Notes under the pieces: model-generated | Told to the model about the DNA's origin: nothing | Database searches by the model: none | What the model saw: the letters and a program-made list of their open reading frames with translations, nothing else | Part shown: one piece after another, positions 1-41,990 of the stretch | Layout: each line of letters starts with the position of its first letter | How positions within the stretch are numbered: position 1 is the first letter of the stretch | Source of the DNA: an uncultured Prevotellaceae bacterium | Lineage (GTDB): Bacteria; Bacteroidota; Bacteroidia; Bacteroidales; Muribaculaceae | NCBI GenBank assembly: GCA_900317835.1 | Contig: ONIL01000030.1 | Coordinates: 1 to 41,990 of the forward strand | Length of the DNA: 41,990 nt | Direction: 5' to 3' | Translations under genes and position numbers: made by a program

Positions 1-43
1 GGAAAAGAAGTCTTGATTTCATGCCTTTATCGTTTTCTTGCCG

Positions 44-74
44 CAAATGTACACAAAAACACTCCTATATGCAA
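44..74 (-). promoter_or_regulatory. Bacteroidetes promoter facing left out of the window
   Basis: On the minus strand there is a TACATTTG -7 box (44-51) and a TTG -33 element (72-74) separated by 20 nt, the usual Bacteroidetes sigma-AB arrangement. It would transcribe a gene lying left of the window, whose start is not visible. Confidence 0.5.
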
Positions 75-143
75 CCCTTTCCAAAAATCTCTCGTTCACT
101 GCATTAAGGAGATCAACCAAATAGTCCTTGCCACCCGCGAAAC

Positions 144-184
144 AAAAAAGCATCGCGGATGCCAAACCCTTGCTGGCACCCGCG
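144..184 (-). terminator. Rho-independent terminator of the first BspA-like gene
   Basis: An 11-bp stem (154-164 with 174-184, one G-U pair) is followed on the minus strand by a run of six T. It lies just after the stop codon of the leftward BspA-like gene. Confidence 0.75.
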
Positions 185-209
185 ACACTTCTATTCAGTA
201 ACAGTGTTA

Positions 210-2429
210 TTAATTGCCACTGAGGATCATGTCGATGAGGATCGTGACATCCTTGATGTTGACATTGCCGTCGCCGTTAACATCGACATAGGGGGGCAAT
301 TCCTCACCGCTGAGCAACTGGTCAATCAGGTTGGTCACGTCATTGACTGCAATATTACCATCACCATTGATGTCGCCGGGACCAGCACCAAGGAACGGAA
401 CAATGCGTGCAAATTTACTCCAGTAGGTATGAGCCGCATAAGCATCTTGTGATCCCATGGGGACATGCAGTGTTGCCTGATAGCTACGGTCAAAGCCAAA
501 TACGTAAAGTTGCGGAGGCGTTGTCGCAAAGCACGTAAGGTGCTCTAACCCTGTGCAGTTGGAGAAAGCACCGCTGCTGATGCTAGTGATTGTTGCAGGT
601 ATCTCAACCGTCTTCAAACCAGTACAACCCGAGAAGGCAGACTCACCGATAGATGTGACCGAAGAAGGTATCTTCGCGCTGGCTAAAGCGACACAGCCAT
701 AGAACGCTTGTCGGCCTATGCTCGTTACCGAAGAGGGGATAGAAATACTTGTCAAACCAACACATTGTTGGAACGCATAATCACCGATGCTCGTTACCGT
801 GTTTGGGATGACTGTGATGGAGAAGCCGGCAATCAGGGTATTGGATGCTGTTAGAATAATCGCATTGCAATTATCACGAGAGTCATATACCGGATTATTC
901 TCATCGATGACAAAGGAGGCCAAGCTAGTATTACCGAAGAACGCAAAACTACCGATGCTGGTCACCGAAGCGGGAATCTCGATACTCGTCAATCCTGAGC
1001 ATCCCGAGAACGCATGGTTACCGATGCTGGTCACCAAAGCGGGAATCCCTATGCTCATCAATCCCTTACAGTTAGAGAAGGCATAGTCGCCAATCGTGGT
1101 AACTTGTGTTGGTATATCGACACTCGTTAGACCCGTACATCCAGAAAAGGCATCGGTGTCGATGCTGGTGACCGTAGTGGGAATCTCGATACTCGTCAAT
1201 CCTGTATGGCCCGAGAATGCTCCTGCGCAGATTTTCGTTACGTTGCTTGGGATTACCGTACTCACACAGCCGGCGAGCAGGCCATTATCACTCTTACGGA
1301 TAATTGCATTGCAGTTATTGCGGGAATCATAGTACGGATTATTCTCATCAACGACAATCGAAGTAAGGGAAGTACATCCCGAGAGCACAAAGTAGTAAAT
1401 GGTCTTGACCGAAGCGGGAATCCAGATATCCGTCAAACTTGTACAGTCCTTAAACGCACGATGACCGATGTATGTCACTGAGGAGGGTATGTCGATACCC
1501 GTCAAAGCTGTGCAACTTGCGAAGGCGTCCTGTCCAATATAGGTCACCGAAGTGGGAATAGTGACACTCGTCAAACTGGAGCAGCTGGAAAAAGCCCAAG
1601 AGTCAAGGCTAGTGACCGTAGAGGGAATAGTGACATTCGTCAAACTTGTACATCCAGAAAACGTGCTTCTGTTAATGCTCGTGATTCTAGCAGAAATATC
1701 TAAACTGGTCAAGCCGGTACAACCCTGGAACGCGCTTTCGCCGATGTATGTCACTGAGGCAGGTATCTCGAGACTGCTCAAACCGGTACAACGATTGAAC
1801 GCGCTCTCGCCGATGTATGTCACTGAGGCAGGTATCTCAAGACTGCTCAAGCCAGTACACAGATTGAACGCTTTCTCGCCAATATGAGTGACATTGTTAC
1901 CGATGTGAATGTTGGTCAAGCCCTCGCAGTCAGCAAAAGTCTCGTCATCAATGCCTGTTACCGAGTAGGTCTGGCCGTTTAAGATTACCGATTCAGGTAT
2001 ATCGAGCGAACCTTCATATCTGAACCACATGTTGTTCTCATCGGAACAGACCCAAACTTCATCGTCCGAAACTATTTTATAAAAAAGGCCGTTTTCTTCA
2101 TAAATTGGCGTGCAGATATAGAAACCGTTGAGAACGATTTCGCTGGGTGCCAATCCATCGGCAACGGCATAAGCCTCAATCACGTGTTGGCCTGGATCAT
2201 CAAAAAACAAGGGCCACTCATATCTACGCCATGCATCATCGCTCCAATCGTCATATCTGTAATAGATATCAGCAGACTCATTATCAGGACAATAGATTTC
2301 AATCACCACAGAAGAGTAGTCACTAGTCCAATTAAACCTAAGCTCAGGCATCGTGGTCTGCTCTTGGCTCATGGCAGGCAGAGCCAGCAGCATCAACAAC
2401 ATCAGGGTTAAAAGTAAATTCTTTTTCAT
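210..2429 (-). CDS. BspA-like leucine-rich repeat protein with C-terminal dockerin-like domain
   Basis: Exported 739-aa surface or secreted protein. A signal peptide (residues 1-21, ending MSQ) is followed by a beta-rich region to about 150, then many tandem LRR_5 repeats of about 23 residues with the core SVTSIGxxAFxxCTGL (about 155-640). These are interrupted by the NPxYDSRxNCNAII insert typical of this family. The C-terminus (about 685-739) carries two DxNGDG calcium-binding loops, each followed by a helix, which is dockerin-like. BspA-family proteins of oral and gut Bacteroidales are linked to adhesion; the ligand here is unknown. No type IX sorting domain was seen. It is a paralogue of the genes at 7790 and 9654. 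Confidence 0.9.
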   Translation of the reverse strand: MKKNLLLTLMLLMLLALPAMSQEQTTMPELRFNWTSDYSSVVIEIYCPDNESADIYYRYDDWSDDAWRRYEWPLFFDDPGQHVIEAYAVADGLAPSEIVLNGFYICTPIYEENGLFYKIVSDDEVWVCSDENNMWFRYEGSLDIPESVILNGQTYSVTGIDDETFADCEGLTNIHIGNNVTHIGEKAFNLCTGLSSLEIPASVTYIGESAFNRCTGLSSLEIPASVTYIGESAFQGCTGLTSLDISARITSINRSTFSGCTSLTNVTIPSTVTSLDSWAFSSCSSLTSVTIPTSVTYIGQDAFASCTALTGIDIPSSVTYIGHRAFKDCTSLTDIWIPASVKTIYYFVLSGCTSLTSIVVDENNPYYDSRNNCNAIIRKSDNGLLAGCVSTVIPSNVTKICAGAFSGHTGLTSIEIPTTVTSIDTDAFSGCTGLTSVDIPTQVTTIGDYAFSNCKGLMSIGIPALVTSIGNHAFSGCSGLTSIEIPASVTSIGSFAFFGNTSLASFVIDENNPVYDSRDNCNAIILTASNTLIAGFSITVIPNTVTSIGDYAFQQCVGLTSISIPSSVTSIGRQAFYGCVALASAKIPSSVTSIGESAFSGCTGLKTVEIPATITSISSGAFSNCTGLEHLTCFATTPPQLYVFGFDRSYQATLHVPMGSQDAYAAHTYWSKFARIVPFLGAGPGDINGDGNIAVNDVTNLIDQLLSGEELPPYVDVNGDGNVNIKDVTILIDMILSGN

Positions 2430-2590
2430 TGTAACAATTGATTAAGCATTAATAATATTATGTGATGCAAATTAACGGGTATTAGCTATGGAGAGCATTT
2501 TTACACTTTAGTGTCTAATAATTTTACAATTTTTCATTTGGTTGAATGAATTGCCTTGTTTTCTAGCCCTATGTGCAAGATGGTATAGGG

Positions 2591-2627
2591 GGATAAACAA
2601 GCGTGCGCCCCGTGATGGGACGCACGC
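2591..2627 (-). terminator. Hairpin terminator after the NlpC/P60 gene
   Basis: GCGTGCG and CGCACGC arms (2601-2627) form a GC-rich hairpin, followed on the minus strand by a modest T-rich tail. It lies 25 nt after the NlpC/P60 stop. Confidence 0.5.
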
Positions 2628-2652
2628 TGTCATATCATTAAATGGATTTGTT

Positions 2653-3186
2653 TTACAGGACGCGGCAGGCGCCGACGTAGCGGCGGCTGTAATAGGACTC
2701 GGTGTTCTTGCTCTCGGTTACACCGCTGCTGCATGCCGAGTGGATGAAGTGGAAGGTGTTGTCGTCATTGACCTTGGTAACGATGCCCACGTGCCCTACT
2801 CCACCACGGCCCGAACGGCCCTGGAAGAAGACGAGGTCACCAGGCTGCAGATCTTTCTGCTTAACGCGCACGCCGTCAAAAATCTGGCCGCGCGACGAGC
2901 GGTCGAGCTCAATGCCGAAGCGCTTGAACACATAGCTGGTGAAACCCGAGCAGTCAAAGCCACGGGGTGACATGGCACCATAACGATAGGGCGTACCGCG
3001 GAAACGGTATGCGTAATTGATAACCTGATCAACGATGTTATTGCGGCTGTTTTGTTCTAACTGTTCGAGAACAGTGCCTTGACGACGATTAGACAACTGC
3101 TGTGACTGTGCAGTAAATCCAGTGATGGTGATTGCTAAAAGAACGAATAATGCTGATAAACTTATTTTACCTTTAATAAAACTCAT
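2653..3186 (-). CDS. NlpC/P60 family cell-wall endopeptidase (C40)
   Basis: Exported 177-aa cysteine peptidase expected to cleave peptidoglycan stem peptides in the periplasm. It has an N-terminal signal peptide (about 1-28) and a short linker. The NlpC/P60 domain runs from about 52 to 177, with catalytic Cys79 in the FDCSGF motif, His132 in GHVGIV and a third polar residue, His149, in FHFIHS. This is a minimal single-domain form with no SH3 or LysM module, similar to Spr/MepS-type enzymes. A TACCTTTG promoter lies about 100 nt upstream. Confidence 0.9.
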   Translation of the reverse strand: MSFIKGKISLSALFVLLAITITGFTAQSQQLSNRRQGTVLEQLEQNSRNNIVDQVINYAYRFRGTPYRYGAMSPRGFDCSGFTSYVFKRFGIELDRSSRGQIFDGVRVKQKDLQPGDLVFFQGRSGRGGVGHVGIVTKVNDDNTFHFIHSACSSGVTESKNTESYYSRRYVGACRVL

Positions 3187-3284
3187 AATTAATCATTTAG
3201 TGGACTGGAAAATCCGCACATCGGCGGCTTTTTCGTTAAGGGCATCGTGAACGATGACAATGCCGTACGCCCTGGTTTGCGATG

Positions 3285-3315
3285 CAAAGGTACTTCAACC
3301 TGCTAACCCGACCAA
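3285..3315 (-). promoter_or_regulatory. Promoter of the NlpC/P60 gene
   Basis: Minus-strand TACCTTTG (3285-3292) with TTG (3313-3315) 20 nt upstream. The leader of about 95 nt contains an inverted repeat (CATCGT-GA-ACGATG, 3243-3256) that could fold as a hairpin. Confidence 0.6.
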
Positions 3316-3671
3316 ACTTCTTAAACACTTGTAAACATTTGGCAAATTTGCCGATTTTGACGCAATGTTCCACGCCATCTCCCTTAAAATAGGGGCTTGC
3401 GGGAGGTCGGAATGTTTAAATTTTGGAAACTAAAAACGCAAAAGTTTACACTTTTTAACAATAAATGGCATCCTATAAGATTTATTTTTTGAATTTTTGC
3501 CATCAAAACACACCTCTCAGCACGACAAAATGGTGTTGAAAATTGCAAAATGCAACCAAAATGTGCGGTTTTACTAAAAAAGTGGATTTCCTGCTTTTTG
3601 AGCCCTCAAATCCAGCCGTCCACGTCGTGGAACAATTGAGAAAAATTCCAGGCTGCTGCGAGGAGGCCAGG
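3316..3671. other. Intergenic stretch with no recognisable gene
   Basis: AT-rich spacer between the NlpC/P60 promoter and the end of the next leftward gene. I see no coding frame with family similarity, no tRNA and no convincing terminator. A small open frame from 3543 runs antisense into the lipoprotein gene and looks like a shadow. Confidence 0.5.
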
Positions 3672-4163
3672 TCAATTGGTGATCATGTAGCCTCCATTAC
3701 TGGGAAAGACGCGATAGGTCCTCATGCCCACCTTGTTATTGATGGCCACGCCGCTCAACGGGCCACCGAGTCCTGTCAATGGATTGTAGCGAGAGCCGCA
3801 CTTGGGACAAACGGCCTCAAAATTCTCGGGATTGATTGAGAGAATGATATTCTGGCTTGCCTCCACCGGGCATGAGAGGTCGTAGGCCATCGGCATCTCC
3901 ATTCCCATCATCAGCAACACGCCTCCATAACCCGTATAGGTATTTACATTAAAGGGGAAATTGCTGGGCAGGCGCTTCTCACGGTTAAAGATGCGGTAAT
4001 CACCCATGCCGTTCACGCCGTAGGTGTTCCACAAGGCGTAGCTGCCCAAATCGATTCGAACCGTGAAGTTGGGCACCGCCTTGTTGTCAATCTTGTCACA
4101 GCCACTTGCTATGACCATGACGAGCAGGGCTATCATTACCCCAAAAGTCTTGTATAATCTCAT
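3672..4163 (-). CDS. Putative lipoprotein with degenerate Rieske-like motifs
   Basis: A 163-aa lipoprotein. ATG at 4163 is preferred over an in-frame GTG at 4172. The signal peptide ends in a lipobox VIASGC (Cys22). The C-terminal half looks like a small beta-rich Rieske-type fold: LSCPVE (Cys98) and CPKCGSRYNP (Cys119, Cys122) followed by a GGPLSG turn. These sit where a Rieske protein has C-x-H and C-x2-H. Both histidines are absent, so a canonical 2Fe-2S cluster is unlikely. The three cysteines could form a disulfide or another metal site. Function is unknown. It diverges from the glycosyltransferase gene. Confidence 0.65.
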   Translation of the reverse strand: MRLYKTFGVMIALLVMVIASGCDKIDNKAVPNFTVRIDLGSYALWNTYGVNGMGDYRIFNREKRLPSNFPFNVNTYTGYGGVLLMMGMEMPMAYDLSCPVEASQNIILSINPENFEAVCPKCGSRYNPLTGLGGPLSGVAINNKVGMRTYRVFPSNGGYMITN

Positions 4164-4210
4164 TGCAGTCACTTTTTATCACATGATTAACGCAAAAAAT
4201 GGTCATTTGA

Positions 4211-4241
4211 TTGTAAAGTTTCCCGAAAAACTATAATTTTG
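4211..4241 (+). promoter_or_regulatory. Promoter of the glycosyltransferase gene
   Basis: TTG (4211-4213), 20 nt, TAATTTTG (4234-4241): a good Bacteroidetes housekeeping promoter about 30 nt upstream of the start codon. Confidence 0.6.
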
Positions 4242-4269
4242 CGTGCAATAAAACCCTTATTTGCTAAGC

Positions 4270-5025
4270 ATGGACCCGTTATTTTCTATCATAACCGTCA
4301 CATGGAACGCCGCCACTGTTATTGCTCCCACCTTGCAGAGCGTGCAGCGACAGACGTCGAGCGACTATGAGATGCTCATCATCGACGGCGCGTCGACCGA
4401 CAACACGCTCGATATCGTCAGGCAGACGTCCATCGCCTCCATGCGCATCTTCAGCGAACCCGACAAGGGACTCTATGACGCAATGAATAAGGGAATTGCA
4501 CGAGCCCGTGGACGTTACATCATGTTTCTCAATGCTGGCGACGCCCTGGCCGATGACACGGTGCTGGCACGGCTGGCGCTGCTTGCAGCCGAGAACCCTG
4601 GTGTCATCTATGGGCAGACCCAGCTGGTCGATGCCCAACGCAATGTGGTGGGCAAACGCCACCTGACGGCTCCCAAACGGTTAACCGCTGACAGCTTCCT
4701 GAACGGCATGGTGGTCTGCCATCAGGCTTTTGTGGCCAGGCGTGACCTGGTTCCCCAATACGACCCTCAATACCGACTGAGCGCCGACTATGACTGGTGC
4801 ATCAAGGTTCTCAAGAAATCTACCGCCAATGCCTATATGGGCCGGGAACCCATCATCAGCTACCTGGCCGACGGAATGACCACACGCCACCACCGTGCCT
4901 CGCTGTGGGAGCGTTACCGCATCATGTGCCATCACTATGGCACCCTCAAGGCCACGCTGGCCCACTTGAGTTTCATCCCACGCTATGTGAAGCGTCGCCT
5001 AATTGGTGGCCCAAACAGGCAATGA
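4270..5025 (+). CDS. Family 2 glycosyltransferase
   Basis: A 251-aa cytoplasmic GT-A-fold glycosyltransferase. ATG at 4270 is chosen over an in-frame TTG at 4261. The N-terminus FSIITVTWNAA and the nucleotide-sugar-binding IIDGASTDNT motif are diagnostic. EPDKGLYDAMNKGI, the LNAGD metal-binding region and SADYDWC follow in the usual GT2 order (WcaA-like). It probably adds a sugar to a surface polysaccharide or glycolipid; donor and acceptor cannot be read. It lies 51 nt upstream of PBP1A on the same strand and may be cotranscribed. Confidence 0.88.
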   Translation: MDPLFSIITVTWNAATVIAPTLQSVQRQTSSDYEMLIIDGASTDNTLDIVRQTSIASMRIFSEPDKGLYDAMNKGIARARGRYIMFLNAGDALADDTVLARLALLAAENPGVIYGQTQLVDAQRNVVGKRHLTAPKRLTADSFLNGMVVCHQAFVARRDLVPQYDPQYRLSADYDWCIKVLKKSTANAYMGREPIISYLADGMTTRHHRASLWERYRIMCHHYGTLKATLAHLSFIPRYVKRRLIGGPNRQ

Positions 5026-5076
5026 CGCCTTTTCTACGACTCTGAGCTATCAACCTTCTAGGACAATCAATAACGC

Positions 5077-7512
5077 ATGAACGATAAAAAAACAGGAAAT
5101 ATCATCACCCGCAACTGGCACCGATTCAAGGTGTGGTACAAGGGATTGTACCGCGGACGCCCCTGGTGGGTCAAGCTGCTCGCCGCACTGGGCACATTCA
5201 TCGTCCTCTTCCTCCTCTACCTCATCGCCGTGGACATCAACCTGTTGTGGCTGTTCGGCAAGTCGCCTAGCACCTACAGCATCATGCACCCGCGCAACCC
5301 CGAGGCCAGCTACCTCTACAGCGCCGACGGCAAGACCATCGGCAAGTACTATGACGAGAACCGCACCCCAGTCCCCTATGACTCGATCAACCCGCAATTC
5401 TTCCAGGTGCTCATCGATACTGAGGACGAGCGGTTCTACCATCATCACGGTATCGACTTCGGAGGCTTGGGCGCCGCTGCCAAGGATATGGTATTGCACG
5501 GACGTCCCCGTGGCGCGAGCACCATCACCCAGCAACTGGTGAAAAACATGTTCCGCACCCGCAGCGACTATTCGACGGGACTTCTCGGCTACATTCCGGG
5601 CGTGAAAATGCTCATCATGAAAAGCAAGGAATGGATCATCGCCACCAAGCTCGAAATGTTCTACAGCAAGCAGGAAATCCTCGAGATGTATGCCAACACT
5701 GTGGACTTCGGCAGCAATGCCTTCGGCATCAAGACTGCAGCCAACACCTACTTCAAAACCACCCCGCGCGAACTCAAACTCGAGGAGAGTGCCGTGCTCG
5801 TTGGTCTGCTCAAGGCCACCAGCACCTACAACCCGCGCATCAACCCCAAGAACAGCCTGCGCCGTCGCAACCAGGTACTCAAGAACATGCAACAGCGCGG
5901 CGACCTCACCCAAGCACAATATGACTCGGTTTCATCGTTGCCTATCGACCTGAAATACACACTCGAGACCAACTATGACGGCATCGCGCCCTACTTCCGC
6001 GAAGCCGTGGCCCGAGAGATCGAAGATATCGCCAAGGCCCAAGGCCTCAAACTCGACCTCGAGCGCGATGGCTTGAAAATTTACACTACGCTTGACTCGC
6101 GCATGCAGGAGTATGCCGAGCAGGCTGTCAGCGAGAAGATGAAGATCGTTCAGCAGAATTTCAAGCGCCACTGGGGTGACCAGGACTGCTGGCTCGACGA
6201 CAACAACCAGCCCATCGCCAACTTTGTTGAAGACAAGGCACGCAACACGCCCATTTATCATGAGTTGCTTGCCCGATACCCCAACGATCTTGACTCGGTC
6301 AACTATTTCATGAATCAGCCGCACATGGTCCATTTGTTTGACTATGAGAACGATTCGCTCTATATGGAGATGAGTTCTATGGACTCGGTGCGCTACATGC
6401 TGCACTTCATGCACTGCGGTTTCATCGCCATGGAACCGAACAACGGCCATGTCAAGGCATGGGTCGGCGATGTGGACTTTGACACATGGAAGTATGACAA
6501 GGTGCGCGCCAAGCATCAGCCTGGTTCCACATTCAAGCTCTTTGTCTATGCCATGGCCATGGAACGCGGCCTGGTCCCCTGTGACCGACGCCTCGATGAA
6601 TATATCGACACCCTCGTCTATAACGAGGACAAACATGAACTCGAGCACTGGCGTCCCACCAATGCCAACGGCACGTTTACTGGCGGTGAGATGTCGTTGC
6701 GTGCGGCTTTTGCCCAAAGCATCAACAGTGTCACCGTGCGCGTCGGCGCCGAGGTCGGTTTTGCCGAGATAGCCCAGCTAGCCCGCGACATGGGCATCAA
6801 ATCCCCCATGGATCCCAAGCCGGCCCTGTCACTGGGAGCTAGCGACGTTGATTTGATGGAGCTGGTCAATGCCTACTGCACCGTGATCAACGACGGCATG
6901 CGCAACGACCCCATCATCGTCACCCGCATTGTGGACCGTGACGGCAAGGAAATCTACCGTGCCCCCAGCCACCAGGAGCGCGCCATGAGTTATCGCTCAT
7001 CATGGCTCATGCAGCAGATGCTCTTGGCATGCCGCACCGATGCCGGTGGCACCGCAATGGCACTGAATGGTTACATCACCCGTCCCCTCTATGACGTGGA
7101 CCTCGGTGGCAAGACCGGCACCAGCAACCGTCACGCCGACGCCTGGTTTGTCGCCGTTTCACCAGGACTTGTATGCGGCTCATGGGTGGGCGGCGAGTAT
7201 CGCCAGATTCACTTCCGCTGGGGCGCATTGGGACAAGGTAGCCGCACGGCATTACCCATCTGCGGACGCTTCCTTCAACTTGTCCTGAGCGACCCGCAGT
7301 TCCAGAAGTATCACCAGCGGTTCCAGCCTGCCAAGGAGCCTATTGATGCTGCGCTCTACTCGGGATGCTCGGCCCTGGCGCCAGTCGAGGAATATGACTC
7401 TACCCTCATCGACATGGAGGAGGATTCGCTCTTCGTCCCGCTCACCGACGACTTCAACCCCGACGAGAAACTTGAGGAACCGTCCAGTGTCCCCGATTCG
7501 GTTCATCCATGA
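5077..7512 (+). CDS. Penicillin-binding protein 1A, bifunctional transglycosylase/transpeptidase
   Basis: Class A PBP of 811 aa that polymerises lipid II into glycan strands and cross-links them. It has a short cytoplasmic N-terminus and one membrane segment (about 28-50). The GT51 domain (about 90-280) includes EDERFYHHHG and GASTITQQLVKNMF. After a linker, the transpeptidase domain has the active-site SxxK in GSTFK (Ser about 483), SIN in QSINSVT and the KTGTS motif (about 678). Length and motif order match Bacteroidetes PBP1A (mrcA/ponA family). The acidic C-terminal tail (about 750-811) is variable in the family. Confidence 0.95.
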   Translation: MNDKKTGNIITRNWHRFKVWYKGLYRGRPWWVKLLAALGTFIVLFLLYLIAVDINLLWLFGKSPSTYSIMHPRNPEASYLYSADGKTIGKYYDENRTPVPYDSINPQFFQVLIDTEDERFYHHHGIDFGGLGAAAKDMVLHGRPRGASTITQQLVKNMFRTRSDYSTGLLGYIPGVKMLIMKSKEWIIATKLEMFYSKQEILEMYANTVDFGSNAFGIKTAANTYFKTTPRELKLEESAVLVGLLKATSTYNPRINPKNSLRRRNQVLKNMQQRGDLTQAQYDSVSSLPIDLKYTLETNYDGIAPYFREAVAREIEDIAKAQGLKLDLERDGLKIYTTLDSRMQEYAEQAVSEKMKIVQQNFKRHWGDQDCWLDDNNQPIANFVEDKARNTPIYHELLARYPNDLDSVNYFMNQPHMVHLFDYENDSLYMEMSSMDSVRYMLHFMHCGFIAMEPNNGHVKAWVGDVDFDTWKYDKVRAKHQPGSTFKLFVYAMAMERGLVPCDRRLDEYIDTLVYNEDKHELEHWRPTNANGTFTGGEMSLRAAFAQSINSVTVRVGAEVGFAEIAQLARDMGIKSPMDPKPALSLGASDVDLMELVNAYCTVINDGMRNDPIIVTRIVDRDGKEIYRAPSHQERAMSYRSSWLMQQMLLACRTDAGGTAMALNGYITRPLYDVDLGGKTGTSNRHADAWFVAVSPGLVCGSWVGGEYRQIHFRWGALGQGSRTALPICGRFLQLVLSDPQFQKYHQRFQPAKEPIDAALYSGCSALAPVEEYDSTLIDMEEDSLFVPLTDDFNPDEKLEEPSSVPDSVHP

Positions 7513-7557
7513 TGCTGGCGTGAGATTTATCAAGTTTTTTGCTTAACTCCCATTATC

Positions 7558-7596
7558 GGGTCAAAAAGTTGATGAAACTGATTCAGCTTTTGGCCC
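7558..7596 (+). terminator. Possible terminator hairpin after PBP1A
   Basis: GGGTCAAAA (7558-7566) pairs with the arm ending TTTTGGCCC (7596) and extends through the TTGA/TCAG region. The downstream T-run is weak, so this may be a stabilising 3' hairpin rather than a strong terminator. Confidence 0.4.
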
Positions 7597-7684
7597 GAAA
7601 TTTTGCTATTTGATTTCAAAAGTGTAAAAAATAGACACTTTTCTGAGAAAAAACGCCTTAAGTCGCTATTCGTCTAAAAATCAT

Positions 7685-7716
7685 TTGCTGTTTATCGTCA
7701 ATTTTTTTTAAATTTG
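7685..7716 (+). promoter_or_regulatory. Promoter of the tandem BspA-like genes
   Basis: TTG (7685-7687), 21 nt, TAAATTTG (7709-7716). The leader of about 70 nt contains small inverted repeats (CCCT-AGGG and GGTT-AACC). Confidence 0.6.
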
Positions 7717-7789
7717 CAAGACAAAGACCATCCCTGTTAGGGGATTGGTTACAGACAACCCTAATAGTGACCATAAATTCTGAACAATT

Positions 7790-9616
7790 ATGAAAAAAAG
7801 ATTACCTGTTACTTTGCTGATTGCAATGTTCGCCTTCGCTGTCCTTACTGCTCAAGATTTCGAGGTAGATGGAATCTGTTACAACTTGTTGGATGATACC
7901 AGAGTTACAGTGACGTTTAATTACAGGGGATACACAGGTGAGATAATCATACCAGAAGTCGTTAGCTACAATGGAACCGCATACTCAGTTACCGAAATTG
8001 AATCAACTGCGTTTTATCTAAGTAATGTGACTAGCGTTAGCATACCCAATACTGTTACATATATCGGCTTTGAAGCATTTTCTCGCTGCTATGAATTAGC
8101 CAGCGTCAACATCGGCAACTCTGTTAGTTTTATTGATCAAAGTGCTTTTGCTTATTGTTATAAATTAAACCAGGTAACCATTCCCAATACTGTCACTAGG
8201 ATTGGCGGTCATGCATTTTGGGAGTGTACGTCGTTAACGAGCATCACAATCCCCAAATCTGTCTCTGAGATTGGTTTGAATGCGTTCAATTGTTGCTCAG
8301 AACTGACTAGTGTTATTGTTGATTCAGAAAACAGTGTGTATGACTCACGAGACAATTGTAACGCTATAATAGAAACGGCTTCAAACACATTAATTACAGG
8401 TTGTCAGAATACAGTCATTCCAAGCGGCATCAAAACCATTGGCACAAATGCGTTCCATGGATGCTATAGACTGACAAATATAATTATTCCCGAATCTGTC
8501 ACAAGAATTGATTATTGCGCATTCTGTGGTTGCAATGGTTTGACCAGCATCAGCATTCCTAACTCAGTCACAACTATCGATAACAGTGCTTTCTCGTCTT
8601 GTTCGGAACTGACTAGTGTCACTATTCCCAGTTCTGTCAGGACTATTGGCAACGGTGCTTTTGGGCGTTGCACAAACCTGACCAACATTGAGGTTGATTC
8701 GAATAACGCTGTTTATGATTCGCGAAACAACTGCAATGCCATCATCAAGACGGCATCAAACTCTTTAATTGTTGGTTGCCAAAATACTATCATACCCAGC
8801 ACTGTCACATCAATTGGTCCTGATGCTTTTTACTTCTGTTCAGGGCTGACCAGCATCAACATCCCCAACTCTGTTACAGACATTGGAGAAAACGCTTTTT
8901 ATTTTTGTGAAGCGCTGACGAGTGTCACAATCCCCAGTTCTGTCACATCCATCGGCAAGAGTGCCTTCAGAGCGTGTACAGGATTGACCAGTGTCACTAT
9001 CCCCAACTCAGTTACCGAAATCAAGAACTTTGCTTTCGCTAACTGTAAAAGTCTGACTTCCATTGTTATTCCCAATTCAATCACTGTGATCTGCGACAAT
9101 ACGTTTGAAGACTGTATAGGGTTGACAAGTGTTTCCATCCCCAATACTGTTACATCCATCGGTAGTAGTGCCTTTAGAGCTTGCACAGGACTTACCAGCA
9201 TCACCATCCCCAGCTCAGTCACTGAAATTAAAAGTTGGGCTTTTGCTGGCTGTACTGAATTGACCAGGGTAATCTGTCAGGCCACAACACCTCCTTCAAC
9301 TGGAGCTTACTTTTTTTCCACTTGGACTACAACTGATATTTATAAAAAGGCCGCTCTCTATGTACCGGCTGAGTCTGTTGAAGCCTACCATGCTCATGCG
9401 GGATGGGGCAAGTTCTTGCGCATTTTACCGTTTATCGGCGCTGGGCCTGGTGACATCAACGGCGACGGTATCATTGCAGTCAATGATGTGACTGGCCTGA
9501 TTGACCAATTGCTCAATGGAGAGGAATTGCCCGCCTATGCCGACGTGAACGGCGACGGTGTGATCAACATCAAGGACATCACCGCTCTCATCGACCAACT
9601 GCTGGGTGGTCAATGA
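7790..9616 (+). CDS. BspA-like leucine-rich repeat protein with dockerin-like C-terminus
   Basis: Exported 608-aa protein with a signal peptide (1-21, ending LTAQ). Many LRR_5 repeats of about 23 residues with the core SVTSIGxxAF (about 55-505) include two NAVYDSRxNCNAI inserts. A TTPPSTGAYFF-type segment follows, then a complete dockerin-like C-terminus with two DVNGDG/DINGDG loops (about 555-608) ending LLGGQ. The intact C-terminus is the reference that reveals the damage in the next gene, which starts 37 nt downstream. Expected to be surface-exposed or secreted; binding partner unknown. Confidence 0.9.
   Translation: MKKRLPVTLLIAMFAFAVLTAQDFEVDGICYNLLDDTRVTVTFNYRGYTGEIIIPEVVSYNGTAYSVTEIESTAFYLSNVTSVSIPNTVTYIGFEAFSRCYELASVNIGNSVSFIDQSAFAYCYKLNQVTIPNTVTRIGGHAFWECTSLTSITIPKSVSEIGLNAFNCCSELTSVIVDSENSVYDSRDNCNAIIETASNTLITGCQNTVIPSGIKTIGTNAFHGCYRLTNIIIPESVTRIDYCAFCGCNGLTSISIPNSVTTIDNSAFSSCSELTSVTIPSSVRTIGNGAFGRCTNLTNIEVDSNNAVYDSRNNCNAIIKTASNSLIVGCQNTIIPSTVTSIGPDAFYFCSGLTSINIPNSVTDIGENAFYFCEALTSVTIPSSVTSIGKSAFRACTGLTSVTIPNSVTEIKNFAFANCKSLTSIVIPNSITVICDNTFEDCIGLTSVSIPNTVTSIGSSAFRACTGLTSITIPSSVTEIKSWAFAGCTELTRVICQATTPPSTGAYFFSTWTTTDIYKKAALYVPAESVEAYHAHAGWGKFLRILPFIGAGPGDINGDGIIAVNDVTGLIDQLLNGEELPAYADVNGDGVINIKDITALIDQLLGGQ
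9428..9527 (+). repeat. 100-bp near-identical duplicate, copy 1 (dockerin region)
   Basis: This segment matches 10476-10575 at 99 of 100 positions and covers the linker and first Ca-binding loop of the dockerin-like domain. The rest of the two genes is far more diverged, which suggests recent duplication or gene conversion. Confidence 0.85.
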
Positions 9617-9653
9617 TCAATAACGTATTTCAACACTATCATATTTAATCAAT

Positions 9654-10766
9654 ATGAAAAAGGCATTTTTAACAACAATGATGACGCTGGTGGCTGCCAT
9701 CGCGCCAATGAGTGCACAAAATGAGCAGACCGCAGAGCCGCAAATTGTGCTCGAGTCGTTGGCCGAAGAAATGAGTTATCATCCAGATGATTATTCCCTA
9801 GATAGATTTATTCACATTTTTTATAAAGCAGATATCCAAAATTCGGATGACAGTGAAGCTGCCATTTACTATAGAATCGTAAGATATGGTTTGACAACAG
9901 AATGGCAAGAATATGATATGACGACGCTCTATTTTGTGGATGGTGGATCCTATGGGATCGAAGCCTATGCTCAAGCTGATGGTAAACTTCCAAGTAACAT
10001 CAGCAGTTCTCAATTCGAAGTTAGCGATTATTATCTGTACAGTGTTTTCATAATTGATGGAGTCTATTTCAAGACTTTAGATAATTCTTCGGCAATGGTA
10101 ACTAGCGCCGCTGAATGGTCGAGTGACTTCGGTTACTACGGTTACAACTATACTGGTGATATCGTGATTCCAAGTCAAGTTGAGCTGTATGGTGATCAGT
10201 ATACGGTGGCAGGTATTGATGACTATGCATTTCGTGATTGTAATGTAACAACAGTGGTGTTGCCAAACACGATTGAGACTATTGGGTATGAAGCTTTCAG
10301 CGGATGTACAGGTTTAACGAGTATTGTAGTCAAAGCTGTTACTCCTCCTACTACATATTCATCATTCTATTCTTACGATGATTCTCTTTTCGAACAGATA
10401 ACATTATTCGTACCAGAGGGGTCGCTAGAGACATACCGAGCCGATTGGTTATGGGGCCAGTTTACTCATATCGTGCCGTTTATCGGCGCTGGGCCTGGTG
10501 ACATCAACGGCGACGGTGTCATTGCAGTCAATGATGTGACTGGCCTGATTGACCAATTGCTCAATGGAGAGGAATGCTGGGAGGTCAATAATGTTCTTTC
10601 TCACAACAAGTGGCGCACATTGACCCATCAACGGGCAGTGTGCGCTTCTCGTTTGATTACACGGTGCGGGCATCGGTGGCCAGCAGGCGGTGCCCAATGC
10701 GACAATAGATGCACTTGCGCGCCTCGCAGTAGTTGCGGCGCAGCTGGATCAACGCCTGGCTCGTGA
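9654..10766 (+). pseudogene. BspA-like protein with frameshifted, truncated dockerin
   Basis: Open frame of 370 aa with a signal peptide (1-21), an N-terminal beta-rich domain like that of the gene at 210-2429, one or two LRR_5 repeats (DDYAFRDCN, GYEAFSGCTGL) and the first half of the dockerin-like domain. After GEE (about 10574) the frame changes. Compared with the paralogue, 73 bp are missing, removing the second Ca-binding loop. The old stop TAA (10589-10591, after codons for LLGGQ) is skipped. The frame then reads about 58 aberrant residues and overlaps the DUF2851 gene antisense by 110 nt. The N-terminal part may still be made; the C-terminus is not native. Confidence 0.8.
10476..10575 (+). 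repeat. 100-bp near-identical duplicate, copy 2 (dockerin region)
   Basis: Partner of 9428-9527. It ends exactly at the inferred 73-bp deletion junction. Confidence 0.85.
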
Positions 10767-11937
10767 GCGCGTCGTCACACTTCAGCCCTGCAGACCTGAA
10801 CATCGTCACGATGCTGTTCTGTTCGGGGCGGATATCCTCCAACAGGGCAATCGCGCGATCGGTCATTCCGTAGTCGTCGGTCATCTCGCCGCGGGCATAA
10901 TACAGCGGTGCTACTGTATTGATGAGCACGATGTCAATGCTGCTGTTCGACAACGCGCGTCCTGCGCTGGGCGACGGCTTGCCAAAGCTATAGTGCGTCG
11001 TCCAGTAACCACTCAGCTCGATGTCAAACAACTGACGCAGTTGCTTGGTGTCGTTAGCGCCCAAGATATCGTTCATCAGGTTGAAGCCGCCGTGAACAAA
11101 CTGTGCCAGCAACGCGATGCGGCGGTAGGGAAAATTCTGGGGACGGCTGCGGAACAGCCGCCATGCCGCGCCCTCGATGGGGCGCAACGAGAACTTGTTG
11201 GCCAGGAAGGCATATTCCCTCATCAGCTGCTGATAATAAGTCTCCCCGTCGTGAGCGCCGTTCAACAGGCCAGCCTGCCCGAAAAGCAGCGCCTCGACCT
11301 GGAGGATAGAGTCGCTGTGCTTGTGCAACAGGCGCAACGGCGTGACGCGTGCCAGGCGTTCAAAGGCATCATTATTGATACCGAAGCCCAACGTCCTTGC
11401 CAACAGCACATAGCAGATATCCTCCCAGCTGCCATTATAGCGGTCATACAACTCTCGCACGCGGTCCACCTTGCCATGCAGGCGCTCGAATGCCAATGCC
11501 TCGATCCACTCGGTCACCGTCAATTGCGGCACCTCCTTGAGTCGTGCGGAACAGGGCAGCTCAATGCGCGCATTAACCAACTTGTCGTAGCACTCGTTGA
11601 AACGTGGCGACACCCGCAACTCGACCTGGGGGATGAGTTCACCGTTGATGCGATAGACTGGGGCGTCATCCTTCTCGACAACGTGAAGGATCACACTGTC
11701 ATAGGCCGCATCCTCATCGTGGTGATGCCGTTTCCAGTCGCTGGCACGCATGTGGATCTCCACATTGCCCACCCACAAGTGGCCGTCTATCTCCACCTTG
11801 GCGTTGAAGAAGTCGGGGCCCGAATCGGTATTGAGCAGTCCCGGATCGATGACACGCACCTTGCGGCCATCGTTGGTCACCATGTCCTCGCTCAGCCATA
11901 GCTTGTGTTGCCAGATATATTGCAGCAGTCCTTCCAT
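10657..11937 (-). CDS. DUF2851 family protein
   Basis: A 426-aa cytoplasmic protein of unknown function that is widespread in Bacteroidetes. ATG at 11937 is preferred; the open frame begins with an in-frame TTG 18 nt upstream. Recognisable family features are the start MEGLLQYIWQHKLW, then IDPGLLNTDSGPDFFNAKV and GNVEIHMRASDW, with the nuclease-like pattern of acidic residues plus VILHVV. The rest is helical with conserved PYRRIALLAQF. No signal peptide or membrane segment. It converges on the broken BspA-like gene. The biochemical role is not established. Confidence 0.85.
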   Translation of the reverse strand: MEGLLQYIWQHKLWLSEDMVTNDGRKVRVIDPGLLNTDSGPDFFNAKVEIDGHLWVGNVEIHMRASDWKRHHHDEDAAYDSVILHVVEKDDAPVYRINGELIPQVELRVSPRFNECYDKLVNARIELPCSARLKEVPQLTVTEWIEALAFERLHGKVDRVRELYDRYNGSWEDICYVLLARTLGFGINNDAFERLARVTPLRLLHKHSDSILQVEALLFGQAGLLNGAHDGETYYQQLMREYAFLANKFSLRPIEGAAWRLFRSRPQNFPYRRIALLAQFVHGGFNLMNDILGANDTKQLRQLFDIELSGYWTTHYSFGKPSPSAGRALSNSSIDIVLINTVAPLYYARGEMTDDYGMTDRAIALLEDIRPEQNSIVTMFRSAGLKCDDALTSQALIQLRRNYCEARKCIYCRIGHRLLATDARTV

Positions 11938-12049
11938 CGCGTCATTGATAATCAACGAGCGAATTTACGGCTTTTTCCCTTGCCAGCAGCCATTTGAGCC
12001 CTAAAAAAGCACCGATACAAATAATTTTTGGAAATTTCTGCCAAAAAAT

Positions 12050-12080
12050 TTGGTCATGTCAGATTTCTGACCTAATTTTG
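12050..12080 (+). promoter_or_regulatory. Promoter of tRNA-Phe
   Basis: TTG (12050-12052), 20 nt, TAATTTTG (12073-12080), ending 15 nt before the tRNA. Confidence 0.6.
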
Positions 12081-12095
12081 CACTCGCTTTTGAAA

Positions 12096-12167
12096 GGTAC
12101 CTTAGCTCAGTGGTAGAGCAGTGGACTGAAAATCCGCGTGTCCCTGGTTCGATCCCCGGAGGTACCA
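12096..12167 (+). tRNA. tRNA-Phe (anticodon GAA)
   Basis: A full cloverleaf can be folded: 7-bp acceptor GGTACCT/AGGTACC, D-stem GCTC/GAGC, anticodon stem GTGGA/TCCGC with loop CTGAAAA (anticodon GAA), and T-loop TTCGATC. The T-stem CCTGG/CCCGG has one internal T-C mismatch. The 3' CCA is not encoded (discriminator A, then CGA). The tRNA marks the border between the backbone and an accessory region. Confidence 0.93.
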
Positions 12168-12203
12168 CGATAATTTAGACGTAAGTGTCTGATAATCAAC
12201 TTT

Positions 12204-12255
12204 TCGGTTTTTAAATGGGTTCGGAATTGACAACCATTTGACAACCGATTTTTTT
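12204..12255 (+). terminator. Terminator downstream of tRNA-Phe
   Basis: A two-part stem (TCGGTT with AACCGA, and AAATGG with CCATTT) is followed by seven T (12249-12255). It lies 24 nt before the next start codon, so that gene would need readthrough or a promoter hidden in this stretch. Confidence 0.65.
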
Positions 12256-12278
12256 ATATATAATTAACAGATTAAACT

Positions 12279-13343
12279 ATGACTAGAGACGAATTTATCG
12301 CCAAAATTGAGAATCCTGACGATGTAAATCGCGTTATGGCGCGCGTCGATGAGGGTGCGCAGTTATTACAATACACTGTTTATGGGGATATTGAAAAATG
12401 GTATGATGAATGCGCCAAGTATTATGATTCTGCTGTTTTCGAAGTTGATGAAGACAGCGAAGCGTTTCAGCTTCAAGTAGAAACGCTTGGGTTGAGCAAA
12501 GGAGATAAGTTTTTCTCTTTCCCTCACTTCAACTCGATGTTGTCCGAAGCGTTTGATAAATTTCGTTATCTAAAGTATTTCATGGATCAAGAAGTTGATC
12601 TGAGGCATGACGCAAATCAAGCAAAACAATCCATTAAAAAGCATGTTATCGACCATATAAAAGAATCTGGTGGATTGTTTTCTAAAGAAGACTTTGTGTC
12701 AGATGTTGTTGATGCACTCTATAACCATTATGAAAGGTACAATCAGTTACTCGAATCAAAGATTGATGACTTGAATGATGCGAAGGTGTTATTAGAACTG
12801 AAGGAATATCTGCAGGCCCCAACATCTGGAGCTGATATGCCTCATCGAACATGTGAGATCTCATTCACTCCATTAGAGAACAATTTGCCGAAATTCAAGA
12901 TCAAAGGCGAACGCACCAACAAGTTGATGGATGAAGTGTTGGTTCCCTATTTTATTGACCGTTTTTCTGGGAAGTACTTTTCCGGGAAGGACTTTGAGGC
13001 AATAAAAACGGAACTGGATACGTGTAAAAAGCTGAAAAGGAGGATTCTAAACAAGGCTGTATTTGAAATATACAAGGTATTTGATAAGCATGGCTACGTT
13101 GAATACGGACTTACAGAAGACACCTATCATTTGGGCGCAAAAGACGGTAAATATGGTCGTGTGACATTTGATATTTCGGTTTGGATTTTTGATTTATTTG
13201 CTCCAATTTGTGACGACAGGCGATTTAAACAAGAAGGCATGGACCGAAAAGAGAAAGCCGATACTATACGCTATATAATGGAGGCGGACACAAGAAAGTT
13301 GGAGTTGGATATCCCAGAGGACTGGAAACGCTACGTGTTTTAA
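12279..13343 (+). CDS. Hypothetical protein, function unknown
   Basis: Predicted soluble 354-aa protein; I do not recognise a family. No signal peptide or membrane segment. It is highly charged and mostly helical: the N-terminus TRDEFIAKIENPDD, a central helical region (about 100-180) with LRHDANQAKQSIKKHV, and a C-terminal region with KYGRVTFDISVWIFDLF. It is the first gene after tRNA-Phe, and its stop codon is immediately followed by the structured RNA candidate at 13344-13697. The pair could be one functional unit, but nothing in the sequence proves this. Confidence 0.7.
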   Translation: MTRDEFIAKIENPDDVNRVMARVDEGAQLLQYTVYGDIEKWYDECAKYYDSAVFEVDEDSEAFQLQVETLGLSKGDKFFSFPHFNSMLSEAFDKFRYLKYFMDQEVDLRHDANQAKQSIKKHVIDHIKESGGLFSKEDFVSDVVDALYNHYERYNQLLESKIDDLNDAKVLLELKEYLQAPTSGADMPHRTCEISFTPLENNLPKFKIKGERTNKLMDEVLVPYFIDRFSGKYFSGKDFEAIKTELDTCKKLKRRILNKAVFEIYKVFDKHGYVEYGLTEDTYHLGAKDGKYGRVTFDISVWIFDLFAPICDDRRFKQEGMDRKEKADTIRYIMEADTRKLELDIPEDWKRYVF

Positions 13344-13697
13344 GGCCCTCCTTCCTTGTGAATGCAGGTTGGCGAAGAGAACCCCCTCCCGTCTCGGCGG
13401 CTGGATAGCGTATAATTAAGGGCCAGCAGAACCCTTATATGTAACAGAAATACGTGCCCCCGAGAGGACTGCTGGCAAACATATCAACAGGCTGGCGGGT
13501 AGAGGGGCAATAAACAACAATATATCGATGGACAAGGACCGACTGGCGAAGAGTTAGTCGAAAAACCACCATCACGGACGTTGACCCGTTGGTGTGAACC
13601 GTGACCTAAAGACGTTACACCTTCACATCAATGGCGAGTCCGGAAAAGAAAAGCAAGACCAGTATTGAAGAAATACTAGCCTTGCCTTCTTTTTTTG
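13344..13697 (+). ncRNA. Candidate structured non-coding RNA, class not recognised
   Basis: This 350-nt non-coding stretch is rich in long-range complementarity. GGCCCT (13344-13349) pairs with AGGGCC (13419-13424). GCCAGCAG (13422-13429) pairs with CTGCTGGC (13469-13476), and ATATGT (13437-13442) in that loop pairs with ACATAT (13479-13484), making an H-type pseudoknot. TGCCCC (13455-13460) pairs with GGGGCA (13504-13509). CGACT (13540-13544) pairs with AGTCG (13556-13560). A 13-bp stem (13586-13598 with 13622-13634) is capped by CGGAC/GTCCG (13575-13579 with 13638-13642) and contains an inner GTGAC/GTTAC hairpin. A terminator closes the unit. Not all pairings can form at once. I saw no RNase P, tmRNA, SRP or group I/II intron signatures. 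Confidence 0.6.
13653..13697 (+). terminator. Rho-independent terminator of the RNA candidate
   Basis: A 14-nt stem (13653-13666 with 13672-13685, two mismatches) is followed by CTTCTTTTTTT (13687-13697). The T-run fixes the plus strand as the transcribed one. Confidence 0.75.
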
Positions 13698-13780
13698 CCC
13701 TTAACTTATAATGTGTATTCTGATGGCAAAACATACCATCAAAAACAACCATAAAGAAGTAACCCGATTAATGAGAAATA

Positions 13781-14230
13781 TCAGAAAGAGCACATTCCAT
13801 CCCATTCAACAAGGTCAGATCTAACAAATCCAACCTTGCCATCGATGCGAATCTTGTACCACCCATTTATCTTTCCAATGCAATCATAGCAATCCGGAAC
13901 ATATCCTAAAATGGTATTATCGGCAATCTTGGCAATAACAGGGGAATCAGTTGATGGCCTTTTACGAACATTAATATTGCCTGTTCTATTTTGGTCGCGG
14001 TAAACGATTCCTTGGCCATCCTTGGCACTAAAAGTTACGACGCGATGTCCTTTTATTGGAACTTCCACATCGTCCTGTATTTCAATAGTGTAGGTCGTTT
14101 TGTTGGTTTTTACATATCGGCCAACAACTTCTCCGCGTTTATCTATAACCATCTTCATGCTTTGTGCATTCGAAGTCATAAACACTAATACAAGCGCAAA
14201 TGATAGTACAAATCGTAGTCTACTAGCCAT
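13781..14230 (-). CDS. Secreted SH3-like domain protein
   Basis: Exported 149-aa protein. ATG at 14230 is chosen because it starts a good signal peptide (MASRLRFVLSFALV...SNAQ); the longer frame begins with TTG. A short beta-rich region (about 25-75) is followed by a bacterial SH3 domain (about 80-140) with the typical NVRKRPSTDSPVIAKI start and WYKIRIDGKVGFVRSDLV end. Bacterial SH3 domains usually bind cell-wall peptides or proteins. No catalytic domain is attached, so it may be a binding or accessory protein. Confidence 0.75.
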   Translation of the reverse strand: MASRLRFVLSFALVLVFMTSNAQSMKMVIDKRGEVVGRYVKTNKTTYTIEIQDDVEVPIKGHRVVTFSAKDGQGIVYRDQNRTGNINVRKRPSTDSPVIAKIADNTILGYVPDCYDCIGKINGWYKIRIDGKVGFVRSDLVEWDGMCSF

Positions 14231-14254
14231 AATAATTGATATATTAATTTTTTG

Positions 14255-14262
14255 CAAAAGTA
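14255..14262 (-). promoter_or_regulatory. -7 box of the SH3-protein gene
   Basis: Minus-strand TACTTTTG fits TAnnTTTG and lies 25 nt upstream of the chosen start. A clear -33 TTG at normal spacing is not seen. Confidence 0.4.
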
Positions 14263-14364
14263 ATAATTATTTGCAAGACAGCTAGGTACTCACCTAAAAA
14301 ACTTAATTGCTTTAGGCGAATGCCCAATACAACCTTCGCAGGTGACTACCTATTGCCTTCTTTA

Positions 14365-15006
14365 TTAACGCACAATGATTGTAGAATACATTGGAAATAA
14401 GTCTGAGATCAAGAACGGTCGCGTGTCTGATGCTTGGATTCGTTCAATGAGTTTTGCAGTAAGGTTTGCATGGAATTCGTCATCAGGCGAATATCTGTTA
14501 AGGAGATTCCTGGATTCTTCGAATCTCCCTGCTTCTCGCAAAAGCTCGGCATTGAGCAAGACATCCAGTTGCTGTGACTCAAGAAGCAGGTCAATGATGC
14601 CGTGGAAGAAATCTTGTTCCTCTTGAATGATTGGCTTGGCATTCTCGCGGGTGAACTCGTCGTTGTACGCCCATACCAACATGAATAGTATGCTCAACCT
14701 TTCGCCTTCAGATAGTTCAGGGATTTCCTTTAACGAGTCCCACGCTTCTTTTATCTCGAAGTATGAGAGCTCGCCTAGCTCAAAGGAATAATCATCGCCG
14801 TACTCAGGTGTTTGTCGCGACATCAAGTAGAAACCGCCACAAGAAGGACACTTTTGAACGAATGATACCCTTGGGAGCATCGGTGCGATAGTTTTGTTGT
14901 CTGACCATACTTGTTGGCCAAATGTGTTACCTGAGAGCAGACTCAGGACCTCTTTTTTCGACCCGCAATGAGGACAAGTGAGGATTTGTGCATTACCTGG
15001 ATTCAT
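14365..15006 (-). CDS. Zinc-ribbon protein of unknown function
   Basis: Predicted cytoplasmic protein of 213 aa when started at ATG 15006; the longer frame adds 23 weakly plausible residues. The N-terminus has TCPHCGSKKE and later QKCPSCGGFY. This makes two C-x2-C knuckles about 40 residues apart that should bind one zinc, as in DUF2225-like zinc ribbons. The C-terminal two-thirds is helical, with FEESRNLLNRYSP resembling a tetratricopeptide hairpin. No export signal. The role is not known. Confidence 0.65.
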   Translation of the reverse strand: MNPGNAQILTCPHCGSKKEVLSLLSGNTFGQQVWSDNKTIAPMLPRVSFVQKCPSCGGFYLMSRQTPEYGDDYSFELGELSYFEIKEAWDSLKEIPELSEGERLSILFMLVWAYNDEFTRENAKPIIQEEQDFFHGIIDLLLESQQLDVLLNAELLREAGRFEESRNLLNRYSPDDEFHANLTAKLIERIQASDTRPFLISDLFPMYSTIIVR

Positions 15007-15154
15007 AGTTTTGATTGAATTAAAAACTTGTAAATATCTAAAATAAACTATTGTTTGGCTGGAATGAGCTCCCATAGTAGGTGGAATGCTGCCTTGTCAT
15101 AGTGACGACATCCCACCTTAGACTATGGAAAAGCATAACATTTCGTATCGACTT

Positions 15155-15994
15155 TTACAGTTTCCTTTCACTCCAGTAGCAAGCAAATACTTTTGTCATT
15201 TCCTCATCATCACATTCCTCGCTCATCTTGTCAAACTTTTTCCTCGCTTTCATTGAACCACGTGATAATGCGGCAGCTTCAACCAATCTTGCAGTTTTGT
15301 AACCACTCTCAAAAGGAACACTCATACCATTGGTCATCTTTGACAATTCGCGATACCAAGGTTCGTCAGTAATGGTGACTGTGTCAATCTTAATTTTCAA
15401 AGAAGCGGCTTTCTTTGCTTCTTCCCTCCAATCGATCCGGTTGTTAACAACAATGTTCTCATATGTATAGCCGACAGGATGCGGAGCAGCATCTGAAATC
15501 AGCAGAATAACACGGGTCGAATTCTCGCGCCAGGGTGTCTCTTCAACAATCTTCTTAATGACGAGCTCATAGAATTCGTCACCGTCGCCACCACTTGTGT
15601 CTTGCGATTCCATCACGAATTTCACTAACTCGTTTTCATTGTCTGTTGGCATGATGCACTGATATGCCTTGCCAAACTCTTGAGCATTTTTCATATCACA
15701 GTAATCACCAAAGGCTACAATACCGAGTCGAAGATCTTCATTGTCTTCGAACAGGCGAGGTATTAAGTCTGATACCTCTTTACGTACAGCTCCGATATAT
15801 GCTGCCATTGACCCTGTAGTGTCAAAAGCGATAACCATGTCTAAAACACCGATGGACTTAGGAGCTACCTTATTCAAGGATTTTTCGTCTTTCTTGTTGT
15901 CTGACTTGGGCTCCTCGATAATTGTCTCTTCTGTTGCGCTAGTGGCTTCAGCCTCTTTTGCGTCTGTCTTCTTGGAAATGTCTGATAATTTCAT
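15155..15994 (-). CDS. Cytoplasmic von Willebrand factor A (VWA) domain protein, sigma-regulon member
   Basis: A 279-aa protein without signal peptide. A charged, disordered N-terminus (1-45) is followed by a VWA domain (about 48-250). Its first beta-strand VIAFDTTGSM carries the MIDAS metal-binding DxTxS set (Asp58, Thr60, Ser62). The motif SGGDGDEFYE and the strand RVILLISDAAPHP supply the further MIDAS positions. Such domains bind protein partners through a divalent metal, for example in TerY-type or MoxR-linked systems. The gene is preceded by the shared TGTTTACATT promoter element and diverges from 16282-16731. It is distinct from the lipoprotein VWA at 24425. Confidence 0.8.
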   Translation of the reverse strand: MKLSDISKKTDAKEAEATSATEETIIEEPKSDNKKDEKSLNKVAPKSIGVLDMVIAFDTTGSMAAYIGAVRKEVSDLIPRLFEDNEDLRLGIVAFGDYCDMKNAQEFGKAYQCIMPTDNENELVKFVMESQDTSGGDGDEFYELVIKKIVEETPWRENSTRVILLISDAAPHPVGYTYENIVVNNRIDWREEAKKAASLKIKIDTVTITDEPWYRELSKMTNGMSVPFESGYKTARLVEAAALSRGSMKARKKFDKMSEECDDEEMTKVFACYWSERKL

Positions 15995-16126
15995 TGTAGG
16001 ATAAGTTTAATTGTTTATAATTCAGTTAGATATTACAAAACTACAGATAAACCATATTATATTCTTGTTTCTGCAACCTTGCAATAATTATTCTCATTTC
16101 GTAAGTTGATAATCGTTTGCTTACCC

Positions 16127-16157
16127 ATTAATACCCCATCAATAGAAAATGTAAACA
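16127..16157 (-). promoter_or_regulatory. Shared regulon promoter element (VWA gene)
   Basis: Minus-strand TGTTTACATT (16148-16157), 12 nt, GGTATTAAT (16127-16135). Same element as six others in this window, with one extra spacer base. It gives a leader of about 125 nt. It faces away from the copy at 16211. Confidence 0.75.
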
Positions 16158-16210
16158 TGGTAGATGAAAAAATGTGTTGAATTATTCGCTTGCAAAATGT
16201 TTTGGAATCA

Positions 16211-16240
16211 TGTTTACATTCTTGTGATTGTGGTATAAAG
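16211..16240 (+). promoter_or_regulatory. Shared regulon promoter element (16282 gene)
   Basis: TGTTTACATT (16211-16220), 11 nt, GGTATAAAG (16232-16240), 41 nt before the start codon. Confidence 0.8.
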
Positions 16241-16281
16241 AGGCAGAACAACGAATTACCAACAATTTAAAAATAGGTATT

Positions 16282-16731
16282 ATGGAAGTTTATTATTCAC
16301 ATACAACGATCTCTGCCCCTGACCAGATTCAGGATGTACTTGATTATTTGGTGAAGGTGGCTGCACGGGCAAAGAAATTGGGTGCCGATAACGTGTATAA
16401 TGACGCTCAGTCACAGTTCAACAGAATTTACTCTGAATGGGATGCAAAGACTAAAGCAGAAGTCAAGAATAAGCGCACCTGGTATGACCGGTTGTGGGGC
16501 AATACATTTGATACTTTTGTTCATGTACCTTTCCAGACCTCATTGAAAACTGAAATGAGCCTTGTCAATTTAGAGTATGATACGGATGTAACCTTGGGAG
16601 GGGTGGAGTACGCCTCTTATAACCTAGCTTACAAACTGAAAGATATGCTTGATCATCCTGATAGGCATATTGGAAATAAGGGCATGTTCCCTATTGATCG
16701 CAACCCGTTTGGCCGCTTTGGGTACTTTTAA
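16282..16731 (+). CDS. Hypothetical protein, sigma-regulon member
   Basis: Predicted soluble 149-aa protein. ATG at 16282 is chosen because the longer frame would start upstream of the shared promoter's expected start site. I do not recognise a family. The first 65 residues are amphipathic helix (DQIQDVLDYLVKVAARAKKL). The middle contains WYDRLWGNTFDTFVHVPFQ and the end has repeated aromatic and Gly residues (RNPFGRFGYF). No signal peptide, membrane segment or metal motif. It is the first gene after one of the strongest copies of the regulon promoter. Confidence 0.7.
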   Translation: MEVYYSHTTISAPDQIQDVLDYLVKVAARAKKLGADNVYNDAQSQFNRIYSEWDAKTKAEVKNKRTWYDRLWGNTFDTFVHVPFQTSLKTEMSLVNLEYDTDVTLGGVEYASYNLAYKLKDMLDHPDRHIGNKGMFPIDRNPFGRFGYF

Positions 16732-16753
16732 TCAGAACTCTTTAGTTGGCGAC

Positions 16754-16785
16754 TTGCCTAACGATTAATATTTTCATTAACTTTG
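16754..16785 (+). promoter_or_regulatory. Housekeeping promoter of the M50 peptidase gene
   Basis: TTG (16754-16756), 21 nt, TAACTTTG (16778-16785), 24 nt before the start codon. It does not contain the regulon element. Confidence 0.6.
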
Positions 16786-16809
16786 TAATCACTAAAATAA
16801 CACAACATT

Positions 16810-17715
16810 ATGAGCCAAAACGAAATCAACAATCAGTCAATGGAAGAGAACCCTGTGCCGGTTGACGAGATGAACGACCAGCAGCCAGATATTTACCTTG
16901 GTCCAACCAAGCCATCGTCGAATCTCAATGATGAGGAGGTGAATAATGGTGATGGTTTTACATTCAATTGGACCCAGCTAATCATTGGCGTGGCACTTAT
17001 TTGCTGGTTTTCCCTATCTGGTGGCCTTTTCTCAAACTGGTCCTTTTATGTTTTTCTTGGTATCGTGATTATCATTCACGAACTTGGCCATGTGGTCATC
17101 GGCAAGGCATTCGGCTGCTTTATCAAGGCAATGCAGGTCTTCTTCTTGCCCTTTGTGAGCTACAAGCCCAAACAGGTTCCTGGAGGAAGTTCTTGGCGCG
17201 ATATCACATGGAGCCTGGGCGTTTTGCCTTTGGGCGGAGTCACGATCTTTAAATCGCGTGAGCAGGAAGAGAGAGAAAAGGAGATGTGGTATTATCAAGA
17301 GCCGGAACAAGTCGAGCAGGAAGTGGAGTTGACAGCTGCCACGTCACCATATATCGACGACAAGCCTGCTTGGCAACGGCTACTCATCTCGGCTGCCGGT
17401 GTGCTGTTCAACTTTGCAACTTTCCTCATTCTGTACGTTATTATGCCCTTTGTTCCATTGGAGTGGTATAGTATTTTGGAGCCGTTGGCGATACTTTCGC
17501 TTCTGCTTGCAGTATTGAACGTGTTGCCGATTTATCCCCTTGATGGTGGTGCTATTGTGTTCGCATTGTTTGAGATTGTCACAGGCCAGAAACCTTCGCC
17601 AGCGTTCACCAAAGCGTGTGGCTGGATAGGAGCTATCATTGTCATTCTTTTGTTCTGGGTGTTCCCTGAGTCGCTGGATGGCATCCTGGGCAGTGTGTTC
17701 AAGGTCTTCTTCTGA
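16810..17715 (+). CDS. M50 family (site-2-protease-like) intramembrane metallopeptidase
   Basis: A 301-aa polytopic membrane protein. A hydrophilic N-terminus (1-52) is followed by hydrophobic segments at about 54-72 and 78-100. The latter carries the zinc-binding HELGH (His90, Glu91, His94). Later segments lie at about 187-215 (with AGVLFNF, the equivalent of the family's GPxxN region) and 222-258 (with NVLPIYPLDGG, Asp245 the third zinc ligand), plus a final helix at 268-285. No PDZ domain is present, unlike RseP; the 100-185 loop is charged. M50 proteases cut transmembrane substrates such as anti-sigma factors. Its position 1.6 kb from an ECF sigma/anti-sigma pair makes it a candidate for that step. 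Confidence 0.85.
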   Translation: MSQNEINNQSMEENPVPVDEMNDQQPDIYLGPTKPSSNLNDEEVNNGDGFTFNWTQLIIGVALICWFSLSGGLFSNWSFYVFLGIVIIIHELGHVVIGKAFGCFIKAMQVFFLPFVSYKPKQVPGGSSWRDITWSLGVLPLGGVTIFKSREQEEREKEMWYYQEPEQVEQEVELTAATSPYIDDKPAWQRLLISAAGVLFNFATFLILYVIMPFVPLEWYSILEPLAILSLLLAVLNVLPIYPLDGGAIVFALFEIVTGQKPSPAFTKACGWIGAIIVILLFWVFPESLDGILGSVFKVFF

Positions 17716-17741
17716 CAATAACGATTCATATCATTGACATC

Positions 17742-17777
17742 AATGCTGCCTGCCCGATGTGGTGGGACAGCATTTTT
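17742..17777 (+). terminator. Terminator after the M50 peptidase gene
   Basis: AATGCTG (17742-17748) pairs with CAGCATT (17768-17774), with an inner GCCC/GGG stem, followed by TTT. Confidence 0.75.
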
Positions 17778-17818
17778 CCTCCTGAAAGCAGAGTTTCTTC
17801 TATGATTTCATCGATGTG

Positions 17819-17848
17819 TGTTTACATTTTTCGATTTCTGGTATAAAA
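17819..17848 (+). promoter_or_regulatory. Shared regulon promoter element (17892 gene)
   Basis: TGTTTACATT (17819-17828), 11 nt, GGTATAAAA (17840-17848), 43 nt before the start codon. Confidence 0.8.
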
Positions 17849-17891
17849 GGTCAAAGAACAAATAATCAATAACAATTAAACTTAAGAAATT

Positions 17892-18296
17892 ATGAAAAAG
17901 TTTATCATCATGTCGGTAATGCTGCTTTCAGCTATGGCCTCTGCTCAGGCTGGTAATGTACAATCAATGATTGCGACTTCTTTCAGCGTCAGGTATGTAG
18001 AAACCTCGTATTATGGTTCATACTGGACCGAGTGGTCTCGTAACATGAGCTGTTATCTCGATGTCTATATCGATACTCGCACTGACCAGATTATCATCGA
18101 CAGCCAGGAAATGCAGATTTACAATATTTACGCTGCAGGTAAGACTTATTATGATCGTCAACGAAATGAGTGTTGTGATTTCAAGGTCGTTGATCAAGAT
18201 GGCGATTATGGCACTATCACATTGAGAGCTGGAAGAAATTGGGCTCAGTTGTATGTCCGTTTTTCCAATATAGAGTGGATGTATGAAGTCAGATAG
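17892..18296 (+). CDS. Small exported protein of unknown function, sigma-regulon member
   Basis: A 134-aa protein with a clear signal peptide (MKKFIIMSVMLLS...ASAQAG, cut near 20). The mature part is rich in Tyr, Trp and acidic residues and looks all-beta: alternating strands such as SCYLDVYIDTRTDQIIID and GTITLRAGRNWAQLYVRF. Three cysteines (one in MSCYLD, an adjacent pair in NECCDF) could form a disulfide. No family recognised. A single-gene transcript is likely, bounded by the regulon promoter and a terminator. Confidence 0.75.
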   Translation: MKKFIIMSVMLLSAMASAQAGNVQSMIATSFSVRYVETSYYGSYWTEWSRNMSCYLDVYIDTRTDQIIIDSQEMQIYNIYAAGKTYYDRQRNECCDFKVVDQDGDYGTITLRAGRNWAQLYVRFSNIEWMYEVR

Positions 18297-18322
18297 CTTG
18301 AAATCTACCCCATAACCAAGCA

Positions 18323-18378
18323 GGTGCCCGATATGTTCTTGCAAATAGATCTTGCGAAACAGTCGGGCATCATTTTTT
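18323..18378 (+). terminator. Terminator after the small exported protein gene
   Basis: GGTGCCCGA (18323-18331) pairs with TCGGGCATC (18363-18371), one G-U, followed by ATTTTTT. The loop is long (31 nt). Confidence 0.65.
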
Positions 18379-18388
18379 GGAGAAAATA

Positions 18389-18420
18389 TTGAAAAATGTG
18401 AAAGAAAAACAATAACTTTG
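18389..18420 (+). promoter_or_regulatory. Housekeeping promoter of the caspase/sigma/anti-sigma operon
   Basis: TTG (18389-18391), 21 nt, TAACTTTG (18413-18420), 28 nt before the caspase start. The operon therefore seems made by the main sigma factor, not by its own sigma. Confidence 0.6.
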
Positions 18421-18448
18421 CAGATTGTTCATCACTATATAGGGCATT

Positions 18449-19321
18449 ATGAAGCGAGTTGTAATAATCATATTGGCTTTACTGGTAGTATCACCCTTTG
18501 CTTTTGCAAAGAAGCGGGCACTTCTTGTGGGTATATCCAAGTATAAAATGGATTGGACCACCATTCATGGAAGTGAAGATGTAGCATTATTAGAACCCGT
18601 ACTTATTAAACAAGGTTTCCAGGTGTCAACCTTGACTAACGCCCAAGCCACTCATGACGGTATTATCAAAGGCCTTAATACGCTGAAAACGCAGATAAAG
18701 AGAGGGGATATAGTGTATATCCACTTCTCAGCTCATGGTCAGCCGGTTGAAGATTATAACGGTGATGAAAAAGATAAATGGGACGAGGCGATAGTTCCAT
18801 ATGATGCAGGAAGTCATTTTTCTAAGGCATATAATGGCGATAAGCATATCATTGATGATGTGATAAACAAGTATGTGTCAGAAATGCGCAGGATATTAGG
18901 TCCCAAAGGAGCATTATATGTAGTGATTGATGCTTGCCATGCTGGAGGCTCATCGCGAGAAGGAGGGACGATACGAGGTTCTAACGAAGGTCTTTCACGC
19001 TCAAACAAGAAGTTTGATTTTAGAAATGCTGAAGACAATGGACATTATCAACTACAAAACAGCTCAGAACTGGCTCCTGCTGTGTTTTTTGAGGCTTGTA
19101 CGGCGAAAGAACGCAATAAAGAAATATTCGTCAAAGGGAAAGAGTATGGATCGCTTTCCTACATGGTATATTTAACGCTTTTGGATAAAAAGAATGGTAA
19201 GATTGGAGCTAAGCCAGATGCTTTTGAAAGAGCAGTTAGGTATATTGTCAATTTTTCGAACTACAAGTCCTTTTGGCCAAAAAGACAAACTCTTGTAACT
19301 GAATCAAGTTATAGAAACTAA
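18449..19321 (+). CDS. Exported caspase-like cysteine protease (peptidase C14)
   Basis: A 290-aa protein with a signal peptide (MKRVVIIILALLVV...AFA, cut near residue 20), so it should act in the periplasm. The p20-like caspase fold starts at RALLVGISKY. The catalytic dyad is visible: His96 in IHFSAHGQ and Cys163 in VVIDACHAGG. The acidic segment EDYNGDEKDKWDEAIVPYDA between them is typical of metacaspase-like enzymes. It is the first gene of an operon with the ECF sigma gene (6-nt gap) and the membrane anti-sigma-like gene. An exported caspase next to a transmembrane anti-sigma suggests a site-1 cleavage role; this is inference. Confidence 0.88.
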   Translation: MKRVVIIILALLVVSPFAFAKKRALLVGISKYKMDWTTIHGSEDVALLEPVLIKQGFQVSTLTNAQATHDGIIKGLNTLKTQIKRGDIVYIHFSAHGQPVEDYNGDEKDKWDEAIVPYDAGSHFSKAYNGDKHIIDDVINKYVSEMRRILGPKGALYVVIDACHAGGSSREGGTIRGSNEGLSRSNKKFDFRNAEDNGHYQLQNSSELAPAVFFEACTAKERNKEIFVKGKEYGSLSYMVYLTLLDKKNGKIGAKPDAFERAVRYIVNFSNYKSFWPKRQTLVTESSYRN

Positions 19322-19327
19322 TATAAT

Positions 19328-19900
19328 ATGGGAGAGAATCTTAATAAATTCTTTGCTGAGAATAGAGAAAGGACACTTGCTTTTTTGCGCAAGCGTTTCA
19401 GTGCACTTGGTGAAGAAGATCTAAAGGAAGTTTATCAAAACTCCAGTCTTGCTCTATGCGAGAATTTATTGGCAGGCAAATATGAGGAACAGAATGCTGG
19501 ATTGAACACCTATTTCCTTCGCATTTGCATCAATCAGGCCCTGAAGTCGGTGAGTAAATCTGGCATCTTGGTGCCTCTTCCTGAGAATGCCAACTTGGGT
19601 GGCGATGGAGATTATATAGATGATAAAATAGATGAGCTTATCAACTTCATCTATGAGGTTGAAGGTTATGATGAGCATGAAAGGCTACGGACAGAAAATC
19701 TTGTTCGTGCAATTATGAAAGAACTCTCTGAGAAATGCCAGGACTTATTGTGGGGCCACTATGGTGACGGTCTTTCATGGGAGGTCCTTGCTGACATGTA
19801 TGGATTGGCGAATGCAAATTCGGCTAAAAGCACGGCCAATGGTTGCCGAAATAAATTCAGGGATTTGTTTATCGAAAAAAAAGCAATTATTTATGGATAA
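19328..19900 (+). CDS. ECF-type RNA polymerase sigma factor
   Basis: A 190-aa sigma-70 family factor of the two-domain type. Sigma-2 (about 8-75) includes FLRKRFSALGEEDLKEVYQN and the -10-recognition region LNTYFLRICINQALKS. A long acidic linker (about 88-115, GGDGDYIDDKIDEL) leads to sigma-4 (about 125-180), whose helix-turn-helix, near LSWEVLADMYGL and the NGCRNKFRDLF helix, would read the -35 element. It sits between the caspase and a membrane protein whose start overlaps its stop by 8 nt, the usual sigma/anti-sigma arrangement. It is the best candidate to recognise the TGTTTACATT/GTATWAA promoters around it. Confidence 0.85.
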   Translation: MGENLNKFFAENRERTLAFLRKRFSALGEEDLKEVYQNSSLALCENLLAGKYEEQNAGLNTYFLRICINQALKSVSKSGILVPLPENANLGGDGDYIDDKIDELINFIYEVEGYDEHERLRTENLVRAIMKELSEKCQDLLWGHYGDGLSWEVLADMYGLANANSAKSTANGCRNKFRDLFIEKKAIIYG

Positions 19901-20681
19901 CAATTATCTAATAGAACTCTATCTTAAGGGACAACTCTCCCAAGAGGAAGAACAGAATTTTCGTGAGCGATTGAAAACTGATAAGGCTTTACGTGATATG
20001 GTCCTTGCTGAAGCACTCATGATCAAGAATATGAAACAGCGTAACCAGGAGAGAGAAAAAGCCATATTGGAAGAATCCATCAAAATAGCAGAAGAAAAAC
20101 CAGCTGCACACAGAGCCGAGGCAGAGGCAGAGAGAAGAAGGGTAGCTGCAGAAGAGATTCCCCCTGCAGCATCAATTCCCCCTGCAGCATCAAGGCCAGC
20201 GGCATCAGGACGACCTTGGATATATTGGGCATCATCGATAGCTGCTGTTCTTATCATTGGATTCATTGCAGTTAAGCCAATCTATTTCAATTATAAGTCT
20301 GACCAGATGATATCTCAGAACTATGCTCAGTGGTCGCCACATGAAGAAGGCACAACTAAAGGGACCTCTCGTGGCGAAGTCAGAGCTGGTGAGAATGTGG
20401 TGGCCGAACTAACTGAATTGTTTGATAACGTCGGTAAGGGTAAGGACATGAAGATGACAACCTATCGTTTGGAAAAAGCTCTCCAAGAAAGTGCAACCGA
20501 TTATGAATACTACCAGTATTCAGATGATATTATGTGGTATCTGGCATTGGCTTACATACAGAATAACCAGTTTGGGAAAGCCCGAACGGAATTAACTAAG
20601 ATAATAAGAAGTGGTGATTCTTATTACTTGGAGAAAGCCGAGAAACTGTATAAGGAGATAGAAAACATGTACTTCATGTAG
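19893..20681 (+). CDS. Single-pass membrane protein: anti-sigma-like N-terminus and periplasmic TPR-like domain
   Basis: A 262-aa protein translated from ATG 19893, overlapping the sigma stop codon. Residues 5-50 form the short helical pattern LIELYLKGQLSQEEEQNF that heads many Bacteroidetes anti-sigma proteins. A charged Ala/Glu-rich linker and PPAAS repeats (55-105) lead to one transmembrane helix (about 108-130). The C-terminal 130 residues contain a TPR-like hairpin (DDIMWYLALAYIQNNQFGKA). With N-terminus inside and C-terminus in the periplasm, it could hold the sigma factor and be cut from outside. The same N-terminal motif recurs in the small gene at 20804. Confidence 0.78.
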   Translation: MDNNYLIELYLKGQLSQEEEQNFRERLKTDKALRDMVLAEALMIKNMKQRNQEREKAILEESIKIAEEKPAAHRAEAEAERRRVAAEEIPPAASIPPAASRPAASGRPWIYWASSIAAVLIIGFIAVKPIYFNYKSDQMISQNYAQWSPHEEGTTKGTSRGEVRAGENVVAELTELFDNVGKGKDMKMTTYRLEKALQESATDYEYYQYSDDIMWYLALAYIQNNQFGKARTELTKIIRSGDSYYLEKAEKLYKEIENMYFM

Positions 20682-20711
20682 TAGGCAATTACATTTTAGT
20701 AATATAGATGG

Positions 20712-20748
20712 TTCGTCAGTCACTTTATCGTGATTGACGAATCTTTTT
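20712..20748 (+). terminator. Terminator of the sigma operon
   Basis: TTCGTCAGTCAC (20712-20723) pairs with GTGATTGACGAA (20730-20741), followed by five T. It abuts the next regulon promoter. Confidence 0.8.
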
Positions 20749-20749
20749 A

Positions 20750-20779
20750 TGTTTACATTTTTTGATTTCTTGTATAAAT
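20750..20779 (+). promoter_or_regulatory. Shared regulon promoter element (mini anti-sigma gene)
   Basis: TGTTTACATT (20750-20759), 11 nt, TGTATAAAT (20771-20779), 24 nt before the start codon at 20804. Confidence 0.8.
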
Positions 20780-20803
20780 AGATGTAAGAGAAAATATGAT
20801 AGT

Positions 20804-21019
20804 ATGTCACAGAAACTTTATACATCAGCGCACATAGACCGTTATCTTCAAGGTAAAATGACACCAAGAGAAGAACGTGATTTTTTATTGTATATAAAAC
20901 AGAATTCTAGATTTCGAAATATAGCCTTGATTAAAGTACTTTTCATTAAGCAGATAAAGGTATATTATTCAAAAGTGACCAATACAAATCATGATAGACA
21001 CACTGATACCGACATGTAA
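20804..21019 (+). CDS. Small soluble anti-sigma-like domain protein
   Basis: A 71-aa basic protein without signal peptide or membrane segment. Residues 10-52 (HIDRYLQGKMTPREERDF onward) align without gaps to residues 6-48 of the membrane anti-sigma-like protein upstream, with 14 of 43 identical, including the YL.G, EE, F and IK positions. It thus looks like that N-terminal domain alone. Its gene has the regulon promoter and sits alone between terminators, so it could bind the sigma factor and shut the response off. Confidence 0.7.
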   Translation: MSQKLYTSAHIDRYLQGKMTPREERDFLLYIKQNSRFRNIALIKVLFIKQIKVYYSKVTNTNHDRHTDTDM

Positions 21020-21041
21020 GGAAAAAGGTATGAATGCGAGT

Positions 21042-21090
21042 CGGCCCCGGCAGTGATAGTTTACGTATTGCCAGGGCCGTTTTATACTTT
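21042..21090 (+). terminator. Terminator between the mini anti-sigma gene and the convergent CHAT gene
   Basis: CGGCCCCGGCAGT (21042-21054) pairs with ATTGCCAGGGCCG (21067-21079) with one bulge, followed by TTTTATACTTTT. Confidence 0.75.
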
Positions 21091-21109
21091 TAAGAAGTAC
21101 AATTCTCTC

Positions 21110-24100
21110 CTAATCGAGGGCGTCAAGAAGGATGAAAGCCGCCCAATCTTGTGGATCCGGGTACTGCTGCATGATGATTGACTGTGCCTTTTTGAGAGCC
21201 TCCATTTTAGTCTTGCCTGATGTCCATTGGCGATAAAACTCAATCATGAACTTCGATGTCACCTCATCGTCAACTACCCACAGGCTCATCAGGATGGAAT
21301 TAGCTCCAGCCTTCTTGAAACCTCGCTGTAGGCCGAATACACCTTCACCGTTGACTACATCACCAAGAGCCGTTTGGCAGGCACTGAGTACCACAAGATC
21401 AAGTCCACGAAGGTCAGTTTGTGCAATCTCTAGGGCGTTGAGGATACCGTCATCTTGGCCATAGGCAGGCAGACCTTTTCCGGTAATCACTTGATTGGCG
21501 CCAGCAAAGCACAATCCGCATCGCTGCAGAGACTGGTCTTCAATATAAGAGGGTCCATCATCGCCCATAAGCATCATGCGTATGTGTTCGCTCTTATTCT
21601 CCGTTTCTTCCTCGTTAAAGTAGAATCCATGAGTCGAAATATGGATTAGAGATTTACGCTGCCCTGATAGCGCTTTGAATGACTCTTCGGTTGCTTGACT
21701 TCCTGATATGATTGGGTCACATTTTTTAATCTTGGCGTTCTCCGTTTTTAACAACGATGAAATCGCTAGTACTTCTTTACTTGAGAAGGGAAGTGGATCA
21801 ATGCTATCACGTAAGGAACGTATGGTACCGAGACTGAATCCACCACTTTGAGTTTCTGCATAGTCGATTATACTTGGCTCGCTCAAAACGGCAGATTTAA
21901 GCGATGCATAGGATGCATTGTAATCAATACCTCCAAAAAGAGCTGCACTCTTACTCACTTCCCTCTGCTTGTGTGTTACTAGCTCGCGGGTTGAAGACAA
22001 TCTGTAGCAATCTTTCCCCTCCATGCTAGGGAGATATTCGATACCAATGTTATGCAGCATTCCAGTAGCCGAGAAGTAGACGTTTGACTTATCTTCCAAT
22101 CGAGAATCAAGAGCCCCCCAGATTAGCTCATCAACTAATAAGTTCAAATAAGTATTCTCATCACCTGCTAATAACTGCAACTCCCATCCCGAGACTAATG
22201 GAGTTAAAACTGGTGCCGTATCGTTCTTGCACAGTGTAAGCGCTGCATAAGCATATGTGTTATCGAGTTCTGGATATATAATGAATTCTATTGCAATATC
22301 AGAGTCATTTAACTTACTCTGAACATCTTTCCATGTAATATTCAAATTGCGAGTATAGTCTCCAAACTCTTTAGTACGAGAAACAAGTTGGCGTTCGAGA
22401 TTCGAAGTAACCCATTCAAGTGAATCGCAGTCAATAAGGCGTTCTGTTATAGGTTTAGAGTATTGAGCGCTCAGTACCTGTCTGTTCTGGTGGAGTTCAG
22501 AATACATTTGTTGGGCTTTAACATCTCCACTTTCCAGAATGAGTTTCGTCATCTCCTGTTCGGTCAGTAATAACAGTCCTTTGGAGAAAAGTGCAGTATT
22601 ATCATATAGAATCGAAGGTGCGTCAGGTACCTTTGAGTGAATTAATACTCCAGGCATCAAATAATTTAGTTTGGTACTGTGTTGAACCCAATAATTAAAT
22701 CGTTCATTGGATGTTAATCCTGAGAATGTGTGTAACACATCATTTCGAACAATTGTGATATACTCCCTTGCTAAAGGGCTGGACTTGATGAAATCAGCGT
22801 TGTATGCATAATAGTACGCAAGATTGCTCAACAAAGTCATGTACTGAGTATTTTTGACGCCCAACGTCTGTTTCGTTATTTCTAATGCTTCTAACCCTAG
22901 TTGAATGGCTTTCTTAAAATTGTTATTATAAAAGTGATAAGTGCTTAGATTAGAAAGAGAAATTGCATAATCTGGGTCTTGTGACCCTGATCTTGATTTT
23001 TTAAGTTGAGCAGTTCTTTCTCCGAATTGTATTGCTTTTTTATACTCGTTATTGTATGCGTAATAGTTGGCTATATTGCTAAGTAATGTGGTATAATAAG
23101 GATTGTTTGTATTCTGAGTTTTATCAAAAATCTCTTTCGCTTTTAACCCAAATTGTATGGCCTCATTGTGTTTTCCAATATGAGCATTGCAATTTGCTAA
23201 ATTAGCCAATGTCATGGCACATTCAAGGCTTTCTGTATCAGAAAGCCTTGTGCGAATATCCAATGCTTTCATCCCTAACTTTAAACCTTCTTGATAATTA
23301 CTTATATGAGCAAAATAGGCAGCAAGGTTATTTAAAGCCATCGCATAACTAAGACTCTCTGTTACATGAAGTTTCTCTAGTATCCTGATTGACTCTAGTT
23401 CTAATTGTATCGCGTCGTTGTAGTTACCAAGGAGGGCATGGTAATTAGAAAGGTCATTTGCGACTGTGGCGTATTCAAGTGATTCTATTTCATTAATTAC
23501 TTTTAATAATCCCAGACTCTCACGACCAAAATTCAGTGCGTGGTCATAGTCCTTAAGAAAGAAGTAATATTTAGCTAATGTATATAATAACATTGCGTAA
23601 TCATGGTCTTTTCCTCCTCCTTCCATTGATTTTTTTATGTCGATGGCTTCTGTCGTGTAGCTAATAGCTTGTGGATACTCGTTCAAACTTGCGTAGGTTT
23701 CTGCTAGGTTCTTTAGCGCGGATAAATAGTAAACACTATTTTCACCTGCAAGTTCTTTGATGATATCTTTATACTTTGAATAATAGGTGGCTGCATCTTT
23801 AAATTTATTAAGTTTTGTATAATAGAAGGCAATACTTGCTAATGAAAATGCATAGTACTGATCTTCAGGACCTAATAAGCTCTTGATGAGAGAATTTGCT
23901 TCAAATGCATATGTAATAGCTTGTTTATAATTTCCAGCGTCGCCATTGAAAGTTGCAAGATCGTTTAATTGTTGTACATAAAGCAGATGATTTGAGCGAT
24001 AAACTGTCTTATAAATCTTGGCTGCTTCCGATGCAGCACTTATTGCTGCGTTATAATCTTCAAGCTGATAACACAATCTACCTAATGCGGCCATATACTG

Positions 24101-24316
24101 GGCATAAATAGTATCTCGAGAAATACTCTTCTTATTGATATCTCTATATAATTTAAGGGCATAATCGTAGTTTGTACGTGCTTCAGTAAGGTCCCCAGAT
24201 AAGTAAGCATAGTTTGCCTGTAAGAGATAAGAGTCCATTAAGTCTTCTCTCTCGTCAGCCATGATGATGGGAACTATGCCAACAAGGCAAAATAAAATGG
24301 TCAATATACGTTTCAT
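21110..24316 (-). CDS. Exported TPR-CHAT protease
   Basis: 1068 aa from ATG 24316, which begins a signal peptide (MKRILTILFCLVG...IMA). About eleven TPR units of roughly 42 residues of the kinesin-light-chain type follow (about 25-520). After a helical linker comes a C-terminal CHAT domain (caspase HetF-associated, about 740-1068). The catalytic dyad is present: His896 in ISTHGFYF and Cys980 in VLSACQTALGD. TPR arrays usually sense or bind a partner that switches the protease. It is a paralogue of the larger gene at 28778. Its promoter is housekeeping-type and its leader is shared with that paralogue. Substrate unknown. Confidence 0.9.
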   Translation of the reverse strand: MKRILTILFCLVGIVPIIMADEREDLMDSYLLQANYAYLSGDLTEARTNYDYALKLYRDINKKSISRDTIYAQYMAALGRLCYQLEDYNAAISAASEAAKIYKTVYRSNHLLYVQQLNDLATFNGDAGNYKQAITYAFEANSLIKSLLGPEDQYYAFSLASIAFYYTKLNKFKDAATYYSKYKDIIKELAGENSVYYLSALKNLAETYASLNEYPQAISYTTEAIDIKKSMEGGGKDHDYAMLLYTLAKYYFFLKDYDHALNFGRESLGLLKVINEIESLEYATVANDLSNYHALLGNYNDAIQLELESIRILEKLHVTESLSYAMALNNLAAYFAHISNYQEGLKLGMKALDIRTRLSDTESLECAMTLANLANCNAHIGKHNEAIQFGLKAKEIFDKTQNTNNPYYTTLLSNIANYYAYNNEYKKAIQFGERTAQLKKSRSGSQDPDYAISLSNLSTYHFYNNNFKKAIQLGLEALEITKQTLGVKNTQYMTLLSNLAYYYAYNADFIKSSPLAREYITIVRNDVLHTFSGLTSNERFNYWVQHSTKLNYLMPGVLIHSKVPDAPSILYDNTALFSKGLLLLTEQEMTKLILESGDVKAQQMYSELHQNRQVLSAQYSKPITERLIDCDSLEWVTSNLERQLVSRTKEFGDYTRNLNITWKDVQSKLNDSDIAIEFIIYPELDNTYAYAALTLCKNDTAPVLTPLVSGWELQLLAGDENTYLNLLVDELIWGALDSRLEDKSNVYFSATGMLHNIGIEYLPSMEGKDCYRLSSTRELVTHKQREVSKSAALFGGIDYNASYASLKSAVLSEPSIIDYAETQSGGFSLGTIRSLRDSIDPLPFSSKEVLAISSLLKTENAKIKKCDPIISGSQATEESFKALSGQRKSLIHISTHGFYFNEEETENKSEHIRMMLMGDDGPSYIEDQSLQRCGLCFAGANQVITGKGLPAYGQDDGILNALEIAQTDLRGLDLVVLSACQTALGDVVNGEGVFGLQRGFKKAGANSILMSLWVVDDEVTSKFMIEFYRQWTSGKTKMEALKKAQSIIMQQYPDPQDWAAFILLDALD

Positions 24317-24389
24317 CTTGATATGGATTATGTTATGGTAATAAAGGCCCATGATTTGGTCATGAGCCCCATGAACTACCGCAAAGGTA
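24317..24389 (-). promoter_or_regulatory. Promoter and conserved leader of the first TPR-CHAT gene
   Basis: Minus-strand TACCTTTG (24382-24389) lies inside an inverted repeat CTACC-GCAAA-GGTAG. It is followed by a leader with an imperfect GGCCCATGA/TCATGAGCC hairpin and an in-frame upstream ATG (24352). Both features recur before the second CHAT gene at 33866-33937. Confidence 0.6.
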
Positions 24390-24424
24390 GTTATTATTTT
24401 ACGATATTTCTATGGCATTGGGTA

Positions 24425-25288
24425 TTATTTTCCCAGGAAATTGTCAATCAGTACCTTGGTGTTGGCAGGAAGATCGGTTTCTGCAATTTTGTGGGTCTTG
24501 ATTCCCATGCCGTCGAACCATTGTGAGATGGTTGAGTTGATCTTGGCATAGTCTCCAATGGGGTCAGCATTAACCTCAAGAACCAGTACTTCAAGATCCT
24601 CCACTTTTTGACCCGTGGGCATCAAAGTGATGCCTTGAGCAAGGGTGCCCTTGGAGATGAAGTTGGCTTGCCTCTCTTGCTGAATCATATGGTTCTCGTC
24701 ATAGATGTAGCCGTCGGTGAGTATGACCAGCACATTGCGATAGCCGTTTTTCACACAAAAGTCATTCACCTTGGAACTGAAGAATCCCCAGATATCACTG
24801 CCGGTGAAATTTTGTTGCTTGATGGCGTTGTTATAGATCACTTGAAGGCCCTTGTTGAAGTCGGCTGCCAGGTCGTGGGCACGCTGCAGCTTATTCTGCA
24901 TGTCTTTCCTGGAGTAACTGCCAAAGTCCACTTCCAACTCCTGTGCCAGCTTGTTGATACTTGAGTCCATCGGTGCTGGATAGAAAATTACCTTCATACG
25001 ATCCTTGGCGTGCTTGATCTTGCCCTGTGCCTTGCTGGCCACATGGTTTGCAATGCTGTAGAGTATAGCCAGGTCCTTTTCGTCCTGCCTCAAGCCATCA
25101 CGGGTCTTGACGATGCGATCACTCAGGTCGATGAACACCGTGAGGTTGACGGGCAGCTTGCCAGCTTGAACCGTACTGTCGGAATCAGAGCCCCCTGGAC
25201 ATTTAGTAGTACAGGAAGGGATATAAGTGGATACTATTGCTCCAATGGCGATGGTAGCAAGAACTGCAATGATGATATTCTTTTTCAT
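24425..25288 (-). CDS. Putative lipoprotein with von Willebrand A-like domain
   Basis: A 287-aa exported protein. A hydrophobic N-terminus (about 3-21) is followed by IPSC (Cys26), a possible lipobox. A VWA-like fold runs from about 48: first strand LTVFIDLSDRI with a partial MIDAS (DLSDR instead of DxSxS), and later VLVILTDGYIYDE supplying the conserved Asp. The region between is helical. It starts 14 nt after the stop of the coiled-coil membrane protein gene, so both are read from the regulon promoter at 26547-26576. The two proteins probably act together at the membrane; function unknown. Confidence 0.75.
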   Translation of the reverse strand: MKKNIIIAVLATIAIGAIVSTYIPSCTTKCPGGSDSDSTVQAGKLPVNLTVFIDLSDRIVKTRDGLRQDEKDLAILYSIANHVASKAQGKIKHAKDRMKVIFYPAPMDSSINKLAQELEVDFGSYSRKDMQNKLQRAHDLAADFNKGLQVIYNNAIKQQNFTGSDIWGFFSSKVNDFCVKNGYRNVLVILTDGYIYDENHMIQQERQANFISKGTLAQGITLMPTGQKVEDLEVLVLEVNADPIGDYAKINSTISQWFDGMGIKTHKIAETDLPANTKVLIDNFLGK

Positions 25289-25302
25289 TGTTGTGAGGAT
25301 GA

Positions 25303-26505
25303 TTAGTTATTATTGTTGTCAGTGTCAAGCGTGCTGATGACGGTATCAAGTTGTGAACGAGCATCAGAAATCTCGTGATTTTTTGATCCGATTTGCTTCA
25401 TATAGCTAATCCAACCCTGGAAAAAGCTATTGAGATCTTTCTTAATGCCATTTGTGTCATAGACAAATTCGTTGGCTATTTTTGCATTTAGAGCTGCTAT
25501 TTCCTTCTTGAGAGAGTCAATTTTGTTCTCGTTTTGGTTGATGGCTTGCTGTTCTTGATCAATCTGCTTGTTGAGATCATCAATAGATTTCTTGCATTCC
25601 TTGATGGTGGTTGCCCCTATTTTCATCTCGGCGAAAGAATCCATGGTGAAATCAAAGACAAGGCCCCAAATTACATAAGCGATGAAGCCAGCAAAGATGA
25701 TGATCCAGAAGTTGGGGCTCTCAAAAGCCATTGACATCGTGTAGTTAAGGGCCTCCAATGTAGGGTTGTACATCTTCTCGGAAATCTCGAATGCCAATAG
25801 GGCATCGAAGATGAAGGTGATGATATAAAGTACACCGATCTTGATATAACGGCTCGCTCCTTGATTCTGGGTAAAGCGATGGAGAAGGAAGCCCAGTCCC
25901 AAGAAAATCACCGGCATGAGCAGCACAAACAAGAATTGCCCAATTGAGGTGTTCCAGGCATCACCAAAAGCCTTCGGGTAAAAAATCGCATTACCTATCG
26001 CCATGTCATTGTCTGGGCGGAAGAATGCCGAATAGCTGGCTGAGCTGTAGAACACGAACAGGTAAATGCCCAAGAAGAAATTAATCACGACACCGATGGC
26101 GAAATAGACCTTGGCAAGGGGGTTACCACCTTTCTTCGCTTCGGCAATCTTTTCTTTGAATTCATGAATGGAATCCTTCAAATCATTGATTTTGCTCTGA
26201 TGTACGGGAATCTTCTTGCTAATTGACTCAATGTCATTTTCAAGAGACATCTTTTGGGCCTTTAGCTGAGTTTTGTACTTCTCCTGCGTAGCCGCGTCTT
26301 GAGCCTGAATCATTTTGGAGTTTTGCACAAGAGCGTTCAGTGCAGGCGCCAAAGCCTCAGGAGAAGCTTCGCATCTGCCGGCCAAACGCATACCAAGCTG
26401 CTCGAGTTCTTCCCCAGAACTTTTCTTTCCATCGATTGCTTCAATAAGGGACTTTCGTACTGAATCAGCATCGAGAGGCCTGTTGTTTGGGTTACCGTTA
26501 GTCAT
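25303..26505 (-). CDS. Polytopic membrane protein with flanking coiled coils, sigma-regulon member
   Basis: 400 aa from ATG 26505. This start is chosen because the shared promoter ends at 26547, making the upstream ATG at 26544 leaderless. The N-terminal soluble part includes a coiled coil (about 70-125, KAQKMSLENDIESISKKI). Four hydrophobic helices follow (about 130-155, 185-205, 220-240 and 265-290). A second coiled coil (about 305-345, IDDLNKQIDQEQQAINQNEN) precedes a helical tail. I recognise no enzyme motif. It is the first gene of a two-gene operon with the VWA-like lipoprotein, a pairing that suggests a membrane scaffold or sensor. Confidence 0.75.
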   Translation of the reverse strand: MTNGNPNNRPLDADSVRKSLIEAIDGKKSSGEELEQLGMRLAGRCEASPEALAPALNALVQNSKMIQAQDAATQEKYKTQLKAQKMSLENDIESISKKIPVHQSKINDLKDSIHEFKEKIAEAKKGGNPLAKVYFAIGVVINFFLGIYLFVFYSSASYSAFFRPDNDMAIGNAIFYPKAFGDAWNTSIGQFLFVLLMPVIFLGLGFLLHRFTQNQGASRYIKIGVLYIITFIFDALLAFEISEKMYNPTLEALNYTMSMAFESPNFWIIIFAGFIAYVIWGLVFDFTMDSFAEMKIGATTIKECKKSIDDLNKQIDQEQQAINQNENKIDSLKKEIAALNAKIANEFVYDTNGIKKDLNSFFQGWISYMKQIGSKNHEISDARSQLDTVISTLDTDNNNN

Positions 26506-26546
26506 TTTCGTTTGTTTTTTAGTTGTTATTAATTGTTTGTTCATCC

Positions 26547-26576
26547 CTTTATACTACAAGTCAAAAAATGTAAACA
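26547..26576 (-). promoter_or_regulatory. Shared regulon promoter element (coiled-coil/VWA operon)
   Basis: Minus-strand TGTTTACATT (26567-26576), 11 nt, AGTATAAAG (26547-26555), 41 nt before the chosen start. Divergent from the copy at 26620. Confidence 0.8.
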
Positions 26577-26619
26577 TGAAACAGAAGATTTTTTTGATGC
26601 TTAGAAAAATACGACTTGA

Positions 26620-26649
26620 TGTTTACATTCTGCCAACAATGGTATTAAG
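26620..26649 (+). promoter_or_regulatory. Shared regulon promoter element (lipoprotein/DUF3298 operon)
   Basis: TGTTTACATT (26620-26629), 11 nt, GGTATTAAG (26641-26649), 51 nt before the start codon. Confidence 0.8.
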
Positions 26650-26700
26650 GGATAAAATGGTAGTTATCAAATCAAATATTAATTATAAAAATCAACGATT

Positions 26701-27498
26701 ATGAAGAAGATCATTATTTTATTATTGGGCATATGCTCCCTGTTGTTTGTCGCTTTGTCCTGTGGAGATAACAAAGCAAAGATTGAGTTAAAGAAGCGTG
26801 TTTCAAATATCAACAAGAGGTGCCCTGAAAAGTACGACTACTTCACCTGTGTTGGTGTCAAGATTCATGATGGAAATATGGTAGAGGATTATGTCTATGA
26901 TGATGAGCAACTCAATCTCAATCATTTGAAAGATGAATCAGAGACGGGCAAGAGGCTCGCAGGAGCTTCCTTTCTTAGTGCAGATGAAGAACTGAGCGGA
27001 TTGTTGTTGCGATCGGGCTATGGATATACAGCCAATTATAAATGTTTAAAAACAGGTGTAACAACGACATTCCACCTGAGTAACGATGAAATCAAAGTAA
27101 TAAAAGAGCATCCGGCATCTAAAAGTGATCTATTGGATTGGCAAATTCAAATCACAAACTCAGCACTTCCTCAGCAGATTGATGTCGGCACTACGCTCGT
27201 TTCTTTAAATAGACAGGGTGATATTGTCTCATACATTTATGAGATTGATGACGAGGTAGTGGAAATGTCGTTATTGAAGGATTACCTTGATGAAGCAAAA
27301 GCTGATTTCATTCAAGAGTTAGAACAGGAGTTGGCAACACCTACTTCTCTCGTAAAACGGTTCACTACATTAGTTTGCCAGACCAACAAGAGTCTTCGAT
27401 ATGTTTATCGGGGTAAAACCACAGGTGAAGAGTTGGCTATCGAACTCTCTAATGCAGAGCTACGAAACATTTCTCATGACTATATCGAGGAGGAATAA
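26701..27498 (+). CDS. Lipoprotein with internal repeat, sigma-regulon member
   Basis: A 265-aa lipoprotein: signal peptide MKKIIILLLGICSLLF and lipobox VALSC (Cys21). The mature part seems to be two copies of one beta-rich unit of about 110 residues. ANYKCLKTGVTTTFHLSNDE in the first half resembles RYVYRGKTTGEELAIELSNAE in the second in position and pattern. I do not know the family. It is 5 nt upstream of the DUF3298-type gene, so the two are made together from the regulon promoter. Confidence 0.75.
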   Translation: MKKIIILLLGICSLLFVALSCGDNKAKIELKKRVSNINKRCPEKYDYFTCVGVKIHDGNMVEDYVYDDEQLNLNHLKDESETGKRLAGASFLSADEELSGLLLRSGYGYTANYKCLKTGVTTTFHLSNDEIKVIKEHPASKSDLLDWQIQITNSALPQQIDVGTTLVSLNRQGDIVSYIYEIDDEVVEMSLLKDYLDEAKADFIQELEQELATPTSLVKRFTTLVCQTNKSLRYVYRGKTTGEELAIELSNAELRNISHDYIEEE

Positions 27499-27503
27499 GA
27501 GAT

Positions 27504-28751
27504 ATGAGTACTCGACACTATATTTCGACGATGGTCATCACGGGGTTGGTGACCGTCGTCCTGTGTGGAATCAAAGCAAGCGATAAACCGCAGGTTGTCA
27601 ATGAAGGCTTCTCGGGTGAACTGGACTCGGCTTGGGTGGCTGATCCGTTTGATAGCATCTATGCCCAAGCGATTGTTCCGCAACTATTGGACCGCATCTT
27701 GACTGACGGCGACTGGTTTCCAGACACTCTATGCACAGTCAAGGGTATGCCCGTCTTCATTGCGTGGGACGGGGCGGACCGTTCAGTGATTTATTCTCAG
27801 GGCAGGGTGCTGGCCGATGATCCGGCTATGTTTTATGCCGACAATGACTTGGGGCCATTTACTAAAATCATCCAAGTTGGAGACAAGAAACTGACCGTTG
27901 ATTTCTCAGATACAGCTAGCGTCAACAAACTGACACGACTGAGCACGACGGTCTTACTTGGATTCAAGCGCTGTCGCATGAGGTGTCAGAAAGACATCAC
28001 TGATAAAATAAGTGTTGTTAGTGACTTTGAGGTGGATGTGCCTACGGGCTCGGTACCCAATGCCCATAATCTGAACCGTTGGCTCAACGATATCGCCCTT
28101 GCGACCATCAGCGGGCCTGATACGCTCTTGGTATCACCTCATTTTGCCGCTTACTACTGGAAGAACCGCAGCAAGTACCAGGGCTCCATTGATAACCGTG
28201 TTGCCGTATATGACTATCTTGCCAACGATTTCATTAATGAAGCAAAACCGCATATTGAGAATGACGGCGACTGGTGGGAACGGCGATACTACTCAAACCT
28301 CAGCTTGAGGGCGAAGTACTCCAACGGCAGATTTGTAACCTATCAGATGGCAACAAATATGACCCTCAATGGAGCCCATGGTTATTACACGGTTCAGATG
28401 GTTTCTTATGACCCCGTCCATAGTCGGCCGATTGACTGGAATTACATCTTCAAACCTGGTAGCGTTGGGCAGATTGTGAAACTTTTGGAGCGCATTGCCG
28501 AGGCCGACCCGGAATATATGGATTGGAATGCCAGCATATATCGATATACCTACCACAAAGACGAAGAATGGTACGATGCAGAAGAGTATTTCCTGCCAAA
28601 CCCCGCGCTGACTGACGAAGGCGTGGTGTTTTCCTACCAGCCCTACGAGATTGCCTGCTTCGCTGCCGGCATGTACCATTTCACTATTCCCTACAACCGA
28701 GTGGGGGATTTTCTCACCGATGAGACCAAATGGTGCATCGGCATGGAGTAG
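27504..28751 (+). CDS. Exported protein with DUF3298 (RsiV-like) C-terminal domain
   Basis: A 415-aa protein with a hydrophobic N-terminus (MSTRHYISTMVITGLVTVVL) acting as signal or anchor. The C-terminal 190 residues match the DUF3298 pattern: NLSLRAKYSNGRFVTYQM, then NGAHGYYTVQMVSYD, and near the end EGVVFSYQPYEIACFAAGM followed by FTIPYNRVGDFL. In Bacillus RsiV, an anti-sigma factor, this domain binds lysozyme and triggers proteolysis. Here it is not fused to a visible anti-sigma domain. It is the second gene of a regulon operon. A role in sensing or neutralising a wall-active host factor is a guess. Confidence 0.78.
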   Translation: MSTRHYISTMVITGLVTVVLCGIKASDKPQVVNEGFSGELDSAWVADPFDSIYAQAIVPQLLDRILTDGDWFPDTLCTVKGMPVFIAWDGADRSVIYSQGRVLADDPAMFYADNDLGPFTKIIQVGDKKLTVDFSDTASVNKLTRLSTTVLLGFKRCRMRCQKDITDKISVVSDFEVDVPTGSVPNAHNLNRWLNDIALATISGPDTLLVSPHFAAYYWKNRSKYQGSIDNRVAVYDYLANDFINEAKPHIENDGDWWERRYYSNLSLRAKYSNGRFVTYQMATNMTLNGAHGYYTVQMVSYDPVHSRPIDWNYIFKPGSVGQIVKLLERIAEADPEYMDWNASIYRYTYHKDEEWYDAEEYFLPNPALTDEGVVFSYQPYEIACFAAGMYHFTIPYNRVGDFLTDETKWCIGME

Positions 28752-28777
28752 AAGCTGGACATAAACTCGGCTAATGG

Positions 28778-31700
28778 TTAGTCAAGAGCATCCAAAAGAA
28801 TGAAGGCCGCCCAATCATGTGGATCAGGGTACTTCTCTTTAACTATAGATTGGGCATTACGTAGGGCAGCAGTCTTGGTCATGCCTGATGTCCAGCCTCG
28901 ATAGAACTCAGTCATGAATAAATGGGTGACCTCGTCATAAACCTCCCATAAACTCATAAGGATAGACTGAGCACCAGCTTTTTTGAAACCACGCTGTAAG
29001 CCGAATACGCCTTCTCCATCAACAACGTCACCGAGAGCCGTTTGGCATGCGCTCAATACGACTAGATCTAATCCGCGAAGGTCCATTTGGGCGATCTCAA
29101 GAGCATTGAGGATTCCATCATCTTGTCCTGCAGAAGGTTTGCTTTTATCGGGAAGGGTATCACAAATAGCTAGTTTTGCCCCTGCGAAGCATAACCAACA
29201 GCGAAGCAATGATAGGTCTTCGTAATGTATGGGTCTACCATTACCAATGAGCATACTTTGTAGATGGCCATTGAGATTCTCTACTTCTTCGTCACTATGG
29301 TAGCATCCATGTGTGGATATATGAATTAAGGATTTGCGTTGACCCGATAGAGCTTTGAATGATTCCTCACTTGCCTGGCTGCCAGATAAGGGATTGCAAG
29401 CCGCACCGACGCTATCTAGCATAGCTTTTATTTCTTTTATTTCTTCATAAGAGCCAGTAAGAGGACCAAAATCATAACGTAGTTTCGATTTGTAGTCAAA
29501 TTGTCCCCGATGTCGACTAGGTACAGCATTCATTGCAATATAGTCCTTAACGTATGTTGGCGCTGAGGATTCGATTGAGTCATAAGTTGCATCATATTTA
29601 ATACCTCCAAAAATTGTGGCAGTAGTAGCACTGCCAATGGGTTGAGCAGGCTGATGTGTCACTAACTCTCGGGTAGAGGATAGCCTATGGCAATCTTTTC
29701 CCTCCATGCTTGGTAAATACTCAATGCCAATGCTATGAAGCATCCCAGTAGCAGAGAAATAGACATTGGATTTGTCTTTTAATCGGTTGGAAATCGGCTC
29801 CCATACCAATGAGTCGGTAGAGAAATTCTGATATGAGTAATCACTTCCTTCTGCTTCTTTCAACTGTGATTCTGTAAACAAAGATGTCAATATTGGTTCA
29901 GTATCAGTCTTACAAAGAGTAAGCGCTACGTAAGCTGTCTCTTTATTTTTTTCACGGTAAGAAAGAAACTCAATGGCGATATCGTTATCTCCCAGCTTGT
30001 TTTGGACATCTCTCCATGTGATGCTCAAATTTCGAGTATAGTCACCAAAAGCCTTGACGCGAGATGTCAACTGACGTTCTAAGTTTGCCGATATGAGTTC
30101 GAGCGAATCGCAATTAAGAGTTCGCTCTAGGAAAGGCTTTAAATACTGAATATTTAGTAATTGTTGGTTTTTACGGAGTTCAGAATAGAGCTGAATTGCT
30201 TCAGTATCACCACTTTCATGAATCAGTTTGGCCATCTCCATTTCGGTAGACAGAAGCAGACCCTTAGCAAAAAGTGCTGTATTGTCGTATAGTATTGAAG
30301 CTGCATCACTTATTCCAGAATGAACAAGTGATCTCGGAATCCAGGAATTAAAGGCATAACTATAGTTGTCCCAATATAAAAAGCGTTCGTTCGCTGTCAA
30401 TCCAGAAAAAGTTCTTAAAACATTTTTACGGATAATAGTCATATATTCGTTTAATAGAGGCACCGTTTCCAAATAATCTCCTTGCTCATAATAGTAATCA
30501 GCAAGATTGCTCAAAGATTTAGCATAATCAGGATGCTCTTGCCCACATGCTATTTTGGAAACTTGTTTTGCTTTTGTGCCTAACTCTACAGCCTTATTAT
30601 TGTCTCCTAGATTAGAGTAGCATTGTGCTAGATTATTCAAGGTCAAAGCATATTCAGAGTGCTCTTCTCCAAGTAGTCCCTTTTGGATTTTCAATGCTTT
30701 GTTAAGCAGTTCGATAGCTTTTTTATAATTGCCTTGATGGATATATTCGCCAGCAAGATTATCTAAAGCTAGTGCATAAAGTGGATGATTCTCTCCAAAT
30801 GCCTTCTTGCGAATTTTCAAAACCTGATTTTCAAGTTCAATTGCTCTTTTGTGATTACCAAGGGCAGAGTATAGTCCTGCTAGATTGTTCAATGAAGTGG
30901 CATAATCAGGATGTTGCTCACCAAGAATTCTTCTTTGGATATCTAGTGCTTGGTTTCCATAATCACTCGTTTTAACATAATCGCCAATATAGAAATAATA
31001 ATATGCCAGGTTATTTAATGAATTAGCAAAATCAATATGATTTTTGCCTAATACTGTCTTTCGAATTTCTAACGCTTTTGTTGTTAGTTCTATAGCTTTT
31101 GTGTGGTCGCCAAGTGCAGAGTAGTAACTTGCTAGGTTGTTTAATGTACCAGCATACTCCGAATTCTCTTGTCCTATAGCTTTTTGGTATATATTCAATG
31201 CTTTTGAAGCGAGTTCAATGGCTTTATCATAGTCGTTAAAACAAGCATAATCGTATGCCAGGTTGCTCAATGTTGTGGCGTAATCAGGATGGTCCGTTCC
31301 TAATGATTTCTGCCGGATATTCAAGACTTGAGTTTCAAGTTGAATCGATTTTTCATAGTTACCAAGGCATGAGTAATAATGCGCAATGTTGCTAAGCGAT
31401 TTGGCATATTCAGGATGTAGATCTCCTAAAAACTTTTGACGAATGTTTAACGCTTCAGTTCCATATTGAATTGCTTTCGAATAGTTTCCAAGAGCAGAAT
31501 GATAAGTTGCAAGGTTGTTTAATGATGTTGCACAGCTTGGATGATTATCCCCTAATACATTCTTGCGTATTTCTAATGCCTGTGTAGCGAATGTAATAGC
31601 TGAATTATAGTCACCCAGATTGGCATAACACCCAGCAAGGTTACTAAGCGAAGTTGCATAACTAAGACGCCCTTCACCGGTAGTATTATTTTGAACCTCT

Positions 31701-33865
31701 ATTGCCTGAGTGCAAAGTTCAATCGATTTTTGATAATTTCCAAGATAGGAATAATAAATTGCAAGGTTATTCAATGAAAAGGCATAATCCGGATGGTTCT
31801 CCCCCAATACCTCTTTCCTGATCTCCATTGCTTGGTTTTCTAATTCAATGGCTTGTGAATATTTTCCGAGATCAGCATAATACCCTGCCAGGTTGCTCAG
31901 CGAAACAGCATAACTAGGGTGCTTTTCACCCAAAAGTCTTTTTTTGATTTCCAAGGCTTGGGTAGCAAGTTCTTTGGCTTTCTCATAGTTGCCAGATTCT
32001 GAATAAAATGAGGCGAGGTTACTTATTGTATTTGCATAAAGAGGATGATCTTCTCCTAATATACGCCTATCTAACTCCAAAACTTTTGTTCCTAATTCAA
32101 TGGCTTTAGAATAATCTCCAAGTTTAGAGTAATAACTAGCTAGATTGTTTATTGATGTGGCATAAAGAGGATGTTCTTCTCCGAATACTATCTTTCGGAT
32201 TTCTAAAGCTTGAGTCGCAAGTTCTATAGCTTTTGTATAATCGCCTAGCTCTGAATAATAACCTGCTAGATTGTCTAGTGTTGTAGCATAACTGGGATGA
32301 AATTCACCTTGTTTCTTCTTCTGAATCTCTAACGCCTGAATTGCATATTTTACGGCCATTTCATAGTTGCCCATGTGAGAATAATAAAAACCGAGATTGC
32401 TTAAAGAAGTTACATAATCAGAATGCTCCCCACCCAAGACTTTTCTACGAATATCCAAAGCATGACTTCCAAGTTCAATTGCTTTTGAATTGTTTCCAAT
32501 TGCGGAATAATACCCCGCAAGGTTGTCTAAAGAGGTAGCATAATTTGGGTTATTATCTCCAAAAAAATAGTTATTGATTTCCAGAGCTTTAGTTCCTAAT
32601 TCAATAGCTTTTGTATAGTTCCCGAGATTTGAGTAATAGCCTGCAAGGTTGTCTAAAGAAACAGCATAATCTGGATGTAAATCTCCAAATTGTTTTTTCT
32701 TGATCTCCAAAGCCTGTGTTGTAAGTTCAATTGCTTTTTTATCATTACCAAGATAAGAATAACAACTTGCAAGATTGTTGAGTAACACTGCATAGTTGGG
32801 ATGGTTCTCGCTTAAAACTGTCTGATGTATTTTTAAGGCTTGGGTGCCAAGGTCAAGAGCCTTCGCATAATCGCCATATTTTGTATAATAACTCGTAAGA
32901 TTGCTTAGAGATAAGGCGAAATCTGGATGATTCTCCCCAAGTATCGTCCGTTGTGTTTCTAAAGCTTGAGTCCCGAGTTCTATAGCTTTCTCATAGTTAC
33001 CAGACTCAAAATAAAAAGAAGCGAGGTTGCTCAATGTTGTCAAATAAAGAGGATGTGTTTCGCCTAGAACTTTTTTGCGTATATCAAGAGCCTGAGTACA
33101 GAGCTCAATGGCAGTATCGTGGTCGCCTAAATTAGAATAACAGCAGGCAAGGTTGTTTAACGAAGTAGCACAATCGGGGCTTTGCTCGCCTAGCGTGTTC
33201 TTACGGATTTCCCAAGCAAGATTTCCAAGTTCAATTGCTTTTTCATAGTTTCCAAGATTAGAATAGTATAGAGCTATCAGATTCAACGAAGAAGCATATT
33301 CGGGATGCATTTCGCCTAATTCATTACGTTGCAATTCTAAAACTTTAGTTTTGAATTCAATTGCTTTTTCATAGTTTCCAAGATTAGAATAATAAAGAGA
33401 TAATAGATTTAATGAAGTTCTATAATCCTCATCATCTACGCCCAAAACTCTTCTCTCTAATTCTAAAGCTTGCGTTTGAAGTTCGATAGCTTTCTCTTCA
33501 TTTCCAAGATGGTGATAATCCAATGCTAACTTTTCCAATGAGGATATATAATTGGGATGTTCTATTCCATAGATTTTTCGTTGTAATTCAACAGCGCGTG
33601 TTCCGTAGTAGATTGCCTCATTATAGTTCCCAAGTTGAGAATGGCATGTAGTCATAAAGGTTAATATTGCTGCGAAATCTTCATCTTCAATTGAAGCCTT
33701 TTCCATTTCTTCTACCAGATCAGTTCCAACGATAACTGCTTGCTCATAATTCCTATTATTAAAATAATCTAAGAATGTTGTGGCTTTAACCAAATCAAAG
33801 TTTTGAGCACAAATTCCAAAGGAAAAATTTATTGTAACTAATATGAATGCCAAAAAACGTTTCAT
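28778..33865 (-). CDS. Giant exported TPR-CHAT protease with 25 tandem TPR repeats
   Basis: 1695 aa from ATG 33865, which opens a signal peptide (MKRFLAFILVTINFSFGICAQ). Residues 77-1126 are 25 consecutive units of exactly 42 residues with the consensus LGNYxKAIELxTQALEIRK, then LGExHPxYATSLxNLA. A linker and a C-terminal CHAT domain (about 1370-1695) follow, with the dyad His1519 (ISTHGCYH) and Cys1607 (VLSACQTALGD). The last 90 residues are close to those of the paralogue at 21110. The long superhelix suggests recognition of a large or extended partner. Convergent with the DUF3298 gene (26-nt gap). Confidence 0.92.
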   Translation of the reverse strand: MKRFLAFILVTINFSFGICAQNFDLVKATTFLDYFNNRNYEQAVIVGTDLVEEMEKASIEDEDFAAILTFMTTCHSQLGNYNEAIYYGTRAVELQRKIYGIEHPNYISSLEKLALDYHHLGNEEKAIELQTQALELERRVLGVDDEDYRTSLNLLSLYYSNLGNYEKAIEFKTKVLELQRNELGEMHPEYASSLNLIALYYSNLGNYEKAIELGNLAWEIRKNTLGEQSPDCATSLNNLACCYSNLGDHDTAIELCTQALDIRKKVLGETHPLYLTTLSNLASFYFESGNYEKAIELGTQALETQRTILGENHPDFALSLSNLTSYYTKYGDYAKALDLGTQALKIHQTVLSENHPNYAVLLNNLASCYSYLGNDKKAIELTTQALEIKKKQFGDLHPDYAVSLDNLAGYYSNLGNYTKAIELGTKALEINNYFFGDNNPNYATSLDNLAGYYSAIGNNSKAIELGSHALDIRRKVLGGEHSDYVTSLSNLGFYYSHMGNYEMAVKYAIQALEIQKKKQGEFHPSYATTLDNLAGYYSELGDYTKAIELATQALEIRKIVFGEEHPLYATSINNLASYYSKLGDYSKAIELGTKVLELDRRILGEDHPLYANTISNLASFYSESGNYEKAKELATQALEIKKRLLGEKHPSYAVSLSNLAGYYADLGKYSQAIELENQAMEIRKEVLGENHPDYAFSLNNLAIYYSYLGNYQKSIELCTQAIEVQNNTTGEGRLSYATSLSNLAGCYANLGDYNSAITFATQALEIRKNVLGDNHPSCATSLNNLATYHSALGNYSKAIQYGTEALNIRQKFLGDLHPEYAKSLSNIAHYYSCLGNYEKSIQLETQVLNIRQKSLGTDHPDYATTLSNLAYDYACFNDYDKAIELASKALNIYQKAIGQENSEYAGTLNNLASYYSALGDHTKAIELTTKALEIRKTVLGKNHIDFANSLNNLAYYYFYIGDYVKTSDYGNQALDIQRRILGEQHPDYATSLNNLAGLYSALGNHKRAIELENQVLKIRKKAFGENHPLYALALDNLAGEYIHQGNYKKAIELLNKALKIQKGLLGEEHSEYALTLNNLAQCYSNLGDNNKAVELGTKAKQVSKIACGQEHPDYAKSLSNLADYYYEQGDYLETVPLLNEYMTIIRKNVLRTFSGLTANERFLYWDNYSYAFNSWIPRSLVHSGISDAASILYDNTALFAKGLLLSTEMEMAKLIHESGDTEAIQLYSELRKNQQLLNIQYLKPFLERTLNCDSLELISANLERQLTSRVKAFGDYTRNLSITWRDVQNKLGDNDIAIEFLSYREKNKETAYVALTLCKTDTEPILTSLFTESQLKEAEGSDYSYQNFSTDSLVWEPISNRLKDKSNVYFSATGMLHSIGIEYLPSMEGKDCHRLSSTRELVTHQPAQPIGSATTATIFGGIKYDATYDSIESSAPTYVKDYIAMNAVPSRHRGQFDYKSKLRYDFGPLTGSYEEIKEIKAMLDSVGAACNPLSGSQASEESFKALSGQRKSLIHISTHGCYHSDEEVENLNGHLQSMLIGNGRPIHYEDLSLLRCWLCFAGAKLAICDTLPDKSKPSAGQDDGILNALEIAQMDLRGLDLVVLSACQTALGDVVDGEGVFGLQRGFKKAGAQSILMSLWEVYDEVTHLFMTEFYRGWTSGMTKTAALRNAQSIVKEKYPDPHDWAAFILLDALD
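30488..33637 (-). repeat. Tandem 126-bp coding repeats (25 TPR units)
   Basis: Twenty-five units of 42 codons in perfect register inside the second CHAT gene, with no indels between units. Positions A8, L19, G27 and NLA are strongly conserved. The regular length suggests expansion by unequal recombination. Confidence 0.9.
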
Positions 33866-33937
33866 GTCAATATGGGTTATGTTATGGTAATTAAGGCCCA
33901 TGATTGTTCATGGGCCTCATGAACTACCGCAAAGGTA
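33866..33937 (-). promoter_or_regulatory. Promoter and conserved leader of the second TPR-CHAT gene
   Basis: Minus-strand TACCTTTG (33930-33937) lies in the same CTACC-GCAAA-GGTAG inverted repeat as for the first CHAT gene. The leader holds a perfect 9-bp hairpin, GGCCCATGA-TTGT-TCATGGGCC (33895-33916), overlapping an in-frame upstream ATG (33901). Confidence 0.65.
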
Positions 33938-34029
33938 GTTTTTTTTCAAGCAATTTCTAAAGTATCAGTATTATTTTTTCCTCGGACGAAATGAATTTCG
34001 TTAAGAGCATCGATTCAACTGATTTGAAA

Positions 34030-35124
34030 TTACGATTCTTCGGTATCGCTACCACTGTGACGCCTATACCTTTTGACATCGGGAGCCAGTACAAAAATAG
34101 CGATAAAGGTACCAATGACGCCAGTCAATGCTATGAATATTAAGAAAAACAATATCCAGTCTTCTTGGGTTACATTCTGATATGCTTTAGGGAAAAGCTG
34201 ATTAACCTGTTTTGATGATTTCAGATAGATCAACCAGATTATTGATAAACAGACACTGATTGCCAGATCAATTATTACTAATGATGCTGGAGTGGTGATA
34301 AAGGATCTGATCAGAGAGATGATCGATATATAAAGCATACAAATCATCATTGCTTTACTCCAAAAAACTGCATCTGGATGGTGTTTAATCATTGTGTAAG
34401 CTGCATAAAAGAAAAATGCACCATAGAAAAATCTCATTATCATCAAGGCAAATGGTGACAATTCCACGTTTGAAAAAGTCAATTCTGCTGGAGCGACCAA
34501 AGAATAATCCATACTCTGTGATGTTACTAATTGGATAATTACAATAGCGATCTGAGCAGTTCCTATTAACAATAACATAATGACAAACACAAGAAGCCAA
34601 CCCTTTATGTTGCCAGAGGGTTTAATCACAGCCTTTTCCTCATCGGAAGGGCCTTCGCTTAATGTTTCGGGGACTTCTACGACTGGCAATCCCAACTCCT
34701 CTGACAACAAGTTGTTCATTTCTGCGAGGAACGTTAAATCGCTATCGTAATATTTGACCTTGATTTTTTCATATAATTTATTTTTGCGTTCATCCTTTCC
34801 ATCATCATGGCCAGGATGTAGTTTCAGCGCCAGTTGACAAAAAATCTTGTTACATTGTTTTTTGACCTCAAACTCTTCTTGAGTCAAGAAATCTTTATAG
34901 TCTTCATAGGCGATATCAGAGCTATAAACTTCTTGAATAGCGTGATCTAAATCATTATACAAAACCACAACCTTAACAAAACTTGTGCCAAACTCAGTGC
35001 CAACGCTATCGCCAATAATTCTTGAGTTTATGTCACAAGCATCAAGGGTGCCCTTGACGATTTCAGCATCTATGGGTTTTGCAAAACTGTCAAAAATGAC
35101 ATATTTTCCTTCTTCGTTACTCAT
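34030..35124 (-). CDS. Membrane protein: DUF2007-like and J-like N-terminus with DUF2569-like transmembrane region
   Basis: A 364-aa protein. Residues 8-60 (FAKPIDAEIVKGTLDACDIN) follow the DUF2007 'signal transducing' pattern. Residues about 92-135 (LALKLHPGHDDGKDERKN, then KIKVKYYDSD) resemble J-domain helices II-III, with HPG where DnaJ has HPD. After an acidic linker there are five hydrophobic helices (about 177-200, 225-250, 262-283, 290-310 and 335-355) of the DUF2569 type, starting KGWLLVFVIMLLL. All three assignments are by pattern only. It is transcribed from a housekeeping promoter, separately from the CHAT gene. Confidence 0.6.
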   Translation of the reverse strand: MSNEEGKYVIFDSFAKPIDAEIVKGTLDACDINSRIIGDSVGTEFGTSFVKVVVLYNDLDHAIQEVYSSDIAYEDYKDFLTQEEFEVKKQCNKIFCQLALKLHPGHDDGKDERKNKLYEKIKVKYYDSDLTFLAEMNNLLSEELGLPVVEVPETLSEGPSDEEKAVIKPSGNIKGWLLVFVIMLLLIGTAQIAIVIIQLVTSQSMDYSLVAPAELTFSNVELSPFALMIMRFFYGAFFFYAAYTMIKHHPDAVFWSKAMMICMLYISIISLIRSFITTPASLVIIDLAISVCLSIIWLIYLKSSKQVNQLFPKAYQNVTQEDWILFFLIFIALTGVIGTFIAIFVLAPDVKRYRRHSGSDTEES

Positions 35125-35243
35125 AATATCAATTGTTAAGATGTTAATAATAAATTTCTTTCTATCGAGGTTTGTATTTTCTCCAGGACACTAACGAAGA
35201 TTGTGCTGTATTCGTCTTATGCAGTGTCTTTATTAGTCGCTGA

Positions 35244-35273
35244 CAAAGTTATTAATTTTTTACTATTGAGCAA
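35244..35273 (-). promoter_or_regulatory. Promoter of the DUF2569-like gene
   Basis: Minus-strand TAACTTTG (35244-35251) with TTG (35271-35273) 19 nt upstream; leader of about 115 nt. Confidence 0.55.
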
Positions 35274-35332
35274 AATGAGTTCTCACGAAAATGGCTACAA
35301 AAGATCTTGATTCCTGTCATCGGAATGTGTGG

Positions 35333-37372
35333 TTAACGTCCATCTCCAGAATTGGAGATTCTCAATACCTGGTCGTGATTGTCTATCTCGATGCGTCCCA
35401 GTCGGCTGAGTACAGTTTGACCGAGCAGGAGTGGGGCCTTTTGGTTGCGGACGACGGAGGCTCTGACGTTCTTGAGGTTGAAATCACCGAAGTCAACGCT
35501 CTTCAAGTTGATGACGGTGCCGACACTGATGTCTCCGTTGGCATCAACAAATCGCTGGCTTCCGATAACATCGCTGCTTGAGAGGTAACCATTCTTCATC
35601 ATGAAGTTGGCTTCGACCAGGGAAATACTAACATCGCAGGCACCGGTGTCGAACACGAAGTGAAGCGGCAAACCGTTTATCTGGCATTTGACGGTGCATA
35701 CACCGCTCTCCTTGGTGAAGGGAACTTCACCGACCTTTAGCTCGGCTGGCTCCTTAGTGACCACACCAGGTTGGTTGTCCTGTTTATGCAATGCCATATG
35801 CCTCTCAATGAGCTGCTTGTATTCCTCGCTGTCACGAATGAAGTCAAGATAGGAATCCCGTTCAAAATGGGCGAAACGGTGATATCCCATTTCGAGTGCT
35901 TTTTCGAGGAACTTCAAAGCATTGGCTTTGTCCTGCATTCTGGAGTATAGGCATGCAGCGTCGTAATAGTTGCCGGCGTCGGTGCTATCACGAGAGATGG
36001 CAACGTTCAATTCTTCAATGGCTTTGTCATTTTGACCCAGTCCTTGATAAGCAAGGTATCTGCAATCATACTCATCCTGGTTAATCTCGAGTTCAATGGC
36101 CTTCTTGTAATCGGCTTCGGCCAGGTCAAGTTTGCCTTGTTTGAAATAGACGTCGCCACGGGTACAGTACGTGTAGGCATACAACGGATCCAGAACGATT
36201 GACATGGACAGGTCTTCAACAGCTCCTTCGTGATCACCGTTCAGTTCTTTGTACCAGCCCCGACGGTACCAACCCCAAGCATAGTCAGGTTCCTCTTTGA
36301 GCAGCTGATCCCATTCGGCAATCGACAATTCTGCTTTCCCCATTTCATAATAGATGTTGGCCCTGTACATCCTGCTATAGAAGTCGGTGCTGTCGAGATT
36401 CAGCGACTTGTTGATGTTGTCTAATGCCTGATCGAACTGGTTCAACTCGAGATAACAGAGTGCGATGTTTTGATAGCCTATCGGAGAAACGTCGATGTCG
36501 ATCGCCTCAGTATAGCTCTGAATGGCCTTTTGGTACTGTTTGTTCTCCTCATAGATGAGCCCACTTAAGTAGGGCCACATGGGCGAATTGGGCGACTTCG
36601 CTGCCTGTACTTTAAGTTTTGAGAGCAGGATAGTCAGTCCAGGCTCTTTGATTGTAGTCGCCAACGACAATGCTTTCTGATCCCATGCCAGCGTAATGGC
36701 CGAGATGATGTCGTCTGCGACCTGATCCCATTTTTCAAGGCCCATATACGCTTCGGCGCGCAAAGCGTAACTCGAGGAATTGCCGCTATTTAGTCTGACT
36801 GCATAATCCAGATGTTTAACGGCATTATCCCATCGTTTTTGGATGTTGGCAATTTGACCAAGACCCAGATATCCCAGAACGTTGCCAGGTTCTAAAGCAA
36901 TGATTTTTCGGTAGTCCGCATCAGCGAGGTCATACTTTTTCTGCTCAACATAAATCTGGGCACGGTCATAGAGCAGAAATGTATTCTTGGGTGCGATGTG
37001 GATTGCTGTGGAATAATCTTCTACAGTCTTAATGGTGTCTTTAAGAATTAGGTACACCTTAGCTCGTGTTGTGAGGCCAAATACCATATATTCGGTATCC
37101 TTTTTCGGCAGATACTTGAGTGCTTTGTCAGCAGCAGTCAGGGCCATGCCATATTCCTTCATGTCAAACCTGACTTTAGCGATCCAGGAGAATGCATACC
37201 CGTTTTTAGGATTCTCAGTCAACTCCCGATTGAGGTAATCAAGTGCTTCTGAGATATTCTCATTTTGGACGGCTTCAACACCACGGAGATAGTTGTAGGA
37301 TTCGGGACGCTTTTGTGCATAAGTTGTAATGTTGATTAGCAACAGCACGATAATCAATAGTTTTGGTCTCAT
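35333..37372 (-). CDS. Exported TPR protein with C-terminal retropepsin-like aspartyl protease, sigma-regulon member
   Basis: A 679-aa protein with a signal peptide (MRPKLLIIVLLLINITTYAQ). About thirteen TPR units of 34 residues (about 25-530) are of the ordinary type (YCTRGDVYFKQGKLDLAEAD). The C-terminus (about 545-679) is a single retropepsin-like domain. It has HFVFDTGACDVSIS (catalytic Asp575-Thr-Gly) and PLLLGQTVLSRLGRIEID, the flap-distal Gly motif. Such proteases act as dimers; this one would act in the periplasm. The gene carries its own copy of the regulon promoter (37436-37465), so it is an output of the system, unlike the CHAT proteases. Confidence 0.85.
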   Translation of the reverse strand: MRPKLLIIVLLLINITTYAQKRPESYNYLRGVEAVQNENISEALDYLNRELTENPKNGYAFSWIAKVRFDMKEYGMALTAADKALKYLPKKDTEYMVFGLTTRAKVYLILKDTIKTVEDYSTAIHIAPKNTFLLYDRAQIYVEQKKYDLADADYRKIIALEPGNVLGYLGLGQIANIQKRWDNAVKHLDYAVRLNSGNSSSYALRAEAYMGLEKWDQVADDIISAITLAWDQKALSLATTIKEPGLTILLSKLKVQAAKSPNSPMWPYLSGLIYEENKQYQKAIQSYTEAIDIDVSPIGYQNIALCYLELNQFDQALDNINKSLNLDSTDFYSRMYRANIYYEMGKAELSIAEWDQLLKEEPDYAWGWYRRGWYKELNGDHEGAVEDLSMSIVLDPLYAYTYCTRGDVYFKQGKLDLAEADYKKAIELEINQDEYDCRYLAYQGLGQNDKAIEELNVAISRDSTDAGNYYDAACLYSRMQDKANALKFLEKALEMGYHRFAHFERDSYLDFIRDSEEYKQLIERHMALHKQDNQPGVVTKEPAELKVGEVPFTKESGVCTVKCQINGLPLHFVFDTGACDVSISLVEANFMMKNGYLSSSDVIGSQRFVDANGDISVGTVINLKSVDFGDFNLKNVRASVVRNQKAPLLLGQTVLSRLGRIEIDNHDQVLRISNSGDGR

Positions 37373-37435
37373 TTGTTTGATGATTTTGAGTTATTGTTTG
37401 TGAGTTATTGTACAGCTTGTAGTCTGTGTTCATTT

Positions 37436-37465
37436 ATTGATACCGATTTTGGCAGATTGTAAACA
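37436..37465 (-). promoter_or_regulatory. Shared regulon promoter element (TPR-retropepsin gene)
   Basis: Minus-strand TGTTTACAAT (37456-37465), 11 nt, GGTATCAAT (37436-37444), 63 nt before the start codon. Most divergent of the seven copies. Confidence 0.7.
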
Positions 37466-37476
37466 TCATTTTCGTG

Positions 37477-37509
37477 AAAAAAAAGAGAACGGCCGGTGAA
37501 GCCGTTCTC
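37477..37509 (-). terminator. Terminator of the recombinase operon
   Basis: Perfect 9-bp stem GAGAACGGC/GCCGTTCTC (37485-37493 with 37501-37509) followed on the minus strand by eight T. It separates the mobile-type genes from the regulon promoter just beyond it. Confidence 0.85.
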
Positions 37510-37532
37510 GATGAATCACAGGGATTATTGAA

Positions 37533-37766
37533 TCAGAAGCGATATCTCGGTTTTAGTCGTTTTACTTTGATACTTTGGGCATTGGGATATTTCCTCCATG
37601 CTTTTAAGTAGGCCCATAAACGATTGCTTGCCATAAGTCTAATGGTGATTGTCTTGTTGTTAACTTTCACCGTTACCTCATACTCATTGTAGAAAGGCAT
37701 GGGGCAAGGGTCAACGAATATCACGTCTGGCCACCATTTCAATAGTTTCTCTAAAATCTTTTTCAT
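37533..37766 (-). CDS. Small hypothetical protein in the recombinase operon
   Basis: A 77-aa basic protein (MKKILEKLLKWWPDVIFVDP onward, ending RLKPRYRF). Its start codon overlaps the recombinase stop as ATGA, so it is translationally coupled. No known family; a role with the recombinase is possible. Confidence 0.6.
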   Translation of the reverse strand: MKKILEKLLKWWPDVIFVDPCPMPFYNEYEVTVKVNNKTITIRLMASNRLWAYLKAWRKYPNAQSIKVKRLKPRYRF

Positions 37767-38410
37767 CTTACAAATTGGTTTTTGATTCTTTGTACTGTTG
37801 ATATAGAGCAGCCGGTAAGTTTCGCCGTGTTTCTGATGGAGTATCCTCGTTTCAGCAGCGATATAACCTCCTTATACTCCTCTCTCTTCTTATCCTCGCT
37901 CTTGATACTCCCGGTTTTGCGTCCGAGTTTTCCACCGTTCATCACATATTGGGCACGTCCGGAGTTTAGCCTGTATTGGATATTACTCCGTTCAATATTG
38001 CCCATCTCAGCTAACACGGTGATGAGAATGGACGCGATAGGATTCACTTCTCCATTGGGTTGTAGCGAGTAGATGCCAAGGTTCTGTATGTAAACCGATA
38101 CCTTAGCCTCATGAAGTTGTTCCAGGGATTTCAATACTTGTAGCGTTGATCTCCCCAGGCGACTCAATTCTGATAGCAAAAGGAAATCAATATTGTTCCC
38201 GGTGCAGAAGTCCAAGCACTCGGTCAGGACTTGTCTTTCCTCATTTTTCTTTGCTCCAGAAATATGCTCCTCGTAGATTTTCACGATTTCCATATTCTGG
38301 GCTTTACAATGTTTTCTTAAGTCTGTAATTTGCCGTGATGTATCCTGTCTGTCATTTTCTGAACTCACTCGGGCATAGATCACAGCTCTCTTTGGTTCGT
38401 TTGTTTCCAT
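37763..38410 (-). CDS. Serine recombinase (resolvase/invertase family)
   Basis: A 215-aa site-specific recombinase. The N-terminal catalytic domain starts AVIYARVSSENDRQ with nucleophile Ser16, and LLLSELSRLGRSTLQVLKSL is the conserved active-site arginine region. The long helix follows (LITVLAEMGNIERSNIQYRL), then a C-terminal helix-turn-helix (RNTAKLTGCSISTVQRIKNQ). This is the short resolvase/invertase size, not a large phage integrase. It probably inverts or resolves DNA of the mobile region to the right. Its recombination site was not identified. Confidence 0.88.
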   Translation of the reverse strand: METNEPKRAVIYARVSSENDRQDTSRQITDLRKHCKAQNMEIVKIYEEHISGAKKNEERQVLTECLDFCTGNNIDFLLLSELSRLGRSTLQVLKSLEQLHEAKVSVYIQNLGIYSLQPNGEVNPIASILITVLAEMGNIERSNIQYRLNSGRAQYVMNGGKLGRKTGSIKSEDKKREEYKEVISLLKRGYSIRNTAKLTGCSISTVQRIKNQFVR

Positions 38411-38562
38411 TTTAGTCTTTGATAAAAATGGTTACACAAAAAGGGTGTATTCATTGGCCCTTGCAGACTTTTTTGAACACACCCATTATTTGAATACATC
38501 AGCCGGTTTCAAGGGGTGGTTTGGCTGGTGTCGCTCTCACATACATTCAATTCTGTGATAAA

Positions 38563-38763
38563 TCATTTTCTTTTGTTTTTGTTGATTTCATTGATGAGCC
38601 TTCGGTTAAGAGCATTGAGTGCCTTATACAACCGATTATAGCTCTTTTCATACTTGGTGCCTTGGAGTCTTAGCCCGGCACTCACGAGATCATTACCGGC
38701 ATTGTAGATATCCTTTTGAGCCAGTCGTAATTCTCTCAGTCGATCTTCTTCTGTAAAAATCAT
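38563..38763 (-). CDS. Small hypothetical helical protein
   Basis: 66 aa, highly charged and predicted helical (EEDRLRELRLAQKDIYNAGN). The stop lies 152 nt from the recombinase start; the spacer 38411-38562 shows nothing clear. No family recognised. Confidence 0.5.
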   Translation of the reverse strand: MIFTEEDRLRELRLAQKDIYNAGNDLVSAGLRLQGTKYEKSYNRLYKALNALNRRLINEINKNKRK

Positions 38764-38770
38764 AATGCGT

Positions 38771-39004
38771 TCAGTTTAAGTAAGTGTTGTTTACTACGGT
38801 TTTGTAATAGCTACCGGGGGAAGGGATCCTTACTTTCTTGAAAACCATCTTCCACCATTCGCTTTTTAAGTCAGGTTTCTCGTTCATCAGCATTTCCACT
38901 ATTGCAGGATGAATGGGGAAACAGTACTGGAGTGCCCTTTTCTTACTTCCGTCGCTAAGGGAATTCCAATACTTGATCGTCATTTTCTTTGTTTTCTGTG
39001 CCAT
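38771..39004 (-). CDS. Small hypothetical protein
   Basis: 77 aa, with an alternative start at Met8 (MTIKYWNSLSDGSKKRALQY). Aromatic and basic, no signal peptide. It lies 7 nt upstream of the 66-aa gene and is probably in the same transcript. No family recognised. Confidence 0.55.
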   Translation of the reverse strand: MAQKTKKMTIKYWNSLSDGSKKRALQYCFPIHPAIVEMLMNEKPDLKSEWWKMVFKKVRIPSPGSYYKTVVNNTYLN

Positions 39005-39021
39005 TGTTGTTTGTGATTTAT

Positions 39022-39060
39022 GAAGAAGGCCCCCACATGTTGAGTTTTGTGAGAGCCTTC
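39022..39060 (-). terminator. Possible terminator after the broken M20 peptidase gene
   Basis: GAAGGC/GCCTTC arms with inner CAC/GTG pairing; only a weak T-rich tail on the minus strand. Confidence 0.4.
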
Positions 39061-39066
39061 ATTCGG

Positions 39067-39971
39067 TTAATAATGTTTGTAATACTCGGCTTCTTCTTTA
39101 CCCCAAAAATCCAGATCAGCCTTTACAATCTCGTAAGTAGATTTTAGTTCTGTCCTGTCAAGTTTGGGATTGTGTTGTTGATAAGCAGCTTCTATCTCGC
39201 CAAAACTTAAATCTGGGTAACTCTGAAGTAACTCATACAGCTCATCATAATATTCGTAGAAATAATCGTCGAACCCATAGAATCCACCCATCTTGTAATC
39301 ATACTCGTGGGGATAGGTTTCGGTGCAGTTCAAAATGATATGCTCTACGAAGGATAAGCAATTAAGAAGGTCTCGTTTTACTATAAACTCGTGGTCTGAA
39401 TGTGGAGAATAATACCCGCAGCTTATATTCACGGCGCTGACAGCAAGACCATTCTCTTTAAGGGTCAGCACATCAGTCATCATTCCTTCCTCAAGATGAT
39501 AACCGAAAGCCTCATGTCCAGTAGCCTCAATAAATTCCTTAGAGGCTATTTCAGTGCTACAAATGCTGGCGATAAGGTCATTACTTCCTCTTCTGTCACA
39601 CTGAATCACAAATCTCACGTCCTTGAAGAAATCCATATTGGCTTTGCTACTTCCAATACATCCGACTTCTTCTCCAACGAAAAACGCTACTTTAAGGTTG
39701 TCGTATTTCATCAGACACTTCAGGCAGATCCATACACCATTTTTATCATCGGCGCCAAGTCCTTCAAGTCGTTTATTCTTGGGACTATAGCCGAAAATGA
39801 TGTCCTTGGTCTCGATAGCCTGAAAATCTCGTGAATGAATGCTTTGTACTTGATCTATGTGAGCGACCCTCCTGGGATATTGTTACGTATCCACCAAAGC
39901 AGAAATTTGATCATCTTCTGTTCCTTTCCACTCTTGCTGTGAATGGAATAAAGCTTTTTCAATAGTTTCAT
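39067..39971 (-). pseudogene. M20-family metallopeptidase broken by an internal deletion and frameshift
   Basis: The first piece starts at ATG 39971 (MKLLKKLYSIHSKSGKEQ...) and hits TAG at 39855-39857. The second piece is in another frame and picks up at VAHIDQVQ (about 39864). It continues through GADDKNG and the main open frame (39711-39067) with FFVGEEVGCIGS, QCDRRGSND and SPHSDHEF. These are the M20 metal-ligand and catalytic positions (HxD, D, EE, D, H). Related peptidases have several tens of residues between the N-terminal helices and the HxD motif. Here they are missing, so a deletion with frame change is likely. The fragment from Met at 39711 lacks the first ligands and is unlikely to be active. 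Confidence 0.7.
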
Positions 39972-39977
39972 ATCTCA

Positions 39978-41570
39978 CTAAACTTCGATAAGAGCCTCCT
40001 CCTCGATTTTCATATCAAGGGGAAGTTCGGATTGTTCATTAATCTCGTCATACAGTTGGTCGCCTATACGGAACAGGATTTCACAGTTCACAAAGACATC
40101 CACCATTTCGATGCATACATTTTGTGGTTCGTAGATACTGAGTTCTGAGTTCCAAGCATTATAGGTTGTGAGATCCTCAGCGTTTTCATAATATTTTGAA
40201 TCCAACGCTGAATAAAACCAGTTGTCCTTTTTAAACTGGAGTTCGGCATTCTCACGGCACTTCTGACAGCAATAATGTTCACCGGTAATCTCGCTGTAAA
40301 AGAGTTCATCAGCATAATACTCCGGTGAAAGCATAGTACCTCCACACTCAGGACAGTCATCAAGATCATCCTCAGTATGATAGTAATTATCATTCCAATA
40401 AGTGAAGTCCTCCATGCAGTCCGAATCACAGGTAATTTCGCTACCGTGATAGAATACATCCGTGATTTCATACGCATCTCGGTCCTGATATTCTGCATAG
40501 TACATCTCCTCGTCATCATCTTCCAATTGCCCATTAGTGGTATCGAGGTTATACGAGTAATCCACATCGGTATAGTTATATGCGATATTGGAATTGAGAT
40601 TGTAATACTTGAAAGAATCCTGGTAACTGAGTTTGTCACCCCAATCCAAGTCACATTCGATATAGAACTTCTTATGTGAAAGTGAATTTCCTTCTACATC
40701 GACAAAGCCTCTTGAATTTCCACAATCGGCCCCTACGATTTTATAGCCATCGATTTCTCCGGCTTTAATGAGGGCATCTACAAGGGCTCTCTTAAGAATG
40801 TCGCTCTGGTCCTTAGCATACTGACGTTCTGCAAGTCTCCAAATCTTGTCCTCTTCATCATGTACCTCAGTGAAGATGATACAACGGGCAAGAATAATCC
40901 CGTCATCTCCCACAAGACGAGCAGCTTTAGCCTTCACGCTGTCTCGATAGAAATTGTGAAAACCTCGGTCAATCATACACGAGTTCATTCCAGGAGAACA
41001 AGCCTCACCGGAATAGATCTCGGCAAAATCGTGATCTACAATCAAAGTGTAGTTGGGTAAGGTACCAGCAATGTAGACCTGCCAGTCTTGAGAAAATTCT
41101 TCACAAAGCCAAGTCTTAACCTGTTGTGAGAGTGCTTGTCCAATGTTAGTTTCATCGATGAGTTTGCTGTAAAAACGTCCAGCTTTCATCTTGAAAACTC
41201 CGTCATTGTTGTCGTGGTTGATATAGCGAACGAATGCTATTGAACCATCTTCTGGGATTCCGCGATATGAGTCTGTTTCATATACATCGCTGTGAAAAGT
41301 GGTCCCGTTCAAAACCACAGTATAGTCGAGGCCCTGATGAACCCCGGCATCTGCAATCATCTTCGTTAACGTGGTCTTCATCTCAGCCATACTCTTGATA
41401 GCCAGAAGTGACCAGTCATTACGTTCCCTGCAGTAAGCCCATACTGATTTACTCTTCAAAAGGGCAAGCAGGATTTTGTTTCTACGGCTCTTAACACCGT
41501 TTCCATGCTCCTGAATTCCGAATAGTTCCTGGAATTCCTGAGCGTTCTTGAATGATTGAATCTTGTTCAT
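39978..41570 (-). CDS. Large cytoplasmic protein with C-terminal zinc-binding cysteines, mobile-element type
   Basis: A 530-aa protein without signal peptide; I do not recognise a named family. The N-terminal half is mixed alpha/beta and basic (KSRRNKILLALLKSKSVWAY). The C-terminal third is very rich in Tyr, Asp and Glu and carries several cysteine pairs (CDSDCMED, DDCPECGGTM, HYCCQKCRENA), likely one or two zinc knuckles. Position beside recombinase and DUF3871-like genes suggests a plasmid, conjugative-element or phage accessory protein. It ends 6 nt before the start of the broken M20 gene. Confidence 0.6.
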   Translation of the reverse strand: MNKIQSFKNAQEFQELFGIQEHGNGVKSRRNKILLALLKSKSVWAYCRERNDWSLLAIKSMAEMKTTLTKMIADAGVHQGLDYTVVLNGTTFHSDVYETDSYRGIPEDGSIAFVRYINHDNNDGVFKMKAGRFYSKLIDETNIGQALSQQVKTWLCEEFSQDWQVYIAGTLPNYTLIVDHDFAEIYSGEACSPGMNSCMIDRGFHNFYRDSVKAKAARLVGDDGIILARCIIFTEVHDEEDKIWRLAERQYAKDQSDILKRALVDALIKAGEIDGYKIVGADCGNSRGFVDVEGNSLSHKKFYIECDLDWGDKLSYQDSFKYYNLNSNIAYNYTDVDYSYNLDTTNGQLEDDDEEMYYAEYQDRDAYEITDVFYHGSEITCDSDCMEDFTYWNDNYYHTEDDLDDCPECGGTMLSPEYYADELFYSEITGEHYCCQKCRENAELQFKKDNWFYSALDSKYYENAEDLTTYNAWNSELSIYEPQNVCIEMVDVFVNCEILFRIGDQLYDEINEQSELPLDMKIEEEALIEV

Positions 41571-41611
41571 TTTTCTAGTCTTTAAATTGTTGTTTGGTAA
41601 GTTGTTAAATG

Positions 41612-41648
41612 AAAAAAGGAGGACTCACGTGTAATTGTGAATCCTCCT
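41612..41648 (-). terminator. Terminator after the DUF3871-like gene
   Basis: AGGAGGACTCAC (41617-41628) pairs with GTGAATCCTCCT (41637-41648), with two mismatched positions, followed on the minus strand by six T. Confidence 0.7.
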
Positions 41649-41671
41649 CGGATCAAGGCTAATACGGCTGA

Positions 41672-41990
41672 TTAACTGATGAACCAGCTATACCCGGAAT
41701 CTTCGTCTCGCAGCCCTTCAGCTATGCCGAGACTCGTCGTAAGTGCATTGGCTTGTCTTGAAAGAAATGTGTCGATATAACTTCCCTTGCAGGCCCCCGT
41801 CAAAAGGTTGTAGAAATTCCACATACTGAGTTCGCCACCCCCGTTCACCTTGAAGTTGGGATCACGGTAATATTGGCGGGCTACACTGTTCACCATTGAA
41901 TCGGTAATCAGCATTTCAGGTATTCCCCTCTGAATCCTTTGGGGCAGGTAGTTATACAGACGCATTTTACCCAAGATAAGGGCAAATTGA
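41672..41990 (-). CDS. Partial DUF3871-like protein (N-terminus outside the window)
   Basis: The C-terminal part of a protein whose open frame runs through the right edge. The codons before the first possible start read FALILGKMRLYNYLPQ without a stop. SMWNFYNLLTGACKGSYIDT followed by FLSRQANALTTSLGIAEGL is the pattern I associate with the C-terminus of DUF3871 proteins of Bacteroidetes mobile elements. Function unknown. Confidence 0.55.
   Translation of the reverse strand, partial: QFALILGKMRLYNYLPQRIQRGIPEMLITDSMVNSVARQYYRDPNFKVNGGGELSMWNFYNLLTGACKGSYIDTFLSRQANALTTSLGIAEGLRDEDSGYSWFIS

Follow-up and report, generated by a model that had tools for sequence, protein, structure and literature searches.

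The window analysed here, a stretch of 41,990 nucleotides that corresponds to contig C47 of a 65-contig, 3.07-Mb genome, carries a tight three-gene operon (18449-20681, + strand) for a caspase, an ECF-type sigma factor and a single-pass membrane protein resembling an anti-sigma factor. We propose, with a probability of roughly 0.55, that the caspase is a site-1 protease which frees the sigma factor to drive the local gene cluster, so that the locus would function as an envelope signalling switch. Somewhat short of even odds is the fuller form of this proposal, in which an extracytoplasmic caspase, together with a CHAT protease, would be the site-1 protease of a transcriptional pathway across the inner membrane; it would cut a dedicated anti-sigma factor after a conserved arginine, the sigma factor would drive its own proteolytic cluster, and an anti-sigma protein devoid of a transmembrane (TM) segment would provide feedback. 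The grouping of a signal-bearing caspase (His96/Cys163), an ECF-type sigma factor and a single-pass membrane protein in one operon, already put forward in a sequence-only reading of this DNA, is confirmed.

The caspase gene (18449..19321, + strand) encodes a protein of 290 aa which matches PF00656 with 53.4 bits in a Pfam scan (cut-off 21.4, E = 3.7e-14). All 39 aligned sequences, that of the window among them, keep His96 and Cys163, and the relatives found in the PDB are 3bij and metacaspases; judged by this dyad, the protein can be assigned to the C14 family as a metacaspase-like enzyme. A structure model of the caspase was poor (mean pLDDT 53.7) and was left out of use. The signal-like N-terminal segment suggests that the enzyme is exported; among the 25 caspases tested, four have no hydrophobic segment within 45 residues before the caspase domain, although those of loci L080 and L097 carry one at residue 3. 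By sequence only, Asp44, Ser94 and Asp161 align with Asp95, Ser156 and Asp211 of TbMCA2, which the accessible text of PMC4357240 describes as part of a potential S1 pocket; the same text gives Asp365, Asp462 and Glu500 of MALT1 as setting the specificity for a P1 arginine. The window caspase therefore appears to hold acidic S1 residues suited to a basic P1, which is consistent with cleavage after arginine. The three residues are present in 47 of 47 linked caspases and, at each site, in 29 of 30 unlinked ones. Arg176-Gly177 of the caspase was considered as a system-specific autoprocessing site and rejected, the arginine being shared by 28 of 30 unlinked caspases. Since unlinked caspases have them as well, neither the S1-type residues nor Arg176-Gly177 are distinctive for the caspase-sigma-anti-sigma system. 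The window caspase falls far below the EACC1-associated caspase model NF047832 (16.9 bits, cut-off 140), and the second caspase of the same genome (region L098) has no sigma gene nearby.

The second gene (19328..19900, + strand) encodes the putative sigma factor. Its match to NCBIfam TIGR02937 (E = 2.9e-9, 36.8 bits) lies under the cut-off of 42.9, and no Pfam match was found at E 0.05. A profile made from 10 sequences of its family matches the solved structures of SigW (3.5e-8, positions 34-181) and RpoE (4.6e-5), which points to homology over ECF regions 2 and 4 for a window protein that is itself divergent: Sigma70_r2 is recognized in 17 of 30 family members, the region-4 models in a single one of the 30 each, and none of them in the window sigma. 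A search of viral contigs for a relative of the sigma factor found none.

The third gene (19893..20681, + strand; likeliest start the ATG at 19893, overlapping the sigma stop by 8 nt) encodes a protein of 262 aa with a helical N-terminal domain, a TM segment at about 109-131, an unordered linker and a TPR domain at about 164-260, recognized by a TPR match. The proposal that this protein is anti-sigma-like is supported by the NCBIfam 'anti-sigma factor' model NF052375, which recognizes 31 of the family's 51 members (E ≤0.01), the window protein itself (23.4 bits, E = 4.9e-5) being far below the cut-off of 100. Searching the PDB with the family gave weak matches, mostly to TPR proteins, and none that was convincing for the N-terminal domain, the putative sigma-binding part. 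Hydropathy and a structure model made with the window and L124 sequences (267-residue construct, mean pLDDT 67) agree on a single TM helix with a separate domain beyond it, which would face the periplasm. Downstream, a short ORF (20798..21019, + strand) resembles the anti-sigma N-terminal domain without the TM segment (E = 9e-15 to the family HMM, for the frame 20762-21019) and could encode a feedback inhibitor. This second, TM-less anti-sigma-like ORF and a promoter-like repeat described below are features additional to those of the sequence-only reading.

The conservation of the locus was examined across the window's family (297 genomes), in which the sigma query matches 28 genomes and the caspase query 73 (E ≤0.001). 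We fetched every one of the 37 other caspase places whose match reaches E ≤3.4e-27, one caspase paralogue, and 22 sigma places either devoid of such a caspase match or not yet tested for one; L124, a named relative from a yak omasum 'Bacteroidaceae bacterium' MAG, was added. One weaker caspase match (7.4e-16) falls in L088. The caspase-selected loci, window included, number 38, and in 18 of them no contig end limits the locus within 8 kb. All 18 contain both the sigma and the anti-sigma gene, and 17 of them, window included, also a CHAT gene; over all 38 loci, many of them cut by contig ends, a sigma gene is found in 35, an anti-sigma gene in 35, CHAT in 30 and all four in 29. Eight loci (L124 plus seven) are left out of this linkage count because they were selected by sigma. 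Over 46 caspase loci the gene order changes (caspase-sigma-anti-sigma-CHAT in 12, sigma-anti-sigma-caspase-CHAT in 10, CHAT-sigma-anti-sigma-caspase in 6, and others) and the set is conserved, which argues for a functional unit. Of the gene grouping whose conservation the earlier reading proposed to check, the linkage of caspase, sigma factor, membrane protein and CHAT holds, but the order varies and the M50 gene does not belong to the set. The converse linkage fails, as a number of sigma/anti-sigma pairs occur with neither caspase nor CHAT. In a sample of the phylum (395 genomes, caspase profile in 61, 30 loci fetched, 29 of them besides the window), neither sigma, anti-sigma nor CHAT was detected within 1.5 kb of the caspase in any of the 29 loci (family HMMs, E 0.001); therefore the linked set is seen only in the window's family.

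A candidate cleavage site emerged from a first alignment of 38 anti-sigma proteins, where the stretch after the TM segment is highly variable except for a single arginine, which 34 of the 38 share and which glycine usually follows. Its counterpart in the window is Arg160-Gly161, and in the predicted model the site falls in the linker, which is unordered between residues 148 and 170 of the 267-residue construct (pLDDT <50) and separates the TM helix from the TPR domain. The Arg-Gly pattern (RG), defined after inspection of this alignment, was recorded first and 20 further sigma loci were fetched afterwards. In the later-fetched anti-sigma proteins, RG occurs within 60 residues past the TM segment in 4 of 7 caspase-linked and 0 of 7 caspase-less cases. 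In the three linked proteins without RG, the same position is occupied by Arg-Ala, Arg-Asn or Arg-Ser, so that a form widened after these first results (Arg followed by G, S, A or N, at +19 to +38 counted from the TM segment) gives 7/7 linked versus 0/7 caspase-less. Overall, the widened form is found in 39 of 43 linked versus 0 of 9 caspase-less proteins (shuffled linkers: mean 10.8, maximum 20 in 1000 shuffles). RG within 60 residues is present in 34 of these 43 linked proteins and in none of the 9 caspase-less ones, against a mean of 7.0 and a maximum of 15 for shuffled linkers. The four linked exceptions to the widened form have Lys-Gly (L063, L095), Arg-Asp (L087) or RG further out (L094). 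When RG was sought in a 75-residue window with other filters, it was present in 32/40 linked and 1/7 caspase-less proteins (L132, at +63). A looser pattern, [RK][GSAN], was discarded, as it discriminates little (41/43 linked, shuffled mean 18.9; 4/9 caspase-less). The caspase-less comparison set covers few lineages, namely one sigma clade of eight plus L132, and the independent events behind these contrasts are consequently few. L131, a caspase-less sigma inside a caspase clade, has no anti-sigma candidate and enters none of the Arg-site counts; these counts, like those of the promoter-like motif, include the eight sigma-selected caspase loci (L124 and the seven later-fetched).

Two genes for TPR-CHAT proteases lie past the operon, both as expected from the earlier reading, at 21110..24352 (PF12770, 6.1e-46; hereafter CHAT1) and 28778..33901 (PF12770, 3.9e-44); they are encoded on the opposite (-) strand and are therefore outside the caspase operon. 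The CHAT His/Cys residues are kept in 32 of 33 sequences. It could be the TPR-CHAT enzyme that makes the first cut at the conserved arginine, the caspase acting upstream by activating CHAT or being a separate effector. Separase relatives cut after arginine, and both the preserved catalytic residues and the presence of CHAT in nearly all unlimited caspase-selected loci speak for such a role; furthermore, in the available part of PMC10028731, Csx29, a TPR-CHAT, is described as cleaving the sigma inhibitor Csx30. We nevertheless judge this sequence of events unlikely, because L097, and L088, which is limited by a contig end, keep the caspase and the Arg site with no CHAT seen. The earlier suggestion that either caspase or CHAT enzymes serve as site-1 protease gains a conserved candidate cleavage point, and CHAT is, for the same reason, the less favoured of the two.

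Repeat analysis revealed near-identical elements upstream of several operons of the window. Of the pattern TGTTTACATT-N12-GTATWAA, the 3.07-Mb genome has exactly five copies. Every one of them lies in the window, within about 10.4 kb around the sigma gene, and the reversed-pattern control has none. In the genome scan, these elements precede a 167-aa ORF and the M50 gene (16211..16239, + strand), a 134-aa secreted protein, which is a candidate target (17819..17847, + strand; gene 17892..18296, + strand), the TM-less anti-sigma-like ORF (20750..20778, + strand, in the form TGTTTACATT-N12-GTATAAA, seen also in the repeat analysis), a string formed by a 413-aa TM protein, a 287-aa protein and, as third gene, CHAT1 (26548..26576, - strand), and a 265-aa and a DUF3298 protein (26620..26648, + strand). 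A relaxed scan adds an element with a spacer one base longer (16128..16157, - strand) before a vWA gene (15155..15994, - strand; PF00092, 1.7e-8), whose product, another candidate target, is 70-73% identical in three other caspase loci. A copy with two mismatches (37437..37465, - strand; genome scan) precedes the gene of a TPR-retropepsin-like aspartyl protease (35333..37372, - strand; PF13975, 4.5e-14), likewise a candidate target. Another two-mismatch copy is located elsewhere in the genome, on contig C40.

Across the 46 caspase loci the relaxed motif gives 29 sites versus 1 in the control, 27 of them intergenic, with at least one site in 13 of 46 loci; the 16 caspase-less loci give 2 sites versus 1. 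In the window and in L079, L088 and L095 it stands upstream of vWA genes, either immediately or heading a string of genes, and in L073 and L077 it is placed ahead of the entire CHAT-sigma-anti-sigma-caspase operon. With a stricter form, at least one match occurs in 100 of the 297 family genomes, many being scattered singles, and the reversed control also matched; hence information lies only in how the matches cluster next to caspase loci. A de novo search for bipartite motifs, with three shuffles each, recovered the motif in the window (5 regions, versus 3 for shuffled sequence), but most other loci had no excess of at least 2 over shuffles. From these patterns we infer that the window sigma reads the TGTTTACATT-N12-GTATWAA promoters. 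That the element belongs instead to another regulator is suggested by its absence, in the relaxed scan, from a number of loci whose sigmas are the closest (L062, L063, L064, L066 and L067), yet this appears quite improbable given the confinement of the exact copies to the surroundings of the sigma gene, the recurrence of the motif in 12 other caspase loci and a spacer that, with 9-15 bases allowed, measures 12 or 13 at 31 of the 34 sites, as in -35/-10 pairs.

The position of the motif also bears on whether the proteases trigger the switch or are produced by it. Caspase and CHAT could be outputs of a sigma/anti-sigma switch triggered by some other protease or non-proteolytically, the conserved arginine being a docking or structural element; indeed, the motif precedes strings of genes containing proteases in L073, L077 and L070, and in the window it heads the CHAT1 operon. 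This arrangement seems to us rather unlikely, as the Arg site tracks caspase linkage in a linker that is otherwise variable and unordered, and as the caspase operon of the window lacks the motif: the genome-wide pattern scan found no copy of it at 18380..18425 (+ strand), the region upstream of the operon. There, reading of the sequence identifies a probable housekeeping promoter of the three-gene operon, with TAACTTTG at 18413-18420 as a housekeeping-like box, on the assumption that TAnnTTTG is the Bacteroidota -7 promoter motif. Such TAnnTTTG boxes precede both the caspase and the CHAT genes of the window; together with the named relative L124, they suggest that the organism probably belongs to the Bacteroidota.

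A site-2 protease might be provided by the M50 metalloprotease gene (16810..17715, + strand; PF02163, 3.4e-29), which is site-2-protease-like, is itself a candidate target, and begins 1.64 kb ahead of the caspase start. The sequence-only reading had included this gene, about 1.6 kb upstream, in the module. It is indeed present in the window behind the shared promoter motif, but it is linked to the caspase locus in just 1 of 32 genomes, that of the window, and was accordingly dropped as a core gene of the set; an M50 protease is encoded somewhere in all 32.

Combining these elements, the caspase pathway that we favour would proceed as follows. The N-terminal domain of the anti-sigma protein would hold the sigma factor at the inner membrane until a signal from the envelope, for which the periplasmic TPR domain may be the sensor, triggers the caspase. 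The exported caspase would then cut the anti-sigma protein after the conserved Arg160, which the flexible linker places right outside the membrane, and an M50 site-2 protease would subsequently cut it within the membrane, releasing the sigma factor. Freed in this way, sigma would transcribe the genes behind TGTTTACATT-N12-GTATWAA, that is, the surrounding cluster including the local M50 gene and the CHAT operon, and the truncated TM-less anti-sigma protein, expressed from the same type of promoter, could damp the response. To our knowledge, caspases are common among bacteria, and substrates are known for few of them. Here a substrate, the bond to be cut, the released transcription factor and its promoters are all proposed from sequence alone, and the Arg site with the clustered promoter motif makes the mechanism testable. 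If true, exported bacterial caspases would gain a defined substrate, cut site and output, and caspases would be placed in regulated intramembrane proteolysis.

A different use for the same enzymes would be in conflict, as an anti-phage or cell-death system whose caspase and CHAT kill the cell. A PADLOC caspase model matches the window caspase at 7.1e-10, and caspases are common conflict effectors according to the accessible portion of PMC8195603; on the other hand, the match is confined to the caspase domain, the enzymes carry signal-like sequences, and the eight window proteins scanned contain no other defence protein beyond TPR-repeat matches, so that we hold this reading to be very improbable. 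Among the matches listed in the open-access literature, we found no description of such a caspase/sigma/anti-sigma/CHAT set. Caspase genes adjoining sigma genes have precedents: in Myxococcus and other genera, metacaspase genes share operons with sigma-70 genes (PMC3501461), and some EACC2-caspase neighbourhoods contain an ECF sigma (PMC8195603). For these arrangements, the available parts of the two papers mention neither an anti-sigma in the membrane nor a CHAT partner, and no cleavage site or promoter motif.

In the regulated intramembrane proteolysis (RIP) of RseA/RsiW-type anti-sigma factors, a site-1 protease acts first and RseP second. The favoured caspase pathway resembles this scheme in its ECF sigma, in its single-pass anti-sigma-like protein with an outer domain and in the M50 protease encoded in 32 of 32 genomes, and differs in having a caspase as the candidate site-1 protease, with a conserved Arg-small site as its point of action, and a TPR domain as the outer domain. 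Relative to Type III-E CASP (Cas7-11/Csx29/Csx30/CASP-sigma), the differences are a membrane inhibitor, signal-like sequences on the proteases, including CHAT1, which is predicted to start with one and so departs from the cytoplasmic TPR-CHAT of that system, and a C14 caspase as the main candidate protease. A Pfam scan of 20 window proteins detected no Cas proteins; NCBIfam and PADLOC scans gave weak PrimPol-model matches in TPR regions. The likeness, which would make the locus a non-CRISPR envelope counterpart of Csx29/Csx30/CASP-sigma if the proposal is true, consists in the presence of a caspase-like protease, a sigma inhibitor and an ECF sigma in one locus, and in sigma motifs inside that locus, three of which are reported for Type III-E CASP in the accessible text of PMC10028731.

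Genes of the window recur at other caspase loci, fetched from other genomes for comparison and designated here by L-numbers. The vWA protein (15155-15994) shows 70-73% identity to its counterparts in caspase loci L079, L088 and L095, and the 236-aa protein encoded by the adjoining gene (14365-15075) is found again in L093 and L095. Likewise, a gene combining TPRs with a retropepsin-like aspartyl protease (35333-37372) reappears near caspase loci L076, L079, L084 and L095. At loci L146-L151, which come from other families of the phylum, the best caspase matches lie within proteins of about 670-710 aa, and no sigma neighbours of these matches were found within 1.5 kb.

One clade, comprising loci L099, L100, L125, L126, L127, L133, L140 and L144, consists of sigma/anti-sigma pairs that lack a caspase. 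Their anti-sigma linkers have in common a LADEYN-like segment (LANEYN in L133, IANEYN in L125) in place of the Arg site, which is Arg160-Gly161 in the window protein.

Within the window, a short ORF (20798-21019), immediately preceded by a copy of the promoter motif (20750..20778, +), resembles the anti-sigma N-domain and carries no TM segment; it is possibly a feedback inhibitor or else a remnant. In the TPR-CHAT protease CHAT2 (28778-33901, minus strand; 1707 aa), TPR units of 42 residues follow one another in a long array, which shows up in the DNA as 126-nt repeats. Past the end of the cluster lies a resolvase-family recombinase gene (37763-38410).
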